Virus record (IMG/VR): IMGVR_UViG_3300027760_000553
Span: 35,583 to 99,582 of that record
Direction: 5' to 3' (one strand)
DNA: 64,000 nt
DNA from: a virus
Under the pieces are notes generated by a model, which was not told the DNA's origin, ran no database searches, and saw nothing but the letters and a program-made list of their open reading frames with translations. Position numbers and translations under genes: made by a program. Below are positions 1 to 64,000 of the stretch, piece after piece. Each line of letters opens with the position of its first letter. Positions within the stretch are counted from its first letter, which is position 1.

Positions 1-78
1 TGCATCGATGCTATGCATTGATATGGCACCTTGATTTAGCAAATGCTCTATCATGGCTTCTGTTTTAGGATTAATCAC
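1..78 (-). CDS. Partial hypothetical phage protein (5' end only)
   Basis: An open frame starts with GTG at 78, overlapping the thermonuclease stop codon (GTGA), and runs off the left edge after 26 codons. The visible N-terminus begins MINPKTEAMIEHLL and is a predicted helix. The tight stop/start overlap suggests translational coupling to the nuclease gene. Short proteins with similar N-termini are common among actinobacteriophages, but I cannot name a function from 26 residues. Confidence 0.55.
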   Translation of the reverse strand, partial: MINPKTEAMIEHLLNQGAISMHSIDA

Positions 79-482
79 TTACCAGATTTCTTTCTTGCTT
101 TTGCAAGCGCTCCAAAATCTTTAACCTTGGTATCTCCTAGGTATCCCCATGCATAACCGTCGTTAATCATCATGTCATTAAGAGATACTGTGTTTCCATC
201 TACATATACCCAACCTAAAATGCGACCATACTTTTCAGATGAGTCCATCTTTTCAGTCTTAATCACAACAGACTTGGCATCTTTTAAAGCCTTCTTTAGG
301 TACTCTTTGGCCTCAAGACCAAGAGCCTTTTCAGCAAGGTCTTTTGTACGAGACTCAGGTGTGTCAATACCAGCCAATCTTACACGGGATTGAAATAAAA
401 TATCAAACCCTAAATCAATAAGAACATCAATGGTATCTCCATCTACGACATTCTCTACTTTTCTTACATAGTATTCATACAT
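75..482 (-). CDS. Thermonuclease-like (SNase fold) nuclease
   Basis: A 135-residue protein of the staphylococcal nuclease family, which cleaves DNA and RNA phosphodiesters in a Ca2+-dependent way. The core motif VRLAGIDTPE places Arg35, Asp40 and Glu43, and KYGR places Arg87. These match the catalytic Arg35, Glu43 and Arg87 of the classical enzyme in both identity and spacing. No signal peptide is visible, so it probably acts in the cytoplasm. GGAGAA lies at ribosome-binding distance from the ATG. It closes the left gene group, downstream of an oxygenase. Host DNA breakdown or nucleotide scavenging is a plausible role, but that is inference. Confidence 0.9.
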   Translation of the reverse strand: MYEYYVRKVENVVDGDTIDVLIDLGFDILFQSRVRLAGIDTPESRTKDLAEKALGLEAKEYLKKALKDAKSVVIKTEKMDSSEKYGRILGWVYVDGNTVSLNDMMINDGYAWGYLGDTKVKDFGALAKARKKSGK

Positions 483-484
483 TT

Positions 485-1129
485 TTATTCTCCATTTTTA
501 TTTAGTGTAAAACAAATATTTAATAAAATTCTCAAATCATTTTCTTTTGGTGAAAACCCAGTATGCAACTTTTTTCCATCAAAAACAACGCCCTTGCCAG
601 CAGTTGGAGAAATTGAATTTAAAACCTTCAACTCACCAAAATTGCCAGCAGTTTTTAAAACATCAAGTATTTTTTTATCGTATACTTCTGTTACTCCATC
701 CGAATCATTAAAGTAATAAAGAAAAACCATATGGTCTTCTATTGAATCAACATGGGGATAATTTCTAGAATCTTTTTCTTTATAAGATCTTGTTGCTATG
801 TTAATTTTACTTCTTATAATTTTGTCATATTTTATGTTGTGCTTAAAGCAAAACTTTTCAAAAACATCTTTTACAATATCAAAATCTAATCTGGAAACAA
901 TTTGAAAATATGGTTCAGATTTTTGATCTTGCATATATACTGTTGGTGCATTTTTCCATTGCCAAGATTTATCTTTGGTTTTTTGAAAATCAATTATCTC
1001 TGGAACATATTCAGGAATCCAATTAATTTTTCCATACAAAAAACTTTGATCAGAGAATATTCTTCTTAAAAACTCATCCTGCTCTTCTTTGGTTAAAAAA
1101 GAATCATCTTCAATAAAGAAATCACTCAC
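485..1129 (-). CDS. 2-oxoglutarate/Fe(II)-dependent oxygenase-like protein
   Basis: A 214-residue protein with the double-stranded beta-helix signature of 2OG/Fe(II) oxygenases. HVD (His126, Asp128) and His189 would bind iron, and Arg200 would bind 2-oxoglutarate. The family hydroxylates proteins, nucleic acids or small molecules; the substrate here cannot be read. The start is GTG at 1129, overlapping the end of the upstream zinc protein. This is one of at least eight such genes in the window and lies at the far end of the modification island. The N-terminal 110 residues are not recognisable and may provide substrate specificity. Confidence 0.75.
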   Translation of the reverse strand: MSDFFIEDDSFLTKEEQDEFLRRIFSDQSFLYGKINWIPEYVPEIIDFQKTKDKSWQWKNAPTVYMQDQKSEPYFQIVSRLDFDIVKDVFEKFCFKHNIKYDKIIRSKINIATRSYKEKDSRNYPHVDSIEDHMVFLYYFNDSDGVTEVYDKKILDVLKTAGNFGELKVLNSISPTAGKGVVFDGKKLHTGFSPKENDLRILLNICFTLNKNGE

Positions 1130-1346
1130 TTAATCTAGATCTTTCATCAACAACTTCTACCATAAAACTCATCATTTTTGCATAACCAACAGCATTATCC
1201 ATGATTTTATTATAATGATGGGAACAAAAGAGTAGTCCTCCAGATTTTCCAATTACCTTTACATACGCCTGTGCAGAACAAGAGTCGCATCTGTCTGTGG
1301 CGTCTAGCATCCACAGTTTTGAGTCTTCTGAAATCATTGTATTCAT
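1122..1346 (-). CDS. DUF7455-like zinc-binding protein
   Basis: A 74-residue protein with CDSC (Cys20, Cys23), the segment SAQAYVKV and FCSHH (Cys41, His44). This matches the small DUF7455-type zinc protein widespread in Actinobacteria and their phages. Its function is unknown; a structural zinc site is likely. GAGG lies upstream of the ATG. The gene overlaps the downstream oxygenase gene by a few bases and follows the FmdB-like gene closely, so the three are probably co-transcribed. It is one of the clearer pointers to an actinobacterial host. Confidence 0.8.
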   Translation of the reverse strand: MNTMISEDSKLWMLDATDRCDSCSAQAYVKVIGKSGGLLFCSHHYNKIMDNAVGYAKMMSFMVEVVDERSRLSE

Positions 1347-1352
1347 AGTATA

Positions 1353-1538
1353 CTACCTCTTTCTATTATCGGTGGAATAAAAACCAGAACCGTTAAAAAC
1401 TGCTCCTACATTAGAGTATACACGAACTAAAGGAGAATTGCAAGTTTCACAATTGTACCCAGGATCACCATCCTTAATAGACCTTTCTTTAATATACCTT
1501 TGTGCACAAGGCATGCAATCATACTCATATACTGCCAC
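1353..1538 (-). CDS. FmdB-family zinc ribbon protein
   Basis: A 61-residue protein with the FmdB/CxxC zinc ribbon pattern. It starts MAVYEYDC, has cysteine pairs at Cys8/Cys11 and Cys30/Cys33, and ends with the family hallmark FNGSGFYSTD. Such proteins are linked to regulation and to many phage genomes, but no biochemical role is established. The start is GTG at 1538, chosen because GGAGG sits six bases upstream. The gene overlaps the end of the sulfotransferase-like gene. Confidence 0.85.
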   Translation of the reverse strand: MAVYEYDCMPCAQRYIKERSIKDGDPGYNCETCNSPLVRVYSNVGAVFNGSGFYSTDNRKR

Positions 1539-2256
1539 TAGAAACCTCCATGTAAAGTTCTTGTAATTTTGAAAAATCTTCTTCTTCTTCTATTTGCTTA
1601 GTTAAAGTTTCATACATTTTTGTTTTTTGAATATCATGGGGGCCATGATGCTTCATCTTTGCAACTTCTTGATTTGATAGACTACCAAAAGTTTTAGCAT
1701 CTCTATTTTTAATTACATCTTTCACCTCTTCTGATGAAATTTTGTTTTCATAGTGCATATTTATTTTTGATAAAACAAAAGTAATTATACTATCTGGATC
1801 ATTAACTAATTTATCAAACTCAATTACAAAAGCATTTTTATTTTCTATTTGAATAGTTAAATAATCTAAATAGTTTTCAGTTATACTCTTGATAATTCCT
1901 TTAAAATTATGGTGTGCTCCATTTAGCACATCCTCTATTGTTTTATCGTCTTGTGAGTTAGAGAGTGCAATAAAACAATAAGATTTGATAACCTCCATTG
2001 GACTTCTTACATTTGTAAACTGAATAAAACTATCAGACTGCTCCAACTTTAGCATAGATGGTATGTGAAAAAATGGGTGCAAAATAAATGTTTTATTTGT
2101 ATCTAAAACAAGTGTTTTATTTGTTAATTTTTTTAAATTATTTTCATTCTTAATATTTTTGGTCAGTGCACTATCGATACACTCTGCTAAAAAATTATTA
2201 CCAGATCTTGGTACAGAATTAAAAATAATATCAGTGGTGGTGAAATATTTTGACAA
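1525..2256 (-). CDS. Sulfotransferase-like protein
   Basis: A 243-residue protein resembling PAPS-dependent sulfotransferases. The N-terminal loop NSVPRSGNNFL (about residues 13-23) fits the 5'-phosphosulfate-binding loop, and NVRSPMEVIKSY (about 82-93, with Arg84 and Ser91) fits the 3'-phosphate-binding motif. The family moves sulfate from PAPS to hydroxyl or amino groups of sugars, proteins or metabolites. The start is TTG at 2256, immediately after the stop of a 34-codon gene. It belongs to the modification island with the carbamoyltransferase, glycosyltransferase and oxygenases, so it may cap a sugar or hydroxylated residue. The substrate is unknown. Confidence 0.65.
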   Translation of the reverse strand: MSKYFTTTDIIFNSVPRSGNNFLAECIDSALTKNIKNENNLKKLTNKTLVLDTNKTFILHPFFHIPSMLKLEQSDSFIQFTNVRSPMEVIKSYCFIALSNSQDDKTIEDVLNGAHHNFKGIIKSITENYLDYLTIQIENKNAFVIEFDKLVNDPDSIITFVLSKINMHYENKISSEEVKDVIKNRDAKTFGSLSNQEVAKMKHHGPHDIQKTKMYETLTKQIEEEEDFSKLQELYMEVSSGSI

Positions 2257-2361
2257 TTACTTCTTCTTTGCTTTTACTGTCCAGACTGGGGCTTTAAGTG
2301 CATCTCCACCCCACTCATAACCAAGTGCCTTTACAACAAACTTAATAATTTTAATACGCAT
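2257..2361 (-). CDS. Small basic hypothetical protein (34 aa)
   Basis: A 34-codon frame starts at ATG 2361 and ends TAA at 2257. The product begins MRIKIIKFVVKALGYEWGGD and ends in a lysine-rich tail. It fills exactly the gap between the DUF2061-like and sulfotransferase-like genes; its ATG overlaps the upstream stop region and its stop is followed directly by the next start. That perfect packing is the main evidence that it is real. No domain is recognised; an amphipathic helix near the membrane is possible. Confidence 0.6.
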   Translation of the reverse strand: MRIKIIKFVVKALGYEWGGDALKAPVWTVKAKKK

Positions 2362-2561
2362 TATTTAATCCCCTTTCCAAATTTAGCCCAGACTCTTTCA
2401 TGTAAGAAGTATCCAAGGGCTTCCCATCCAATATAAATAAGGGCACCAAGACTTGCGTACTCCCATTCGCCAGTAAATAAATAAATGACTCCAGCGACAC
2501 CAACTAGGTGAAAGGTTTCCCAACTTGCTGTTTTAAGTAAAGTTCTTTTTGTTGATTCCAT
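2361..2561 (-). CDS. DUF2061-like small membrane protein
   Basis: A 66-residue protein with an N-terminal STKRTLLKTASWETFH, a hydrophobic segment (about 17-32), a second one (about 38-52) and the C-terminal motif YFLHERVWAKFGKG. The layout matches DUF2061, a family of two-helix membrane proteins. Because it directly follows the endolysin gene and overlaps its stop, a holin-like or lysis-accessory role is possible. That is inferred from position, since DUF2061 itself has no known function. Confidence 0.75.
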   Translation of the reverse strand: MESTKRTLLKTASWETFHLVGVAGVIYLFTGEWEYASLGALIYIGWEALGYFLHERVWAKFGKGIK

Positions 2562-3103
2562 TACTTAACCTTGCTTAACAATGGAGCATCTTCTTCTCCA
2601 ACATATACTGGACGACCCCAACCAACTACAGCATTAACTAACTTCTTCTTGTTATTCTTTACATAACCACGAGTCTTCTCTACGCACATTCCTCCGTTGC
2701 GCTGATCTCCCTTTGCAGTCCCTGAAGTGTTTCCTTCAATAACTTGGATTGTTCCATCGCCATTGTTCTTAATGCAAAGACCAACATGCGAAATACGATT
2801 TACGCCATCTTCTGGGAAATCAAAATAGATCCAGTCTCCTGGTGTTGGATCGTCATTACGAGCATCTGCCCATCGACCCTCTTTCTTAAACTGATCTGAT
2901 GCTGCTACGGTTGATGCAGACTTAGGAAATGATTTTACTCCCGCTGTAAATGCACACCATGAAACGAATGATTGGCACCATGGTTGGAAGTTAACCTTCA
3001 TCCATGCACCGTACTTTGTTTCATTATCTTTAGGGCCTTCAATTGTGCCCACTTCTTTCTTTGCAACCTCAACGATTGCTTCTAGACTACCTTTTACTGA
3101 CAT
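2561..3103 (-). CDS. CHAP-domain endolysin
   Basis: A 180-residue peptidoglycan hydrolase of the CHAP (NlpC/P60-like) fold, acting as amidase or endopeptidase. The motif PWCQSFVSWC gives nucleophile Cys43, RISHVGL gives His106, and IEGNTSG gives the polar Glu123/Asn125. CHAP spans about residues 8-135. The C-terminal 40 residues are basic and could bind the cell wall. No signal peptide is visible, so export would need a holin. A strong Shine-Dalgarno (AAAGGGGAG) precedes the ATG, and a promoter lies just upstream. It sits next to a small two-helix membrane protein rather than the three small membrane proteins at 11.8-12.5 kb. Confidence 0.88.
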   Translation of the reverse strand: MSVKGSLEAIVEVAKKEVGTIEGPKDNETKYGAWMKVNFQPWCQSFVSWCAFTAGVKSFPKSASTVAASDQFKKEGRWADARNDDPTPGDWIYFDFPEDGVNRISHVGLCIKNNGDGTIQVIEGNTSGTAKGDQRNGGMCVEKTRGYVKNNKKKLVNAVVGWGRPVYVGEEDAPLLSKVK

Positions 3104-3126
3104 TTTATTCTCCCCTTTCCTATATA

Positions 3127-3155
3127 ATTATATCAAACTTTGTTTAAATCTTCAA
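3127..3155 (-). promoter_or_regulatory. Sigma70-type promoter for the endolysin genes
   Basis: On the minus strand TTGAAG (3155-3150) is followed after 17 bases by TATAAT (3132-3127), preceded by TGA as in an extended -10. The -35 lies in the 3' end of the SGNH-like gene. The start point would fall about 20 bases upstream of the endolysin ATG and leave the Shine-Dalgarno intact. This would allow lysis genes to be expressed separately from the island upstream. Confidence 0.65.
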
Positions 3156-3792
3156 GGTATCTTGTATTAAAGCGATTGGCCCAGAAAGACTGATAAACAG
3201 TACCTTGGTCTCCATTGTCCTTTTTAATGGTTAGATGTGGGTGCTTATTTATTAAATAATTTATTTGACCTAGTTTTGGCTCTTGAAATCTTGTATCGAC
3301 ATACTGATATAAAGTATTCGGATTTTCAGCAATGTAATTTTTTACTTCTTTATCTAGATTAATAGGCCCATCATACTGCTGATTATCTGAACAAGTCCAA
3401 TAAAACTTTATATCTTTAAACTTATTTTCAAGTTCTACTAAACTATTAATAAAGTCTTCAAAAATAAAATCAGAATTTTGTACTTCTGAAAACAAAATAA
3501 AAATAACATCTGGAGAATATTCAGCAAAATATTCTTTTGCATTTTTTATAACATTTTTATAGTATATATCTTTATCATCTAATGCAAAAAAATCAGAAAC
3601 TAAAGTATGCTTTCTTAGTAGTTTGTCTAGTCTAAATGGCCAAACATTTTTAAAAGTTTCATCGTCATGCATTAGATCTGAAGATCCAAAATATACTACA
3701 TGTAGTTTACTATCATGATCCTTTTTAAATTCTTCACACATATAGCCATGAGTATTTTTTGTTCCATCATATTTGCTTAATACTTCTGTCAT
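3133..3792 (-). CDS. SGNH/GDSL hydrolase-like protein (tentative)
   Basis: A 219-residue protein. An early strand followed by VVYFGSSDLMHDD (about residues 32-44) resembles block I of SGNH hydrolases. The middle, SPDVIFILFSEVQNS, looks like the alternating strand/helix core, and a C-terminal Asp/His pair could complete a site. SGNH enzymes remove or move acyl groups on sugars and lipids. It overlaps the carbamoyltransferase stop by four bases (ATGA-type coupling), suggesting a shared pathway. The match is weak, and a non-enzymatic partner of the carbamoyltransferase is an alternative. Confidence 0.4.
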   Translation of the reverse strand: MTEVLSKYDGTKNTHGYMCEEFKKDHDSKLHVVYFGSSDLMHDDETFKNVWPFRLDKLLRKHTLVSDFFALDDKDIYYKNVIKNAKEYFAEYSPDVIFILFSEVQNSDFIFEDFINSLVELENKFKDIKFYWTCSDNQQYDGPINLDKEVKNYIAENPNTLYQYVDTRFQEPKLGQINYLINKHPHLTIKKDNGDQGTVYQSFWANRFNTRYLEDLNKV

Positions 3793-5228
3793 TTATTATA
3801 ATCCATTCCTGTTAAAATTTTAAAGTCGTATTCTTTTTCCCAATTTAAAATATCGTTGTTATCGTTTAATAAAGGTTGACCCTTAATATTCAGACTTGTA
3901 TTCAATAATAATGGTACACCTGTTTTAAGATAAAACTTATTAATAGTCCTCCACAAACCTCTATGCTGATGCTTGTTTACGGTTTGCACCCTAGATGTAC
4001 CGTCAGCATGGACTACAGATGGAATCTTTTCTGGTTGTAAACATTTAACTGTGTACTGCATATAAGGGCTTGCAAAGTCCATATCAAACCACTCAGAAGC
4101 ACACTCCTCCATAACTACTGGAGCAAATGGTCTAAACAACTCTCTTTGTTTAATTAAATTAACTTTATCTTTAATGTTTGGATCTCTTGGATCTGCAAGA
4201 ATACTTCTATTTCCTAATGCTCTTGGACCGTATTCTGCTCTACCTGATGCTACTGCCACAATTCCATCTTTTAATATACCGTCCACAATTTGCTGAACAG
4301 GATACTCTCCACCAAGATCGTACCCCAAGTATGGATCTTTCCACTCAATATGTTTTCCATATAGTGCTGCTGCTGCTCCCAAAGAACTTCCAGCATCTCC
4401 AGGGTTAGGCATGATCCAAATCATATCAAATATCTTCCAAAGTAAAGTATTTGCAGAAGAGTTTAACGCACATCCACCCATAAAAACCAAATTCTTTTTA
4501 CCAGTCATTCTTTGTGCCATACGCATAAAATCGTTAAGCCTTTGCTCGTATACCATTTGTACTGACGCTGCTATGTCAAATTTATCTTCTTCTGAAACCC
4601 ATCCCCAGTCAGTAATTCCCTTATGAAGGTTATATTTTTGTTGATCGTAATGTGGAAAATATTCATCTACCTTTTTGTAATACTTTGTCCAGTCTCCGTA
4701 TGCTGCCATACCCATCATAATATATTCTTCTTGGTTTGGCATAAGTCCAATCAACTGCGTGAAGGCTGAATAAAATAATCCAAAACTGACTGGATAGTTT
4801 TGCTTGTATTTTAACTTAATTTTATTTCCTTCACCTGTCCAAATTGTAGAAGTATTGTATTCTCCAATAGCATCTAGGACCACAATCACGGCATCATTAA
4901 AGTCACTGGTGTAGTAACCTGCTGCTGCATGGGAATAGTGATGACTAAAAGATTTTCTTGGAATACCAGGAAGTTCAAACCTTGGCTTCCATTCCCCAGA
5001 TCCACCCCTTAAAGCCAGTCTGGAGGCCTTTAGGAGGGGCTTTTCGTAGTAAGCAATGTGATCTGGTCTGCCGTACTGTAAAGCATCTTTTATTAAACTA
5101 TCATTCACATACCAATCATTTTTTTGCTTACTATATCTTTCAGCATGCCCTGCAAATAATATTTTTTCATCTTTAATTAAGGATACAGAAGCATCATGCG
5201 ATGTTTCATTTATTCCAAGAACTATCAT
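3789..5228 (-). CDS. Carbamoyltransferase of the NodU/CmcH/TobZ family
   Basis: A 479-residue protein. The N-terminal ASKHA-like domain opens with MIVLGINETSHDAS and carries SHHYSHAAAGYY (about 94-105) and VLDAIGEYNTS, the metal/nucleotide-binding pattern of the family. The C-terminal YrdC-like domain has SGRAEYGPRALGNRSILADPR and LNTSLNIKGQP, which are family hallmarks. These enzymes use carbamoyl phosphate and ATP to O-carbamoylate sugars or antibiotics; NodU modifies Nod factor sugars. Its length is slightly shorter than many relatives. GGTGAAG precedes the ATG, which overlaps the upstream oxygenase stop. Related genes occur in marine T4-like phages. The likely acceptor is a hydroxyl made or added by its neighbours. 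Confidence 0.9.
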   Translation of the reverse strand: MIVLGINETSHDASVSLIKDEKILFAGHAERYSKQKNDWYVNDSLIKDALQYGRPDHIAYYEKPLLKASRLALRGGSGEWKPRFELPGIPRKSFSHHYSHAAAGYYTSDFNDAVIVVLDAIGEYNTSTIWTGEGNKIKLKYKQNYPVSFGLFYSAFTQLIGLMPNQEEYIMMGMAAYGDWTKYYKKVDEYFPHYDQQKYNLHKGITDWGWVSEEDKFDIAASVQMVYEQRLNDFMRMAQRMTGKKNLVFMGGCALNSSANTLLWKIFDMIWIMPNPGDAGSSLGAAAALYGKHIEWKDPYLGYDLGGEYPVQQIVDGILKDGIVAVASGRAEYGPRALGNRSILADPRDPNIKDKVNLIKQRELFRPFAPVVMEECASEWFDMDFASPYMQYTVKCLQPEKIPSVVHADGTSRVQTVNKHQHRGLWRTINKFYLKTGVPLLLNTSLNIKGQPLLNDNNDILNWEKEYDFKILTGMDYNK

Positions 5229-5893
5229 TCTTCACCATTGGATAATCTTTTAGTGTCAAAATCAATATTGTGATACCAGTTTGGCAGAGCATATCTTGGA
5301 CCTTTTGTAACTGGATACACCTCATGAACATATAAAAAATTTGAAGGGAAAAACAAAATACTACCAGCAGCAGGTTTAAACTTAATTCCTGAATGTTTAA
5401 ATTCTATTTCTCCACCTTCATAATCATCATTGAGGTAAAGCAGCACGGATAAAACACGACTGCTGACACCCTGATCTTGATGGGCTGGAAGATGTCCACT
5501 TTCATCATATTTTAATAGATGCATTGTGTGTTCTCTAGACTTAATGTTTTTTTCTGCAAATGGATAAATTGCAGTTGAGTAGTGCTTTAATGTTGAATCT
5601 AACGCCCCAAATAATTCAGAAGATATACTTAACTGTTCATTAAAGTATGGGTCACAACTAGAAATATCTTTTACCTGTGGAATAAGTTTTTGCCAACAAA
5701 ACATAAGTTCATTTGAGCCATTGTTATACGTCCACTTTGTCCAAGGACCCACACACGTATCTTCCAACTGACCATCTTCAACATACATTTTGTCTAGATT
5801 TTCTATTTTTTCTATAATTGATTTAGGATCTTTAATTACATCTTTATAATAAACTAATCCTAAATCTAATATCTCAAAATTAAAGTTTTGCAA
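5225..5893 (-). CDS. 2OG/Fe(II) oxygenase, prolyl-4-hydroxylase-like
   Basis: A 222-residue protein with a clear prolyl-4-hydroxylase-type core. HQD (His138, Asp140) and His190 bind iron, and Arg200 in GPRYALPNWY would bind 2-oxoglutarate. The run VLLYLNDDYEGGEIEF is typical of this family. The start chosen is TTG at 5893, because AAGGGAG lies seven bases upstream and the overlap with the preceding gene falls to 14 bases. A longer version from GTG 5932 has no good ribosome site and overlaps by 53 bases. It sits between a sister oxygenase and the carbamoyltransferase. Its closing motif resembles that of the oxygenase at 62.4-63.0 kb. Confidence 0.85.
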   Translation of the reverse strand: MQNFNFEILDLGLVYYKDVIKDPKSIIEKIENLDKMYVEDGQLEDTCVGPWTKWTYNNGSNELMFCWQKLIPQVKDISSCDPYFNEQLSISSELFGALDSTLKHYSTAIYPFAEKNIKSREHTMHLLKYDESGHLPAHQDQGVSSRVLSVLLYLNDDYEGGEIEFKHSGIKFKPAAGSILFFPSNFLYVHEVYPVTKGPRYALPNWYHNIDFDTKRLSNGEE

Positions 5894-6482
5894 GATGGTA
5901 CTCCCTTGCCATCCATTTAGGATTTTTTTCACCTATCATAAAGTCTGGATCTGCATGTTTTGGCAAACTTGTATGCATGTATAGGCCAGTAAATCTATGA
6001 CCGCTTGTTACTTCTGTAATGCCATGAATATATTCACTTCCAGAACTTGGAAAAAATACTGCAGAATATTGCTTTGGTTGATACTCAAATCCTTGATTTG
6101 GGAAATAAATTTTTCCTCCAGTGTATTCAGATTCATGGTTTAAATACATTATTGTGCTCCACTCAATAAAAGGTTCTGGGCCTTGAGCGTCTAAATGCAA
6201 CTCTCCCTTAGTGCCCTCTGTCCAATGTGAACCAAATGATTTGTATACATATATTGGGTTTAAAAAACCATTGTCTTGTCTGTGTACCTCATTTGAAATG
6301 TTTCCATACCTAACCATTATATCCATAACTATTTTATTATATGGTAATGATGTTCCTCCATATCTTTGTGCATAGTATGCGGGATAAGGATTTCTTTCTG
6401 CAAATGGATCTGTCTGCTGATCGATCAAAGTCTTTGCGTCTTCTGGACTAATAAAGTTTTCTATTATTTTTATTCTGTGCAT
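5880..6482 (-). CDS. 2OG/Fe(II) oxygenase, prolyl-4-hydroxylase-like
   Basis: A 200-residue protein. HLD (His96, Asp98), His153 and Arg163 (SGHRFTGLYM) form the iron and cosubstrate site; IMYLNHESEYTGGKIYFP is the conserved strand region. It starts KIIENFISPEDAKTLI, a typical N-terminal helix of this group. It overlaps both the upstream glycosyltransferase-like gene and the downstream oxygenase. Together they suggest hydroxylation followed by glycosylation of an unknown protein or glycan, by analogy with hydroxyproline glycosylation. The pathway is inference; the fold assignment is solid. Confidence 0.85.
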   Translation of the reverse strand: MHRIKIIENFISPEDAKTLIDQQTDPFAERNPYPAYYAQRYGGTSLPYNKIVMDIMVRYGNISNEVHRQDNGFLNPIYVYKSFGSHWTEGTKGELHLDAQGPEPFIEWSTIMYLNHESEYTGGKIYFPNQGFEYQPKQYSAVFFPSSGSEYIHGITEVTSGHRFTGLYMHTSLPKHADPDFMIGEKNPKWMAREYHLAKL

Positions 6483-7342
6483 TTTTCCTCCTCAACCATT
6501 ATATCATTTATGTGATATATAGAATTATAGCCGTTATGAAATCTTCCAGTTCCCTTTCGATCTAGATTAAAGTCCTGGGTCCTAAACTTATACTCAACAT
6601 CATTGGTTTCAAATTTCATTATTTTTAAATTTTCAATAATAATATTATGAATACTGTTAAACCTTTTTGCAACATCTGTATTAAAATATTTATATATTTT
6701 TTTATAATTATGGTTTTCAGAATATGGCAAATAATCTATTTTTAATTTTGCCTTATTAATATAAACCTTATCTCCAAGAGAAAATATTTTAGTATTATCT
6801 TTTATTAAAGTTAGGCTTAACAATAGATCCTGTCCATATTTTTTTAAAGATTGGTTGTTAAATTCAAACATACTTGAAATATTTTTTTTATCTATTGCAA
6901 TAAAATCCATATCTATCCAGTTAGTCTCAAAAACAAAATTGCTACAATCTCCTAAATTTTTTACATAAAAGCCATCAGTGATTAACTTTGCTTCTTTGTT
7001 TCCAGAAAAAACAACATTTGGAATATTTGTAAAATTATCAACCAGATAAAGGTCCCAGTCTTTTTTTAATTCTACTGAATCCGAAACCTCAACATAGTAG
7101 TCGTAATCCTTTTTTATTATATCTTTTCTATATTCTGTAATTGGAAAATAAGAGTCCCAATATATATGACTATATTTTACTGAGGGTATATTTTTAAAAT
7201 ATGCCGTCCTGTCTATATTATTTTGGTCATATACATAAAGTCTTATTCTATTTTTATTGCTATATGAGTCTACCATATTTGCAACAATATCAATTAAGTT
7301 ATTATTTTTATAAGAATATAAAAATATTACTATTTCTTTCAT
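6470..7342 (-). CDS. Glycosyltransferase-like protein (tentative)
   Basis: A 290-residue protein, very AT-rich. It opens with KEIVIFLYSYKNNNLIDIVANMVDSY, resembling the first beta-alpha unit of GT-A glycosyltransferases. DYYVEVSDSVELKKDWD (about 80-96) could replace the DxD metal motif, and NWIDMDFIAIDK lies in the middle. The general look is of the GlcNAc-transferase type that acts on hydroxyproline, but I cannot confirm it. It sits directly upstream of two prolyl-hydroxylase-like genes. The ATG immediately follows the upstream stop region, suggesting coupled translation. Confidence in a transferase is moderate, in the donor sugar none. Confidence 0.45.
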   Translation of the reverse strand: MKEIVIFLYSYKNNNLIDIVANMVDSYSNKNRIRLYVYDQNNIDRTAYFKNIPSVKYSHIYWDSYFPITEYRKDIIKKDYDYYVEVSDSVELKKDWDLYLVDNFTNIPNVVFSGNKEAKLITDGFYVKNLGDCSNFVFETNWIDMDFIAIDKKNISSMFEFNNQSLKKYGQDLLLSLTLIKDNTKIFSLGDKVYINKAKLKIDYLPYSENHNYKKIYKYFNTDVAKRFNSIHNIIIENLKIMKFETNDVEYKFRTQDFNLDRKGTGRFHNGYNSIYHINDIMVEEEKCTE

Positions 7343-8001
7343 TATGCCAATGGAATGTAGTGTTGTTCTTCTGCTTTTTCAATAAATCTTAAAGGAATTA
7401 TATCGTAAGCAACGGTAATTCTTGGACCATCCCAGTCCCAATTTCCTTGTGCATGTGGGTGCCCCATCTCAGAAATAATTAATCTGTTGTCAATATTCTT
7501 ATTTTCAAAAATAAGTTCTTCTTTATTTTCTATTTTATAGAATGTTGATGATGGCTCTGCCTTAACACAGTAGTATCCATGAAAGTTTGGTGCCCAAGGT
7601 CCACCGTGATCGTGCCAGTCAAGTTTACCAACCTTTGAGTGATTTATATTAAACCAACCCTGAATCATATATTTTTCTTTTGCGAAGTCTATTCCGTAAT
7701 ATTCACAGGCTTCTTTTACTAAATCCCTAACTCCAACATAAAGGTTGTATATTTCTTCGCTGTGAAACTGAAAAACATTATACTCTCTCCACTTTACTGT
7801 AGAAATACTTCCAGACTCAAGCCAGTATTCTTGTTTCTCTGAATGCAATTTTGATACGCCAAAAACCTCACCCTGCTCAATTTGATCATATTTCTTATGC
7901 AAGAATTTAGACATCTTGTCTAGATCATTATTTAAAAACTTTTCAAAAAACTTATGAGGCTTATTGTATAGTTTTGGTATGTTGTAAAAGTCGTGATTCA
8001 T
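7342..8001 (-). CDS. 2OG/Fe(II) oxygenase-like or cupin-like protein
   Basis: A 219-residue protein. DWHDHGG (His130, His132), a second metal-binding region GHPHAQG (His181, His183) and Arg194 in PRITVAYDI fit a beta-barrel Fe(II) enzyme. GYYCVKAEPSSTFYKI is reminiscent of phage proteins of the PF13759 type (2OG-FeII_Oxy_5). HxH rather than HxD makes a cupin an alternative. AAAGGGAG provides a good ribosome site. It lies between the DUF6065-like pair and the glycosyltransferase-like gene, as part of the modification island. Confidence 0.6.
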   Translation of the reverse strand: MNHDFYNIPKLYNKPHKFFEKFLNNDLDKMSKFLHKKYDQIEQGEVFGVSKLHSEKQEYWLESGSISTVKWREYNVFQFHSEEIYNLYVGVRDLVKEACEYYGIDFAKEKYMIQGWFNINHSKVGKLDWHDHGGPWAPNFHGYYCVKAEPSSTFYKIENKEELIFENKNIDNRLIISEMGHPHAQGNWDWDGPRITVAYDIIPLRFIEKAEEQHYIPLA

Positions 8002-8021
8002 TTTTCTCCCTTTAGTTTTTC

Positions 8022-8753
8022 TTAATATCTCTTTTTATTCCATGCAAACTTTTTATAGTGTGCAGTAATATGTGATCTTCTTTGTTCTTCTAAAATCTTA
8101 TGTTTTTCATAAGACTCCTTTGACATATCTATGTCGATTTCCCAATCATCTCTCTTGATTGGTATCATTTGCATTATTGGTGTCCCCTGCTCTATTGTAC
8201 CAAAAAAGTCTCTTTTTAGAAAAAATGGTATAAATACTGGAAGACCCCAAACATCTGCATCTACAATTCCAGATGGTACATAGAATGGCAAGTCAAAACG
8301 GTTGAGTGGGTGAGTGATTAGTATTGAGTATCCTGGTGGTGTTTCATAGTACCAGTTCATTTTAAACCCAAAATGTATGGGGTGGCAATCTTTTGGTATT
8401 GCCATATCAACATTAAATCTTTTATCTATAATTGGAATATCTTTTTTCCATGACACAACTGGCATATTGTCATTATCAAAATCAACATGTACGTCATCCT
8501 CTAATCTGTAAATGTACCCAGCAGTCATTGAGTCTAAGAATGGTACACAAAGTTTTGTTGAAACATCTGAGCCATCAGAGCCACGATCATTAATTGGAAA
8601 GAGGTTTTTCATATCATTGCTAGTTCCATATTTGTAACCAACAAGATCTTTATACCAATCTGGAATCATCCTACTTGCACTTACTGGCTCTACCAACATA
8701 TCTATAAATTTAGGATCATTTGATGCTGGAACAAACTTTACCTTATTAGTCAT
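8022..8753 (-). CDS. DUF6065-like protein
   Basis: A 243-residue protein rich in beta strands. Recognisable traits are IPDWYKD near the N-terminus, CHPIHFGFKMNWYYETPPGYSILITHP in the middle (cited here only as a region, about 123-150) and GTPIMQMIPI near the C-terminus. This resembles DUF6065 proteins, found in phages and bacteria, whose function is unknown. Its start overlaps the stop of the upstream gene by eight bases. The upstream gene shares the GTPI ending, so the two look like divergent paralogues. No catalytic residues can be named. Confidence 0.5.
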   Translation of the reverse strand: MTNKVKFVPASNDPKFIDMLVEPVSASRMIPDWYKDLVGYKYGTSNDMKNLFPINDRGSDGSDVSTKLCVPFLDSMTAGYIYRLEDDVHVDFDNDNMPVVSWKKDIPIIDKRFNVDMAIPKDCHPIHFGFKMNWYYETPPGYSILITHPLNRFDLPFYVPSGIVDADVWGLPVFIPFFLKRDFFGTIEQGTPIMQMIPIKRDDWEIDIDMSKESYEKHKILEEQRRSHITAHYKKFAWNKKRY

Positions 8754-9408
8754 TATATTCTTTCTTTATTTGCTCAATTGTTTCTGAATCTTTTATAATT
8801 ATATCACATATAGGAGTTCCTGTGTCTATAATGCCGTATCTTTCATCTTTCATGTGCTTACCACTTTTATTGATAAAAAAATGTATCCATTTTGTATCTA
8901 GTATGTGTTTTGAAAAATCAACCTTATTGAAATAAACAGTATCTGTTATTAAATTAAATACAGTTTCATCACCAAAATTATTTGATATTTTGCATTCAAT
9001 ATCTTTATTTATTAACCATGGAAGATAAAACTTATACAAGGCATTAAAACTAATATCTTGCTTATCGTAGGCGAGTTCCGATGGGTAGAACTGTCTTTGC
9101 CAACATTTGTCAAGTGCATAGAGTCCATTGTACTTTGGTTCAACCCAAATTTCGGCGTGAGTTTTTTGACGCAAAACAACATGATCATCATTAACAATTA
9201 ACTCTGGTTTATTATGAAATATTTCTGCATACCTATTTACTGGAACTAAAAATTTATTAATGTAACTTTGATCAAACACATGACCAGAGACTCCCCACTC
9301 TGGATAAAGTCTACTACCTATAACCAAATCAGAAAAACTTTTGTTAGCAGAATTAATCCAATACTCAGAACCAACTATGCCATTTTTGGATAAATCATCA
9401 TTTGGCAT
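8746..9408 (-). CDS. DUF6065-like protein, divergent paralogue
   Basis: A 220-residue protein. It has SRLYPEWGVSG (aligning with the IPDWYKD region of its neighbour), LYKFYLPWLINKD, and the closing segment YGIIDTGTPICDIIIKD, which parallels GTIEQGTPIMQMIPIK next door. AAGGAT lies upstream of the ATG. Function is unknown. Placement between the RsmI-like gene and an oxygenase suggests it belongs to the same modification island, possibly as a binding or chaperone-like partner. That is inference. Confidence 0.4.
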   Translation of the reverse strand: MPNDDLSKNGIVGSEYWINSANKSFSDLVIGSRLYPEWGVSGHVFDQSYINKFLVPVNRYAEIFHNKPELIVNDDHVVLRQKTHAEIWVEPKYNGLYALDKCWQRQFYPSELAYDKQDISFNALYKFYLPWLINKDIECKISNNFGDETVFNLITDTVYFNKVDFSKHILDTKWIHFFINKSGKHMKDERYGIIDTGTPICDIIIKDSETIEQIKKEYND

Positions 9409-10134
9409 TTAATTATCCTTAATAATAAAGTTACTAACAACAAGAACTATCCTTGTGTTATCATTTATTTGTTTTATTTTATCATGGTTTGCTACAAAAT
9501 CTATATCACCAATCACAGAAAACTCTGTAGGCAGTGTCATGTTGCAGCAAATTGCAATCTGCTTTTTTACTTTTTCAAAATTATAATTTTTAATTAAATA
9601 ATCAAGTACTTCCATAAGATTATCCGCATATAGTGGTGTTACAAATGACCCTGCAGTATCCTTATGTTTCTTTAAGTTTTCTATAACTGTATGGATACCA
9701 TGCGATATAGTGATATCTCCACCAACAAAGCCACTAATTACATAGGCATTAAGGAATGCGTTTGGTCCAGGTACAACCACATACTCAAAGTTATTTTTAA
9801 TGCATTCCTGAATAAACTGACTTCCTGGATCTGCAACCCCAATTAGACCTTCTGATGCTACAAGCAATACTGTTTTTCCAGATTCAATATATTCTTTGAA
9901 AAGTTTGATTTGATCTGGATCAGCATATGTTGAATCTTTGCTTTTTAAAACAACTATGTCTTTTTTAATTTTAAGTTGTTTTATTATGTTTATAGCATTA
10001 ATCTCTGAATCATCACTAAAAATAACATCTGAACTAACAAAATAGTCTAGCATTCTTTGAGACATATCGGAAATATTACCAATATGCATTGATCCAACAA
10101 TTAATTTACCACTCTTTGCTGAGGTGGCAGGCAT
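9409..10134 (-). CDS. RsmI-like tetrapyrrole methylase family protein
   Basis: About 230-240 residues with the SAM-dependent tetrapyrrole methylase fold. GKLIVGSMHIGNISDMSQRML aligns in kind with the first strand and P-I-G-N loop of RsmI. SEGLIGVADPGSQF and VVPGPNAFLNA match its later SAM-binding motifs. RsmI 2'-O-methylates C1402 of 16S rRNA. The start is unsettled. ATG 10134 lies inside the preceding tRNA; an ATT at 10101, with AAAGAG ten bases upstream, would keep most of the first strand; ATG 10089 would remove it. Transcription through the tRNA and processing at its 3' end would favour the later starts. It may tune ribosome decoding or have been repurposed. Confidence 0.72.
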   Translation of the reverse strand: MPATSAKSGKLIVGSMHIGNISDMSQRMLDYFVSSDVIFSDDSEINAINIIKQLKIKKDIVVLKSKDSTYADPDQIKLFKEYIESGKTVLLVASEGLIGVADPGSQFIQECIKNNFEYVVVPGPNAFLNAYVISGFVGGDITISHGIHTVIENLKKHKDTAGSFVTPLYADNLMEVLDYLIKNYNFEKVKKQIAICCNMTLPTEFSVIGDIDFVANHDKIKQINDNTRIVLVVSNFIIKDN

Positions 10135-10191
10135 CGATCCTGCGACATCCGAATTAACAGTTCGGCACTCTACCATCTGAGTTACACCCCA
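10119..10191 (-). tRNA. tRNA-Asn (anticodon GUU)
   Basis: A 73-base cloverleaf folds cleanly: a 7-bp acceptor stem (TGGGGTG with CACCTCA, one G-T pair), a D arm (ACTC/GAGT), an anticodon stem CCGAA/TTCGG around CTGTTAA, a five-base variable loop, and a T stem GCAGG/CCTGC. The discriminator base is G. The T loop reads ATCGATG rather than TTCGANN, a mild deviation. CCA is not encoded. It lies between the S8 peptidase and RsmI-like genes on the same strand. Asn codons AAT and AAC are abundant in this AT-rich genome, so it probably supplements host supply. Confidence 0.93.
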
Positions 10192-10198
10192 AAACCTT

Positions 10199-10984
10199 TT
10201 ATGCTGTTACTTTTACTGGCTTGCCAATAATAGATCCCACAGAAACATATTGTGCTGCAACAGATGCTGTAGCAGAAGATGTTGTTAGTGGAATAGTCTT
10301 AAACAGTGTTGATGAAAAGTTGTCACCAATCAAAGGTAGTCTGACAAGATTTGCAGAGTATTTAACTGATGTTGAATCAGCAAAACCTGGTGTAGTTACA
10401 GCATTGACTGATGAAAGACACGCTGGATAGTCAATCTTTGTGCTTCCAAATGTATTTCCTGCTGAGGCAAATACTTGAATTCCCTTAGAGTTAAGAGAAC
10501 TAATTAAGGATTTAATCATTGCATCTGCAGCATCAACTGTGTATGGTGCAGAAGATGATGGCATGCATGGCTTTGATGGACTATTAAAGTATCTTGAAAA
10601 TGATACTGCACCAATATTTTGAGAATTACTATCTACCCATTTTAAAGCCTCAATAAACATTACTGGTGTTACATCTGCAACAGACTTTGAACTTGCTGGT
10701 GCTGATCTAAGAGCAATAATTTTAATACTTGGGTTTTGACGCTTTGCAACTTCAACCATTGCATTGCCATGATTAATGTTATTTCCAATACTTGAATTTG
10801 TAATAGTAACAACATCTGTGCATGAAGATTTTGTTTCTACAACAATGCATGAAACATTTAAACCCGAAACCTTAGAATCAAAATAACTATCAATAATGAC
10901 AAGTGACTTTGAGTCTGCTCCATTTGCTTGAACTGGTACTACAACTGAAAATAATACTACTGCTAGTGCTACGATCTTTTTCAT
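10199..10984 (-). CDS. Secreted subtilisin-like (S8) serine peptidase
   Basis: A 261-residue protein starting MKKIVALAVVLFSVVVPVQA, a signal peptide with probable cleavage near residue 20-23. The fold of S8 peptidases is visible: Asp32 in VIIDSYFD, His72 in INHGNAMVEVA, Asn177 in FASAGN (oxyanion hole) and Ser236 in TTSSATASVAA, matching GTSMATPHVAA. It is short for the family and lacks a propeptide. The start at 10984 was chosen for AAAAGG seven bases upstream; frames starting further upstream overlap the preceding gene. It would be exported and act on surface proteins. Phage-encoded secreted subtilases are uncommon. Confidence 0.8.
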   Translation of the reverse strand: MKKIVALAVVLFSVVVPVQANGADSKSLVIIDSYFDSKVSGLNVSCIVVETKSSCTDVVTITNSSIGNNINHGNAMVEVAKRQNPSIKIIALRSAPASSKSVADVTPVMFIEALKWVDSNSQNIGAVSFSRYFNSPSKPCMPSSSAPYTVDAADAMIKSLISSLNSKGIQVFASAGNTFGSTKIDYPACLSSVNAVTTPGFADSTSVKYSANLVRLPLIGDNFSSTLFKTIPLTTSSATASVAAQYVSVGSIIGKPVKVTA

Positions 10985-11001
10985 TTTATTCCTTTTCATT
11001 T

Positions 11002-11205
11002 TTACGATATCATCAATCTGACGACATGTTGGCATGGGTCGCCACCTGCTTCCCATTCTTCTGCTTCTTCTTCACCTATGTATTCATATCCACCATCATG
11101 GGTATTGCAATATGGTGGTGTTACCCAACCACGATCAATACCGTTTGACAACCAGATACCAAATTCTTGTTCTTCAGGTGACAAATCATCGTGTGTGTGA
11201 TTCAT
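11002..11205 (-). CDS. Small acidic hypothetical protein
   Basis: A 67-residue, strongly acidic protein (MNHTHDDLSPEEQEFG at the start; a run EEEAEEWEAGGD near the C-terminus). It contains YCNTHDGG and DPCQHVVRL, two Cys/His pairs that could bind a metal. Similar small proteins occur in actinobacteriophages; the function is unknown. AGGAG lies about a dozen bases before the ATG. It is between the Ntn hydrolase and the S8 peptidase genes on one transcript. An anti-restriction or DNA-mimic role is conceivable from charge alone, but nothing supports it directly. Confidence 0.65.
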   Translation of the reverse strand: MNHTHDDLSPEEQEFGIWLSNGIDRGWVTPPYCNTHDGGYEYIGEEEAEEWEAGGDPCQHVVRLMIS

Positions 11206-11220
11206 ACTTTAAGTATACTC

Positions 11221-11745
11221 CTAGATACTAACTACATCAACTGGCCCCATACATGATGGGTTAAATTTAATTGCAGCATTTACTGCTTGTACTACTCTAT
11301 TTCTTGCATTTTTTTGTTTATCTGTTGCATATAAAACACCGTAAGCATATTCTGCTCCAGAACCCATAGCAAGATATGGAAGTGTGTATTTAGATAAAGA
11401 CATATCTGCAGAACTGTGTTCATATATGTTTCCACGAACTGCAATGATCAAACCAAGGTCTCCATCTTTAGATGTGTCAACCCAGAACTCATTGTAGAAT
11501 TCACGAAGTTCTTTGATAAATTTTGTTTGCATGTGCTTGTCAGTATCTTTTAAGATTGGAGCAGTTGGTTTAAAGTTGTAACGAATTCTTTCTCCGTCCA
11601 TTGCACCAGCATATCCAATTAAGTATGGACCTATCTTCCAAACCTTTGGTGCTTCAAGTGCTAGAATGGTACCATCATCTGATGCTCCACGATCTCCAGC
11701 CATATAAATTTTATCTTCATGTCGTACAACTGCAATACAAGTCAT
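11221..11745 (-). CDS. Proteasome/HslV-like N-terminal nucleophile hydrolase
   Basis: A 174-residue protein beginning MTCIAVV. After loss of Met, Thr1 would be the nucleophile; Asp17 (in MAGDRGAS) and Lys33 (in EAPKVWKIG) fall exactly where proteasome beta subunits and HslV have them. YLIGYAGAMDGERI matches the HslV strand-turn region, and LAMGSGAEYAYGVL matches the later GSG motif. HslV is about 175 residues, the same length. It has no propeptide and no visible ATPase partner here. It may form its own peptidase ring or borrow a host ATPase. It has its own near-consensus promoter and a structured leader. Subtype is inferred. Confidence 0.82.
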   Translation of the reverse strand: MTCIAVVRHEDKIYMAGDRGASDDGTILALEAPKVWKIGPYLIGYAGAMDGERIRYNFKPTAPILKDTDKHMQTKFIKELREFYNEFWVDTSKDGDLGLIIAVRGNIYEHSSADMSLSKYTLPYLAMGSGAEYAYGVLYATDKQKNARNRVVQAVNAAIKFNPSCMGPVDVVSI

Positions 11746-11750
11746 TACAA

Positions 11751-11801
11751 AGCCCTCTCCAGATAGGTGATACTCAAGTATACCATTTTCCAGAGAGGGC
11801 T
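11751..11801 (-). promoter_or_regulatory. Inverted repeat spanning promoter and ribosome binding site
   Basis: AGCCCTCTC and GAGAGGGCT are perfect 9-bp arms separated by 33 bases, ending six bases before the Ntn hydrolase ATG. An inner dyad (GGTATACT / AGTATCACC) lies between them. The 3' arm contains the ribosome binding site GGAGAGGG. In any longer transcript from upstream the arms would pair and hide that site. The short transcript from the local promoter would lack the 5' arm and leave it free. No T run follows, so it is not a terminator. The dyad could equally be a DNA operator. Confidence 0.6.
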
Positions 11802-11806
11802 GTCAA
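11777..11806 (-). promoter_or_regulatory. Near-consensus promoter of the Ntn hydrolase operon
   Basis: Minus strand TTGACA (11806-11801), an 18-base spacer, and TATACT (11782-11777) preceded by TGG. This is the best -35 in the window combined with an extended -10. The start point would lie about 25-30 bases upstream of the ATG at 11745. Confidence 0.75.
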
Positions 11807-11822
11807 TTAGGGGTAATAATGA

Positions 11823-12107
11823 CTAATTAGCCTTTTTATCTACCGTTTTAAAGGCATCATTTATTTCTGCTAATGATAGCCTTCCATCGTCCAAAAAAGC
11901 CCTTGCCAGTCTTTCAATAACTGTTGCTACTCCTAAGAGTCCTGCAAGCATAACTGCCTGAACTGTGTCAATTCCTACTACGGCTCCTGCTCCCAAGACT
12001 GATAGTCCTGATGCTGCAAATACCGCAAGAATTCTCATTAGAATATTTGTTATTGCTTTCTGTGGGTGCTCCTGCTTTGGTGGTTCTACTATTTTTTTAG
12101 TTGCCAT
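11823..12107 (-). CDS. Holin-like small membrane protein
   Basis: A 94-residue protein with two predicted membrane helices (about 25-45 and 50-66), a basic-polar N-terminus (MATKKIVEPPKQEH) and a charged C-terminus ending DDGRLSLAEINDAFKTVDKKAN. This is the layout of holins common in phages of Actinobacteria. AAAAGGAG precedes the ATG. It is the last of three consecutive small membrane proteins after the PA14 protein. The endolysin is 9 kb away, so the assignment as holin rests on form, not neighbourhood. Confidence 0.65.
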   Translation of the reverse strand: MATKKIVEPPKQEHPQKAITNILMRILAVFAASGLSVLGAGAVVGIDTVQAVMLAGLLGVATVIERLARAFLDDGRLSLAEINDAFKTVDKKAN

Positions 12108-12319
12108 TATTTATCTCCTTTTCCTGCAAAGTATCCACCAATAATTCCTATTAGTCCTACTAATGCATTTTGTACTAATGCGATTGCATCTTCGTTTGTT
12201 CCATATTTTTCACCTGATGTTGATTGTTGGAGAAGCATTGAAGCATATTCCCCAATAACTACAAGACCAATGAACCCTAATATACCTAGGGTAATTACCC
12301 ACATTAATTTATCTTTCAT
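12107..12319 (-). CDS. Small membrane protein
   Basis: A 70-residue protein with a first membrane helix (about 4-24) and a second hydrophobic segment near the C-terminus (about 46-66, VQNALVGLIGIIGGYFAGKG). AGAGGATAAATA precedes the ATG. It overlaps both neighbours by one base or so, indicating a tightly coupled three-gene cassette. It could be a holin partner or antiholin. The sequence alone does not decide this. Confidence 0.6.
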   Translation of the reverse strand: MKDKLMWVITLGILGFIGLVVIGEYASMLLQQSTSGEKYGTNEDAIALVQNALVGLIGIIGGYFAGKGDK

Positions 12320-12549
12320 TATTTATCCTCTTTTCTTAGCGGGATTGTAATTAGCCAAATAATTGTTGTTGCCATTACAGCAATACCAACAATGTCTCTT
12401 GCTGATCCCGTCAAAGTTAACCATGCGATAAAGAAGCCAAGGAGGGTAAATGCCTGTGCAATTAATTCCATTCCTGCATCCTTAAACCATTTAACTAATC
12501 CTTTGAGCATTTTGCCTACTAGGTTGATGGCTTTATTGATTATTTTCAT
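12319..12549 (-). CDS. Small membrane protein
   Basis: A 76-residue protein with an amphipathic basic N-terminus (about residues 1-24), then two membrane helices (about 29-46 and 52-70) and a charged end RKEDK. AAGGAGG precedes the ATG at 12549, a very strong ribosome site. First of three small membrane genes that follow the PA14 protein and overlap end to end. A role in lysis or in the membrane anchoring of the PA14 protein is possible. Confidence 0.6.
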   Translation of the reverse strand: MKIINKAINLVGKMLKGLVKWFKDAGMELIAQAFTLLGFFIAWLTLTGSARDIVGIAVMATTIIWLITIPLRKEDK

Positions 12550-14678
12550 TTGTTCCTCCTTATCATTGCCCCTGCAATTTGTGATGCAATGACCACTGGG
12601 ACAATTACTTCTTGTGCTTTTTCTCTCTGATCATCTGTCATGTCCATACCCAACTCAGAAAAATTGGATAGGAGTTCTAATGGATCCACAGCAAATACTG
12701 CTCCAAGTGGATCTGATAAAAATGCATCTGTTTGTACTTCTGTTACTGCATCTGCAAGTGTAAATGGCATTGGAGTATCTCCTGCCTCTGCTGCTTTATC
12801 ATTAAAGGAAACAAATGCAGCAGCAAGTGCTGGGTTAGATTTCATTTGATCTGCAACTTTTGCAATTTCTGATGCGGAAATGCCAAGGCTTTCAGCAACT
12901 TGTGTTTTTGCTTCTTGTGTTAAAGCCTTTAGTGTTTGACTAACTGCTGCTGTTTGCTCTGCAGAAAGTTTAACTAACTTATTATCCTTGCTTGTAAGGT
13001 TTGCAATAACACCAGATAAATCTTCTTTGTTTCCTGTGCCATTTTGTGGGATAAGTGCTGCCAACTCTGCATCCTTGATTACTGGATCAATGTTTTCTGA
13101 TGGCTTAAAGTCTGGCCTTGGAAGTGGCTTAGGTTCTGGTTTTGGCTCTACAGAAGGCTCTGGAGCAGGTTCTGGCTTTGGTTCAGGGTTTGGGGCAGGT
13201 GTAGGCTTAGGCTCTTCTGGCTTTGGCTTGTCTGTTGGTTCTGGTTTAGGTCCAGGCTCTTCTGGCTTTGGGCCTGGCTGTGTTGGCTTAGGACCTGGTT
13301 CTTCTGTAACAGTATTATTAGTTGGCTTAGGCTCAGGTTTATCTGTTGGTGGTGGTGAAGGCTTTGGTTTTTCTGGTTCAACTGTTGGCTTTGGTTCTGG
13401 TGTAGGCTGATTTGCTGCAGCATTGGCTGCTGCTTGAGCAATTGCTCTTTGAATTTCTCTTTGCGACTGCTTATCATAGTAACGCCATGCGTCATCAATT
13501 GCACTATTAACATCAAGTATCGCATTATTAAAATTAGATATAGCATTATTCTTTTCAGATAAAGCATCTTCTGTTTCGTTAACAGCGTTGTTATACTCAG
13601 ATGTCTTATTAGTTAAATCTTGATTATATGAGTTTAATGTTGCAACCTCTTGATTATAAATATTTAATTTATTATTATATTCTTGCTGTGCTGCATTCTT
13701 TACACTTAATGCTGCTTGATAATCTGCAGTCTGTGTTGTACTTGCTCCAGATCCAGAAGAAAATGTATCAAGATTACAACTAAAGTTTTGTCCCCACACT
13801 CTTGGATTTCCAGCATAGTCGCAACCTGCACCAGTCCAACCTAAACTGCCAGATGAATCATAGGGTATTCCCCATCCAAGATGATAAGATCCTGGTCCTC
13901 CACCGTTGTACCACCAAATCTCTACATCAAATGTTTTATCTGTGGTTACATCATATATTGGAGAGTATTGACTCCATGTTGTTCCCTGTTCCTTCCAGTT
14001 ATTAATGACAAGGTTTCCATCAATATACATCCTAAAACCATCATCTGTATATCCTGCAAATTTTGTTGATGTAAACCATGACGGTACTGTTATTTTTCCA
14101 GTAAATTTAACTATAAAGTTTTCATATCTATTACCACAAACTGGACGAGTCATGTAGTTTCCATTTAGTGTTCCACTACATAAGAATTGATCTGTGGCTG
14201 CAAGGTCATCAACCCTGATTAAACTATAAACATTGTATGATAAACCAGCACCACCAGCATTATTTAATGCTTGTTGGGCTGTTTGTAGATTAATATTGGC
14301 TACGCCAAGGGCATCATAGGCATTATTCTTATTTGTTAGGGCAGTGGCTACTGTTGCTGTTTGTCCATCTACATTAGACTGGGCAAGATTTTTTGCTTCC
14401 AGTGCTAGGGTTTCTACATCTACTGCATCATCATAATTTTTAATTGCTAGGTCTCTGACATCCCGTAGATTTTTAGCATACATAAACTTATTCTCTGCTA
14501 TATCAATTAGGTTTATTAGACCATCTTTATAGTCTAATTTATCTACTGCGCTATTGAGGTTTTCAATTTGTTTTGCTGCTACTGTTAAGGGATCGTCAGA
14601 GTGAGCATCTTGTGGGGATATTAATAGCCATCCAAAAGCCAATATTGACGCTATTATTATGCGTATTAATCTTTTAAT
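12546..14678 (-). CDS. Secreted PA14 / proline-rich surface protein, probable ATT start
   Basis: About 710 residues. A signal peptide ends near SPQDAHSDD. Then follow a coiled-coil region, a PA14 carbohydrate-binding-type domain (about 148-295; FAGYTDDGFRMYIDGNLVI), a second coiled coil, a proline-rich spacer of EPKP/GPKP repeats (about 420-530), a helical domain and a short hydrophobic C-terminus with RRNK. The only start that gives a complete signal peptide (MKRLIRIIIASILAFGW) is ATT at 14678, with AAGGGGG eight bases upstream; a TTG at 14642 would remove the basic n-region. A promoter lies upstream. It looks like a cell-surface or wall-spanning adhesin; exclusion of other phages or a role in lysis are guesses. 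Confidence 0.7.
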   Translation of the reverse strand: MKRLIRIIIASILAFGWLLISPQDAHSDDPLTVAAKQIENLNSAVDKLDYKDGLINLIDIAENKFMYAKNLRDVRDLAIKNYDDAVDVETLALEAKNLAQSNVDGQTATVATALTNKNNAYDALGVANINLQTAQQALNNAGGAGLSYNVYSLIRVDDLAATDQFLCSGTLNGNYMTRPVCGNRYENFIVKFTGKITVPSWFTSTKFAGYTDDGFRMYIDGNLVINNWKEQGTTWSQYSPIYDVTTDKTFDVEIWWYNGGGPGSYHLGWGIPYDSSGSLGWTGAGCDYAGNPRVWGQNFSCNLDTFSSGSGASTTQTADYQAALSVKNAAQQEYNNKLNIYNQEVATLNSYNQDLTNKTSEYNNAVNETEDALSEKNNAISNFNNAILDVNSAIDDAWRYYDKQSQREIQRAIAQAAANAAANQPTPEPKPTVEPEKPKPSPPPTDKPEPKPTNNTVTEEPGPKPTQPGPKPEEPGPKPEPTDKPKPEEPKPTPAPNPEPKPEPAPEPSVEPKPEPKPLPRPDFKPSENIDPVIKDAELAALIPQNGTGNKEDLSGVIANLTSKDNKLVKLSAEQTAAVSQTLKALTQEAKTQVAESLGISASEIAKVADQMKSNPALAAAFVSFNDKAAEAGDTPMPFTLADAVTEVQTDAFLSDPLGAVFAVDPLELLSNFSELGMDMTDDQREKAQEVIVPVVIASQIAGAMIRRNK

Positions 14679-14717
14679 TTACCTTTCCCCCTTAGAGACA
14701 AGATGTCTACTAGGATG

Positions 14718-14726
14718 ATTATACCA
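14718..14726 (-). promoter_or_regulatory. Extended -10 promoter for the PA14 protein operon
   Basis: Minus strand TGGTATAAT lies just after the terminator of the preceding gene. No convincing -35 is seen. The leader of about 35 bases holds a small hairpin (AGACA/TGTCT, 14695-14707) directly before the ribosome site. Confidence 0.6.
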
Positions 14727-14737
14727 TTTTATTGCAC

Positions 14738-14770
14738 AAAAAAGGGGCTACCGTAATTGGCAACCCCTTT
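14738..14770 (-). terminator. Rho-independent terminator after the surface protein gene
   Basis: On the minus strand AAAGGGG-T-TGCC pairs with GGT-AGCCCCTTT around a six-base loop and ends in TTTTTT. It starts 14 bases after the stop codon of the secreted Ig-like protein. A strong intrinsic terminator. Confidence 0.85.
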
Positions 14771-14783
14771 AGTGTTGGACTAA

Positions 14784-15911
14784 TTACTTAACTAAAGTAA
14801 CCTTAGCCTTTGGATTCTTTGCATTCCACTGCTTAGCAAGTGCATTGAATGATGCCTTAAGATTTGCAATTGTAGCAGCATTATCTGCAGTCAACTTAGC
14901 AATCTGTGCATCCTTAGCAACTACAACTGCATCGTGTGCAGTCTTTGCATCAGCAAGTGCCTTTGCAGAAGCAGCCTTCTCTGCTGCAAGAGCAGCATCT
15001 GAAGCAACCTTAGCAGCAGCAGCATCAGCGTTAGCCTTTACAACTGCAGCATCTGCAATAGCCTTAGCAGCAAGTGCTGCATCCTTAGCAGCAACCTGTG
15101 CAGCAAGTTCTGATACTAGATCACGAACTGCAATTTCTGCAAATGGTGCAAGTGCACGAGCAGGAAGACCAACTACATCTGCAGTTGTTGCATCAGATGA
15201 TGTTGTTGGTGCAAATGTGATTAGTGAGCGTGTTCCAGTTGTTGGAAGTGTTGCCTTAAATGTAGCAACTCCAAAGTCTGAAAGTGTAGCGCCAGTTGTT
15301 GCTGTTGCTGTATCTAGTGTTGCTGTAGCAGCAAACACTGTTGCAGTAATTGACTTACCTGATACCTTGTTACCAAATGTATCTGTTGCAGTTACTGTGA
15401 TGTCCTGCTTTGTTCCAGCAGCACCTGATGTAGGTGCAGACACTGTAAGAGAGTTAATCTTACCAGCAGTTCCCTGTACATAGTATGTAAGAGTTGTTCC
15501 TTGATTGTTGATTACAACTGTACCAATTGCTGTTGTTTTTGTGTAGACATAAAATGTTGCTGTTGTTCCTGTACCAGTGGCAATTGTCAAAGATGATGAT
15601 CCTGATGTTGCTCCTACTGGTGCAGCAGTTGTGTGTAGTGCAGACACGATTGTTGCGTTTGTTGCTACGACTGAAACGCTTGTTCCAACATCAACTGTTG
15701 CAATAAACTTTAGTGCGTCAGCAGCATCAACAGAGTTGTCTGCAGGGACTGGCAATGATGCAGGTGTAGCGATTGCTGATGCTGTAGTGTTTGCTACAGA
15801 GTCAAGCGATACAGCGACTGTCATTACAGCAGCACTTGCAGGTGTTGCTACGATTGTGCCCAAAGTCATGGCTGCAACCATGGCTAGTGCGATTTTCTTA
15901 AATGAATTCAT
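14784..15911 (-). CDS. Secreted Ala/Thr-rich surface protein with Ig-like domain
   Basis: A 375-residue protein with a classic signal peptide (MNSFKKIALAMVAAMTLG..., cleavage after ATPASA). A Thr/Ala/Val-rich beta region follows, with an invasin-like Ig domain (about 150-235, containing ITVTATDTFGNKVSGKSI). A long Ala/Lys coiled coil comes next (about 260-335), and the C-terminus ends WNAKNPKAKVTLVK. Its alanine and threonine content and more GC-rich codons differ from its neighbours. It looks like envelope proteins of aquatic actinobacteria, so it may be a captured host gene. It has its own terminator. Possible roles are altering the host surface or blocking superinfection. Confidence 0.75.
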   Translation of the reverse strand: MNSFKKIALAMVAAMTLGTIVATPASAAVMTVAVSLDSVANTTASAIATPASLPVPADNSVDAADALKFIATVDVGTSVSVVATNATIVSALHTTAAPVGATSGSSSLTIATGTGTTATFYVYTKTTAIGTVVINNQGTTLTYYVQGTAGKINSLTVSAPTSGAAGTKQDITVTATDTFGNKVSGKSITATVFAATATLDTATATTGATLSDFGVATFKATLPTTGTRSLITFAPTTSSDATTADVVGLPARALAPFAEIAVRDLVSELAAQVAAKDAALAAKAIADAAVVKANADAAAAKVASDAALAAEKAASAKALADAKTAHDAVVVAKDAQIAKLTADNAATIANLKASFNALAKQWNAKNPKAKVTLVK

Positions 15912-15926
15912 TCATTTCTCTTTTCT

Positions 15927-17708
15927 TTATAGTAGATTAAATCTATCCAAATAATCTTTTACATCATCTGGCATAGGCTTTAATTGTATCACGTTTCCTG
16001 GCTGTAAGTCAAGTCCTGATTTAGGTCTATCCCTAAATGTATGGATCTCAACCTCTTCGTCCATATTTTTTGGGGTATGTGATATTGCCCCAAATATTGC
16101 TCCACACACAGCATCTGCTAAGTCCTTAGAAGATTTTCTTGGGTGGTCAACTCTATTATTTTTCATGATTTTTAATTCTGTTAGTTCTTCGAACAAAAGT
16201 TCGATTGCAGGCATAACAAGTCTTTCCTCATAAACTAGCATGGCCATATCTTCATAATGCTTTTTTGCAACAGAAACAGTCTCAGTTCTCATGCCTACCT
16301 GTTTTAGTTCATTCTGAATATCAAAGGATTGCCAACGGTCAAAAGAAACCATGCCAATATCAAAACCTTGCCTTCTAAGATTTTGAATCCACAACTTAAC
16401 CTCAGACAGGTTTACTGGTCCTTCAGTTTTTGGTTCCCAATAGACTACTGCATCTACAACAACTACTGGTGCTACTTGTTGATAATCTTTAATTACCTGA
16501 ATATTTACCCACTTATCCACATGTGCAATTGCTACTGCACATTTGTCATGCTTTTGTGCAAGGTCAGCATGTACATAATATTTTTTATTTGGATCTGGTT
16601 TAAATGTTTCATCAAATCTTTTGTATGTATCAATTGGGTTTCTTATGGTCATACATGATCTTACTTTTTCTACCTGTTTAAAAAACGCATCAGTTGAATA
16701 TGTTGGAACACATGCAAATCTTTGCATTGCATCTCCAAGGTCTGTATAAAATGCCAACTTGAAGTCATCAATTTTTCTAGTAGGATTAACAACCCAAGTA
16801 GGACGCTTTAATGCAAACACTCCTGGATACTTGTAAGAAACTATGTTGTCTTCATCCCAAGTAATTTTTAATGTATTTCCCTCAGCATCTTCAGGTAAGT
16901 CCTCATTCATAACAAATGTATGATCTTTTGATACAACATCTTTTTCCATAATTACAGCATCATATCTTTGTGAAATAAAGTCGCCTGGATAACGAGGGAA
17001 TGAAAGGAGTGCAACTTTTCCAAGATCTGGAAAACGAGAATCTACAGAGGCACGGAAAGCCTTGTAGATGTTATCTGCGGTCTTTCCTTGATCGTTTCCA
17101 GTACCTACATCATTAGCAAAGCCAGATATCTCATCAAGGACAGCAAGGATAAGGTTCAAGCCCTCATGAGACTCACGCTCTGAGTGACCAGAGTAAACAG
17201 TAATTGCTTTATCAAATTCAATACTTTCTGCTTTAGGGTTATACTTACCAGCAAACCATGGAGACTTTTCGATCTTTGTTTTAAATCCTTTAAAGAAAAC
17301 ATTTTTTGCTTGTTGAGCATTTATAGCAACATTGATTAAGTCAATGGCATCTCCAGAGGGCTTACCGAAGTATCTTGCAGGATCTTTAAGACATAGCAGT
17401 TTGTATACAATATATGCACAGGCTACTGTTGATACAAAGTCTTTCCCAGATCCCTTGCCAAGTTGCAGAATAACTTCGTTCTTTGTATATTTTTTATAAT
17501 AGCGTCTTCCTTCTTCATTACCAAGAAGATCAATCAAGTCCTCCTGTTTATATATTTGGCTCATGGCCTCAACAATGTCATATTGCACTTGAGATAGCGG
17601 AGGCTGACCAAGATAGTCTTCACCCTCAACAAATGTTTTAGCATCTACGGGAGTTTCTTCAAAATTATTATTTTTTAAAGCCTCAAGAAAATCACCAAAA
17701 TCAGCCAT
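15927..17708 (-). CDS. terL: Terminase large subunit
   Basis: A 593-residue packaging motor. The ATPase has Walker A GKGSGKDF (about 84-91) and Walker B ILAVLDEIS with Asp192/Glu193. The RNase H-like nuclease domain starts near residue 385 with YVHADLAQKHDKCAVAI and continues with FDRWQS and a closing DLADAVCGAI. It cuts concatemers and drives DNA into the prohead through the portal. It overlaps the small subunit gene by eight bases. Terminase genes lie far from the head genes here and directly downstream of the replication block. Confidence 0.95.
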   Translation of the reverse strand: MADFGDFLEALKNNNFEETPVDAKTFVEGEDYLGQPPLSQVQYDIVEAMSQIYKQEDLIDLLGNEEGRRYYKKYTKNEVILQLGKGSGKDFVSTVACAYIVYKLLCLKDPARYFGKPSGDAIDLINVAINAQQAKNVFFKGFKTKIEKSPWFAGKYNPKAESIEFDKAITVYSGHSERESHEGLNLILAVLDEISGFANDVGTGNDQGKTADNIYKAFRASVDSRFPDLGKVALLSFPRYPGDFISQRYDAVIMEKDVVSKDHTFVMNEDLPEDAEGNTLKITWDEDNIVSYKYPGVFALKRPTWVVNPTRKIDDFKLAFYTDLGDAMQRFACVPTYSTDAFFKQVEKVRSCMTIRNPIDTYKRFDETFKPDPNKKYYVHADLAQKHDKCAVAIAHVDKWVNIQVIKDYQQVAPVVVVDAVVYWEPKTEGPVNLSEVKLWIQNLRRQGFDIGMVSFDRWQSFDIQNELKQVGMRTETVSVAKKHYEDMAMLVYEERLVMPAIELLFEELTELKIMKNNRVDHPRKSSKDLADAVCGAIFGAISHTPKNMDEEVEIHTFRDRPKSGLDLQPGNVIQLKPMPDDVKDYLDRFNLL

Positions 17709-18234
17709 TATGTATTACCGTAATAACCTCATCTTGCTTGGCGATAGAGGAGAGTCGTCTCATAATTTCATCACGAATTTCTGGATACTCAGAGGCAATA
17801 TCTTTTAGTATTGACATTAAGACCTCTTGTCGTTTTTCAATCTCAACCATCTCTTCTGCAAGTTCTTTGTTCTCAAGCAATCCAGCCTTTTGTAGCATGT
17901 CAATTCTCTTAGACTCAATATCCATAACAAGTTTAATCGCTGTTGTTTTTGCAGTAAGATTATTTGTCATTGACGCTTCATCAATAACTTCATAAGATTT
18001 TGATATAAGTTTGCTATAGTGTGTGTCTGCTGCTACAAGTGCTTCTTTTGCACGAGCACGAATTGCAGCATTATCGGAAGCCATAGTCTTCCATTCATCA
18101 ATATAAGCAACCACTCTTTGTCTTGGAATATCTAATTGTTTTGAAATGACAGTTGGGTCATTACCTTTTAGGTATTCTTCAACTACATTATTTACCTGAT
18201 CTAAATGCTTTACTAGGTCTTCTTCAGTTGACAT
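17701..18234 (-). CDS. Terminase small subunit (probable)
   Basis: A 177-residue helical protein. A helix-turn-helix-like segment (about 25-50; DPTVISKQLDIPRQRVVAYI) fits DNA recognition, and the long central and C-terminal helices fit oligomerisation. Location immediately upstream of terL and overlapping it is the main support. Small subunits bind pac or cos sites and regulate the large subunit. No pac or cos site could be identified by eye. Confidence 0.78.
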   Translation of the reverse strand: MSTEEDLVKHLDQVNNVVEEYLKGNDPTVISKQLDIPRQRVVAYIDEWKTMASDNAAIRARAKEALVAADTHYSKLISKSYEVIDEASMTNNLTAKTTAIKLVMDIESKRIDMLQKAGLLENKELAEEMVEIEKRQEVLMSILKDIASEYPEIRDEIMRRLSSIAKQDEVITVIHNG

Positions 18235-18496
18235 CTAATAGCACCTTTGAAACCTTAAACAAGATTAGATATCCAATTAGATCGTCTATGTCATTGTCCC
18301 CATAAAACTCAGAGCCTCTAGATATTCTAGAAAGTTTATCATCTATTCTAATCTTAATCTGCTCATCTGTGTTTGCCTTTGAAAAAATTCTAATTGGATC
18401 AATGGCAGAATCACCGTATGATTGATTCTTCTTAATAAGCATATCTTTTATTTCATCACAAATATTTGAAATAACATATTGTGTTTGAACGCTCAT
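18224..18496 (-). CDS. Nucleotide-modification-associated (DUF1599/MazG-like) protein
   Basis: A 90-residue protein containing KKNQSYGDSAIDPIRIF, the segment IRIDDKLSRISRG and DNDIDDLIGYLIL. This matches small phage proteins of the DUF1599/Nmad1 group, related to MazG-type NTP pyrophosphohydrolases, whose acidic residues bind Mg2+. It may clean or remodel the nucleotide pool. Its ATG overlaps the stop of the small membrane protein (ATGA). It also overlaps the terminase small subunit gene by eleven bases. Confidence 0.65.
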   Translation of the reverse strand: MSVQTQYVISNICDEIKDMLIKKNQSYGDSAIDPIRIFSKANTDEQIKIRIDDKLSRISRGSEFYGDNDIDDLIGYLILFKVSKVLLDVN

Positions 18497-18612
18497 TCGT
18501 CATCCTCCCAATCAAATGTTTCTGGCAAACCCTTTAATGTATAGAGTGCATAACTAATTCCAACTGCACCAGCAATAGTTAAAACTGCAACAACCTTTTG
18601 TAATTTATTCAT
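18493..18612 (-). CDS. Single-pass membrane microprotein (39 aa)
   Basis: A 39-codon gene between two ATGA overlaps: its ATG overlaps the stop of the helix-turn-helix gene and its stop overlaps the start of the DUF1599-like gene. The product has a basic N-terminus MNKLQK, one membrane helix (about 7-25) and an acidic tail ending WEDDE. Exact packing and the clean membrane topology argue that it is real. Similar tiny proteins occur in actinobacteriophages. Function unknown. Confidence 0.75.
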   Translation of the reverse strand: MNKLQKVVAVLTIAGAVGISYALYTLKGLPETFDWEDDE

Positions 18613-18764
18613 CGTTTAGATTTCCTTAATCCGTATTTTGCCAAATAAACATATATTGTCTCTACGCTTGTCCCACACTCTGAAGCAATTTCTTTTGGTG
18701 TTTTTTTATCCACAAGAAATCTTTTCTTAAGCCAAGTCTCACTAGTATATAGTTTAGCAGCCAT
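18609..18764 (-). CDS. Helix-turn-helix microprotein (51 aa)
   Basis: A 51-residue basic protein. TWLKKRFLVDKKTPKEIASE and CGTSVETIYVYLAKYGLRK form a helix-turn-helix of the type used in resolvase-like or sigma-factor-like DNA recognition. It has no other domain, so it likely acts as a small DNA-binding regulator or as an accessory of terminase. ATG at 18764, TGA at 18609 overlapping the next ATG. It lies between the RuvC-like gene and the microprotein. Confidence 0.75.
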   Translation of the reverse strand: MAAKLYTSETWLKKRFLVDKKTPKEIASECGTSVETIYVYLAKYGLRKSKR

Positions 18765-18768
18765 AGTG

Positions 18769-19359
18769 TTATTTGTCAACTCCTATTGCTTTAATCCAGT
18801 TTTTTATAGCCCAATGCCCAATACCGCAGGCATCTGCCACATCATTATCAGTAATAGTCTTATCATACTGAATATTGATAAAATTAATAGTTCTTTGTTT
18901 ACGCAGATCTCTTTCAAAAGTTTTATACCATGACTCAGATTTTCCTGGACTTTGAGACCTAATGTATAATTTTTCATCTTTAGAAATCTTTTTATTTCCA
19001 ATAAAGTTTTGCCATGTGATTGGTGACACCTTGCCAATAGTTCTAATGCCAGATTGACCTGCTGCACCTAATAAAGCACCTTGGACTAACGCAAGATCAG
19101 CAGCAGTCTTAGGGCTGTTCATAAATACTGTATGTTCAATTACAATCGCATCTACATTTATAACATGTTCAAACAAGCCCTTAGACTTTCTGCCAGCGTC
19201 AATTACTTTTTCATATATATCTTTGCCTTCAAAATTAATCTTTCCAACTTCTTTTAAGTATTCACCATGAAATGTTGCATAGGCAAAACTGTTAGTACTA
19301 GCATCAATAGCACAAATTCGTTCTGGTTTTATTTCTACACCCCACTTATTTTGTACCAT
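18769..19359 (-). CDS. RuvC-like Holliday junction resolvase
   Basis: A 196-residue RNase H-fold nuclease. Acidic residues at RICAIDAS (Asp19), IVIEHT (Glu75) and DNDVADACGIG (Asp173, Asp176) match the RuvC catalytic set in order and spacing. The Lys/Arg-rich stretch around 140-155 could contact DNA. It would resolve recombination intermediates before packaging. It overlaps the zinc-finger gene by 14 bases. It belongs with the nearby Cas4-like and PD-(D/E)XK nucleases and RecA. Confidence 0.82.
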   Translation of the reverse strand: MVQNKWGVEIKPERICAIDASTNSFAYATFHGEYLKEVGKINFEGKDIYEKVIDAGRKSKGLFEHVINVDAIVIEHTVFMNSPKTAADLALVQGALLGAAGQSGIRTIGKVSPITWQNFIGNKKISKDEKLYIRSQSPGKSESWYKTFERDLRKQRTINFINIQYDKTITDNDVADACGIGHWAIKNWIKAIGVDK

Positions 19360-19630
19360 TTATTTTTCCTTTTATTTCTTTTAAAGCCTTTACAACATCT
19401 GATGGATTAACTAAACACAAATTACATAAATTATCATCATTGTATATTGATAATTGTTTTAAACAAGATTTGCATAAACGGTCTTTACCTTTTCGTTTTT
19501 GTCTTCTTGAAACTACATATCTTTGTGCAATTTTTTCCTTAGTTGCTTTTTCTCTACAAATAACAGAGCAATAAATTTGATAACTTATATCAGTTTTAAA
19601 TTCTGTGTCACACCAACTACAATGTTTCAT
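19346..19630 (-). CDS. Double zinc-finger protein
   Basis: A 94-residue protein with two four-cysteine sites. Site one is Cys4/Cys7 with Cys21/Cys25 and resembles a recombination-endonuclease-type knuckle; site two is Cys53/Cys56 with Cys69/Cys72. A basic linker (SRRQKRKGKDR) joins them, which suits DNA or RNA binding. It overlaps the Cas4-like exonuclease gene upstream and the RuvC-like gene downstream, so it is probably a recombination accessory. No catalytic motif is visible. Confidence 0.65.
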   Translation of the reverse strand: MKHCSWCDTEFKTDISYQIYCSVICREKATKEKIAQRYVVSRRQKRKGKDRLCKSCLKQLSIYNDDNLCNLCLVNPSDVVKALKEIKGKINGTK

Positions 19631-20468
19631 CTTCCAGCAACTCCAGAGGTTTAATTTTAATTACCCCTGTCTCTGCTTCGGCACAAGTTTTTTGTAATGG
19701 ACAAACCTTACAGATCTTTGAATTTGATCTATATGTTTTTTGAGGCAAAGTTTTATCTTCCCATGCCTTGCGAACTGTTCGCATCCAATCAAATGCCTGG
19801 TCTACCCACCGACGGTAATGATCGTTTACTTCTACAGGAATAATAAGTAGGTCATGGTTATTTTTATTTTCATAAATCAATGCACCCTTATCTTTCTTGA
19901 GAATCTTCATATACATAATTAATTGCATTAGGTGGCCAACCTTTGGCTTCCTGCTTGCTTTTCTATACTCAAAGCCTTCATTCATCATGGTTTTAATTTC
20001 ACCAAGAATAGTTTGACCATTATAATTAAGCATTACATCGCCATACCCTGAAATTGGTGGGTCATCATGCTTGATTCTAAACTCTAATGCTGGATGAATT
20101 TGCTTCTTGTACTTGCTTGGTTCTGGATCAAACTCCATATCTTCTGCCAAAAGCCCAGCATTCATAACAGCATCTTGGATTCTATCATGGCTCAGTGTTC
20201 CGCTGGTTCTGTTTGCTACACCAAAAGCATCTGCATCATCATGGAAAATTGCACCATCAAATGCAAGGTACCAATATCTAGCACACTCACCTGCTCCGTA
20301 TGTCAAAGATGAAGGAGCAAAGGTTGTCTTCTTTTGAAAGCGTGGTTTTAGGTTAACTGTATAGCCATTCCTAATTGCCTCAATAAGTCCATCAGCAAAA
20401 GTTGGCTCTTCCGATTTATTGCTTGTTTCTGGTCTGATCATAACTTGCTTTAGTAAATTTTTTGTCAT
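19617..20468 (-). CDS. Cas4/RecB-like exonuclease with predicted iron-sulfur site
   Basis: A 283-residue PD-(D/E)XK nuclease. His94, Asp144 (GYGDVML), Glu157-x-Lys159 (LGEIKTM) and Gln182 form the nuclease site. Cys62 together with Cys253, Cys256 and Cys262 (CKVCPLQKTC) has the spacing of the 4Fe-4S staple in Cas4 and AddB. It would resect DNA ends for RecA-mediated recombination. No CRISPR array or other cas gene is present, so it is a replication/recombination enzyme here. An extended -10 element lies upstream. Confidence 0.85.
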   Translation of the reverse strand: MTKNLLKQVMIRPETSNKSEEPTFADGLIEAIRNGYTVNLKPRFQKKTTFAPSSLTYGAGECARYWYLAFDGAIFHDDADAFGVANRTSGTLSHDRIQDAVMNAGLLAEDMEFDPEPSKYKKQIHPALEFRIKHDDPPISGYGDVMLNYNGQTILGEIKTMMNEGFEYRKASRKPKVGHLMQLIMYMKILKKDKGALIYENKNNHDLLIIPVEVNDHYRRWVDQAFDWMRTVRKAWEDKTLPQKTYRSNSKICKVCPLQKTCAEAETGVIKIKPLELLEDETL

Positions 20469-20496
20469 TATCTTAAAACTCTTTTCTATTCTTATA

Positions 20497-20505
20497 AGTA
20501 TAGCA
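20497..20505 (-). promoter_or_regulatory. Extended -10 promoter for the nuclease genes
   Basis: Minus strand TGCTATACT lies in the 41-base gap before the Cas4-like gene, about 28 bases from its ATG, with AAAAGAG as ribosome site. It matches the TGNTATA(A/C)T motif seen upstream of other genes here. No -35 was recognised. Confidence 0.5.
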
Positions 20506-20509
20506 GATA

Positions 20510-20812
20510 TCAGCGTGTGATGTATTTTAGTGCAGACACTAAATTGTTAATTGATTCAGCAGCAGTGTAGTAAAGATTTTTTTTGCCTCTATCAGATTTA
20601 TCTACATTTGCCATCCATGTTGCTTTAAATGCCATCTTTGCTGCGATTGCCTGAAGCCTTACAATCTCTACATGAGCCACATTGATTGGAATATCTGGCT
20701 TTATAATTAGTTTAGCAATCATTGTTAATGCAGTTGTCAGTTCTTCATCTTCCATATAGTCTGCAATTTCTACAAGACCATTTACCATATCAATAGTTGT
20801 TTTTTCTTCCAT
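20510..20812 (-). CDS. Hypothetical helical protein
   Basis: A 100-residue, mostly helical protein with no recognised domain. The N-terminal half is acidic (EEKTTIDMVNG, YMEDEELTTAL); the C-terminal half is basic and ends SALKYITR. It overlaps the stop of the upstream oxygenase gene by one base. It lies between the oxygenase triplet and the recombination nucleases. It could be a protein-protein interaction module; nothing more can be said. Confidence 0.6.
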   Translation of the reverse strand: MEEKTTIDMVNGLVEIADYMEDEELTTALTMIAKLIIKPDIPINVAHVEIVRLQAIAAKMAFKATWMANVDKSDRGKKNLYYTAAESINNLVSALKYITR

Positions 20813-21588
20813 TAAAAATCATCTCCAATTACTCCGTCTTTCATACCATCCTGATGATAAAGATTCCACGCTGCTTTAAATTCTGGCAAATAGTTTAAAG
20901 AATTTGTGTAAGCACTTCTTTTTTCTGGATATGTGTATGCATCTAGTGGATTCATTTCTCCAGTAAACCTATAGTTAGTTATTGGACAATAGTCCATGCT
21001 AACAATCTCAAGAAACTCGCCATCTTTAAATTTGCGCTTTGGTCTCCAGTGAACCTGATTGACTGCACTGAAAACTATTGTTTGCCCAGGCTCTAGTGTA
21101 TATCTTGTAAAGGTGGTCCCGTCTTCTTGGTTTCCAATATAAAGATCCCACTCAATGTTTCCATCAACACAGTGATTAATAGTTATTAGATTTTCATCTG
21201 CGTCTATATGTGGAGGCAACTTTGGACTATTATTTCCATTGCCATACTTTTTATTATATTCAATATAGTTATAATGACATAGAGCAACATCTCCATCATA
21301 AATTGGTTTTGCAATATTGTCTAGTTTTTCTTCTAAGTTTTTGGGCATCTGAAACTCAACAAGCACTCTTGACATATACTCAATTGTTTTTGGTCTAAAC
21401 CTATCCCAATTTTTTTCACTAGTCTGCTCATTTGGTTTATGCACAACTGGATCTAGCATATTTTTATTTTGATAAATAATATCCATTAACTGTTTTGATT
21501 CAGCATCAGTAAATAAATTATCTACATAAAATGGAACTTTTGTTTTATATTTATTAAAATCAGTTAGGTACTTGTGAATTTCAGCCAT
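20812..21588 (-). CDS. 2OG/Fe(II) oxygenase-like protein (triplet member 3)
   Basis: A 258-residue protein. PPHID gives His127/Asp129, and NQVHWRPKR gives His180 and Arg182. The glycine-rich jelly-roll strands between them are present. It shares NQVHWRPKR and GEFLEI with its upstream neighbour (HQVHWRPKR, GEFLEA), so the two are paralogues. The third member at 22.5-23.2 kb has QQMHWRED. The group replaces the usual late Arg with one directly after the second His. The substrate is unknown; placement within the replication block allows a nucleic-acid target. Confidence 0.7.
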   Translation of the reverse strand: MAEIHKYLTDFNKYKTKVPFYVDNLFTDAESKQLMDIIYQNKNMLDPVVHKPNEQTSEKNWDRFRPKTIEYMSRVLVEFQMPKNLEEKLDNIAKPIYDGDVALCHYNYIEYNKKYGNGNNSPKLPPHIDADENLITINHCVDGNIEWDLYIGNQEDGTTFTRYTLEPGQTIVFSAVNQVHWRPKRKFKDGEFLEIVSMDYCPITNYRFTGEMNPLDAYTYPEKRSAYTNSLNYLPEFKAAWNLYHQDGMKDGVIGDDF

Positions 21589-21590
21589 AA

Positions 21591-22250
21591 TTAATTTGAC
21601 TCTTTCGGATTGTACTTTAGCAAGCCGTCTTCTGACTTGTTAGATGAAGCACCCGTTTCATCATTCCAAACTATATATTTTTCTTTTGCTCTTTTTCTCA
21701 TAATGTTTACATGATCAGCAGTGAGAGTTTCTGATGTAGTTGGTGAGAAGTGCAAAAATATTGCTTCTAAAAATTCACCATCTACAAATTCTCTTTTTGG
21801 TCTCCAGTGAACCTGATGAGAACCAGAAAAAGAAAGTAGTTGATTGTCTTTGAGTGTATATGTTGCTTCAGACTCCCAGTTATCTACTGTAATTCCCCAA
21901 GATACATTTGAACCTATCTGATAGTCTAAAGTGAGTCTTGACTCATTAAATACCTCGTCAGTATGTGGAAAGAGCAATGGATAAAAAGTATACTTTCCAC
22001 AATTTGAAACTGTTTTTTGATATCTAGAAAAATTATATTCCTTTAGAACTAATGATTCTCCAGCAATACCCTCAGCATATTTTGTAAACTTATCAATAAT
22101 ATGTTGTGGTAATTGAATATGCCAACTGTTATATCCAAGATCTTCAACAAAGGTTTGGCTGGTAGTTGAAGAAACAATCTTATATATTTCTGCTACATCT
22201 TCTTGTGTTAAAGCATTGTCGATTAATACGTTTGGTAAATCTTTTTTCAT
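21591..22250 (-). CDS. 2OG/Fe(II) oxygenase-like protein (triplet member 2)
   Basis: A 219-residue protein with FPHTD (His96, Asp98) and HQVHWRPKR (His148, Arg150). The start at 22250 was chosen because AAAGGAG lies seven bases upstream; a longer frame from 22280 overlaps the upstream nuclease gene. NYNFSRYQK resembles AEYSFARYSE of triplet member 1 and supports common descent. A stop-start spacing of two bases links it to member 3. Confidence 0.7.
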   Translation of the reverse strand: MKKDLPNVLIDNALTQEDVAEIYKIVSSTTSQTFVEDLGYNSWHIQLPQHIIDKFTKYAEGIAGESLVLKEYNFSRYQKTVSNCGKYTFYPLLFPHTDEVFNESRLTLDYQIGSNVSWGITVDNWESEATYTLKDNQLLSFSGSHQVHWRPKREFVDGEFLEAIFLHFSPTTSETLTADHVNIMRKRAKEKYIVWNDETGASSNKSEDGLLKYNPKESN

Positions 22251-22269
22251 AGTATCTCCTTTTATTATA

Positions 22270-22554
22270 TTATACACCATCTAGAATTTGATCTAATAAA
22301 TCAAATTCCAGTATAGCAAGTCTAACTTTTGTATTTCCAGAGCCAAGAACAACTATTATTAACGGATCGCTATTATTTTTAATTGCATCTGTTGTGGCCT
22401 TTGCCCATACATCTTTATTTAATGTGAAAGACTTTGAAGCCTCTTTAAAATCTACAGTAAAGTTTTGCCATGTTGCATCACCTTTATGTGTGTTTCTGCC
22501 AGAATTCTTGTGCTGTTTTGCACCAATTCTTTTTGACTCACTCTTTTCTGTCAT
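22270..22554 (-). CDS. PD-(D/E)XK nuclease, Holliday-junction-resolvase-like
   Basis: A 94-residue protein starting with a basic stretch SKRIGAKQHKNSGRN, then KGD (Asp26) and VDFKEA (Asp35-x-Lys37) as a minimal PD-(D/E)XK site. LIIVVLGSG and VRLAILEFDLL form later strands. Small phage proteins of this form are predicted Holliday junction or flap nucleases. It lies between two oxygenase genes and overlaps member 1 by 17 bases. Together with the RuvC-like gene this gives two candidate resolvases. Confidence 0.65.
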   Translation of the reverse strand: MTEKSESKRIGAKQHKNSGRNTHKGDATWQNFTVDFKEASKSFTLNKDVWAKATTDAIKNNSDPLIIVVLGSGNTKVRLAILEFDLLDQILDGV

Positions 22555-23185
22555 TTGTTTCTATCTGACTGTCAATACCAGTGTCCATCATTAAAGCACG
22601 AGTTCTTTTTTCTAATATCGCTACATGATTTTCTTGAAGAGGTCTATCATTTTTATATGCAAGATGACAAAACATCATATCAATTTTTGTATCTTGTCCT
22701 ATACGTTTATCTTCTCTCCAGTGCATCTGTTGGCTTCCCGCAAAGATCAAAGCATCATTGTAGTTTAGATTGTATTGATTACCCTCTACTATAATTCCCC
22801 AATTTTCATTTGACTCTAGTTGAATATCACAAGTTATTCTTTGTGATTTTTTTGTATCATAATGTGGAAACAATTTGCACTTATAGCCATATTCTTCTGA
22901 GTATCTAGCAAAAGAGTATTCCGCCATAATCATTTCTTCACCAACTATTTGCGATACTCTTTTTTCTATTTGCGAAATAACATCCTTTGAAAATTTGGTA
23001 TGATAGGCTTTATGCCCAGCCCAAGGCTGAGTTATTGTTTGGGAGTCATCTGTTTGAGCAACCTTATAGTATATTTCTGCAATATGCTCATCAGATAAAA
23101 TGTTTTCAATTTGTACAACAGGAAAATCTTGATTGTCAATAAAGTCTTCTGCTTTTGTTTTTGTATACATAGGAAAATTATTCAT
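22538..23185 (-). CDS. 2OG/Fe(II) oxygenase-like protein (triplet member 1)
   Basis: A 215-residue protein. FPHYD gives His108/Asp110, and QQMHWRED gives His155/Arg157. The start is ATG 23185; an upstream TTG at 23203 overlaps the zinc microprotein and has no ribosome site. It shares the AEYSFARYSE segment with member 2. Most distant of the three paralogues. Possible substrates include phage DNA bases, a replication protein or a small metabolite; the sequence does not say which. Confidence 0.65.
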   Translation of the reverse strand: MNNFPMYTKTKAEDFIDNQDFPVVQIENILSDEHIAEIYYKVAQTDDSQTITQPWAGHKAYHTKFSKDVISQIEKRVSQIVGEEMIMAEYSFARYSEEYGYKCKLFPHYDTKKSQRITCDIQLESNENWGIIVEGNQYNLNYNDALIFAGSQQMHWREDKRIGQDTKIDMMFCHLAYKNDRPLQENHVAILEKRTRALMMDTGIDSQIETNDRKE

Positions 23186-23192
23186 AGTACTA

Positions 23193-23363
23193 TTATACCT
23201 CAAAATCTTTTTTAGTTTTTTTGCCTAAATATACAGTAGTTAGGTGCTTATCCTTACACATCCAAGTCAATGTTTTTGTTTCAGCATAACATCTTAATGT
23301 TGGCACTGTAGTTTTACATGTGTGACAAATCCATTGACCGTGATAAACAGTATAACTAGCCAT
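23193..23363 (-). CDS. Zinc-ribbon microprotein (56 aa)
   Basis: A 56-codon gene from ATG 23363 to TAA 23193. The product begins MASYTVYHGQWICHTCKTTV and has Cys13/Cys16 with later cysteines near 25 and 36, compatible with one zinc site, and a basic tail. It overlaps the RecA stop by eight bases and fills the only gap between RecA and the oxygenase triplet. Perhaps a DNA-binding accessory; no function is known. Confidence 0.7.
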   Translation of the reverse strand: MASYTVYHGQWICHTCKTTVPTLRCYAETKTLTWMCKDKHLTTVYLGKKTKKDFEV

Positions 23364-24366
23364 TTAGTTTTGACTTAATTGATTCTTGCAAGTCAAGGTC
23401 CTCTCTAACACGATTAACAAATGCTTCCTTACCTTGAACTTTTGTACCATCAGGAAGTATATACCAAGCACCTGTGCGTTCTACAATACCATTTAGTTCA
23501 GCAGTAGTAACAAGATCACCGATGGTGTCAAGACCAATATCATCACCTCTAAAATAAAAATCATACTCACCAGATTGAAACCCTGGAGAGGTTTTAGAGA
23601 ATTGTAATTCCCAACGAATAGTTCTGCCAACTTTTTCTTCAATTAATTTATCTCCTACCTTGATCTTGCCTTTAATTGCTTGATTGTCTGACTCTGAAGA
23701 AAAGAGTTTAACAATACATGAGGAATAAAACTTAGTAGCCTGACCACCAGAAGGCTGCTGACTAGTATACATAGCATTAATATTATTACGAGACTGGCTA
23801 ATAAGCACAAGCAGAGTAGGCTTAACTTTATTATTAGCATAGTTAAGCATTTTCCATGCATTGCTAAAGTCACGGGATTCTGCTCCAATTTGTTTTGTAT
23901 TTTCCAAAGCCTTCATTTCATCAGTATCTTTTTCAAAATAGATTGCAGGAAGCATTGATGTAATAGAGTCTACCACTATTATATCAACTCCTGCATTCAT
24001 TAACCCAACACCAACATCTACCATATCACTGATAGTTCTTGCTTGTGAGTAAATAAGTTTTTCTGGATCTACCCCTAAAGACCTAGCCCAATCTTCAGAG
24101 TATGACATCTCTGAATCAATCCAGGCACACAACTTTCCTTCTGCTTGTGCTAGGGCAATCATTTGAAGGCACATAGAGGACTTTGCAGATGACTTTGAAC
24201 CCCAGATAAGAACTTGTCTACCATAAGGAAGTCCACCTCCTAGAGCACGGTTTAAACCATAACTTGGGGTAGGCTGGTATTCATAGTTTACTCCTACTCC
24301 TGTTCCTAGTTTTTTTCTTAACTTTGGATCAAGTTGAGCCATTGCCTCTTCAACACTAACTGACAT
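23356..24366 (-). CDS. RecA/UvsX-like recombinase
   Basis: A 336-residue strand-exchange protein. Walker A reads GSKSSAKS (residues 56-63) with Ala instead of the usual Gly before Lys; Walker B is VDIIVVDSITSMLP. The loop region EKDTDEMKALENTKQIGAESRD and the QSRNNI segment match the RecA core. The N-terminal helix is short and the C-terminal domain is small. TTGGAGG precedes the ATG, which overlaps the polymerase stop. The altered Walker A recalls T4 UvsX, which also departs from consensus. It would promote recombination-dependent replication with the nearby nucleases. Confidence 0.92.
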   Translation of the reverse strand: MSVSVEEAMAQLDPKLRKKLGTGVGVNYEYQPTPSYGLNRALGGGLPYGRQVLIWGSKSSAKSSMCLQMIALAQAEGKLCAWIDSEMSYSEDWARSLGVDPEKLIYSQARTISDMVDVGVGLMNAGVDIIVVDSITSMLPAIYFEKDTDEMKALENTKQIGAESRDFSNAWKMLNYANNKVKPTLLVLISQSRNNINAMYTSQQPSGGQATKFYSSCIVKLFSSESDNQAIKGKIKVGDKLIEEKVGRTIRWELQFSKTSPGFQSGEYDFYFRGDDIGLDTIGDLVTTAELNGIVERTGAWYILPDGTKVQGKEAFVNRVREDLDLQESIKSKLNG

Positions 24367-27300
24367 TTATATCCTCCAATATAACGGTTCCATCTTTTGT
24401 TTTTCCTAGTTCAAATCTATAAGCATTTCCTTCTTCAATTTTCATATATGCCTTTGCAAAAGATGTTGGGAATACAGTTATTGAGTGAAGATCTCTTGCT
24501 GTATCTGCAACTGTTAAAGATGCCATCTTTTTTCCAGCCTTTGTAACTCTTGGTTTAAATGATAAAACAAACATTTCGTTATCTTTGTACGGCAATTGCT
24601 TGTAATTTAAAAATTTAACAAGACCAGATGTTGAACCTTTTATTTGATCGATAGGGATAGCAGAAAGAATCCGATTATCATTAACAAGAATGAGATACGA
24701 TACGCCTGCTTCAATAGTTGTTTGCTCTTCATCAAAAATTCCTACACTTCCTGTTTTATCTAATAGTTCTACTCTTGACCAACCTTTTGCTCTTTTAATA
24801 GATTTTACCATACCCATTACAATCAAAGAACCCTTTTCTTCATAATCCTGAGCCTCTGTTATAAAGCCGTAATAATGAGATGGAACCGTAATATTAAATT
24901 CTGGTAGGTTTAAATATTCGTAGAGATTTTGTTTAATCTCTTCGTCATTTCTTGGATTATCACTAAATGTCGCTGCGCCAATAACTCGTAATGCTTGAAG
25001 AGCACGAGAGTTAACTCCATTTCCTTTAGTAAAAGTAAACTCTTCAAGTTGAGCATACGAAGAGAAAGGTCTTGCAGAAATGTAACGTTCTGCAATTTTA
25101 TCGGAAATATACTTAATAGCAGTAAGACCAAATCTAATACCCTTGCCTTCAATTTTAAAATCAATATCTGAGTCATTGATGTGAGGTAGTTTAATGCTAA
25201 TGCCCATTCTTTTTGCCTCAATAAGGTATTCAGTTCTTGCATCTTTGTCCTTTTCATTCTTTAGTAGTGAGTACATAAACTCTAATGGGTAGTGATACTT
25301 AAGCCATGCTGTCCAATAAGATAATGTTGAGTATGCCACTGCATGTGACTTGTTGAATGAGTACCCTGCGTGAGCCTCAAAGTCATGCCAAAGATCACGA
25401 GCAGTATTAGGAGCAACAAAGCGGGAAGCACCCTCAACGAACCTATCTTTAAATACATCAAACTCTTTAGCATCTTTTTTCTTTCCAATGATCTTTCTAA
25501 CTTTATCTGCTTCCGACATGGACATACCGCCAAGCGATACGCATGCTTGCATAACCTGTTCCTGATAAAGAATGCAACCATATGTGTCCTCCGTAAACTC
25601 TTTTAGTACTTGGTGAGTATACCCAATATTTTGACGACCATGCTTACGCTCAATATAATCTTTTCCAATTGTGTTCATTGCACCTGGACGAACTAGGGCG
25701 TTTGAGGCAGCAAGTTCTGAAAGATTTTTGACACCCATCTTTATTAGAAGATTTGTATATGGTGCTGCTTCACACTGAAACACACCTTTGGTATATCCAT
25801 CTGAAAGCATTTGATAAACATTCTTATCATCCATATCAATCTTAAGTAGGTCAATTTTCTTATTGTCTCGCTCCTCAATAATATCAAGCGTGTCCTTAAG
25901 AACTGAAAGAGTCTTTAGTCCAAGTGCATCAATCTTGATAAGGCCAATCTTTTCAGCCTCTTCCATGTCAACTGCAACAACAGGAATACGCTCATCGCTA
26001 CCAGTAGAAGAGCGTGTCTCCATTGGTGCGTACCTAAAAATAGGATCTTTACTAGTGACAACACCAGCAGCGTGAATGCCAGTGCCCCTAATACGACCAC
26101 GAAGTTGTTCTCCATAAATTTCTACCTCTGGATATTTCTCACGGAATTCCCGTGTTGTCTTTGAACCACAATATTCATCCCAAGTATCAACCATCTTTAA
26201 AACCTTGTTGACATCTGTAAGAGGAATATTTAATACTCGTGCAATATCTCTTACAACACCCTTGTCTTTAAAAGAAAGAAAAGTAGCAATAGATGCAACA
26301 TGTCGATACTGTCTAACTAAATAGTCTTTTACTTCTTCACGGCGAGAGTCTTGAATATCAGTATCAATATCAGGAAAGTCATTTCTGTCTGGATTAATAA
26401 AACGGAAAAACAGAAGTCCATGTTTGATTGGATCAATGTCCGTAATTCTTAATGCATAGCAGAGCAATGAACCTGCTGCAGATCCACGACCTGGACCAAC
26501 CATGATTCCTTCTTTTTTTGCCCATGCAATCATATTTCGTACAACCAAAAAGTATGGTGCAAACTTTTTATCTTTAATTACTTGTAACTCTTCATCAAGT
26601 CTATCCAAATACTCTTGACCATCTACACCACGCTCAGTTAATCCAGCAAGTGCAAGTTCTTTTAATTCTTTATCTGGATTCTTATATTGTACTGGAAGCA
26701 GGTCTAATCCTTCTTGAATTCCATAGTCACCAACTTTTTCAGCAACCTCTAAAGTATTTTTATAAATGTCTGGACGGTCAATACCCTGTGCCTCCATAGC
26801 AGACTTCATTTCTTCATAAGAAAGCAAATGAATATCAAACTTGTTAAATGTTATCTGACGATCCTCACCATAAAGATAGTCAAGTCTTTTCATCATGTCT
26901 GAGTGCTTCTTGGATTTTTCAAAAGTATGCTCTTTGTCAATCTTAACATGTGTATTAAGTAGCAACTTAAACTCTTGAATTTCTTTTTGATCTGTTGAAC
27001 TATGATGACAGTCTGGAGTTACAACAACCTTTACACCAAACTCATCGGCTAATTGAATTAATTGTTTATTTATCTCTGCCTCATTATGGGGCATGACTTC
27101 AATATAGTAGTCATCATTGAAGACACGCTTAAACCATTGAATATAATCTTTTGCTATAGCAAATTCATTATTCTCAAGTGCTTTTACCAATACACTGCTT
27201 GGACATGCAGATGTTACTATAATTCCTTCAGAATATTTTTCAAGAATTTCAAAGTCAAACCTTGGTTTCTTAAAGTATCCTTCTGTCCAAGATATCTCAC

Positions 27301-27628
27301 TAATCTTATTTAAATTCTCTAAACCAATTTGATTCTTGGCGAGAAGAACTATATGGTTGTAGACTAGATCTAGATCTCCATCTCTTTCAGACTTATCTCT
27401 AGTATCAAATCTATCTTTACACATATAGCCTTCTACGCCAAGTATAGGCTTAATACCCTTTGCTTTTGCAATACGGTGCAGTTCCCTATGCCCAGATAAA
27501 GTACCGTGATCAGTGATGGCTATTGCTGGCATCCCTAACTCAACTGCACGGTCAATGTATTCTTCTGGAGTAGCAATCCCGTCAAATAACGAGTAGTGGG
27601 TATGTACGTGTAAGCCTACGTAAGACAT
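24356..27628 (-). CDS. dnaE: DNA polymerase III alpha subunit (DnaE-type)
   Basis: A 1,090-residue replicative polymerase. The N-terminal PHP domain starts YVGLHVHTHYSLFDG with TDHGTLSG. The polymerase core has GPGRGSAAGSL (about 380) and PDIDTD (about 414), with the catalytic Asp residues. Further on are FQCEA and the helix-hairpin-helix region, followed by an OB domain. It is about 80 residues shorter than bacterial DnaE and lacks a clear clamp-binding tail. It supplies a bacterial-type replicase rather than a PolA or family B enzyme. It overlaps RecA by 11 bases and follows the ssDNA-binding protein gene. Confidence 0.95.
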   Translation of the reverse strand: MSYVGLHVHTHYSLFDGIATPEEYIDRAVELGMPAIAITDHGTLSGHRELHRIAKAKGIKPILGVEGYMCKDRFDTRDKSERDGDLDLVYNHIVLLAKNQIGLENLNKISEISWTEGYFKKPRFDFEILEKYSEGIIVTSACPSSVLVKALENNEFAIAKDYIQWFKRVFNDDYYIEVMPHNEAEINKQLIQLADEFGVKVVVTPDCHHSSTDQKEIQEFKLLLNTHVKIDKEHTFEKSKKHSDMMKRLDYLYGEDRQITFNKFDIHLLSYEEMKSAMEAQGIDRPDIYKNTLEVAEKVGDYGIQEGLDLLPVQYKNPDKELKELALAGLTERGVDGQEYLDRLDEELQVIKDKKFAPYFLVVRNMIAWAKKEGIMVGPGRGSAAGSLLCYALRITDIDPIKHGLLFFRFINPDRNDFPDIDTDIQDSRREEVKDYLVRQYRHVASIATFLSFKDKGVVRDIARVLNIPLTDVNKVLKMVDTWDEYCGSKTTREFREKYPEVEIYGEQLRGRIRGTGIHAAGVVTSKDPIFRYAPMETRSSTGSDERIPVVAVDMEEAEKIGLIKIDALGLKTLSVLKDTLDIIEERDNKKIDLLKIDMDDKNVYQMLSDGYTKGVFQCEAAPYTNLLIKMGVKNLSELAASNALVRPGAMNTIGKDYIERKHGRQNIGYTHQVLKEFTEDTYGCILYQEQVMQACVSLGGMSMSEADKVRKIIGKKKDAKEFDVFKDRFVEGASRFVAPNTARDLWHDFEAHAGYSFNKSHAVAYSTLSYWTAWLKYHYPLEFMYSLLKNEKDKDARTEYLIEAKRMGISIKLPHINDSDIDFKIEGKGIRFGLTAIKYISDKIAERYISARPFSSYAQLEEFTFTKGNGVNSRALQALRVIGAATFSDNPRNDEEIKQNLYEYLNLPEFNITVPSHYYGFITEAQDYEEKGSLIVMGMVKSIKRAKGWSRVELLDKTGSVGIFDEEQTTIEAGVSYLILVNDNRILSAIPIDQIKGSTSGLVKFLNYKQLPYKDNEMFVLSFKPRVTKAGKKMASLTVADTARDLHSITVFPTSFAKAYMKIEEGNAYRFELGKTKDGTVILEDINVS

Positions 27629-27631
27629 CTA

Positions 27632-28285
27632 TTACCAGTCGATGTTGGTGCTGGTAACAGAAGGTGTGTCAAATCCAAAGTAGAACGCTTCTTGCTCTGG
27701 ATATGGAACCTCACGAACAACCTTTTCTAGGTTGAAGAATTCAAAGCCATCCCAATTGAATGGCTCTGCATCTGGCTTTGATGGTAGAAGTGTGTAATTA
27801 GTTTCAGTTCCCTGACCATTACGCTTTAACTTCCACTCAAGATTAGAGATGCTACCTGTATCAAGAGCATACTCACGAATGTTATTAAATGCTGATTGCT
27901 TTGAAATTCCTTGTGACCAAACAGCAATATATGGATCTTCAAGTCCATCGTTGATTAGTACATTGCAGTAAAAACGAAGTCGTGCTCTCCAGCCTGACTT
28001 TGGTTCTTTACGTGCCATCTCACAACCGAAACAACGACCTTCTGATTCTTGTGTACAAGCAGCCTTACGCTTGTAGTCCTTTGGATTTGTGTGTTCTGAA
28101 ACTACTACAGAAAGGCCACGGGCTTCTGAATAGTTTGCTGAGTCCTGGTCTAGTTCTTCAACAAAACGAACTTTTCCTGATTGTCCGTCAGCCAACTTAA
28201 CCCAACGAACCTTTTGTCCTGTTCCTTCATACTTTGGTTTTTCGAGCAGGGCGTTGATATCTTTTAATCCCTTAATTACGCTCAT
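27632..28285 (-). CDS. Single-stranded DNA-binding protein (phage type)
   Basis: A 217-residue protein with the zinc knuckle ACTQESEGRCFGCEMARK (about 77-94) and aromatic/basic segments WRARLRFYCNVLI and GFEFFNLEK typical of OB-fold ssDNA binding, like T4 gp32-type and actinophage SSBs. The C-terminus ends SVTSTNIDW, with a terminal Trp rather than the acidic tip seen in bacterial SSB. AAAGGAG precedes the ATG. It lies between primase and polymerase, as expected for a replisome component. Confidence 0.7.
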   Translation of the reverse strand: MSVIKGLKDINALLEKPKYEGTGQKVRWVKLADGQSGKVRFVEELDQDSANYSEARGLSVVVSEHTNPKDYKRKAACTQESEGRCFGCEMARKEPKSGWRARLRFYCNVLINDGLEDPYIAVWSQGISKQSAFNNIREYALDTGSISNLEWKLKRNGQGTETNYTLLPSKPDAEPFNWDGFEFFNLEKVVREVPYPEQEAFYFGFDTPSVTSTNIDW

Positions 28286-28308
28286 ATATTTCTCCTTTGT
28301 TTGTTATA

Positions 28309-29253
28309 TTAGTTTAGCATAGAGATAATGTCTTTGTCAAATGAAACTTCCAATTTCTTGATATCTTCATCTGACATATCACCAATATCTTTATATTCTT
28401 TATTTAATTGTATAACGGAAACACGAGAACCAAGTTTTTCAATTATCTTAGTTTTCATATTTCCTCCCGCTTCATCATTATCTGCAATAACAATAATGTT
28501 ATTAAAATATTTTTGAAGCAATTCTATTTGTAGATTTGATACATTGGATCCAAGTGTAGCAACTGCTGGAAGTCCTACCTGGTCTAAACGAATAGCATCA
28601 AATGACGACTCAACTACATACACCCTATCTGCAGTCTTTACACGATTTAAATTAAACAATGTTTTTGCTTTTGGCAATCCTGGAGTATTCTTAAACTCTT
28701 TACCCTCAATTGATCTTCCAACAAACCCAACTGACATTCCATCTGGACTATGCACAGGAACTGTAACCATGTCTTGTTTTTCAGAATATCCAAGAGAAAA
28801 CTTAGACCATGAGGATGTAGATATTTTTCTATACTTAAAATAATCTTTGGGTCTATCTGATGCAAGTAATCCATTATGTAAACGCTTAATGATTAATTCA
28901 TCAAACGGAACAAAGTCTGGCTTTGTCACAAGTTTTTGATTGATGTCACGCTCTAGATCTTGCTGAGTTTCTTTTGTTTTAATAAATCTAATAGACTCAA
29001 AATAAGATCTTCCAGAGGTATGCATTACAAATTCTACAAGGTCTGCAACATGATGACAGGAAAAACAAAAGAAGGTACCATTATTCTTATCAATTTCTCC
29101 AGCAGGGGTCCTATTGTTATTATGGTAAGGACAAAAAATAATATAGTCTGAATCAACCTCAGACTCTACAGTTATGCCTGTTCCTGCGAGAACTCTTTTA
29201 ATTTGTTCTTTTGTATATGTATTGGCTTGTTTACGTCTATCCCTGCTATCCAT
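28309..29253 (-). CDS. DnaG-type DNA primase
   Basis: A 314-residue primase. The N-terminal CHC2 zinc site has Cys41, His44, Cys63 and Cys66 (CPYH...CFSC). The TOPRIM domain has VVESSFDAIR (about 203-212) and IIVIADNDEAG with the DxD metal site. It synthesises RNA primers at the fork. It is about half the length of bacterial DnaG and lacks the C-terminal helicase-binding domain. The gene for the helicase is upstream, with one small gene between. Confidence 0.92.
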   Translation of the reverse strand: MDSRDRRKQANTYTKEQIKRVLAGTGITVESEVDSDYIIFCPYHNNNRTPAGEIDKNNGTFFCFSCHHVADLVEFVMHTSGRSYFESIRFIKTKETQQDLERDINQKLVTKPDFVPFDELIIKRLHNGLLASDRPKDYFKYRKISTSSWSKFSLGYSEKQDMVTVPVHSPDGMSVGFVGRSIEGKEFKNTPGLPKAKTLFNLNRVKTADRVYVVESSFDAIRLDQVGLPAVATLGSNVSNLQIELLQKYFNNIIVIADNDEAGGNMKTKIIEKLGSRVSVIQLNKEYKDIGDMSDEDIKKLEVSFDKDIISMLN

Positions 29254-29498
29254 TCGCTTTTCCTTTTCCCTGCGTATATTCCGTGTACTGATATTTTAAA
29301 TTCAAAATATTGCTTTTTTTCATTATAGTCTATAGTAAAATCTGGATCAATGTCAATTCTTGGTACATATCCACAGAGACGCATCTCTGAAACAAGTAAC
29401 CTTGTGTATTCACCCTTTAACCTACCAAGGGCAGATTCATCATGGATGATGCCATCCAAACTAAATCTTTTAATTGTCTTGTGGTGAAAATTTGACAT
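29172..29498 (-). CDS. Hypothetical protein between helicase and primase
   Basis: A 108-residue protein with basic residues throughout (SNFHHKTIKRFSLDG; KRKSEWIAGIDVNKP). Predicted beta strands include YVPRIDIDPDFTIDYN and QYFEFKISVHGIYAG. No domain is recognised. It overlaps the primase gene by 82 bases, a long overlap in another frame that suggests compact gene packing. No ribosome site is apparent; TATAAT lies five bases before the ATG, so the mRNA may start at the ATG itself. It could be a replication accessory. Confidence 0.6.
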   Translation of the reverse strand: MSNFHHKTIKRFSLDGIIHDESALGRLKGEYTRLLVSEMRLCGYVPRIDIDPDFTIDYNEKKQYFEFKISVHGIYAGKRKSEWIAGIDVNKPIHIQKNKLKEFSQEQA

Positions 29499-29510
29499 AC
29501 CATATTATAA

Positions 29511-30731
29511 CTACTTATCTTCATAATCTTTATATCTGTAGTATCCCTTGTCAAAATCAACCTGTACAAGGAAATCTCCCATAAACCCGTTACGGTTCTT
29601 TCTAAAAGCGCATTCAATAATATCACTATTTGATGCTCTACCAAGAGCAATAACCCAGTCTGCATCGTATGCAATCTGTCTAGACCATGCTGTTTGACCT
29701 AGTGTAGGGACCGTAGAAAGGTCATTGACATCATCTGGTGTAGCAGATGAGATAGCAATAATAGGAACCTCTTCACCAATAGCCATTAGTTTTAGTTCTC
29801 GTGAAAGATTCTTCATTCGTACTGTTTCATTGTCTGACTTCTGATTAGGAGCCATCAACTGAAGGTAGTCAACGATTACAAAGTCTGGTTTGTACTGATC
29901 AATCTTTCCACGAAGCACTGAGGGGTTAATCTCGCCACCTTGATCATTAGAAATAATATGAAACTCAGGCTTGCCCTGAAGGTTCTTTGCATGCCACGAT
30001 TTCAGCATGTCTAACTCAATCTCACCATTTGATATCTTTCTATGTGACCAAAGACCTTCACCCATGATTGTGAATACACGGTTACGCACTTCTGTTTCTG
30101 ACATCTCAAGTGAGATTACAAGGGGTGTCTTACCCTGTTTCCAGGCCTGTACAGCAAAGTATAGAGCCATCCACGACTTTCCTATACCTGGGTATGCTAA
30201 AAAGACTCCTAGTTGACCTGGCATAATTCCTGCTGGAAGATAGTTGTCAAATCCTGGAAGATTAGTTTTAATTCCAACCTTGCCAAGTGCCTGCTGCTCT
30301 TTCATATTTTCAAAGTATGCGATTGCGGATTCAAGATCTGTTACATCAATATCACGAATTGCGGAAGTATTCTTTTTTAATTCTGATGTTTGTGTAATGA
30401 GTAAATCTAAAGCCTTTACTCCCTCACCTTGCTGAACATCTGTAGCAGCAGAACGAAGAATATCCTTTAGGCTATCGTTTAGGTATTCTGTTTGAAGTTC
30501 TTCTAAGTGGTGCTTAGTTGCTCCTACACCTTGGATGGGTTCAAAGTCTCTAAATTTTTCAACAACCAAAGATACTGGAGGTACTGCAGAATTATGCTCA
30601 AAATAATTTCTTACAAAATTCCAAACATCATTATGGGTTCTAAGAAGGTTGTCTATATTTGCTTGAAGCAAAACATGAACTTGCTTATCTTCAAGAACTG
30701 CAGTGATCAATTTTGCTTCTGTATTATTCAC
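29511..30731 (-). CDS. Replicative DnaB-type helicase
   Basis: A 406-residue hexameric helicase. The N-terminal domain (about 1-125) resembles DnaB primase-binding domains. The RecA-like C-terminal domain begins near 155; Walker A is AYPGIGKSW (179-187), followed by LVISLEMSETEVRNR, a DnaB motif, and Walker B FVIVDYLQLMAP. It unwinds the fork for the DnaE-type polymerase. An overlapping upstream gene might encode a loader. Confidence 0.94.
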   Translation of the reverse strand: MNNTEAKLITAVLEDKQVHVLLQANIDNLLRTHNDVWNFVRNYFEHNSAVPPVSLVVEKFRDFEPIQGVGATKHHLEELQTEYLNDSLKDILRSAATDVQQGEGVKALDLLITQTSELKKNTSAIRDIDVTDLESAIAYFENMKEQQALGKVGIKTNLPGFDNYLPAGIMPGQLGVFLAYPGIGKSWMALYFAVQAWKQGKTPLVISLEMSETEVRNRVFTIMGEGLWSHRKISNGEIELDMLKSWHAKNLQGKPEFHIISNDQGGEINPSVLRGKIDQYKPDFVIVDYLQLMAPNQKSDNETVRMKNLSRELKLMAIGEEVPIIAISSATPDDVNDLSTVPTLGQTAWSRQIAYDADWVIALGRASNSDIIECAFRKNRNGFMGDFLVQVDFDKGYYRYKDYEDK

Positions 30732-31032
30732 TTAACCACTCCTTAGCCATTCTTCTTCTTTCCGCTCTTTCTTTATCATCCTGTTGCTTATCTAGTCTTG
30801 CTTGTAATATTTTTTCTGCATTGTACGCAAAGTAATTCCAAGAAGGAGACTGAGCGACACCAAAGTAGTACTCAAGAAGATCGTAGCACTGTCCTATTCC
30901 GTATGACTCAATAAGGGCATCTGAAGCCCATTGCTCTACATTTAAATTTAACGATGGCTTTTGCTCATATTTTGCAGTATGGAACTTGCTGTAGCGTGAA
31001 AGCAAAGCCATTCGGTCTTTGCGTTCTGCCAT
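30724..31032 (-). CDS. Hypothetical protein, candidate helicase accessory
   Basis: A 102-residue helical protein. It begins with MAERKDRMALLSRY, has YDLLEYYFGVAQSPSWNYF in the middle and ends in a highly charged helix (KQQDDKERAERRRMAKEWLSE region). It overlaps the DnaB start by eight bases. Position suggests a helicase loader or primosome accessory. No ATPase motif is visible. Confidence 0.6.
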   Translation of the reverse strand: MAERKDRMALLSRYSKFHTAKYEQKPSLNLNVEQWASDALIESYGIGQCYDLLEYYFGVAQSPSWNYFAYNAEKILQARLDKQQDDKERAERRRMAKEWLSE

Positions 31033-31238
31033 TATTCTGCGATTTCAGACTTTGCTTCGTTAATCTTTTCAGTTAACTTATCTTCTACAAACTTGTAAAC
31101 ACGCTCAAAAGCATCGTTTGTATTTTCACCTTCACGCTTAGAATCAATCACATTAAGATCAATCCTTAGTGACTGAAAGTTACCAAGGTTAAGTGTATAC
31201 CCCAAAGTAACTCCAACTTTAGTGTCTTCGTTTTGCAT
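31032..31238 (-). CDS. Conserved phage protein near replication genes
   Basis: A 68-residue protein. The start at 31238 was chosen because AAAGGGG lies six bases before the ATG; a longer frame from 31274 overlaps the upstream gene and has no ribosome site. The product reads MQNEDTKVGVTLGYTLNLG at the start, with beta strands, then an amphipathic helix ending KINEAKSEIAE. Similar short proteins occur in actinobacteriophages next to replication genes. Function unknown. Confidence 0.65.
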   Translation of the reverse strand: MQNEDTKVGVTLGYTLNLGNFQSLRIDLNVIDSKREGENTNDAFERVYKFVEDKLTEKINEAKSEIAE

Positions 31239-31255
31239 TTCATACCCCTTTATTA

Positions 31256-31798
31256 TTAAATAGATTCTCCCCAAATAGGGATAAACCTTCCATCTTCAGT
31301 TCTTGTATATGTAATTATACCGTCCCCCATCCGTCTTGTCAACTCTTGTGTGGATGGTGTAATATCATTTGTTATTAAATTGTCTTTTCTTGGTCTACCA
31401 ATATGGTACGTAGCAAGTATATCACGTATCTCCCGTACTTGCGATTCTGAGTAATATGATCTAACCTGAAACCCCCTTGCTCCGCCTTTTTGTGATCCAG
31501 TAGGGAAAGGAATGATTCCTCGTTTCATTAGTGATGGCATATATTTTTTATGACGATTAACTAAATCAGCAGTCTGACCTACAGTATATGCTCGTTCACG
31601 ATTTTTTTTAAAATCATTAATTAAACAACTTTCAATTTGGTCTTTTGTAATATTATAAACAGACATAATGCCATTAGACCTGTTGAGGTGATGGACTCTA
31701 ACTAGATCACCATTCAAAAACCAAACCTTTTTGTTACCAGGAATTACAGGGGAGAGATTGTAGTTTTCGCTCTCAATTTTTCCTTTTCTAGTAGCCAT
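31256..31798 (-). CDS. MerR/excisionase-like DNA-binding protein
   Basis: A 180-residue protein. The central winged helix-turn-helix segment (about 91-137) contains YTVGQTADLVNRHKKYMPSL and RGFQVRSYYSESQVREIRDI, matching the MerR/excisionase fold. The N-terminal part (about 1-60) is basic. It may be an origin-binding or regulatory protein for the replication genes that follow. It overlaps the upstream zinc protein gene by 55 bases; AGAGG is present four bases before the ATG. Confidence 0.65.
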   Translation of the reverse strand: MATRKGKIESENYNLSPVIPGNKKVWFLNGDLVRVHHLNRSNGIMSVYNITKDQIESCLINDFKKNRERAYTVGQTADLVNRHKKYMPSLMKRGIIPFPTGSQKGGARGFQVRSYYSESQVREIRDILATYHIGRPRKDNLITNDITPSTQELTRRMGDGIITYTRTEDGRFIPIWGESI

Positions 31799-31935
31799 CG
31801 CCCCTCTTTTGATTGCTCAGGTGGATTAAAAAATTTTCTAGATCCACAGTACATACAGTATGTTTCTAAATGAGAAACTGAAGTATACTGTCTATCAACA
31901 AACATTCTTTTATTACATCTATCACACTTAATCAT
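31744..31935 (-). CDS. Zinc ribbon protein
   Basis: A 63-residue protein with two CxxC pairs (Cys4/Cys7 and Cys27/Cys30) in a zinc ribbon, followed by a basic helical tail. Function unknown; DNA or RNA binding is likely from its form. Its 3' end overlaps the start of the MerR-like gene in a different frame. It is the first gene after the tail fibre set and so marks the transition to replication genes. Confidence 0.65.
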   Translation of the reverse strand: MIKCDRCNKRMFVDRQYTSVSHLETYCMYCGSRKFFNPPEQSKEGRWLLEKEKLRAKTTISPL

Positions 31936-31938
31936 TAT

Positions 31939-32382
31939 TTAGTTAGGTATTCCAATAATTATAATATTTACATCAACCGACATATCACCAGTTGTACCAA
32001 ATCTTACAATTCCATCAACCTTAGAGGTTGTTATATTTTTTAAAACTACGGATACATTTTTACCAGCATCTGTTCCACCAGTGTTAACTGGGGTTGCTGT
32101 TGCAATAGGTGCATACTTAAAGTCTGTTGGGAAATCATATGAGAATGATACTTCTGTTCCTGCTTGTCTTGTTGAACTGTTTACTACATTTACATACCCG
32201 CCAATAATTCTAGCCTCAGAAGCCTTGACGCTTTGCTTTCCAACACCAGGGGTGTCCACTGTAACATATTTATATGTTGCTGGAGATATCTGTGATGATA
32301 GATCGTTTATGGTGTTTGCTAATTGATAAATGTAAGCAACATCTAATGGTTGCCCTCTTTCTGGTAAAGGTAATTTTGCCAT
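31939..32382 (-). CDS. Minor tail or fibre protein
   Basis: A 147-residue protein. A helical N-terminus (MAKLPLPERGQPLDVAYIYQ) precedes a beta-sandwich-like domain with FSYDFPTDFKYAPIATATPV and ends IIIIGIPN. This form is common for terminal parts of siphovirus fibres. No ribosome site precedes the ATG; an extended -10 element lies nine bases before it, suggesting a leader of a couple of bases. It is the last of the tail genes. Confidence 0.6.
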   Translation of the reverse strand: MAKLPLPERGQPLDVAYIYQLANTINDLSSQISPATYKYVTVDTPGVGKQSVKASEARIIGGYVNVVNSSTRQAGTEVSFSYDFPTDFKYAPIATATPVNTGGTDAGKNVSVVLKNITTSKVDGIVRFGTTGDMSVDVNIIIIGIPN

Positions 32383-32391
32383 GGTTATATA

Positions 32392-32400
32392 ATTATACCA
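32392..32400 (-). promoter_or_regulatory. Extended -10 promoter before the last tail gene
   Basis: Minus strand TGGTATAAT overlaps the stop codon of the upstream gene. Nine bases, TATATAACC, separate it from the ATG at 32382. The transcript would begin within about 0-3 bases of the ATG, with no ribosome site, so near-leaderless expression is implied. Confidence 0.5.
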
Positions 32401-32833
32401 CTAAGTCAATCTCGTTGGATTCAAAAAGTGTGGCAGAATTGAATCTTTCTTTTGGAAAGGTTGGTATCTGTGCTGCAATTTTCACCTTTGTGGCACCATT
32501 TTTAATTACACTAGCATAGATTGTTGAATATACAGTTGTTATATATTTCCATTCTTCATTATCCCATTTAACATAAATATCAAACTCTGACCTTATAGTA
32601 TTATCTGGTGTCCAAACTGCTGTTATAGTTGAACCAGATTTAGTCACAGAAAAAGGTACAGTGGTTGTATTTGGTATGGCGACTCTATATTTTTGTGACC
32701 AATAAGAATATCTATTTTTATCATCACTGACAATTCTGTATCTAACCACATAGTCTTGTCCAACACCAGATATTTCTGGCAATGAGGATTTTGGAATAAT
32801 AACCTTTTTTATTATAGAATTTTCTTGTGCCAT
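32393..32833 (-). CDS. Minor tail protein with fibronectin-III-like fold
   Basis: A 146-residue protein. Strands around YVVRYRIVSDDKNRYSYWS and FDIYVKWDNEEWKYI recall fibronectin type III domains, which occur in many phage tail proteins and are thought to bind cell-surface carbohydrates. It overlaps its upstream neighbour by one base. It has no visible catalytic site. Confidence 0.6.
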   Translation of the reverse strand: MAQENSIIKKVIIPKSSLPEISGVGQDYVVRYRIVSDDKNRYSYWSQKYRVAIPNTTTVPFSVTKSGSTITAVWTPDNTIRSEFDIYVKWDNEEWKYITTVYSTIYASVIKNGATKVKIAAQIPTFPKERFNSATLFESNEIDLVV

Positions 32834-33990
32834 TATTGAACATCCAAGGCAAACCTAAATTCAATATAGTTTGTTGTGTTTGCAGATTTTACAATAGTTG
32901 CTGCATCTTTATTTTTAATAACAGAATATCCAGTCATTCCATAAAGTGGGTTTGACGAACTTGTATTTTCAAGTTTTAAAGCATCTAAAGCAATATAAAA
33001 GTTATCTGTTGGGCTGCCATTGTCTGTGACACATGCATAAATCTTAACAACATCAACCTGACTCCATGTAAAGCCAGAACTCTTATATAATTCTTGTAGT
33101 TGTTTTGTTGCTACAACATATCTATTTGTAGAAAAATCGTGTTGACCTACTCCAGTTCCATTATTAATATTTACTTGAAATCTTGCAAATTGACCGACAA
33201 GCGAATCAGATGAAGAAAACTCTACCATTAGTCTAACATTATCTGGAACAATCGTTGACTCTCCGTCTTTGTTAACTACCGAAAAAGACAGTTTGATTTC
33301 ATCAGTTGGCGAGTTTCTGTTAAAGTCTAGTATTGCACCAGTTAAATGTATGTGCTCTGAGTTGTTTCCTATTACAAGATTGCCAGATCCATCAGCAGTT
33401 AGCGTAGAAGAATTTCCTTTAAGCATAATTGTATTATTTAAAAATCTGCATCTTTCATACCTTAAAACTCTTCCTTGATCTGTAAAAATTCTGTTATCTG
33501 CGTTTGTTTGAAAAACTTTTGCAACAACCTGAGATCCTTCTCTTGTAGCCATAACATCACTAATTATATTGTTTGAATCATTGTCTAGTGGTGTATACTT
33601 TACTGGAATTTGGTATGCACCCTGGGCATTGTGGTGTTCCCAATTTTCATCTTGTGTAAAAGCATAAATAGATTTACTATCATAGGCACCTGCAGCAGTA
33701 TTAGATCCCGCAGAAAAAATACCAACTTCGCTAATCTCATATCTTTCTTCACTTGGCAATTCTGCAGTTAAAACAATTTTTGTAATTCCATCTTCGCTTA
33801 CATAACCCCTTGAAGTAATTGGTACACGAAACATCTCAAAATCAAGTCTTTCTTTATCTGAGTAATCCCCAAGAACTCCATCAGAGTTCAAAGGCTTTGA
33901 ACCGCAGCCAATAGCAATATACGAAGCATAGGCAGAAGCCTGACCAAGTAGATATTTGGCTAAAATATTTTTTCCAGTATTAGTAATCAT
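32833..33990 (-). CDS. Minor tail / receptor-binding fibre protein
   Basis: A 385-residue protein. The N-terminus (MITNTGKNILAKYLLGQA, then SYIAIGCGSKPL) matches the domain used by many siphovirus tail fibres to attach to the tail tip. The middle contains ERYEISEVGIFSAG, a collar-type motif. The C-terminal half looks like a beta-sandwich carbohydrate-binding module (LSFSVVNKDGESTIVPDNV). GAGGTG precedes the ATG. Likely part of host recognition, with the neighbouring fibre proteins. Confidence 0.68.
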   Translation of the reverse strand: MITNTGKNILAKYLLGQASAYASYIAIGCGSKPLNSDGVLGDYSDKERLDFEMFRVPITSRGYVSEDGITKIVLTAELPSEERYEISEVGIFSAGSNTAAGAYDSKSIYAFTQDENWEHHNAQGAYQIPVKYTPLDNDSNNIISDVMATREGSQVVAKVFQTNADNRIFTDQGRVLRYERCRFLNNTIMLKGNSSTLTADGSGNLVIGNNSEHIHLTGAILDFNRNSPTDEIKLSFSVVNKDGESTIVPDNVRLMVEFSSSDSLVGQFARFQVNINNGTGVGQHDFSTNRYVVATKQLQELYKSSGFTWSQVDVVKIYACVTDNGSPTDNFYIALDALKLENTSSSNPLYGMTGYSVIKNKDAATIVKSANTTNYIEFRFALDVQ

Positions 33991-34478
33991 TGTTGCACCT
34001 CATATATTGTATCATTAAAAAATTTTCCATTTCTTAGTATTTGAACTTCTACTTGCTCATCATCCTCTACATTTACTAGTTCAATAACTAGATTTCCCGT
34101 AGCCTCATCGATGTAAACTGTTGATCCATTTTGTCCTGTTCCAGTAGTTGGAACTTTGTTTGCTGCATTAATTGGAAATTTTTTAAAATAGTTCTCAGAT
34201 GTATCTTGTAGGGCCAAAATATTTTGCGGATTATACTGATAGTTAATGCTTGCCAAATTTTTAATTGGTTGATAAATAATATCCTGACCATTAACAATGT
34301 CAGTTCTGGATATATTAATAATTTCTTGACCACCTATATCTTCAAAGATAAGGTCAGTCATTACCTCTAAAGGTGTTTCATCATAACTTGTAATTATAAG
34401 GTTGGTGGTTGCAGCAAGTACCCCTGCATCTGCGTTAGATGCAGTAGTATCTGGTGTAAGTGGTATTGCACTTGCCAT
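33987..34478 (-). CDS. Minor tail protein (hypothetical)
   Basis: A 163-residue protein, largely beta with acidic patches, with NADAGVLAATTNLIITSYDE near the N-terminus and LVNVEDDEQVEVQILRNGK near the C-terminus. It overlaps the next gene by four bases (ATGA-type). It sits between the large tail-tip protein and the fibre gene, so it is probably a small tail-tip or fibre-adaptor protein. Confidence 0.55.
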   Translation of the reverse strand: MASAIPLTPDTTASNADAGVLAATTNLIITSYDETPLEVMTDLIFEDIGGQEIINISRTDIVNGQDIIYQPIKNLASINYQYNPQNILALQDTSENYFKKFPINAANKVPTTGTGQNGSTVYIDEATGNLVIELVNVEDDEQVEVQILRNGKFFNDTIYEVQQ

Positions 34479-34479
34479 A

Positions 34480-37400
34480 TTAAATTTCGCTCAGATAAAC
34501 AGTCATATCTGGCCCTCCAGAACTTTTAGCATACTCTATATTATATACTACAAACCTAGAGTTAGATGATGATATTTGATTTACTGAGTCTTTATCCTTA
34601 TAGTCAATAGTGACAACATCTCCTAGTTGAACGGTTGGTGTTGCAAAAACCTTAAGACTAACAGATTTTCTTGGCTTAACAACTTTATTGACAATCCACT
34701 CCATTAGCCTGTTTGCGTCATCTTGTGTTTGTATGTATGGTGTTTCTAATGAAAAATCTTTTTTACCATAGGTAATTCTGCTTACTTTAATGTCTTGATA
34801 ATCATTATCATATTTTATAGGAGATTTTAATAGTGTTGATCCGCTTAGTTGAGGATTTGAAAAATCACTATTTTTATTAAAATACTCATCCATTGTCAAT
34901 TGGTGTTGTGACTCTTGTGTAAAAGTTATACCTTGAATTCTTAAGTAATTGCCAGTTGTCTCATCTAGGCTTAGTGCGGTATCTGTTGCATTGAATATTA
35001 AAAATTCTGCTCCATAAGATCCTGCTCTAAATCCAGATACTGTATACCCCTTAACCTTATTAAATGTTGGAGACAGTTTTGCATATAATGCTGGATAGGC
35101 CTTGTCATAACGAATATTAAAGTATGCTGCTTCTCTCATAATGGTACCAAATTCTTCAAAGTACATATTATATTGTGGTGGCTGAGACGGATTAATACCA
35201 GATAAATAGGTTGATTGAACAATACCACTCATTGCATATTTTCTGAATGATTCATTTGCATCTATCTCAGAATCATTAATCGCTGACATAACTGGTGTAT
35301 CAAGAGCAAAGGTTGTATTTTGACTATAATTATTTGTTAATGCGTAGATATTTTCAAACATACATCTTGCAGATCCTCTTACAAACATAGCCATATTGTT
35401 ATATACTGGCAAAGGAGAAGTATCGTCAACAGTTGCAACAAGTTTGTTGTTTATATATAAGTAGAACCTTCTACTGTTTCCAATATTTCTATACTCAACT
35501 GCTAAATCATATACCGTTGGATTTTGCTCGCCAACCATTCTGTATTGACCAGTAAACTTTCCATCGTCAACTGTTATGCTTGCAAGACCACCCCAAAGTT
35601 TAACTGGTATAGCATCGGATGTGGCAGAGTCACGCTTTATCTTATAAAAGATTACATTGTGAAGATTTTCAGCAGATTTATTATAACTACTGACGTTATT
35701 TTCTGTTAGTGCTAAAATTTCAAAATAGTATCCAACATTTGTTGTTGGATTTAGCATAACGGCTAATCCGCCCGAACCAGCACTAATATTAATATTTTGA
35801 TCTGGAGAATTACCAGTTACCACAAAGTATGTATCACTACCAATTGGAGTCTGACCACGGTTCTGGTTATTTTCAATTTTACCAACAATTCTCATTCTTG
35901 TACCAAAATGTTTAAATGAGTCTGTCAATGGTTTATGTACATACGAAATAAAGTCAATGCCCTTTTGAGTAGTTGTAAAAGATGGACCATTTAAAATAAA
36001 TGCAGACGACTGGATTGTTCCAGTTTGAGTTGTTTTAAGTTTATTAAAATCTTTTTCTGTGCCATAATATTGAGACAAGAAATTTTTCATAATTCCTGAT
36101 CTATTGGATTGAGTTGCCAAATCATTGCTAACTCCTGCTGCAAGATTGTCTAATGTTAAAAGTGAAATCTTTGCATCTGCTTCAGTTTTACTTGCAAGAC
36201 TAAACAAATAATCAGACTTCATTGAGCAGCCACGAACATTTGCATTATCGGACCAGTATGAATTTAAACCAGCATTGTGCTTTAGAACACTTGTGCCAAA
36301 CTGACCTCTACCGTGCTTTGCTACTTCTCCATTTTTTAATTTAGTGATTCCATTTATAGTTTGATAATTTGGATATGAATAAATTCTCACCAATCCTGTT
36401 GGATAGATCTTTCCATTATGACTTAGTTTGGAAAAATAGTTTTGATAATCAGTTACACTTGTAATCCATACATTGCCAATACCGCTGACACTATACTGAA
36501 CTGCATCATATTTTATGATTTCTCCATTTGCATAAAAATATCCATTGTATCTTGAAAGCCAATAAATGCCCTCTCCTAAATCCATTGTATTATTAATCAT
36601 TATATTATTAGAAACGCTTGGAAGTGTATCGGATAAATCAGAGTTAAGCGGTATAGCACCCAAAACATAACTAGACTGCTTATTTGCTTGATCATTGATA
36701 GACTTTGTGTTATCGTCCCCAGCAACTTCCCATAATAATACTGGTTTGTATATCCATGTTTTTTCCTGATCAACAATACTTGCTTGCCTAATTGATCCAT
36801 ATGTCTTTTGAATGTATCTTGTTTTATAGTTAATGCTTCCATCATTAAAAATTTCATTATTTTGAGAGTTGATAGAAATTATGTTTGCAAGTTTTTCATT
36901 GGTAGTTTTGTTATTAATTGCACCTTCTTCAATAAAATCTTTGGTACCATAAAATTCAAAATCAGTTTCTCTTTCTGACTCTTTTGGAAGAATGTAATTT
37001 TTACTCATCATTACAAAATTATTATATTCATCAAAGAACATTGCTGTCTGTGTTGATATCGCTAATTGATTTAATAGTTCAGCAACGCTAGTGTCTGGCG
37101 GAATAAAGAAGTATGGAATAATCTGATCAACTTCATCATCTACTCTTTTAAATGAATAGTTGGTAAAACCAATTGAATCTAAAAGTGTTGAGACTGCATA
37201 ACTAAGAGACACATTTGTAACTAGCAGTTGTGGGGCATTGATTGATTCTAGGTAAAAGAATAGATCTCTTAATTTTAAAGAAACTTGTCTTGTTTCATTG
37301 TTTGACTCTGGAAAACCTTCTGTATACATTGTCTTAATTGGAACAAAATAATCATACCCATTTACATTCATAATTATTTCATAAAACTTAACTTGTATAT

Positions 37401-38799
37401 TTTTAGTTATATAGTTTTTAATAATACTGTTGTTATTATTTGGATTAAATGCTTGATCGTAGTCAAATAGTTTTAGGGTTCCATTTGATGCAAGCAATTG
37501 ACCAACTGGAAGGCCAGAAGATCCTAAATCAGATGCTGTTTTTGTTATTGAAAAATCAACTGTCTTTCCTGATAAATCTACAACTAATCTTGGTGATAGT
37601 TCAATTAGATCAAAAGTTGAGTCAGCCCTTGTCATTGTATCAACAACAATTCTTAAGCCATTAATATAATCAAACTCTCTATACATTGGCAAACCATCAG
37701 ATGCATTTGAGTACTGAATTGGAGATGTTGTATCTGTAACAAAGTTAGTTAATCTATCTACTGTTTCTTCACTTACATACCAGCCATATGTTGGAACAAA
37801 GGTCTCATACTTATCTGATACCCAAATATGATACGTGCCTAAAGAATCTTCATTTTCTTTAACTAAATATGCATAACCATTTATTGATGTTTCTGGTAAA
37901 GTTGATGTTGTAGCATGTTCTTCTGCTCTAATAAAGGTATCTTGATATTTATCTGGAACAATTAATCCATATGCTAGTTCTACGTATCCATCTGAACCAA
38001 TTATTGGTGTACCATTTTTTCTTCTTGTGCTTGCATCAAATTTCTTTATGTCAACCCAGTTATTATTTTTAAGTGCTTGAATCTTCCATTTAACTGGTGT
38101 CTTTTTATTTGCATCACCATAGAATGGGTCTGAGAATGATTTAGAAGATGTTGAAAATGGCCCAAGGTCAACAGAGCCAATATGTGTTTGCATTTTTACT
38201 ACAACTCTATTTACTGGAATTTTATTTTTATAAACAACAAATGGTGCTGTATCCTCAATGAAGTATTGGCCATTTAAGGTTTTATTTGCAACACCGTACT
38301 CAGAACCATTTTCAGTTCTATAAGATGTCCAATATTTAAAATAATCGCCTTTATCTGGCATATAATATCTTGGTCTTTTTGCCATATCTGAATTAGCATT
38401 GTGAATATATGAGTTTGAAAAATAAGAAGCCTTATTAATACCTGATCTTGGTCTAAACTTATAAAAACAGTTTTCTAGTGAATAGAGAAGTTTAATATAT
38501 TCTTTTCTAGAAGTTAGTAATGTTGGCTGATTGATATCGTCCATTCCACCATCAATTGTTACATCAGCATCTGTTGCTCCATAATAAAACGGGACCTGTG
38601 TATTTTTGTCTTCTCCATCATTAAAACTAGATATAATATTTTTGTATACAGAACTATCTTGTGTTGGTCTATATCTATAGTTGCCAATCTTTTGAATATT
38701 TTCTGGTATGTTCATATTCCACTCAGCAATTACAGCAGAGTTAGTTCTAATAACTGAAGATGTTTGAAGATGATTTTTTAATTCATCATTTTGAAACAT
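34480..38799 (-). CDS. Large tail-tip protein (Tal/hub-like) with lectin-like domain
   Basis: A 1,439-residue structural protein. Its first 700 residues contain beta-rich baseplate-hub-like regions (DYFVPIKTMYTEGFPES; VSLKLRDLFFYLESI). About residues 930-1160 form a concanavalin-like lectin domain (FHGTRM-type strands; RRFYLYINNKLVATVDD). The C-terminus, with WIVNKVVKPRKSVSLKVF and VVYNIEYAKSSGGPDMTV, resembles tail-associated hub proteins. GGAAGAGG precedes the ATG. It probably caps the tail and contacts the host glycan layer. No peptidase motif is visible. Confidence 0.7.
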   Translation of the reverse strand: MFQNDELKNHLQTSSVIRTNSAVIAEWNMNIPENIQKIGNYRYRPTQDSSVYKNIISSFNDGEDKNTQVPFYYGATDADVTIDGGMDDINQPTLLTSRKEYIKLLYSLENCFYKFRPRSGINKASYFSNSYIHNANSDMAKRPRYYMPDKGDYFKYWTSYRTENGSEYGVANKTLNGQYFIEDTAPFVVYKNKIPVNRVVVKMQTHIGSVDLGPFSTSSKSFSDPFYGDANKKTPVKWKIQALKNNNWVDIKKFDASTRRKNGTPIIGSDGYVELAYGLIVPDKYQDTFIRAEEHATTSTLPETSINGYAYLVKENEDSLGTYHIWVSDKYETFVPTYGWYVSEETVDRLTNFVTDTTSPIQYSNASDGLPMYREFDYINGLRIVVDTMTRADSTFDLIELSPRLVVDLSGKTVDFSITKTASDLGSSGLPVGQLLASNGTLKLFDYDQAFNPNNNNSIIKNYITKNIQVKFYEIIMNVNGYDYFVPIKTMYTEGFPESNNETRQVSLKLRDLFFYLESINAPQLLVTNVSLSYAVSTLLDSIGFTNYSFKRVDDEVDQIIPYFFIPPDTSVAELLNQLAISTQTAMFFDEYNNFVMMSKNYILPKESERETDFEFYGTKDFIEEGAINNKTTNEKLANIISINSQNNEIFNDGSINYKTRYIQKTYGSIRQASIVDQEKTWIYKPVLLWEVAGDDNTKSINDQANKQSSYVLGAIPLNSDLSDTLPSVSNNIMINNTMDLGEGIYWLSRYNGYFYANGEIIKYDAVQYSVSGIGNVWITSVTDYQNYFSKLSHNGKIYPTGLVRIYSYPNYQTINGITKLKNGEVAKHGRGQFGTSVLKHNAGLNSYWSDNANVRGCSMKSDYLFSLASKTEADAKISLLTLDNLAAGVSNDLATQSNRSGIMKNFLSQYYGTEKDFNKLKTTQTGTIQSSAFILNGPSFTTTQKGIDFISYVHKPLTDSFKHFGTRMRIVGKIENNQNRGQTPIGSDTYFVVTGNSPDQNINISAGSGGLAVMLNPTTNVGYYFEILALTENNVSSYNKSAENLHNVIFYKIKRDSATSDAIPVKLWGGLASITVDDGKFTGQYRMVGEQNPTVYDLAVEYRNIGNSRRFYLYINNKLVATVDDTSPLPVYNNMAMFVRGSARCMFENIYALTNNYSQNTTFALDTPVMSAINDSEIDANESFRKYAMSGIVQSTYLSGINPSQPPQYNMYFEEFGTIMREAAYFNIRYDKAYPALYAKLSPTFNKVKGYTVSGFRAGSYGAEFLIFNATDTALSLDETTGNYLRIQGITFTQESQHQLTMDEYFNKNSDFSNPQLSGSTLLKSPIKYDNDYQDIKVSRITYGKKDFSLETPYIQTQDDANRLMEWIVNKVVKPRKSVSLKVFATPTVQLGDVVTIDYKDKDSVNQISSSNSRFVVYNIEYAKSSGGPDMTVYLSEI

Positions 38800-38800
38800 T

Positions 38801-39454
38801 CTATGCCTCTTCCAGGGTTACTGAGATATCCCAAAAATCATAATTACTTCCGCCACGCTTTTGTACGCTATAAGAAAAATCACTAAAAAACATTTCAACT
38901 AATTGATTATATTGTCCAAGATGTCCATAGTCTGTATCATCTTTTCCAAAATTTGAATATTTATCATATGCTAGATATACCCAAAAAGATCCCTGATGGT
39001 TTTCATACCAATCAAGTAGTTCAACTCCACCAGCACCACCATCAGAAGTATATTCTAAAGAGTTCTTTTCTTTTACTAATGCCTTTCCATTTGATGGATT
39101 AAATTCTGGAGCAAGTGCAAAAGATCTAGAAGGAAGCATACTCCAACTAGTAGAAATTGTCAACTTGTCTGCAACATGATAAGAACGCATTCTGCCATTA
39201 ATCATTCTTTCACGCTTTTCAATTCTGGTTGGTTTAAAATCAATCGGCTGTCTATTATCATCTGAAAGAATTAAAAATTGATTAAATGTGGATTCGTCTG
39301 TTTCTGATCCAGTTGTTGATCCAACCTCATAGCCATTTGGAACATAAACACCATTAACTAGTGTGCCAGAGTTTTCTGACCATAACATTGCTTGTGGTCT
39401 TTGATATTTTCTTCTACCAGACATATAGGCAGCAGCAGTTGGGTTAGTAGCCAT
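38801..39454 (-). CDS. Distal tail (Dit-like) protein
   Basis: A 217-residue protein. After a short basic N-terminus (SGRRKYQRPQAMLWSEN) come beta strands with FKPTRIEKRERMINGRMRSYH and a closing YDFWDISVTLEEA, which fits Dit-type adaptors that join the tape measure end of the tail to the hub. Location directly after the tape measure gene supports this. GAGGTAATAA precedes the ATG. Confidence 0.65.
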   Translation of the reverse strand: MATNPTAAAYMSGRRKYQRPQAMLWSENSGTLVNGVYVPNGYEVGSTTGSETDESTFNQFLILSDDNRQPIDFKPTRIEKRERMINGRMRSYHVADKLTISTSWSMLPSRSFALAPEFNPSNGKALVKEKNSLEYTSDGGAGGVELLDWYENHQGSFWVYLAYDKYSNFGKDDTDYGHLGQYNQLVEMFFSDFSYSVQKRGGSNYDFWDISVTLEEA

Positions 39455-42400
39455 TATAGTTTATTACCTCTTATCCTCATAGAATCAACCTGCTTAATCT
39501 TAGTCATTACTGTATTTGCAATATCGCTTGGACTTGCATCTGATCTAACATTAACTGTTAACTCATAATTATACACTGAAGAAGATGCATCTGATCCAGA
39601 ATTAATAGCCTTCATTTTATCAATGCCGTGTGTATCTACAGCATATTTACTCATTACAAATTCTCCTGGAGTAAGCATTGCTGGAATAATGTCTGTACCT
39701 ATTACTGGTCCACCTATAGCAAATCGTCTTGGCTTAATTAATCCACCAGAAGAGTCTCTTTCCCAAAACCAATTATTTAGTCTTGCTGAGGCTGCATCTG
39801 CTTTGGCTTGTGCATCTGCTGCTGCGTTTTCTGCTGCAGTACTTCCCTTTTCTCCATCTGAGCCTAAAGAATTATAAAAACCAAGAGAAGATCCGTTTCC
39901 GTCATCTTTACCTTGACCAACCTTTGAACTACTTGAACTACTTGATGAACTTGAACTTGAGCCACCACCAGTTGTAATAGTTGTTATATATCTTGTAATA
40001 TTTTCGGTTATGTTTCTCACTTCATCAATAATGCTTTTAATAGTAATCGAATCGGGAAGGGCATTAATTTTATCTACAATATTTGTCCAAGAACCAGAAG
40101 CACTTGCAGAGTCTTCCTCGATTGCCATCATTGCTTTAACGATATCTTCTTCTAGTGCAGTAGCCATTGCTTCTGCCTTAAGAACCATATCTTCAAAATC
40201 TTGTAGTGTTTTACCAGCAAGATCATCCATACTTGTTAGACTATCAAGAATAAGAAGTAATTCTGCTTCTTGGGAAGCAAGTTCTGCATCTTCTTTTTCT
40301 AATTTATCTAAAATACTTGTTTGCGATGTTAGTGCTGTATTAAGATCTGCAAGTTCTTTTTCATACTTAAGATTTATTGCATCAATTGCAGTTGATCTAT
40401 CTTTTTCATACTGCGTAATTTTTTCTTGTGATGTCTCAATTGCTTTAACAAGTTCAAGTCTCTTAGGGTCTGTTTCAATCTTATAAATTTCTTGGGATAT
40501 TTTATATTGTCTTTCAGCAATTTGATCCTTAGTCATTCCTGACTCTGAACCCTTAAGACCCTTTATCTGATTATCTCTTGCCTGTGTTAAAGCATTTGTA
40601 GTGTCTTCTGCATATGCTGCAGCATTTTGTGATCGCATTTCTTGAGCAGCCTTTGCTGCTGCTGAAATATCTCCCTGTGTAAGAGCATCTGCAAGACCCA
40701 ACTGTGTTTGTTGTTGAGCAATAAGTCTTTGATTTATTTGCTGGGTCTCATTTAAAGCCTTAATTCTTTCATCATAGACTTTGTTTATTTCTTCTTCTTG
40801 ATGATTGATTATAGCAAGATCATTGCTTAACTTGTTTGATTCTGTTTGTTTTTTATCAATTAAATCTGTAAACTCTTTTTTAAGTTTTGATTCATTTGCT
40901 TCAATAGAATCCTTTTCGGTATCAATTAATTTATTATAATATTTATTCTTATCTTCAATTGCCTTGTTCAATTCATCTTCTTTTGCAGAAATGTCTTTTT
41001 GTATTTGATTTGCTCTTGCTTGAACTAGGTTCATTTGGGATCCAAGGCCTTGACGAGCAACTTGAATTTGACTTAAACTCTTTCCGCCACCAGTTATTGC
41101 TGTGCCACCTGTTGCTTTTACAGCAGCCTGATATGCATTTTCTCCCATATTAGGATTTGCTTTTGTGCCATATTTTCTTAATTCAGAAATATTCATTTTT
41201 TCTCTTAGTCTTGCTTTAACACTAAGAACATTCTGTGCTGCAGCAGCACCTTGAGAAATTTTTTCTGGGACTGTTTGAGATGCAAAATTTATATATCCTT
41301 GAATCTTTGCATTCTTTTGAACATTATTAAGTCCATCTACAACATTCTGCAAACTTGCAGGTACCTTTTCAATTCCACTCTTATACATATCCATGGCAGC
41401 GATTGCAGCAGATAATTGATTTGGATCTTTAATCATATCAAGCAAAGCACCAGAAGATAACTTAGGAAGATCTGTTGTCTCCGTCATAAACTTAAGAAGT
41501 TCTCCAACTCTGCCCTTATCTGCCAATTCTTGTTTTGCAGACAACCCTTCTGAGACAATACCATTAATTCTTTCTCTAAGTTCTGCTTGTTTTGCAAGGA
41601 GAGTGTTTGTTTCAAATTCAGCATCGGTAATTCTGCCTGCAGCAAGTTCGGTTACATAGTATTCATCATTAAGAATATTCTGAAGTGTGTGGTTATCAAT
41701 AACAAACTTGTTGTTTGTTTTTGCAAGAGTTGCAATTCTTTCCATAACCTTAGCACGGTCTTTATCATTTGTTATTGATTTAAGTTGTGCTAAATTATAG
41801 TCACCGCCTACGGCTTTAGTTATTCCTGCTTGGGCTGCCTTGCCTGATTCAGATAAAACAACATCCCCAACCTTACCACCCTTAAGAACATTTTTAGGAT
41901 TAAATGGATCAACCACCTTGCCCTTATATGGACCGCTAGTTGCCTTTGTAGCAGTCCTCATATACTTGGCTAATTCTGCAGGATCACCAATCATAGAAGT
42001 TAGGAAATCAATAAACTGTTGGTTTGAACCCTTCTTAAGAAGTTGTTGCTGCATGCCATTAAATACATCACCAATTACACCCTTTACCTTTTTACCGTCT
42101 CCAACTGCTTTAAATAATTCTGCAATCCCCTTTGTGGCATCTAAAGATGCAAGCCTTACCTGCTTAAGTCTTGCAAGAATATCATTTATTGGGTCAGCCT
42201 TCTTTGAACCATTTTTTTGTTCCTGTTCAAGATTACTAGCAGCCTTAGACGCAATATCTTGTTTAACAACCTGCATTGTTCTTTCTGCTGCCATTCTTCC
42301 TTTTTCAGCATCAATCTGTGCTTTTGTAATTCTTCTTGCTCTTGGATTTTTGGTTTTTATACTTGTAATTGCTGCCTGATCATCAATCGTTGAATATATT

Positions 42401-45400
42401 GCAACGTATTCTTGAATTACAGTCTTCTTTGTTTCGTCTGGCAAGTTACCCCATTGATCCCAGATAGCAAGCAGGGCGGTCATATCTTTAGTTTTTGAAT
42501 TTCCATCAGTATTAACAAGAGCAATTGCCTCTTTAGTAATTGGGGTTGGCATTTTTTCAATTTTTTCAAGTTTTTCCTGAAGGTCTATTAGTTTTGTTTC
42601 AGCGTCTTCCGATTCAAAAAATGCCTCTAGGTTAATTTCCTTAGTATCCATCTTTTGCATAAGTGCAATTGTTGATGCAAGTTTGTCAAACTGTGCTGGA
42701 TCCTTTTTCATTAATGCAACAAAAATTTTTCTACTTGTTTTTGGACTTTTAAATGTTCCAAGTTGTAGAAGTAATTGTTGAACTTTTCCTGGGTCCTGCT
42801 TTGTGATTGCCAAATCTAGGTTTCTTTGGATTGCTGCTTGTCCCTTTGCATCTGTTCCAAACATATCAACCATTTGACTTAATGCGTCTGGACCGACAAT
42901 TCCACTTCCTGCTACAGCATTAATCTTTATCTCTAGATCTGTGTTTAACTTTTTGGTTTTTTCTGCAAGAACAACCGATGCCAACTCTTCTGGCCCACCC
43001 TTGTACTTGTCTAATAATTGTGTTCGTGATGCTGTTTTAAGTGCGCTTAGTCCTGGTGTGCTATTTTGTAGTGCACCAACAGCCTTACCTGCGTTATCTA
43101 ATATTGTTTGATTGTTTTTCTTAAAATCTTGTAAACCAGCATCTCTTTTTTCTTCTAATTTACGAATTTTACCTGTTATAACCTCTTGCTTTGAAAGTTC
43201 AGATGTTTGTAACTTTTGTTTTTGTAATATTGCTATCTGATCATCATAGTACTTAGCAAATGAATCTGCCTGAGATTGATTAAACTCAAAAGATTGAGCA
43301 AACGATGAACCTAATGCTGCTCCAATTTTTTCTGGTCCAGTTTCTGTAAACAGAGCAATGTAGTCATCAAAATAATTAGATATAGCCTCTTGAATATCAT
43401 CCTGAGACCCTACATCAAATATTGGAACTCCAGCAGAGGCATAATCTTCTGTGCTCATTGATGTGTTAGAAATTTGTTCTTGCACTAAATTCATTCTTAC
43501 AGTTAGTGGATCTTTAAGTAGATCTACACCACTTGGACCAATAAGTGAAATAATCTCACCACTTATCTGAGAGGTTACAGTTTGATTGTTTAAATTAATT
43601 CCAATTTGACTTGCAACTGAATGGGCTTGTTCTGCACTCATTATTCCATCTGAAACATAAGCAGCAAGTTGCAAAGATATTTTCTTAACAGCATTATTTC
43701 CACCAGTCACCATGTCTTTTGTAAATGACTCTACAATTGATTTACCAGTTTCTGACTCTACAAAGGTTGCACCAAACTGTTGCTTTCCTCTTTCAAATCC
43801 AGTTGTATATCTATCAGATACCGATGTAGATCTCTTTCGTGCATATAGTTCTGAAGCACCGACTTTTCCAGTAAGTTCTCCAATAGACTTCATTTTTTCA
43901 GTTGTTGCAGATGTTGCATCTGTAAATCTTGATATTTTTTCTGCTGCTGATCTATTGGCCTTTTCTGCAAGCAATACAGACCCAGCAAGAGCCAGTACAG
44001 CCGTTCCAGCAGCAACATATGGGTTAGTTAGCATTGGAGCCATACCAGCCAGTGCAGAGGCCCCAAATAGGCCTCCAGTGACCTTAGCGTCGGCCCCCAT
44101 CATCATTGCACCCATTGCAACTCCGCCTAGGGCTGCAGATGTTCCTCCAGAGTATCTTCCTACCTTTTCTTGACGAGCCATTTGCCTTTGTGCTCGCTCT
44201 TGCTTTGCTAGAGCCTTAGAATTTACAACTCTTTCAGAATCAATCTTTGACTGCTCACGCATTCGTAGCGCTTGTGCATTAGCATGTGCCTTTTCTCTTT
44301 CTGCAAGTATAAGCCTTCTTCTATATTGAGATAGTGCTTGATCTATTTCTTTTGCTGACAAGTTATTTCTTAACTTTAACAAACGTGCCTGCTCTTGCAT
44401 AGCATTTGTAATTCTTCCTTGTGCGTTCTTGCTTAATGGAGAATCTGTTCCAAGTCCTTTGAATCTTGGGTCACCTGCGTCACGTCTTACAGCAAATGCT
44501 CTTGCCTGAGATCTTGTTGCAGTTGGCTGCCCACCAGTTTTACTAGCGTTTGGAGTTCTTGTTTCTGTTCCTTTTCCAGTCACTCTGCCAGTTGCAACAG
44601 CAGAAGTGTTTTGTCCTGTGTAAGGTATAAATCTACCAGTCTTTGAATCAAAGTAATACTCAGACTTTCTAACTGTTTCTAGTGCGCCTCGTACTGGTCT
44701 ACCTTTATCATCAAGAACAGATGTATTCATAAACATCTTATTTTCATTCATTCTCTTAAACCAATTAGAGTCTGAAATTCTATCAGACATAATGTTGTCT
44801 GTAAGTCTTGCATTTATGTATGCACTAGAAGATTTACTTAAAAACGATAAGCCTTTTGCTTTAGATGGATCAACTGTCATTAAATCTCTTGCTTTTATTT
44901 CAAGTTCTGCAAGAGCCTTTACATGTTTTTGATTTTGTGGATCAAACGGATGGTTTTCTTCTCTAATAATTGACTGAATTGCAGACTGAAGATTTCTGTT
45001 TTGTGTGCCATCAATTGCAAGAGGGTTTCCATTTTTATTATTCCACTCTAATATTTTTTCAAATCTAGATTTATTTCCTGGGTCGTTTGTTTTAACAAAT
45101 TCATTTATAACTCTATAGTCTGGACCCATTTGACCAAGAGAATATTTTTCTGATTTTGATGCTGGTCTAGACTTTCCTGCTTGTGCATCCTCTAAACTAT
45201 CATACACTCTTACTGCTTGAGCGTGTGAAGCATCAAGTCTAAACATTTTATCAACTGATTCCATTGCAGATTTTCTTACTAATGGAGAGTTAGACTTTAG
45301 GTCTTTTGCTAATTGCGTTTCATTTCCTGCTCCGTCTTTCATATTAGCAAGGAAGTCTGTATACTTTCTAATTGTTTTATCTGACTTAACTCCGCCTGGA

Positions 45401-48400
45401 TTTGCTGCTGCTACTTTTATTTCATCCCAAACTTTTTTTGCTTTTGGATTATTTGCTCCAATATCTCCACCACGCTTTGACTGTCCACCAGAGGTTACAT
45501 TACTTAAAAACTTACTAATATTAAATAGGTTTGATTTTACATACTTTCCAGTTTGTGCATCAGGTGCAATACCGAATCTGTAGTTAAATCTTTCTTGCAT
45601 TCTTTCAAGATTAACTCCATTTGTTCCACCCATGTTTGTCCAAAATGTTTTACTGTTTGGATCATAAATCATTTTTTCCATTAGGCTTTGTCTAAACGCT
45701 GGACCAGTAGACTTCTTCCATCTATCTTTAAATGTTCCATCTAGGTTTGAAGACTCTACTTGCTTATCTGCCCAATCAAAAAACTTTTGCATTTCAACTT
45801 GTGACTGTGATCTTTGTGATACTGAAAGTTCTGGAATAAATCCTGCCATTAATTTTTTAACTGGTGAGCCAGCAGCAGCATGTATTTTTTGGAATGAAGA
45901 CCAATCTGTTTTTTGACCAGCCTCTAGTCGTGCAATCATTGCACTGTAAGGAGCAGCATCTGCAGGAGATAGGTTCATTCCAGCAACAGTTTTTTTAAGT
46001 TTTGGTAGCACCTTTGCAATCTCTGCGCTAATTGCAGAGTTGTACTCTTGTGGTGTCATCTTTTTTGCTATGTCTGCAGTAGATAAAGCAAAATCTTTTC
46101 TTGCTCCACCCTTAACTCCAAGAAGATTAATCATTGCCTGATCTTTCATTGAAGGCATTGCGGATTGAATATCTCTAAATCCAGATGCTCTACTAAATAC
46201 TCCTGCTGGGCCAACGTCTGCTAACGTATTTCCAAAAACATTAGACTTAGACAAATCTTTATCTCCACGAAGAAGAGATGCAACAAGTTGAGTAACCATC
46301 TGCTTCTTTGTAAACTTACCACTTGCTTCTGCTAACTTAGGATCGTATGGTGATTCAAGTACAATTAACTTTCTCTTACCAGTTGCATCTGTTGGGTCTA
46401 ACATTGTCTTGATTGTTTGATTTGGTGCTTTTAATCCGTGTACATCTCTTGCAATTATTGTTGCACGTTGCTCTGCTAATGCTGAGGTTGCATCTACTGC
46501 AGGCTTAACAAATACTACTTCTCCATTTGGTTTTCTATAAATTCCACCAACGTTTGGAATAGGAAAACTTCTTCCAGAGGTTCCTTGAAGCAGTGTTCCA
46601 AAATCTGTTGGGGGAACTTTTCCAAATTGGCTCTTTGTAACTGATTCTGCAATGCGGTCTGCTATTTGTCTTGACTGTGTTACTTGGCCAATAGATTTTG
46701 GCATTCCGACAAACTTTGCTCCTGATTGTAATTCATCAGGCTTTGCATGAAATGATGGTCTTGCTGGTATCTTTCCTGCCATATATCCAGGAGTTTTCCC
46801 TTCCATCATTGCATGTAGGAATCCAATATTTTTTGCAGTTACATCTGCTGGTATAACTGCTTCTCCTGGAGCAAGGAATGCTGGCTGTATATCCCCTGCA
46901 CCTTTTGGACCAGGTACTTGCAAAACTCCTTCTGCATATCGTCTAACTGGTCTACCTTGTCCGCCAGGTAATTTTGCAACTGCTGCACCAGCACCTGGTG
47001 ATGCAAATAGTCCAGGGGAAGATGTTGCAAGGGCTCTGGCTTGTGAGGCTGCATTTGCATATGAGTTTGCTAATTTTTGAAGTGCAACATTTTCAACATT
47101 AAATACTTGAATAAGTCTTTCATGAGATCCGTGTAGAGCATTTGATGATGCAACATTCTCAATTTCTTGCTGTGTTAGATAGTCAAATCCGCCACCAAGC
47201 ATTTTATTTTGTCCATTAAGTTTTGCAATTCCACCTCTGATGGTTGCAAACAATTTAATTAGGTTTGCAAGACCATTAGCAAGCAAACCAAATGTCATTA
47301 AAAATATTGGACCAATTCCAGCAACCACTGCTGTAAGTATTGTTACAAACTTTTTAGTTCCATCAGATAGATCATTAAACTTTTCAAACAGTTTACCAAT
47401 AAACTTAACAACTGGTGTTAATGCTTCTAGAAATTGTTTTCCTATTGGCATAATAGTTTGCTTGAATTGTTCTACTGCTGCTTGAAACTTAACTCCAACG
47501 GCATCTTCAATCTTGCCCATTTCTCGCTCAGAGATAATTGCTAACTCTTCAAGTGAAGCACCCGATAGTTGCAGTGCTCTTGAGGCTTGGCTTCCTTCTT
47601 TTACTACGTTTTGAAATAATGTTGATATTCTTGAAAACTGAAACTTACCAAATAATTGCTCAATTGCTCTTGCACGGTTTAGTGGATCTAACTCATCCAG
47701 TGCTCTTGCAAATCCAACAACAGTGCCCTTTAGATCCCCTTTATTTGCTTCAACAACACCCTTGATATTAATTCCCATTTCAGCAAGCATCTCTGAAGTT
47801 TTCTTTGTTGGGTTAATCATAGAAGCAAGACCAGACTTTAGAGCATTTGCACCTTCTGATGCATTAATTCCACCTTCTTTCATTGCAGTCATGAAAAAGG
47901 CTAGGTCTTCTACATTTCCACCAAGTTGCTTTACAACTGGTGCTGCTTTAGGAATTGCAATTGTTAAATCTTCAATAGAAAGGACTGTTTGGTTTTCAAC
48001 TGCGTTAAGGAAATCAATTTTCTTTGCAAGGTCTTCTGAAGAAATTCCAAAAGCATTTTGTAAAGATATAGTTGTTTCAAGCGCTTGCTGCTGTTCAACT
48101 TGACCAAGGACTGCAAGTTTGTTGGCTTGTTTTACCTGTGCATCTAATGCTGTGCCTGAAAAACCTGCTGCTGCAGCGGTTGCTGCCATATCCATTGTAT
48201 CTTTGACAGCAATACCAAACTTGGTATATTCCATACCAATTCGTTTAATATTTTCAACTGCGATGTCTGTTGTTCTACTATCAGTAAAAGCATCTCCATA
48301 TACACGTTTGAACTTTACGGTTGCTGCTTCCATCTCTTTAAATGCCCGTGCAGCATATGAACCAAGCATTCCAAGTGGAATAGTAAGTCCAACCATCAAC

Positions 48401-49002
48401 TGACGACCAGCCCATTGAGTATTCTTACCAAAGTTTAGAAGTTGTGTTGATCCTTGCCTTAGTAATTGATTTAAGAATTGCTGTCTTTGTGCAGCATATT
48501 GAATCCTTGTTCCGAGTTCAGTAAATTGTCCATTTGCCATAGTTAAAGATTTTGGCATTATTTTTATTGCATCTACAAAGCCACCGTTGGCTTTTTGCAA
48601 TTGAATGTATTGAGACTGTAAAGCCTTTACTCTATCTCTACGTGCACGATTAAGTATTTCTCTTTCCTGTGCAAACATACTCGTAAGAGTCTTTGTGTTT
48701 GCAGTTGCAGCAGCAGCCGTGTATCTAAAATACTGACCAAGGCTTAACTGATTTTTTTCAAGTGCTGTTGTGAAGGCTTGTGTACTAGTTGCTACTTTTA
48801 CCTGAGATGCAGAAAATTTTCCAGTCGCATTAATTGACTGAATTAGTTGTGCATTTAATCCCTTTTGTGCATTAGAGGCAGCAAGGTTTCCTTCTGCAAG
48901 GCTTTGATGAAACCTACTTAGTCCAGACTGTAAAGTTCTAAGTTGTGCTAAGGCGTCAGCCGTATTAAAATTTATGCCTATATTAGCATTTACGTCTGAC
49001 AA
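39454..49002 (-). CDS. Tape measure protein
   Basis: A 3,182-residue protein, the longest in the window. It has a helical N-terminus, a TP901-type tape measure core (about 195-550), a hydrophobic segment (about 555-585) and a PGE motif region (about 690-725). A kinase-like insert (about 805-1050), a second membrane-like segment (about 1605-1680), long coiled coils, a poly-Ser tract near 3,020 and a second PGE motif (LTPGEFVMSKYAV) near the C-terminus follow. At about 0.15 nm per residue the tail would be about 0.48 micrometres. The start is TTG at 49002, since a TGA lies two codons upstream in frame. It sets tail length and may help DNA entry. Confidence 0.95.
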   Translation of the reverse strand: MSDVNANIGINFNTADALAQLRTLQSGLSRFHQSLAEGNLAASNAQKGLNAQLIQSINATGKFSASQVKVATSTQAFTTALEKNQLSLGQYFRYTAAAATANTKTLTSMFAQEREILNRARRDRVKALQSQYIQLQKANGGFVDAIKIMPKSLTMANGQFTELGTRIQYAAQRQQFLNQLLRQGSTQLLNFGKNTQWAGRQLMVGLTIPLGMLGSYAARAFKEMEAATVKFKRVYGDAFTDSRTTDIAVENIKRIGMEYTKFGIAVKDTMDMAATAAAAGFSGTALDAQVKQANKLAVLGQVEQQQALETTISLQNAFGISSEDLAKKIDFLNAVENQTVLSIEDLTIAIPKAAPVVKQLGGNVEDLAFFMTAMKEGGINASEGANALKSGLASMINPTKKTSEMLAEMGINIKGVVEANKGDLKGTVVGFARALDELDPLNRARAIEQLFGKFQFSRISTLFQNVVKEGSQASRALQLSGASLEELAIISEREMGKIEDAVGVKFQAAVEQFKQTIMPIGKQFLEALTPVVKFIGKLFEKFNDLSDGTKKFVTILTAVVAGIGPIFLMTFGLLANGLANLIKLFATIRGGIAKLNGQNKMLGGGFDYLTQQEIENVASSNALHGSHERLIQVFNVENVALQKLANSYANAASQARALATSSPGLFASPGAGAAVAKLPGGQGRPVRRYAEGVLQVPGPKGAGDIQPAFLAPGEAVIPADVTAKNIGFLHAMMEGKTPGYMAGKIPARPSFHAKPDELQSGAKFVGMPKSIGQVTQSRQIADRIAESVTKSQFGKVPPTDFGTLLQGTSGRSFPIPNVGGIYRKPNGEVVFVKPAVDATSALAEQRATIIARDVHGLKAPNQTIKTMLDPTDATGKRKLIVLESPYDPKLAEASGKFTKKQMVTQLVASLLRGDKDLSKSNVFGNTLADVGPAGVFSRASGFRDIQSAMPSMKDQAMINLLGVKGGARKDFALSTADIAKKMTPQEYNSAISAEIAKVLPKLKKTVAGMNLSPADAAPYSAMIARLEAGQKTDWSSFQKIHAAAGSPVKKLMAGFIPELSVSQRSQSQVEMQKFFDWADKQVESSNLDGTFKDRWKKSTGPAFRQSLMEKMIYDPNSKTFWTNMGGTNGVNLERMQERFNYRFGIAPDAQTGKYVKSNLFNISKFLSNVTSGGQSKRGGDIGANNPKAKKVWDEIKVAAANPGGVKSDKTIRKYTDFLANMKDGAGNETQLAKDLKSNSPLVRKSAMESVDKMFRLDASHAQAVRVYDSLEDAQAGKSRPASKSEKYSLGQMGPDYRVINEFVKTNDPGNKSRFEKILEWNNKNGNPLAIDGTQNRNLQSAIQSIIREENHPFDPQNQKHVKALAELEIKARDLMTVDPSKAKGLSFLSKSSSAYINARLTDNIMSDRISDSNWFKRMNENKMFMNTSVLDDKGRPVRGALETVRKSEYYFDSKTGRFIPYTGQNTSAVATGRVTGKGTETRTPNASKTGGQPTATRSQARAFAVRRDAGDPRFKGLGTDSPLSKNAQGRITNAMQEQARLLKLRNNLSAKEIDQALSQYRRRLILAEREKAHANAQALRMREQSKIDSERVVNSKALAKQERAQRQMARQEKVGRYSGGTSAALGGVAMGAMMMGADAKVTGGLFGASALAGMAPMLTNPYVAAGTAVLALAGSVLLAEKANRSAAEKISRFTDATSATTEKMKSIGELTGKVGASELYARKRSTSVSDRYTTGFERGKQQFGATFVESETGKSIVESFTKDMVTGGNNAVKKISLQLAAYVSDGIMSAEQAHSVASQIGINLNNQTVTSQISGEIISLIGPSGVDLLKDPLTVRMNLVQEQISNTSMSTEDYASAGVPIFDVGSQDDIQEAISNYFDDYIALFTETGPEKIGAALGSSFAQSFEFNQSQADSFAKYYDDQIAILQKQKLQTSELSKQEVITGKIRKLEEKRDAGLQDFKKNNQTILDNAGKAVGALQNSTPGLSALKTASRTQLLDKYKGGPEELASVVLAEKTKKLNTDLEIKINAVAGSGIVGPDALSQMVDMFGTDAKGQAAIQRNLDLAITKQDPGKVQQLLLQLGTFKSPKTSRKIFVALMKKDPAQFDKLASTIALMQKMDTKEINLEAFFESEDAETKLIDLQEKLEKIEKMPTPITKEAIALVNTDGNSKTKDMTALLAIWDQWGNLPDETKKTVIQEYVAIYSTIDDQAAITSIKTKNPRARRITKAQIDAEKGRMAAERTMQVVKQDIASKAASNLEQEQKNGSKKADPINDILARLKQVRLASLDATKGIAELFKAVGDGKKVKGVIGDVFNGMQQQLLKKGSNQQFIDFLTSMIGDPAELAKYMRTATKATSGPYKGKVVDPFNPKNVLKGGKVGDVVLSESGKAAQAGITKAVGGDYNLAQLKSITNDKDRAKVMERIATLAKTNNKFVIDNHTLQNILNDEYYVTELAAGRITDAEFETNTLLAKQAELRERINGIVSEGLSAKQELADKGRVGELLKFMTETTDLPKLSSGALLDMIKDPNQLSAAIAAMDMYKSGIEKVPASLQNVVDGLNNVQKNAKIQGYINFASQTVPEKISQGAAAAQNVLSVKARLREKMNISELRKYGTKANPNMGENAYQAAVKATGGTAITGGGKSLSQIQVARQGLGSQMNLVQARANQIQKDISAKEDELNKAIEDKNKYYNKLIDTEKDSIEANESKLKKEFTDLIDKKQTESNKLSNDLAIINHQEEEINKVYDERIKALNETQQINQRLIAQQQTQLGLADALTQGDISAAAKAAQEMRSQNAAAYAEDTTNALTQARDNQIKGLKGSESGMTKDQIAERQYKISQEIYKIETDPKRLELVKAIETSQEKITQYEKDRSTAIDAINLKYEKELADLNTALTSQTSILDKLEKEDAELASQEAELLLILDSLTSMDDLAGKTLQDFEDMVLKAEAMATALEEDIVKAMMAIEEDSASASGSWTNIVDKINALPDSITIKSIIDEVRNITENITRYITTITTGGGSSSSSSSSSSSSKVGQGKDDGNGSSLGFYNSLGSDGEKGSTAAENAAADAQAKADAASARLNNWFWERDSSGGLIKPRRFAIGGPVIGTDIIPAMLTPGEFVMSKYAVDTHGIDKMKAINSGSDASSSVYNYELTVNVRSDASPSDIANTVMTKIKQVDSMRIRGNKL

Positions 49003-49025
49003 TTTTCATAACACCCCTTTACCAA

Positions 49026-49349
49026 TTACTTGCTGATTGATGCCATCAAGTTGTTACTTGTAGCAGAATCGCTTCCTGATGCAGCCTCGATGATTTCGTA
49101 GACTGTTGGAAGATCCAAAAGATCCTCTAGTGCTTCTTTGCTTTCTGAAAGTTCTGGTTTATACTGCTTCATTGCAATTAAGACGCAATCAAGTAGAACG
49201 TCCATAGATTTATCATTGTCATCTGCAACAAGTGCTAGATCCCCAAATCTTTTTACAAACGGACGTAGTAGTGAAATTTTTAGTGGTCGAACATTTAGTG
49301 TTGTGCCATCTATCAGTGTAACTGTTTTGCTATTTGCTTTTTCAGCCAT
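49026..49349 (-). CDS. Tail assembly chaperone, short paralogue (gpG-like)
   Basis: A 107-residue protein containing VTLIDGTTLNVRPLKISLLRPF and CVLIAMKQYKPELSESKEALED. It aligns with the first 95 residues of the upstream chaperone, in order and without large gaps, so it is a duplicate lacking the C-terminal domain. Tail chaperones coat the tape measure and recruit tube subunits. GGAGG precedes the ATG. The pair may replace the G/GT products usually made by programmed frameshift. Confidence 0.8.
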   Translation of the reverse strand: MAEKANSKTVTLIDGTTLNVRPLKISLLRPFVKRFGDLALVADDNDKSMDVLLDCVLIAMKQYKPELSESKEALEDLLDLPTVYEIIEAASGSDSATSNNLMASISK

Positions 49350-49373
49350 TATTCCTCCTGTGTTAGTTAGTTA

Positions 49374-49382
49374 ATTATATCA
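49374..49382 (-). promoter_or_regulatory. Extended -10 promoter of the short chaperone / tape measure genes
   Basis: Minus strand TGATATAAT lies 25 bases before the ATG at 49349. A small inverted repeat (CATAG/CTATG, 49381-49396) overlaps it. No clear -35. It could give the short chaperone and tape measure their own transcript. Confidence 0.5.
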
Positions 49383-49398
49383 TAGACAAGCCTATGAA

Positions 49399-50082
49399 TT
49401 AGTCAATTTTTTCGTAAGTTAGGCCCATTCCAATTCCAAATCCAGCCTTTTGTGCATTGACTCCTTGCAGTGCCAAAATATCACTTGAGTTTCTTGCTTC
49501 CCCATTGCTATAAACTCTAGCCTTTAGTTCTTCCCATTCATTTTTTTTCCCAGACTGTTTGTCTAGGTCAACACCCTGCATTGCTGCAAGGAATTTTTTT
49601 TCTGCATAGTCTAATTCTCTTTTGATTGAAAGAGTTGACATTATTTCTGGCATAGACATAGAGCATTCAAGTTCTTCGTAGTCTTTCCAAATGCCAAGCA
49701 GAAACGCCTCTGCTTCAAGTTTTGCCAAGTCTAGTGTTTCCCAAGTTGATCCACTATCTGTTGCTTGTTTTTTTACTGGCTCTTCGGATTTTTCATTTAC
49801 TTTAATTCCCGCTGCAATATCTAAAAGATGATAGATGTCTTTTAATGTAAAACTATCCTCGACTAGTTCTTTTGATAACGAAATTTTTGGGTAATACTGT
49901 TTCATACATATTCGAGCACACTCAACTAAAGCATCGATTGCACCATCATCATCTTTTGCTGATTTGACATACTCAAAAGCAACCATAAACTGTCTTAGAT
50001 ATTTTATTTTTAATGGTGTAATAAACAACTCTGTGCCATCTATAAGAGTTAGGTAGTCGCTTTCATATACTTCTGTAGCCAT
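49399..50082 (-). CDS. Tail assembly chaperone, long paralogue (gpGT-like)
   Basis: A 227-residue protein. Residues 1-95 (LTLIDGTELFITPLKIKYLR; CARICMKQYYPKISLSKELVED) form the gpG-like domain shared with the next gene. Residues about 110-200 (WETLDLAKLEAEAFLLGIWK; MSMPEIMSTLSIKRELDYAE) form a T-like domain that would bind tail tube protein. It lies between the tube gene and the tape measure, as tail chaperones do. The ATG sits just six bases after TGGTATACT and has no ribosome site, so it is probably leaderless. Confidence 0.8.
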   Translation of the reverse strand: MATEVYESDYLTLIDGTELFITPLKIKYLRQFMVAFEYVKSAKDDDGAIDALVECARICMKQYYPKISLSKELVEDSFTLKDIYHLLDIAAGIKVNEKSEEPVKKQATDSGSTWETLDLAKLEAEAFLLGIWKDYEELECSMSMPEIMSTLSIKRELDYAEKKFLAAMQGVDLDKQSGKKNEWEELKARVYSNGEARNSSDILALQGVNAQKAGFGIGMGLTYEKID

Positions 50083-50088
50083 TCATAT

Positions 50089-50097
50089 AGTATACCA
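50089..50097 (-). promoter_or_regulatory. Extended -10 promoter, probable leaderless transcript
   Basis: Minus strand TGGTATACT, then six bases (ATATGA), then the ATG of the long chaperone at 50082. A start point seven bases after the hexamer would be the A of the ATG. It follows directly on the terminator of the tube gene. Confidence 0.65.
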
Positions 50098-50137
50098 AAA
50101 ACAAAATTGCCCCGCTCAAGTTAATGAGCAAGGGCAA
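50098..50137 (-). terminator. Rho-independent terminator after the tail tube gene
   Basis: Minus strand hairpin TTGCCC-TTGCTCA / TTGAGCG-GGGCAA with a short loop, ending TTTTGTTTTT. It would stop highly expressed tube mRNA before the chaperone genes, which then restart from their own promoter. Confidence 0.82.
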
Positions 50138-50169
50138 CCCTGTATTATTAAGTTTTTATTTAATGATTA

Positions 50170-50784
50170 TTATGCGCTAACAGTACGATCTACGATCTTA
50201 CCGTATGATGCATTATCATTTGGAAGAAGACGGAATGATACTTCGAACATTGTCGCTTCGTCTCTCTTTGCTGCTACTGTAACATTTTCAATTGAAAGTG
50301 CACGGTATGCAACGTAAACACGCTCTACGTTTAGTGCGGCGTTTCCAGTTCCTGGACCAACTGCAATTAAACCACGCTCAACTGGGACATCTCCGATGTC
50401 GCCTGCTGAAAGTCTAAGGGTTGGGTTTGATGAAACTGTTGCTAGATCCTCATTCTTTCCTGCTAATGAAAACAGGAGATTCTCTAGTGTTGATTCTGCG
50501 AATGTAGTATTTAGGTTTACCTGCATGCCTTGCTTAAATAACTTAGCAACGTCAAGTACCTGGTCTACTGCTACTTCACCGAAATCTGGCTGGAATTGAA
50601 TTTCCAAACCATTCATTGTGTATCCAACATTACGGAAGTCTGCGTCATCTGCAAGGGTATCCTTGTATGAGTCGCCTGCTACGTATGCTGGCATGTCTGC
50701 GTCTGCAAGTGCGCCATCTTCGTATGTGAAGAGTGCTGCTGCTCCAACGATAATATCGTTTGAACTACCACGTGTATATGCCAT
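50170..50784 (-). CDS. Major tail tube protein
   Basis: A 204-residue protein with the beta-rich pattern of siphovirus tube proteins: MAYTRGSSNDIIVGAAALF at the N-terminus, GYTMNGLEIQFQPDFGEVAV, and the strand run TMFEVSFRLLPNDNASYGK near the C-terminus. The start is ATG 50784, with GAGGTG six bases before; an in-frame GTG at 50793 lies within that site. It is flanked by its own promoter and a strong terminator, as expected for a high-copy structural protein. Confidence 0.8.
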   Translation of the reverse strand: MAYTRGSSNDIIVGAAALFTYEDGALADADMPAYVAGDSYKDTLADDADFRNVGYTMNGLEIQFQPDFGEVAVDQVLDVAKLFKQGMQVNLNTTFAESTLENLLFSLAGKNEDLATVSSNPTLRLSAGDIGDVPVERGLIAVGPGTGNAALNVERVYVAYRALSIENVTVAAKRDEATMFEVSFRLLPNDNASYGKIVDRTVSA

Positions 50785-50837
50785 ATATTTCACCTCTTTT
50801 TTCTTATTAGATTAAAGGGCTTGTTTCCTCAAGTACA

Positions 50838-50846
50838 AGTATAACA
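50838..50846 (-). promoter_or_regulatory. Extended -10 promoter of the tail tube gene
   Basis: Minus strand TGTTATACT in the gap between the tail terminator gene and the tube gene, about 53 bases upstream of the ATG. With the terminator at 50.1 kb it makes the tube gene a single-gene transcription unit. Confidence 0.5.
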
Positions 50847-50859
50847 GCCTTTTTTATTT

Positions 50860-51492
50860 TTAAATTATGTCTTTGACTGCCTTTTTAGGCTCTGGTGACC
50901 AAGAAGCGTTTGTAAGCCCACTCATTTGGTGATAGTCATAGTCTATAATTATCTTGTTACCGCCGAAGGTTCTGGCTGTTCCAAAATCAATAATGTCACG
51001 GGTTTCTTGTAGTTGGTAGACCTTGAAGTTGTGAAAATAAAACTGGTTATCTAGAAGAATTGGAACAGACTGAGTTCCAACATTTATTTGTTTATTCATC
51101 GCCCAATTATTTATTTCTTCTGCTGTCTCATCAAAACGATCCATCAATCTTAAAACAGACTCTTGTATTGTTATCATTTTTTCTACTGGGCTAGAGCCTG
51201 AAGCATAAAAATAATACATAAGTTGTTCACACTTTATATGAGGAAATCCAGTTCTATTCATTTTAACAAGCCTATCCCAGGTAGCAGCAACACCTTGTGT
51301 GCTTTCTCCAAAGTATTCCGTTAGGTCATCTATCGTAGATGGGGTTGATGGGAAAAAGGGGAATGTTGCTTTTGAGTTCCCATCGTTTGCTTGAAATATT
51401 TCAGAAACCTTTTCTTGTAGATATTTGTTAATCCACAATACTGGTGTATTTAATACGCTAGAACTTTCTTTCCATATTTCTCCGTAAGTCAT
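50860..51492 (-). CDS. Tail terminator / tail completion protein (probable)
   Basis: A 210-residue protein. Helical N-terminus with WKESSSVLNTPVLWINKYLQ, central QLMYYFYASGSSPVEKMITI and a C-terminal beta strand FGGNKIIIDYDYHQMS. Place in the order neck protein, tail terminator, tube protein is the main evidence; tail terminators cap the tube at its head-proximal end. It overlaps its upstream neighbour by four bases. Confidence 0.55.
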   Translation of the reverse strand: MTYGEIWKESSSVLNTPVLWINKYLQEKVSEIFQANDGNSKATFPFFPSTPSTIDDLTEYFGESTQGVAATWDRLVKMNRTGFPHIKCEQLMYYFYASGSSPVEKMITIQESVLRLMDRFDETAEEINNWAMNKQINVGTQSVPILLDNQFYFHNFKVYQLQETRDIIDFGTARTFGGNKIIIDYDYHQMSGLTNASWSPEPKKAVKDII

Positions 51493-52163
51493 GCTATCTT
51501 AACCCCCGCACTTGCTACCCATTTAATTCCAGTAGACTTGCCAACATTTCTACCGCCTCTTTTACCTGCCTTAATGTTTTTCTTATAGACTAATGGATTA
51601 CTAAAGTATTTATCTAATCCGCTTACTCTTAAAAATGATTGCTTAAAGTAAATACTAAAAAATTCATCAATTACCTTTTCAAACTGTCCTTGTGTTTGTC
51701 CACCAGGGTTTTCTACAAAAACTTCATTTTTTGTGTATATGACTTCTCCATCAATTTCAAATCGCAAAGCAGATGCTTTCTTAGGGGTAATTGTTACGCC
51801 AATTCCGTTTTCCATTATTCTTGCTTTGTCATAAAATGGGACTCTTGATCCATCTTTAATAGAAGAAGACTGCTTTAATTTAGTGTTAAATGTTAATCCT
51901 AAATTACTAATAGTGTAATCAATATCAAACAACCTTGCCTTTGGGCTTCCTGTTTGACTCCATTCATAAACATGGTGAAGCAGTTGTGGGGTAATGTTTG
52001 CGTTTGTATCTACATACTTTGATGCAAGGGCTACAATTTCTGGACCAAGATTTGAATATAGTTCTTTCTTTCCCAATTGCAAGCCTTCTAGAAATCCATA
52101 GGAGTATTCAATTACATTATTTAAATCTTTCATAAACATCTTGTCGTTAAAGGTTACTCTCAT
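51489..52163 (-). CDS. HK97 gp10-like neck/tail component
   Basis: A 224-residue protein with a helical start (MFMKDLNNVIEYSYGFLEGL) and a central HVYEWSQTGSPKARLFDID, similar in type to the HK97 gp10 family of neck or tail-completion proteins. The C-terminus is basic (KAGKRGGRNVGKSTGIK). It overlaps both neighbouring genes by a few bases, as in the head-tail connector cluster. Confidence 0.62.
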   Translation of the reverse strand: MRVTFNDKMFMKDLNNVIEYSYGFLEGLQLGKKELYSNLGPEIVALASKYVDTNANITPQLLHHVYEWSQTGSPKARLFDIDYTISNLGLTFNTKLKQSSSIKDGSRVPFYDKARIMENGIGVTITPKKASALRFEIDGEVIYTKNEVFVENPGGQTQGQFEKVIDEFFSIYFKQSFLRVSGLDKYFSNPLVYKKNIKAGKRGGRNVGKSTGIKWVASAGVKIA

Positions 52164-52606
52164 ACATCTACCGCCTGATTTTCTGAGCGACGGATTACTA
52201 ACTTGTAGTACTCTACGTTACCAAAAGGACCAGAAAAAGGATCCTGAGTTGCTATTTCAAAAATAGTAGACTTTCCTGCTCGGGGCCCAGAAGTTTCTGT
52301 ATAAATCTCATTGCAATTTTTATCTTTAATGTTAGTTATAATTACATTTGTTATAGAGTTGCTTCCTTCTAGGCTAGAAATTCTTATGTCTGTCTTTGTT
52401 CTTCCTAAAAGAATCTTGTCTTGTGTAATGTTTATATTTGGAGACATCTCTTCTTTAAATGCCGTCCCTGCTGATGCAAAAGAACAAGCAATTGTTCTAT
52501 CCAGTATCCATGTTTTTTTAACATCTCCATATGCCCCTTGTTCAACAAGTGGATGATATACGTCTGCTTGCATAGGAAAAATAAAATCTGGCTCTTCGCA
52601 TATCAT
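52160..52606 (-). CDS. Head-tail stopper protein (probable)
   Basis: A 148-residue beta-rich protein: FPMQADVYHPLVEQGAYGDV at the N-terminus and YYKLVIRRSENQAVDV at the end. Size, fold type and position after the adaptor match head-closure proteins such as SPP1 gp16. It would seal the portal after packaging. Assignment relies on gene order. Confidence 0.58.
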   Translation of the reverse strand: MICEEPDFIFPMQADVYHPLVEQGAYGDVKKTWILDRTIACSFASAGTAFKEEMSPNINITQDKILLGRTKTDIRISSLEGSNSITNVIITNIKDKNCNEIYTETSGPRAGKSTIFEIATQDPFSGPFGNVEYYKLVIRRSENQAVDV

Positions 52607-53511
52607 TAAATTATCCCTGGTTTAAGAATATTATTTGAATACTTATCTAATATCTTATCTACTAGCATATTGCCAGTTCCATCAAAAACTGATTTGTCAA
52701 ACTGAATTCTAAACTGATCTGTATTGTATGCTGTAATATATCTCTTGTAATAATCTAACTTTCCACATTTAATATCCTCTATTAAAAGTTTTGTTGCATA
52801 TTCTACATCCGATGGAATTGTTAAATATCCAGTTGATACAACAAATGTATAATCATATCCTTGTGGAAAAGCAATTGACTTGTATCCATAGTATCCAAGA
52901 TCTCCTCTACCTACTGGTAGGTTTGGTGCTGCTGCCTCATATCTATTAAATGAACCAGCCTCAACTCTTTGTATTGCAGAGTTATCTAAAGTTATTACAA
53001 AATCATATATATTATTTTCTTGATCTTCAATGTCATAAACTAAAACATTATTTTCATAAACTTTTAGTATTTTATTTGCATCATGCCATAGCGGGAAATA
53101 GTCTGTTCCTTGACCTACTGCCTGTATAATTTGCTTATGATTATAAAATCCATTTGGAATTATTGTATCAATTATTGCTCTTGAAACTAGTTCAAACATC
53201 CTGTACTCTGCAATTTCAGAAGCAGTTGTTCCAAGTTTGTTTGCATTAATATATGGTCTAATAATATCTAGGTTATCATTTAAAACAGTAGTTCCTGATA
53301 AATTTATGACCTTAAATAAAAATTTTCTATCAAACTCTAATTGCGACTGAGGAACTACATATAGAAGTTGTGAGTCTGCATTAGATGTTGTTGGCAAAGT
53401 TTGGATTGAGTGATCCACCAAATCCTCAATATAAATAACATAGTCTGTGTTCGCTAATGGAACATCCCATGTAGTTAAAATTGGATAAGGTGGAACTCTC
53501 AAAACCTCCAT
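52606..53511 (-). CDS. Head-tail adaptor with N-terminal beta domain
   Basis: A 301-residue protein. The first 90 residues form an Ig-like beta domain (YPILTTWDVPLANTDYVIYI). The next part (about 95-150; LGTTASEIAEYRMFELVSRA) has the helices of gp6-type connector proteins, and the C-terminal part carries KSIAFPQGYDYTFVVSTGYL and LDKYSNNILKPGII. It is longer than typical adaptors (100-150 residues), owing to the extra N-terminal domain. Position after the capsid operon supports the role. Confidence 0.62.
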   Translation of the reverse strand: MEVLRVPPYPILTTWDVPLANTDYVIYIEDLVDHSIQTLPTTSNADSQLLYVVPQSQLEFDRKFLFKVINLSGTTVLNDNLDIIRPYINANKLGTTASEIAEYRMFELVSRAIIDTIIPNGFYNHKQIIQAVGQGTDYFPLWHDANKILKVYENNVLVYDIEDQENNIYDFVITLDNSAIQRVEAGSFNRYEAAAPNLPVGRGDLGYYGYKSIAFPQGYDYTFVVSTGYLTIPSDVEYATKLLIEDIKCGKLDYYKRYITAYNTDQFRIQFDKSVFDGTGNMLVDKILDKYSNNILKPGII

Positions 53512-53514
53512 GAA

Positions 53515-53952
53515 TTACTTACCGAATTCCTTAGCAACTTCTTCTGGTGTGGCAACTCTAATATGTGAGCGTGTAAGCCACTTGTCTGCTGCATCCTTTT
53601 CAACAATGTTGTAGCCACGGTATACCTTACCTACCTCTGACCAGGTAACATTCTTAGTTGAATAAAGAGCAACTGTTTCCTTCTTTTCAGTAGGTAACTT
53701 CTTGCTAGGCTTTCTTGATTCTTTTGGCGCTGTTGTTGCTCCAATGATACCATCTGCAACTGATCCAAGAGCCTGAACTTCTTCAGGTGCCTCGTATGCA
53801 GGGGCTTCAAGGGCATCTACAACTGGTACTTCTTCTACAACTGGAGTTTCCTCAATAGGTTCTGCAACTGGCTCTGTAACAACTGGTGCTTCAAAAACTG
53901 GTGCTTCAAACACTGACTCTTCTTCAATTGGATTATTATTCATGTATTCCAT
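53515..53952 (-). CDS. Acidic Pro/Glu-rich protein with small C-terminal domain
   Basis: A 145-residue protein. Residues about 8-62 are an acidic, low-complexity series of EAPV/EPV/EE units. A basic linker (ESRKPSKKLPTEKK) leads to a compact C-terminal domain (about 92-145; YSTKNVTWSEVGKVYRGYNI). The C-terminal domain type is found in actinobacteriophages next to the capsid gene. It may decorate the head or assist connector assembly. AAGGAGG precedes the ATG. Confidence 0.6.
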   Translation of the reverse strand: MEYMNNNPIEEESVFEAPVFEAPVVTEPVAEPIEETPVVEEVPVVDALEAPAYEAPEEVQALGSVADGIIGATTAPKESRKPSKKLPTEKKETVALYSTKNVTWSEVGKVYRGYNIVEKDAADKWLTRSHIRVATPEEVAKEFGK

Positions 53953-53969
53953 AATTCCTCCTTGTTAGT

Positions 53970-53978
53970 ATTATATCA
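53970..53978 (-). promoter_or_regulatory. Extended -10 promoter after the capsid gene
   Basis: Minus strand TGATATAAT (a second TATAAT lies at 53978-53983), placed between the capsid terminator and the ATG at 53952. Leader of about 12 bases, still containing AAGGAGG. Same hairpin-then-promoter order as at 50.1 and 14.7 kb. Confidence 0.5.
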
Positions 53979-53985
53979 TTATAAG

Positions 53986-54022
53986 TAATAAAGGGGAGTA
54001 GGAGAATTAACTCCTACTCCCC
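53986..54022 (-). terminator. Rho-independent terminator after the major capsid gene
   Basis: Minus strand GGGGAGTAGGAG / CTCCTACTCCCC is a perfect 12-bp stem with a six-base loop, followed by TTTATTA. It lies about 20 bases after the capsid stop codon. Confidence 0.88.
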
Positions 54023-54043
54023 CTAATTTTTACTGTTTACAGA

Positions 54044-55195
54044 TTATGCATCTGCTGCAGCGTCAGCCCATGCGATAGCATCTTGTTCTTCCCATTGAAT
54101 ACCGAAGCGAACGAAGACTGTATATTCTACAGTGTCCTTCTTTGGCTTGTATTCACGGTTTACAGTGATGTCACGCTGGAATCCCCATACACGGTTCTGT
54201 GGGAATGTCAAATCGACATATCCTGCAGGGTAGTATGGAACTTCTTGTACGTCAATTCCTAGAACACGTGTTGTACGTGCTCCACCGAATGTCTGATCAT
54301 TACCGTCTAGGTATGATTGGCGCATTGCTGGAGTTCCAGCAGCACCTGCGTGTGAACCAAATGCTTCTGCAATTGCATCAGCAAGTGTACCGTTATTCTT
54401 AACGATACCTTGGAAAACATCTGTACCAGCGTAGAACTTTAGATTGTTCTTGAGTGCACGATACTTACGTGGCATTGCAAGAATAATCTTTTGCATAACT
54501 TCTGGAGTCCATCCTCCGTTAGCAACTGTAACAACTGCTTCGTGAGAATCTCCTTCAGTCTTGACACGATTTACGAAACCGTTCATGATTGACAAGAAGT
54601 TACCTGTTGCAGCGTCACCGTTGATTGCAAGGTCTTCGATATCATTACCGAAAGCATTTGTCATCAAACGTACGATGTGGTCTTCTAGTGCTGCACCTTC
54701 GATGTTATCTTCTAGTGCTTCTGCAGATACTTCCCAGTCAAGACGAATCTTCTTTGTAGTCAATTCAACCTTTGAGAATGTTGCACCTGCGTTTGTGTAG
54801 TCGCCAACTGCTTGCGCTGCTGCACGAATAACACGCTCTCCGACGTTTACCTTTTCGAGTTCCATTGTATTGGCTCTCATAGTAACACGACGGCCATCTT
54901 TAGCGAGAATGGTTGCATCCCACACGTAATCAATAAAACGACGTGCTTGCTCTGGGCGTAGGATACCTGATCCAGCCTCACCTGAAGGATTTACTGCATT
55001 TGGTCCAGAGTTAACTCCTGATAGTGCTGTTGGGATATTACCCAAGACACCACCATCGGTGTAATTACCTGGTGTGTTTGAACCTGCATCTGATCCAGAT
55101 GCGAACGCTCCCTGACCCTGATAGAGTCCTGGTGCTGTTCCGCCTAGGTTACCTGAAGTACCTGGCTGGTTCTTTTCTATATTTTGTTCCGACAT
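54044..55195 (-). CDS. Major capsid protein (HK97 fold)
   Basis: A 383-residue protein. The N-terminal 70 residues (GTSGNLGGTAPGLYQGQGAF) are flexible and Gly-rich and could be cleaved by the prohead protease. The core has ERVIRAAAQAVGDYTNAGAT, the spine-helix region DHIVRLMTNAFGNDIEDLAI and a C-terminal VRFGIQWEEQDAIAWADAAA. Order protease, capsid, connector is as in HK97-type phages. The terminator after it matches its expected high expression. Confidence 0.85.
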   Translation of the reverse strand: MSEQNIEKNQPGTSGNLGGTAPGLYQGQGAFASGSDAGSNTPGNYTDGGVLGNIPTALSGVNSGPNAVNPSGEAGSGILRPEQARRFIDYVWDATILAKDGRRVTMRANTMELEKVNVGERVIRAAAQAVGDYTNAGATFSKVELTTKKIRLDWEVSAEALEDNIEGAALEDHIVRLMTNAFGNDIEDLAINGDAATGNFLSIMNGFVNRVKTEGDSHEAVVTVANGGWTPEVMQKIILAMPRKYRALKNNLKFYAGTDVFQGIVKNNGTLADAIAEAFGSHAGAAGTPAMRQSYLDGNDQTFGGARTTRVLGIDVQEVPYYPAGYVDLTFPQNRVWGFQRDITVNREYKPKKDTVEYTVFVRFGIQWEEQDAIAWADAAADA

Positions 55196-55218
55196 ATTGT
55201 CACCTCCTGTGATTTTTT

Positions 55219-55875
55219 CTAAATGAATAGATCGGCTGTTTTGAGGAAACTACCGCCCCATAGGGATTTTTCAACCGTTTCAGGTTGATTCTGTACTATC
55301 TCGCCGAGATCGCCAGACTTTCGGAAAGCAGTGTCTTGCTCTACAAGTTCCACACGCTTACCAAATTCATTAAATACATTTGTTGCTGATGCAATATCTT
55401 TTGCAACTGCTTCAAATGACTGTTTTGCTGTTTCAATATCTACCTTTGAAGACTTAAGCATTTCTACTTCTGCCTGCAAAGATTGAACTGTTAATACTAG
55501 ATCGCTAAAGGCTTTTTCAAGACCGTCATTTGTTTCATTGACTGATCCTTCAATTACTTCATCTGACTTAGGAGCCATAGGCTTTTTCTTAGCCTCTGCT
55601 TCTTCATCTGCTGGAGTTTCAGCAGCAGCCATAGCAGCAGATTCTTCTTCATCAGTCTTTGGCTTTGCAGCCTTTTCTGTTGAATCTTCATCTTTTGCAT
55701 CAGCCTTTGAATCACATTCACATGCGTCCATAGCCTTTCCGCAATCTGGACATGTTGAAGCCTTTGTAACTTCTTCCATATTTGCGTCTGCCTTGAGAGC
55801 GACCTCTGTTGTTTCAACTACAATATCAGATTTCTCAACGATCTCTTCAACTGTATTTTTTGTTGATTTTGCCAT
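55219..55875 (-). CDS. Scaffold protein from an internal in-frame start
   Basis: A 218-residue product in the same frame as the protease, starting MAKSTKNTVEEIVEKSD (residue 252 of the full protein). AAGGAGG lies eight bases before the internal ATG, better than the ribosome site of the full gene. The product is acidic, carries the CxxC...CxC cluster and ends in a coiled coil (about 150-200), as scaffolds do. The arrangement parallels C/Nu3 of phage lambda. It would guide capsid assembly and later be degraded by the protease. Independent translation is inferred. Confidence 0.72.
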   Translation of the reverse strand: MAKSTKNTVEEIVEKSDIVVETTEVALKADANMEEVTKASTCPDCGKAMDACECDSKADAKDEDSTEKAAKPKTDEEESAAMAAAETPADEEAEAKKKPMAPKSDEVIEGSVNETNDGLEKAFSDLVLTVQSLQAEVEMLKSSKVDIETAKQSFEAVAKDIASATNVFNEFGKRVELVEQDTAFRKSGDLGEIVQNQPETVEKSLWGGSFLKTADLFI

Positions 55876-56628
55876 AAGGTTTTCCTCCTTGTTAATCTTA
55901 GAAGTATTAATGCCTTTAGCACTATCTACTAAGAATTTCATCATGTTTATTTTTTCGCTATCTGTTTTTTCAACGAAACCTATGTTCTTCATTTCTGTTC
56001 CAGTGACTGGACTCATAACGGTTTCTTCTTCTGACAACAAAACAATGCCAGACTCTTTATCATAAAAAACATTTTCTAAAACTGTTTCATCACCTTTAAC
56101 AACATCTATTCCATCAACTTTTTCAACTGACATTATGTTTGCAAACTGATTTGCTGGGGAATCTACAAGACTCAACTCTACCAAATCATATTGCTTAATA
56201 ACTCTAATAGTTTTATCTGATTTTTCATCATATGCATCATCCCATTTATTCATTTTTCCACCAATTGAAAAACCAGTTAGAGTTCCATCTAGAACTTTTT
56301 CCCAAGTGTCTTGTGCACCCTTTGAAACATATGCGGATACAAAAACTCCACTGTAAAACTTTTTTGATTCTGGATCAAAATACTTATCTTCTTTAAATGA
56401 AACCATTTTGCCTACTGCTAGTGGCTGGTGCATTTCTCTAATGTTCCCTCGGAATTTTGCAAATGCATCCATTGATGCTTCGGCTGTTACGATGTCATCT
56501 TGCTTATCAAGGTTATCCAAAGATGCAAATCCTGAGACAATTCTTCTTTCCTTGTCTACTTTTGCAAATGGTAGGGATAGGCGAACACTGTCGCCCTTAG
56601 TATCCCAATGGGCTTTAGATATATTCAT
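55219..56628 (-). CDS. Prohead protease fused to a scaffold domain
   Basis: A 469-residue protein. The first 180 residues are an HK97-type prohead serine protease with His67 (REMHQPLAVG), Ser121 (GFSIGG) and LVELSLVDSPAN. The remaining part is an acidic scaffold-like region with a possible zinc site (TCPDCGKAMDACEC) and a C-terminal coiled coil. An internal ATG at 55875 has an excellent ribosome site, giving the scaffold alone. The ATG at 56628 has no ribosome site and lies close behind overlapping TATAAT boxes, so its mRNA probably has almost no leader. Confidence 0.85.
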   Translation of the reverse strand: MNISKAHWDTKGDSVRLSLPFAKVDKERRIVSGFASLDNLDKQDDIVTAEASMDAFAKFRGNIREMHQPLAVGKMVSFKEDKYFDPESKKFYSGVFVSAYVSKGAQDTWEKVLDGTLTGFSIGGKMNKWDDAYDEKSDKTIRVIKQYDLVELSLVDSPANQFANIMSVEKVDGIDVVKGDETVLENVFYDKESGIVLLSEEETVMSPVTGTEMKNIGFVEKTDSEKINMMKFLVDSAKGINTSKINKEENLMAKSTKNTVEEIVEKSDIVVETTEVALKADANMEEVTKASTCPDCGKAMDACECDSKADAKDEDSTEKAAKPKTDEEESAAMAAAETPADEEAEAKKKPMAPKSDEVIEGSVNETNDGLEKAFSDLVLTVQSLQAEVEMLKSSKVDIETAKQSFEAVAKDIASATNVFNEFGKRVELVEQDTAFRKSGDLGEIVQNQPETVEKSLWGGSFLKTADLFI

Positions 56629-56678
56629 GGTTATTATATTATATACCCTTTTTTATTAAAGTATCACTATTTGGACAT

Positions 56679-58274
56679 TTAAATAATGTCATCAAATTTT
56701 CTGCCTTCGCCCTTTGGATTACGACCACTTACTGTGGCTGGGCTATCGGACTGGTTGTTAGTTCTTTCTGTGTCCCTTGCTCTGTTTGAATTATCGGTTG
56801 AGACTTGTTCTGGCTTAAGTTGAAGTGGTTCGTTGCCACCCTCAATCTGTGGAAGACCAAGAAGTTCTCTGCCTTCGTTTGGAAGCATTACCTGAGTCTT
56901 GACAAGTCGTTCAATAATCTGTGATTGTGCAATCTCATCTGTTAGAGTAAGTTCATTAAACTTAAACTCTAAAATATCTGTTTTTTCTTTAATAATTTTA
57001 TTGATCATTTTTTCAAGGTTTCTTTGTGCTGGTCTTGCAACCTGCTCTTTAAATGTGCGATCTTGTGATAATGCTGCTGCTATTGCAGCAGAGTCAGATC
57101 CACCAATTTTAGAAAGAGGAACTTGATGAGCAACAAGAATATCATCCCTATTCTGTTTTCTATATTCTTTAAATGATGCTTCCTGAATTCCGTTTTCTAC
57201 TGGATCCATTTTAAACTCTACCTTATTAGTATCAGAGTCTCCTGGTAATGGAATATAAAGAGTTCTATGATTCTGCCCCTTTAAACCTGTTTGTAAGAAT
57301 CTAAACATCTTGTCTTCTGCTTCAGCAGATAACTTTGCACCCTTAAGAGTTACAACATATCTTGGAGTTGCTTTGTTCTGGAAGTAGTCAATGTTGTACT
57401 GTGATGCAAGTTGATCTCCGTGCAGTGATCCGATTGCAGACATAATGTCTGGTACCCCGTAAAAAGTGTTTAGTGGTGAATATTCTTTGAAATGAATAAT
57501 TTCATTTGGTCTTAGATCTGTTCCAAGTGGGTTTGCATTAGTTGCTCCAAAGTTACGAAAGTAAACAACTTTATTTGCAATAACTTGAACGAATCCATCA
57601 CGAAGTCTGCGAACACGCATTGTTGTAGAAGGGATATGCCCAACATATCCAATTTCTCCACGAGTAGTTCTACCAACTTCAAGGTAGGCATTACCAGTTG
57701 ACTGAAGATCAGTAAAAACTTTTTCCATAGTTGTTGTAAAAGAATCTTCATCGTTTAAAGACTCAAGCCAGTCAGTTAGTTCAATCTTTGCTCTTTCAAT
57801 TCTTTTTCTTGCATTCTCAGAAGTCTTTGGCTCTGATGCTTCTAATTTAAGCATAGTTCTTTTTGAAACCTTAAACTCGTATCCAAGACCAACAATGTTT
57901 TCTACCTTAGCATCAATTGCTGCGTGGTTAGCAAATGATGTGTCATAGAAACTTGCAAGTTCATATAAATTCCAAGGTGGAGTAATTACATCAAATAAAC
58001 CATAAGCGTTATGAAAAATTACCCCTGGATTAATTTCTTTTGATCTTGCTCCATTAATTCCAGTGCTTTCTGCTCTTGAACTATCAATATAGGATTGTGA
58101 TGCTTCTGTTTTTAAAATACGAGAAGTTCTTCTTTTAAAATTAGCATCAAGTCCTTTGAGGTCTTTGATTGTATCCCAAGATTGGTTAAAAGGATCTTGC
58201 TTTAAAAAAGTATCATCTTCTGGAAGAGGAGTATCTGTTTTTGCTCTAATAAAAAATTCTTTGTCTTCACTCAT
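56679..58274 (-). CDS. Portal protein
   Basis: A 531-residue protein of the Phage_portal/PBSX type. Typical segments are NTFYGVPDIMSAIGSLHGDQ (about 267-286), NIDYFQNKATPRYVVTLKGA, and the helical VAHQVPLSKIGGSDSAA followed by EQVARPAQRNLEKMINKII. It forms the dodecameric ring through which terminase drives DNA. The last 50 residues are polar and disordered. It overlaps the upstream small gene by one base. Confidence 0.92.
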   Translation of the reverse strand: MSEDKEFFIRAKTDTPLPEDDTFLKQDPFNQSWDTIKDLKGLDANFKRRTSRILKTEASQSYIDSSRAESTGINGARSKEINPGVIFHNAYGLFDVITPPWNLYELASFYDTSFANHAAIDAKVENIVGLGYEFKVSKRTMLKLEASEPKTSENARKRIERAKIELTDWLESLNDEDSFTTTMEKVFTDLQSTGNAYLEVGRTTRGEIGYVGHIPSTTMRVRRLRDGFVQVIANKVVYFRNFGATNANPLGTDLRPNEIIHFKEYSPLNTFYGVPDIMSAIGSLHGDQLASQYNIDYFQNKATPRYVVTLKGAKLSAEAEDKMFRFLQTGLKGQNHRTLYIPLPGDSDTNKVEFKMDPVENGIQEASFKEYRKQNRDDILVAHQVPLSKIGGSDSAAIAAALSQDRTFKEQVARPAQRNLEKMINKIIKEKTDILEFKFNELTLTDEIAQSQIIERLVKTQVMLPNEGRELLGLPQIEGGNEPLQLKPEQVSTDNSNRARDTERTNNQSDSPATVSGRNPKGEGRKFDDII

Positions 58275-58678
58275 TAATCATCACTTCCATACTTTGCAAT
58301 AGTATCTTTTGCTGCTTGAACTGCGCCAAGATCATTCATAGAAGGAATTAATCCTTCTGCCATTCTTTGTTTTTGTTCTGAATATTCTTCTTCTGAAATT
58401 CTGGTTAATCCTGGCACAAAAATACATTCTCCATCGCCTTCATCCCCGTAATATTTTGCTGCATCACGGAGTTTTGCAATCTGTGTTATGTCACCCTTCA
58501 TTGACTCAATATTGAGTACGGAGCCAGTTCCATCAGTAAACCACTTTCCGTTGGCCCTTTTGTAAACATATAGGCCCCAATCATAATGCTTTTCAATAAT
58601 CTTTGCACGAGATTCGCCTACTTGCCCCTTCATCTTGGGCAGTGCTTTACGCTTTTTCTTTGGATTTTCAAGATTCAT
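58274..58678 (-). CDS. Hypothetical protein upstream of the portal
   Basis: About 134 residues. A basic N-terminus (ENPKKKRKALPKMKGQ) is followed by HYDWGLYVYKRANGKWFTDG and a helical, acidic C-terminus. Proteins of this kind precede portal genes in actinobacteriophages; the role is unknown, perhaps in packaging or head assembly. The start at 58678 (third codon of the longer frame from 58684) was chosen because it lies seven bases after TGGTATACT, which fits a leaderless start. No ribosome site is present. Confidence 0.62.
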   Translation of the reverse strand: MNLENPKKKRKALPKMKGQVGESRAKIIEKHYDWGLYVYKRANGKWFTDGTGSVLNIESMKGDITQIAKLRDAAKYYGDEGDGECIFVPGLTRISEEEYSEQKQRMAEGLIPSMNDLGAVQAAKDTIAKYGSDD

Positions 58679-58685
58679 AACCATA

Positions 58686-58694
58686 AGTATACCA
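58686..58694 (-). promoter_or_regulatory. Extended -10 promoter of the head gene operon
   Basis: Minus strand TGGTATACT overlaps the region of the upstream stop codon. Counting seven bases from the hexamer reaches the ATG at 58678. It would drive the portal and downstream head genes. A leaderless mRNA is implied. Confidence 0.6.
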
Positions 58695-58696
58695 TA

Positions 58697-61600
58697 TTAT
58701 ACTGGGTTTGATGTTTGAGACTGCCACACAATATCTGTATAAAGTTCATATTGATATGAGTTTAACCTAAATGTTCTTGTATCGTCTACAATTATTTTAT
58801 TTGTACCAACATAACTCTTATAGACATCAGAAGGATCTACTCCATAGTAGGACTTTGTTGATAAAACAAGTACTCCATTCCAAACATATGCTGAATTCCA
58901 GTAGTCCCACTCTAACTCTAAAGGACCCAGATACTTGACCTTAAACCAAGGTCTTTCTGTAATATTTTGAACTTCCTGCAAGTTTGTAGACTTATAATGA
59001 GAAACAAGATTAACAAGAAGTGGACCATTAATCTTAATTGATCCAGCGTAGTTATCAAAGTTAACAATACTGGAAAATGATACCCCCAGCATTCCCCATT
59101 CTCTTATAGTTATGTTTGGCTCTTTTACAAGATTGCCATTCCAATAAAACCCAATACCGTTTTCAATTTGTCCAGTTCTTGCATTAACAGCATATATTTT
59201 TGCTCTTTTACCATCTGGATGATTTGCCACCATATAAAACTTTATAAGATCATTTTTGCCCTCAACCTCAAAAATTTGTGTTGGAGCATATGGGAAAAAG
59301 TCTTGATCATATCTAATTGCTGCCTGCATAGCCATAACTTTATAATTAGAAGACTTATTTGGATTTATTTGAATTGATAGTCCACGATTTATTAATGGGT
59401 CATACGAACCTTTTACCTGTATTCCAGAATTTTTTGTAAGGTATAAATATGGAGAACTACCCTTATAAATTGTGTATGGATTTGGCTTTTTATAATCATA
59501 GTAAATACCAGTTTTTGTATATGGATAAATCTGAACACCAAACCTGCTTCCAATTGGATTTGGAGCCACATCATTATAAGCCTGTGATGCTAGTTGCAAA
59601 CTTTTAACTCTAACTGGATTATTAAGAATTCCACGCACTTTAAAATTTAAATGAACAACTACCGCAAGATCATTAAAATTAGTTCCTCTTGGTGGATATA
59701 ATAACATTCCATCAACTACTTCATATTTAGTGTTTATAAAATTATCATATATTGGATTGTTGTTATCATCATAACCTAAAAGATATGTTCCTGGCTCAAC
59801 AATTCCATTTTGCAATGGTGACTCTATATTTGTAAAATAAGAGTCTTTAGCATTTGCACCTGTTGAGACATACTGAAAACTGACATAAGATTTTACTAAT
59901 GAGTTTGAGGTATCATACTTATATGTTTTTGAAGATCTATTTTTTAAATCTGAATAATCTATATAACCAGTGAAAAGATGATTGTCAAGAGATTCGTAAG
60001 TTCTCTGAATTGGATTCTGATATTCAGAATTAAGTTCATCATATGTCCAAGAACCAACCTGAGACTCTTCTACAAACTTTGATGGTGCTGGATAATTTAT
60101 ATTAAACTGCATAAAATCTAGATCATAGTAAGATTCATTTTTTGCATCTGTAACATATTTTGCAAAATATGACAATGGTATGTGATCTTCCCAATAACCA
60201 TCTATATCTATATCTAATGCAAAAGTATCAAAGTAGTTATTTGGGCTTAAAGTATAACTTGCTATATGATTTATTAATTTTTGAGTTGGATATGAGTTAA
60301 TATTTCCACCATCTAAAATATAATCCCAGAAATATGAACTTGCACCAACATACTGACCAGCATCATAGTCAATGTATTGATTATAAGTATTAAACACATT
60401 TTCAAAATTAGTTGGTGTTCCAAAATCATTGAAGCACTCAGAAATAAAAGAATAATTTCTTTCGGTTGCAAAACCGATCTTATATATGTTTCCTAAAAAC
60501 ATTTTAGAAAGTGTTGTATCTCCACCTACATATAATTTAAGACCTGATCTATTTCCGAAGAAACTAGCAACATCTTGTCCATAATGTGAACAAAATGTAT
60601 TAATATCCATACCCGAAATAAACTCTTCACCAATATTTACTGAAACAGTTTCATATATAAACTTTTCTCCAGAAGATTTAACAATCTTGTATTCTAACTC
60701 CAAAGTAGTTTGTAGTTCAATAACAAAAGAGTTTCCAGTAATCTGGTCATCAACCTTAAACAATAATTGTGGGGATGACGGTGTAGCCAAAACTTTAAAC
60801 ACTCCATAAAAAGATCTAATTGGAGTATTTGTAACATCTAAACTATCAAATAAAATATATCCGCTTGTAGAGTTCCAGTCAGCATTTGGCCTTAATTTAA
60901 ATAACATGCTTGATTCATTTTGTATATTTTTGCATGCTGCATACCACTGTTCAGTTGTTTTATTATTAAAAAATATCGTTGGCAAATTGTATTCTGGAAG
61001 AGATAGCACATTATTTGATGTAACTAGATTATCTATAGATGCTTGAGACCAACGACCAATATCTGGATAAGAGTAATTATTTGAATAATTTGAAAATGGA
61101 TAGTCAATAAAAAGAGAAGTTCCACTATACGATGCATTAATATTTTCTGGTACCTCAACGCCCTGACCGTAAACAAACCTTCGTTTTGCAACAATTGATG
61201 GAACCTGATAAGGATAAATTGCAACACAGTCTACTTCAATTGGAGATACATCTTCGTATGCATAAAATCCAATCCAGTCTTGATTTTTACCTTCAGAATT
61301 ATATTTATCTGGTAAAGCAAGTTCTGAAGTTATCATGTTTAATGAAATTACCTGCTCTCCATTAATAAGAAGGTTTGCCGAGTTATTTGTTAATCTAACA
61401 TGAACAATCATTGGCCTTACCCATTCACCAATATAGTGAGATCCATAATAATTATCAATCTTTAAAATTATGAAAGGGCCATCTACATAAATTCCATCCA
61501 AAGATGAGATTGGTCCACAGATTCTTTTCTTAACACTTGTATCTGAATTAATTCTGAGCCACATCTCTAGCGTTTGTTCTTTAAATTTACCACCCTCATT

Positions 61601-62431
61601 TAAAAAACCATTTCCAGGAATTATTAAAGATGGAAGATCTCCATTTTCTTTTAATATTGTTGTACTTGTAGATCCATAAACTAAAGGAATCCCAGAATTT
61701 TTTGCAACAAGTGCATTGTCAGAGACCATATAGTATCCAGGGGAATCTGACAAACCATAAGACCTTGCCTCAATTGCATATGATGAATCAATTGCTATAT
61801 CCGAAGGAACTAAAACTTTTTGAGCACCTAAAGATGTTGAATTAAACTCTTCTGACCATTGACCAAGAGTTATTCCATTAACAAGAAATTCATAATCATT
61901 TTGTGAAATAGAACCACTAATATACTTTATCTTCAACACAATTCTAAAAGTTGTATTTTTATTTGGAATCTCAAAAGTTTCTGAGACAAACATCCATTTT
62001 CCATAAATAGATGTATTATAATTTTTTAAATTTTGAATTATTTCACCACTTAGTGGATCGTAGTACTCATACCCTATTTCGATTCCAGCAATATAAGAAC
62101 TTAATGAATTTATATAACCACCAATAGAAAATGTAGACATGTATGGATTTAGTGTTGTAAAATTACTTAAGTTGTCACTTATGCAAACTATTTCACCAAA
62201 ATCTTGAGTGCTTAACTCTCCAGTAAGTTTAGTAATTGAACTATCTGTAAAAGGCTCATCGTATACGGAGTCAAACTCTTGCGAAGACCCACCAGTTACT
62301 GACCAATTGAAAACAGATCTTTCTTCTTCATTAATCAAAGAAATATAGTCTGCTTTATCATCCAATGCCCACAAAACCGTTGGGTGTTCGGCAAACACTT
62401 TTTCTGCATATAGATTTGATGGAATAGACAT
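58697..62431 (-). CDS. Large lectin-like appendage / structural protein
   Basis: A 1,244-residue protein, beta-rich throughout. About residues 265-410 form a concanavalin/LamG-like domain (KEQTLEMWLRINSDTSVKKR; ANLLINGEQVISLNM). A second sandwich lies around 560-650 (SGYILFDSLDVTNTPIRSFY), and later parts are not recognised. It begins MSIPSNLYAEKVFAEHPTVL. It lies upstream of the portal, away from the tail fibre genes, so it could be a head or neck fibre, or a tail fibre out of place. Carbohydrate binding is inferred. No ribosome site precedes the ATG. Confidence 0.62.
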   Translation of the reverse strand: MSIPSNLYAEKVFAEHPTVLWALDDKADYISLINEEERSVFNWSVTGGSSQEFDSVYDEPFTDSSITKLTGELSTQDFGEIVCISDNLSNFTTLNPYMSTFSIGGYINSLSSYIAGIEIGYEYYDPLSGEIIQNLKNYNTSIYGKWMFVSETFEIPNKNTTFRIVLKIKYISGSISQNDYEFLVNGITLGQWSEEFNSTSLGAQKVLVPSDIAIDSSYAIEARSYGLSDSPGYYMVSDNALVAKNSGIPLVYGSTSTTILKENGDLPSLIIPGNGFLNEGGKFKEQTLEMWLRINSDTSVKKRICGPISSLDGIYVDGPFIILKIDNYYGSHYIGEWVRPMIVHVRLTNNSANLLINGEQVISLNMITSELALPDKYNSEGKNQDWIGFYAYEDVSPIEVDCVAIYPYQVPSIVAKRRFVYGQGVEVPENINASYSGTSLFIDYPFSNYSNNYSYPDIGRWSQASIDNLVTSNNVLSLPEYNLPTIFFNNKTTEQWYAACKNIQNESSMLFKLRPNADWNSTSGYILFDSLDVTNTPIRSFYGVFKVLATPSSPQLLFKVDDQITGNSFVIELQTTLELEYKIVKSSGEKFIYETVSVNIGEEFISGMDINTFCSHYGQDVASFFGNRSGLKLYVGGDTTLSKMFLGNIYKIGFATERNYSFISECFNDFGTPTNFENVFNTYNQYIDYDAGQYVGASSYFWDYILDGGNINSYPTQKLINHIASYTLSPNNYFDTFALDIDIDGYWEDHIPLSYFAKYVTDAKNESYYDLDFMQFNINYPAPSKFVEESQVGSWTYDELNSEYQNPIQRTYESLDNHLFTGYIDYSDLKNRSSKTYKYDTSNSLVKSYVSFQYVSTGANAKDSYFTNIESPLQNGIVEPGTYLLGYDDNNNPIYDNFINTKYEVVDGMLLYPPRGTNFNDLAVVVHLNFKVRGILNNPVRVKSLQLASQAYNDVAPNPIGSRFGVQIYPYTKTGIYYDYKKPNPYTIYKGSSPYLYLTKNSGIQVKGSYDPLINRGLSIQINPNKSSNYKVMAMQAAIRYDQDFFPYAPTQIFEVEGKNDLIKFYMVANHPDGKRAKIYAVNARTGQIENGIGFYWNGNLVKEPNITIREWGMLGVSFSSIVNFDNYAGSIKINGPLLVNLVSHYKSTNLQEVQNITERPWFKVKYLGPLELEWDYWNSAYVWNGVLVLSTKSYYGVDPSDVYKSYVGTNKIIVDDTRTFRLNSYQYELYTDIVWQSQTSNPV

Positions 62432-62446
62432 TATAGGTCTATTTTA

Positions 62447-62968
62447 TCATACTATGCGGGTAAACCATCTTGGAAGTGCATATCTATTTAAGCCAGTAAT
62501 TTTTTTTACACCGTGCATAAAAGAGGGGTTATCTGGAAAAGCAATCATATCTCCAGTCTTGGGTTTAATCTCTATATCATGGTCTGGGAAATAAATTTCT
62601 CCACCACCATAATTATCATTTAAATATATTAGTGTTGCAATATCATTTGGTCTAGATGTATCAAAATGTGCTGGCATATCTGCACCTATATCAAATTTTG
62701 AAATATGTGTCTTTCTTTCTAAAAAATCTTGAAATGGTCCTTCATAGTCTTCAACTATTTGACTGTATGTTTTTTTTGCAACATTTTGCAATAAACTTAT
62801 TACATTTACATCATTTTTTGAAATTTCCTGAAACGTTTGTATTTTAAAATAATCTATATGCTCATATTTAAAAAAAGAACTATCTGTTTTTTTTGAATAA
62901 TCATATATGATTTCTGCAAGTTCTGAACTAATAAAGTTTGGATAAATTTTTATTAAATCTGAACTCAT
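62447..62968 (-). CDS. 2OG/Fe(II) oxygenase, prolyl-4-hydroxylase-like
   Basis: A 173-residue protein: PAHFD gives His101/Asp103, FMHGVKKI gives His152, and NRYALPRWF gives Arg162. YLNDNYGGGEIYFP is the conserved strand region. Its ending RYALPRW resembles RYALPNW of the oxygenase at 5.2-5.9 kb, so the two share ancestry. It overlaps the ribonucleotide reductase stop by four bases. The neighbouring lectin-like structural protein may be a substrate; this is inference. Confidence 0.82.
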   Translation of the reverse strand: MSSDLIKIYPNFISSELAEIIYDYSKKTDSSFFKYEHIDYFKIQTFQEISKNDVNVISLLQNVAKKTYSQIVEDYEGPFQDFLERKTHISKFDIGADMPAHFDTSRPNDIATLIYLNDNYGGGEIYFPDHDIEIKPKTGDMIAFPDNPSFMHGVKKITGLNRYALPRWFTRIV

Positions 62969-64000
62969 TGTATCTTTACCTCACAATAATCTGTTGTACA
63001 GTATGCTTCACCTTGAGCCTCTAGATTATCTACTCCGTCGTAAATTGCACTAAAGTCAATATGCTTTAACTTACCTATATAACTATTATACTCCTCTTCT
63101 GTGATCTGAGTATAAGGCTGTTGTGGGTAAACTGTGTTTCCCATTGGAAGAAATGAAACTGCCTTTAGTTGTCCCTCGTACATATTAAGTGCTGGAACAA
63201 TGTGCTTTGACTCTGTTTCCTTATCAAATGATAATGTTACAGAAACTCCATTGTCAGACCAGTACTTTTGGGCTGTTGCAGCAAGTGCAATCTTTTCAAA
63301 TAAGGTTACATCCTTTTCAGATCTTGGATGACCTGATTTGATTGGAAAATAAACTACTGATGTATTTGCTGATACTACATCGTTTTCAATTGTGTACCCT
63401 GCTGCTTTGAATAAGTGCATCATTGGATCTGTGTTTCCAAATCTAACTGCACGAAGGAAGAAGTTTCCTCCAGGTCCCCAGTGAACTCCAGGAGTTGCAC
63501 CAGAAAGAATTGAAACTGATCCTGATGGCTTAACTGTTGTTACACGAATTGATTCACGAACACATAGCCATTCTGAATACTGATGATCATAGTGACGAAT
63601 CTTGTTGTATCCTTCATCCATCCACTCACGAACAATTGGCAAACCCTTTTGATCTGCAAATGATGCAATACCTGTTAATGATGTACCAATACGACGGTTG
63701 CGTTGCATGATACCGTTTGTTTGTGGCCAGTGTGTTGGAACAAGTGTTACAGTCTTTCCATATAAGTATGCAAACTTAAGGGTACGCAGGAAGTCCTCCT
63801 TAGATTCATGACGATTTAAGTGCACTTCTACAAGTGTACATAGTTCGTATGATTCCAATGGCTGCTCCGCACATGGGTTAAATCCCATCACACGATAATC
63901 CTTACCGTCTGGCGCATCCTTTAGTCGTCCATAATTACGAGCAACATCAAGCCAGATAAAACCTGGTTCTCCGTTTTCTGTAATTAAATCTACATAGTCT
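62965..64000 (-). CDS. Class II (adenosylcobalamin-dependent) ribonucleotide reductase, C-terminal part
   Basis: An open frame runs in from the right edge; about 345 residues are visible. NGEPGFIWLDVARN lies near the edge, FNPCAEQPLESYELC holds the active-site Cys/Glu region, TTVKPSGSVSILSGATPGVH is the phosphate-binding loop, and the C-terminus CTTDYCEVKIQ carries a redox-active Cys pair. This matches monomeric class II triphosphate reductases of the Lactobacillus RTPR type. It makes deoxynucleotides without oxygen or a beta subunit but needs B12. No start is in the window. It precedes an oxygenase with a four-base overlap. Confidence 0.92.
   Translation of the reverse strand, partial: DYVDLITENGEPGFIWLDVARNYGRLKDAPDGKDYRVMGFNPCAEQPLESYELCTLVEVHLNRHESKEDFLRTLKFAYLYGKTVTLVPTHWPQTNGIMQRNRRIGTSLTGIASFADQKGLPIVREWMDEGYNKIRHYDHQYSEWLCVRESIRVTTVKPSGSVSILSGATPGVHWGPGGNFFLRAVRFGNTDPMMHLFKAAGYTIENDVVSANTSVVYFPIKSGHPRSEKDVTLFEKIALAATAQKYWSDNGVSVTLSFDKETESKHIVPALNMYEGQLKAVSFLPMGNTVYPQQPYTQITEEEYNSYIGKLKHIDFSAIYDGVDNLEAQGEAYCTTDYCEVKIQ

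Follow-up and report, generated by a model that had tools for sequence, protein, structure and literature searches.

The window analysed here is a stretch of 64,000 nucleotides that spans positions 35,583 to 99,582 of the 99,582-base virus record IMGVR_UViG_3300027760_000553. The record originates from a freshwater phage, and its host is probably an actinobacterium, because the record contains a WhiB gene. An island of minus-strand genes is arranged in the order D65b-D65-ox3-GT-ox2-ox1-CT-SGNH (Table 1). The genes overlap at most junctions, by 8 nt between D65b and D65, 1 nt between ox3 and GT, 13 nt between GT and ox2, 53 nt between ox2 and ox1, and 4 nt each between ox1 and CT, and CT and SGNH. 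The genes named in the initial annotation are real open reading frames, located and oriented as proposed and mostly overlapping, but the island was incompletely described, since D65 and D65b lie within its coordinates, belong to the cassette, and were left unnamed. No near-identical DNA was found in annotated phages.

Table 1 Predicted products of the island and of two outlying genes in the window.
Gene	Position	Strand	Predicted product and profile matches
Outlying 2OG oxygenase-like protein	485..1129	-	phrog_274 (1.1e-21), a profile also matching ox1 and ox2
Sulfotransferase-like P-loop protein	1525..2256	-	PRSGNNF motif
SGNH/GDSL-like	3133..3792	-	No match itself; family member matches Lipase_GDSL (1.9e-5)
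CT	3789..5228	-	NodU/TobZ-type O-carbamoyltransferase; PF02543 and PF16861
ox1	5225..5932	-	2OG-Fe(II) oxygenase, prolyl-4-hydroxylase/PKHD-like; PF13640 (2OG-FeII_Oxy_3) 2.1e-17, above cut-off
ox2	5880..6482	-	2OG-Fe(II) oxygenase; PF13640 3.8e-7, above cut-off
GT	6470..7342	-	GT-A fold glycosyltransferase, remote PF11397 (GlcNAc)
ox3	7342..8001	-	Oxygenase-like by motif only; phrog_2696 (unknown function) 4e-11
D65	8022..8753	-	DUF6065-like, predicted dUTPase/dCTP-deaminase-like fold; phrog_7084 8e-36
D65b	8746..9408	-	Fast-diverging, first gene of the cassette; no Pfam match

The ox1 and ox2 proteins are 2OG-Fe(II) oxygenases, as both retain the HxD...H iron ligands and a basic 2OG-binding residue. 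In the family alignment of ox1, ligands H151, D153, and H203 are invariant and R213 is present in 11 of 12 sequences, and residues H96, D98, H153, and R163 of ox2 are invariant in all 11 aligned sequences. The solved structures nearest to ox1 are a bacterial prolyl 4-hydroxylase (1e-4), the PKHD PiuC (4e-4), and LH3. Classical prolyl 4-hydroxylases bind the 2OG carboxylate through a lysine. The corresponding residue of ox1 and ox2 is an arginine, so a specificity for proline is putative. The ox3 protein, which lacks a Pfam match, is probably an Fe(II)/2OG oxygenase-like protein, judged by motif alone: W-H-D-H, H183, and R194 are invariant in its family alignment. A search of solved structures with the ox3 profile gave nothing useful, and in many relatives the ox3 slot is taken by a second D65. 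Of the three overlapping oxygenase-like genes of the initial annotation, ox1 and ox2 are supported by Pfam, and ox3 tentatively by its motif. The outlying oxygenase that was also proposed shares a profile with ox1 and ox2, but comparison of its profile with that of the ox1 family was negative.

The glycosyltransferase assignment of GT derives from relatives and from modeling. The protein of the window has no profile match itself, and six of 13 homologs match PF11397 (best 1.2e-6); the homolog from locus L075 reaches 28.6 bits against a cut-off of 21, and the other homologs shown fall under the cut-off. The AF2 model of GT (pLDDT 75) has a GT-A fold. Its top Foldseek matches are polypeptide GalNAc-transferases (1e-9), and viral GlcNAc glycosyltransferases and mimivirus R699 structures are also among the matches. 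A profile search of solved structures with GT yielded nothing useful. PF11397 is the family of the Skp1 hydroxyproline GlcNAc-transferase (GT60-like), of which GT appears to be a remote member resembling protein-modifying glycosyltransferases. GT contains a single aspartate where a DxD/DxH motif is expected, and the second acidic or histidine residue is missing in nearly all family members, so the catalytic activity and donor of GT are putative. GT proteins from different loci are only 26–34% identical; nonetheless, the gene order is kept.

The D65 protein is predicted to have the fold of the dUTPase/dCTP deaminase superfamily. Six of 14 family members match DUF6065 (best 2.1e-5), and the AF2 model (pLDDT 81) resembles dUTPase 3ecy in Foldseek (1.6e-5), with a TM-score of 0.73 by target and 0.39 by query. 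Of the five catalytic motifs of the superfamily, likenesses of motif 3 (VDxD) and motif 4 (GTPxxQ) can be recognized.

CT is, as had been proposed, a true NodU/TobZ-type O-carbamoyltransferase, and would transfer carbamoyl groups to a hydroxyl in a carbamoyl phosphate- and ATP-dependent reaction. The Carbam_trans_C (2.3e-53) and Carbam_trans_N (1.7e-33) matches are both above cut-offs, phrog_1601 is matched at 2.7e-104, and the novobiocin, GdmN, and TobZ O-carbamoyltransferases are matched among solved structures at 1e-40 to 1e-51. The SGNH-like identity of the adjacent gene, also annotated initially, is borne out by the match of its relative. The SGNH protein keeps Ser38 and Asp192, but Asp195 replaces the histidine of the DxxH motif, which is present in 10 of 10 aligned relatives; therefore, with its catalytic triad incomplete, it is probably not an active hydrolase. 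The sulfotransferase-like assignment of the P-loop protein is weak. It has no sulfotransferase match in Pfam, but in addition to its motif it aligns with L083:4283-4816 (23% identity, 8e-5), which matches Sulfotransfer_3 (1.5e-6).

The gene order of the island recurs in dozens of viral contigs, and many other lake phages have the cassette. Among the counted loci, which are top matches and phylogenetically non-independent, GT is located directly upstream of ox2 in 72 of 76, and ox1 directly downstream of ox2 in 67 of 69; among the 55 covered ox2 loci, 52 have D65b upstream. The conserved order is D65b-D65-(ox3 or second D65)-GT-ox2-ox1. In loci L133, L159, and L161, a homolog of the outlying oxygenase directly follows ox1 and the cassette, and in L161 the next gene encodes a P-loop protein that contains the motif PRRCSTN and is similar by eye to the sulfotransferase-like protein. 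The dN/dS ratios of cassette genes between the window and L004 are 0.02–0.17, indicating purifying selection on all of them. The island therefore exceeds a chance arrangement, given the low dN/dS and the order kept in dozens of contigs.

CT lies downstream within six genes at 53 of 57 ox2 loci. Nevertheless, the cassette is missing from 17 of 33 well-covered loci of CT, which usually has an SGNH-like neighbor. L133, L159, L161, and L166 carry the cassette but no CT, and CT is positioned on the opposite side in L021, L036, L043, and L074. The oxygenase-GT cassette on the one hand, and CT with the SGNH-like genes on the other, form two units of the locus that can occur apart. The initial annotation had proposed one linear pathway acting on one acceptor, which is not supported in this form, since CT and the cassette can occur separately and CT switches sides. 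It had named the separate occurrence of the neighboring genes as evidence against its proposal; such separation is found for CT, but not for the oxygenase-GT part. Its proposal is supported in other respects: the genes form a recurrent unit, their order is present in many other phages, which it had suggested as a check, GT resembles a protein-modifying type, and a homolog of the outlying oxygenase follows the cassette in three loci.

Bacterial DUF6065 loci lack the cassette genes, and 395 genomes of one actinobacterial class, searched without a positive control, yielded only three weak, partial ox2 matches; a cellular origin of the cassette was therefore rejected. No homologs of ox2, ox3, or GT were found in the annotated phage collection. 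Relatives of ox1 are located next to virion genes of cyanophages: beside baseplate wedge genes in P-SSM2, beside a tail fiber in S-SSM7, and beside a short tail fiber and tail chaperone in Sf-FP1. ACG-2014f contains, with small ORFs in between, a collagen repeat gene, a glycosyltransferase, the 2OG relative of ox1, and a short tail fiber, and S-SCSM2R has the order 2OG-GT-GT25. A carbamoyltransferase of S-CAM3 is encoded between tail-fiber genes, with sugar genes. The position of the ox1 relatives supports the decoration of a phage protein.

We tentatively favor, at somewhat less than an even chance, a protein-decoration locus of two linked units, in which a phage protein would be glycosylated in a hydroxylation-dependent manner and capped by carbamoyl groups. 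In the first unit, ox1, ox2, and probably ox3 would add hydroxyl groups to side chains of a phage-encoded protein, prolines being the most likely residues, GT would put a sugar on the new hydroxyl, and D65 and D65b would be accessory proteins. In the second unit, CT would carbamoylate a sugar hydroxyl, the carbamoyl group may be bound or remodeled by the SGNH protein, probably without catalysis here, and the sulfotransferase-like protein may supply a second type of cap. The likeness of D65 to nucleotide enzymes is unexplained by this model. As acceptor, a phage protein that is exported or part of the virion is most likely, and the benefit would probably be to avoid or vary recognition at the cell surface. 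The genome encodes a tail protein with a Pfam Collagen match; among its products, the collagen-like tail protein at L082:2828-3556 and the PA14 protein at positions 12546-14642, which is rich in proline, are the best candidate acceptors. Neither was retained as the sole acceptor, as GXY repeats occur alike with and without the cassette, and the PA14 protein is proline-rich in cassette-plus and cassette-minus phages, so neither tracks the cassette. It is possible, but rather doubtful, that all of the steps form a phage pathway in which a virion protein is hydroxylated by dedicated oxygenases, glycosylated at the new hydroxyls by a polypeptide glycosyltransferase that evolves fast, and capped with carbamoyl and sulfate, and whose genes have been disseminated among freshwater actinophages as a cassette. 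Phage isolates that infect Ca. Nanopelagicales are reported (PMC10202952).

Parts of such a pathway have precedents. Mycobacteriophages, like the island, encode glycosyltransferases, for which a role in decorating capsid or tail proteins was proposed, and we know of no hydroxylation or carbamoylation step there. In Dictyostelium, Skp1 is modified by the prolyl 4-hydroxylase PhyA and then by the GlcNAc-transferase Gnt1 (PMC3515798), similar to the pairing of a 2OG prolyl-hydroxylase-like enzyme with a PF11397-family glycosyltransferase in the island. The island differs in being formed by phage genes, with several oxygenases, CT and D65 proteins, and a GT without the full metal motif. Mimivirus encodes the hydroxylase-glucosyltransferase L230 and the proven collagen glucosyltransferase R699 (PMC9546862), and thus hydroxylates and then glycosylates collagen-like proteins, as proposed for the island. 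However, mimivirus is a eukaryotic virus that modifies lysine rather than proline, without a carbamoyl step and without clear sequence similarity to the island.

It is less probable that the genes act in the infected cell on a host surface glycan or exported host protein, for instance to prevent superinfection or release progeny from receptors, with the virion undecorated. The island is located between exported-protein-like genes (PA14, a signal-peptide protein, and a holin-like protein) and the endolysin, and an SGNH-like gene is situated beside CT in 44 of 60 CT loci. NodU-type carbamoyltransferases commonly act on sugars, and pairs of carbamoyltransferase and SGNH genes are familiar from envelope polysaccharide clusters. 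However, genes for nucleotide-sugar synthesis, a polymerase, or a flippase were not seen next to the island, and the polypeptide glycosyltransferase likeness of the GT model and the tail and baseplate clusters of cyanophage 2OG relatives also speak against this reading.

The two units may instead be independent pathways with different acceptors that merely share an insertion hot-spot, which we consider unlikely. The separability and side-switching of CT are consistent with it, as is the 84–100% identity of CT between phages with strongly divergent cassette proteins, but the proximity of CT to most ox2 loci and its overlap with ox1 in the window are not. Hypermodification of DNA bases, in which an oxygenase would generate a hydroxymethyl base capped by GT and CT, is very improbable. 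A phage carbamoyltransferase of the broad NodU/TobZ-type family caps the hydroxyl of 5-hydroxymethylcytosine (PMC8670742), D65 has a dUTPase-like fold, and ox1 matches Tet_JBP weakly (1e-4). However, in that system the carbamoyltransferase has a thymidylate-synthase-type partner, and their co-occurrence is confined to modified contigs (PMC8670742). None of 14 large records including this one, which may be incomplete, contained a thymidylate-synthase-type enzyme or C5-methyltransferase, although positive controls were detected. Together with the match of GT to protein glycosyltransferases, the gene content makes carbamoylation of DNA bases appear unlikely. It is hardly credible that the island tailors a small molecule or cofactor: hydroxylation, carbamoylation, and sulfation are also joined in natural-product pathways, and the solved structures closest to CT belong to enzymes that modify antibiotics, but these are simply the carbamoyltransferases for which structures exist, and no core biosynthesis genes lie near the island.

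The many 2OG oxygenases and carbamoyltransferases of phages are mostly classed as auxiliary metabolic genes or assigned to DNA repair. Searches of open-license papers did not find this enzyme combination described. The Nol-like carbamoyltransferases and 2OG oxygenases of cyanophages (PMC3037559), for which roles in nitrogen signaling or DNA repair were proposed, belong to the same enzyme families as those of the island and are often located next to tail genes; the carbamoyltransferases are 28–44% identical to CT among the matches listed. The recurrent coupling of oxygenases to a protein-type glycosyltransferase, together with the placement near tail genes, may indicate an alternative role for such enzymes in the decoration of virion proteins. 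If true, this would be a bacterial-virus counterpart of hydroxyproline glycoproteins, and would turn a large class of unexplained genes, in phages whose hosts are probably among the most abundant lake bacteria, into a testable question.

Most adjacent genes of the island (table below) overlap, which suggests an operon with coupled translation; promoter-like sites were not in excess. The gene at 9409-10176, encoding a tetrapyrrole-methylase/RsmI-like protein (PF00590, 4e-10), adjoins the D65b-D65-ox3-GT-ox2-ox1 cassette in some relatives. Many of these phages carry, adjoining lysis genes, an HslV/proteasome-like Ntn hydrolase (11221-11745; phrog_1040, 1.9e-22) whose conservation exceeds 90%. 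The apparently exported proteins at 14784-15911 and 10199-11056 have signal-peptide-like starts, and the latter resembles a subtilisin-type protease by eye, with no Pfam match.

Genes of the island and their positions in the window
Gene	Position	Strand	Remark
D65b	8746-9408	minus	
D65	8022-8753	minus	DUF6065-like
ox3	7342-8001	minus	oxygenase by motif only
GT	6470-7342	minus	homologues match PF11397
ox2	5880-6482	minus	2OG-Fe(II) oxygenase
ox1	5225-5932	minus	2OG-Fe(II) oxygenase
CT	3789-5228	minus	carbamoyltransferase
SGNH	3133-3792	minus	
CHAP endolysin	2561-3103	minus	next after SGNH
Sulfotransferase-like gene	1525-2256	minus	after CHAP endolysin
Outlying oxygenase	485-1129	minus	further oxygenase-like gene, last in order

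The window covers bases 35,583-99,582 of a virus record totalling 99,582 bases and includes TerL-, portal-, capsid-, and tape-measure-like genes, as judged from ORFs. No near-identical DNA was found among 50,697 annotated phage records. A WhiB gene in the record (L083:16084-16368; PF02467, 2e-11) points to an actinobacterial host, since WhiB has served as a criterion for freshwater actinophages (PMC6802176). About six more 2OG-oxygenase-like genes lie elsewhere in the record (window 20812-21588, 21591-22280, 22538-23203, and 62447-62968; L082:4768-5367; L083:13039-13740), three of them clustered beside RecA. A second decoration-like cluster of this record (L083:4283-11205) contains a sulfotransferase (PF13469, 1.5e-6), another sulfotransferase-like ORF, two SGNH-like proteins with the catalytic histidine intact, and a methyltransferase (PF13578).

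The gene set recognized in the initial annotation is real, coupled, conserved, and widespread. Most of its genes overlap, and the same order, sought in other phages, is kept across viral contigs. Among the best 80 of 242 viral-contig relatives found with ox2, top hits that include near-duplicates and are phylogenetically non-independent, GT lies directly upstream of ox2 in 72/76 covered loci, ox1 directly downstream in 67/69, D65 upstream in 52/55, and CT within six genes in 53/57. In the best 80 of 563 relatives found with CT, selected likewise, an SGNH-like gene adjoins CT in 44/60 loci and the cassette accompanies it in 16/33. CT is located on the opposite side of the cassette in four loci (L021, L036, L043, L074). 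Three loci (L133, L159, L161) carry the cassette without CT; a homologue of the outlying oxygenase comes next, followed in L161 by a P-loop protein that carries the motif PRRCSTN, identified by eye and without a sulfotransferase family match, and beyond these lie ribonucleotide reductase and structural genes. The island thus comprises two units, the cassette and CT with SGNH-like genes, which usually travel together. Record G013, to which L158 belongs, has ox2-ox1-CT without GT at one place and a strong GT match ~40 kb from it, which may reflect a split or a duplication of the cassette.

The sequence-based identities of CT as a carbamoyltransferase and of ox1 and ox2 as 2OG-Fe(II) oxygenases are secure; the iron ligands of both oxygenases are invariant across relatives. 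The nearest solved structures to ox1 are bacterial prolyl 4-hydroxylase, PiuC, and the collagen lysyl hydroxylase LH3. ox3 is a putative oxygenase by motif only. Because these 2OG oxygenases match PHROGs 274 and 2297, the titles of those profiles ('DNA endonuclease V' and 'DNA endonuclease') look wrong, as do phage annotations derived from them. The SGNH protein retains the catalytic serine and aspartate and has lost the histidine. D65 has a predicted dUTPase-like fold; its homologues occur near virion genes in haloarchaeal tailed viruses (Halorubrum phage HF2, L084) and in many Rhizobiales genomes (loci among L169-L246), there unaccompanied by cassette genes.

GT alone had no family match; one of its homologues exceeds the curated cut-off of PF11397, a family that includes the Skp1 GlcNAc-transferase, which acts on hydroxyproline. 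The AlphaFold model of GT (pLDDT 75) has its best matches among polypeptide GalNAc-transferases (E ~1e-9, TM-score ~0.6, 10% identity). Mimivirus R699 (PMC9546862), proven to be a collagen glucosyltransferase, ranks lower, and matches in the viral library include viral GlcNAc glycosyltransferases. The model firmly supports a glycosyltransferase but only moderately a protein acceptor, because such folds are common to many GT-A enzymes; the metal motif in the GT sequence is incomplete.

Two candidate acceptors are encoded in the same genome: a collagen-like tail protein (L082:2828-3556), which matches PF01391 (8e-8) as well as tail-fibre PHROGs, and a PA14 protein rich in proline (12546-14642; PF07691, 1.4e-6). 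Neither is restricted to cassette-bearing phages. The PA14 protein has well conserved ends and a long, variable PKPEP-type repeat. Tandem Gly-Ala-Phe coding repeats (GAFGAF...) occur in several related phage records (G001:C1:29897-30006, G003:C1:103632-103768, G004:C1:838-965). In named cyanophages, ox1 relatives adjoin tail or baseplate genes, which lends indirect support to a virion acceptor; in ACG-2014f, two ORFs separate a collagen repeat from a glycosyltransferase, after which come the 2OG oxygenase, one ORF, and a short tail fibre. No such neighbors accompany the ox1 relative of a Methylophilales phage. Cyanophage 2OG oxygenases were earlier proposed to function in nitrogen signalling or DNA repair (PMC3037559).

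We tentatively favor, at somewhat less than an even chance, a pathway in which a phage protein would be hydroxylated, then glycosylated dependent on the hydroxylation, with carbamoyl capping. That the enzymes instead modify the host surface is rather unlikely. The separation of the two units in some loci keeps alive an unlikely explanation, that the cassette and CT are independent pathways sharing a hot-spot. Carbamoylation of DNA bases has a published precedent (PMC8670742), the partner enzymes of which are absent from 14 large, possibly incomplete records including this one, and is very improbable.

Between the window and the related locus L004, dN/dS of 0.02-0.17 shows purifying selection on all the cassette genes. 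In wider comparisons, CT is 87-89% identical, GT falls to ~30%, and D65b to 25-51%; this contrast would be expected if the capping step is conserved and the specificity of the glycosyltransferase changes fast. A search of open-licence literature found no published description of the gene set, which would belong within phage-encoded surface decoration as a variant rather than a separate category.
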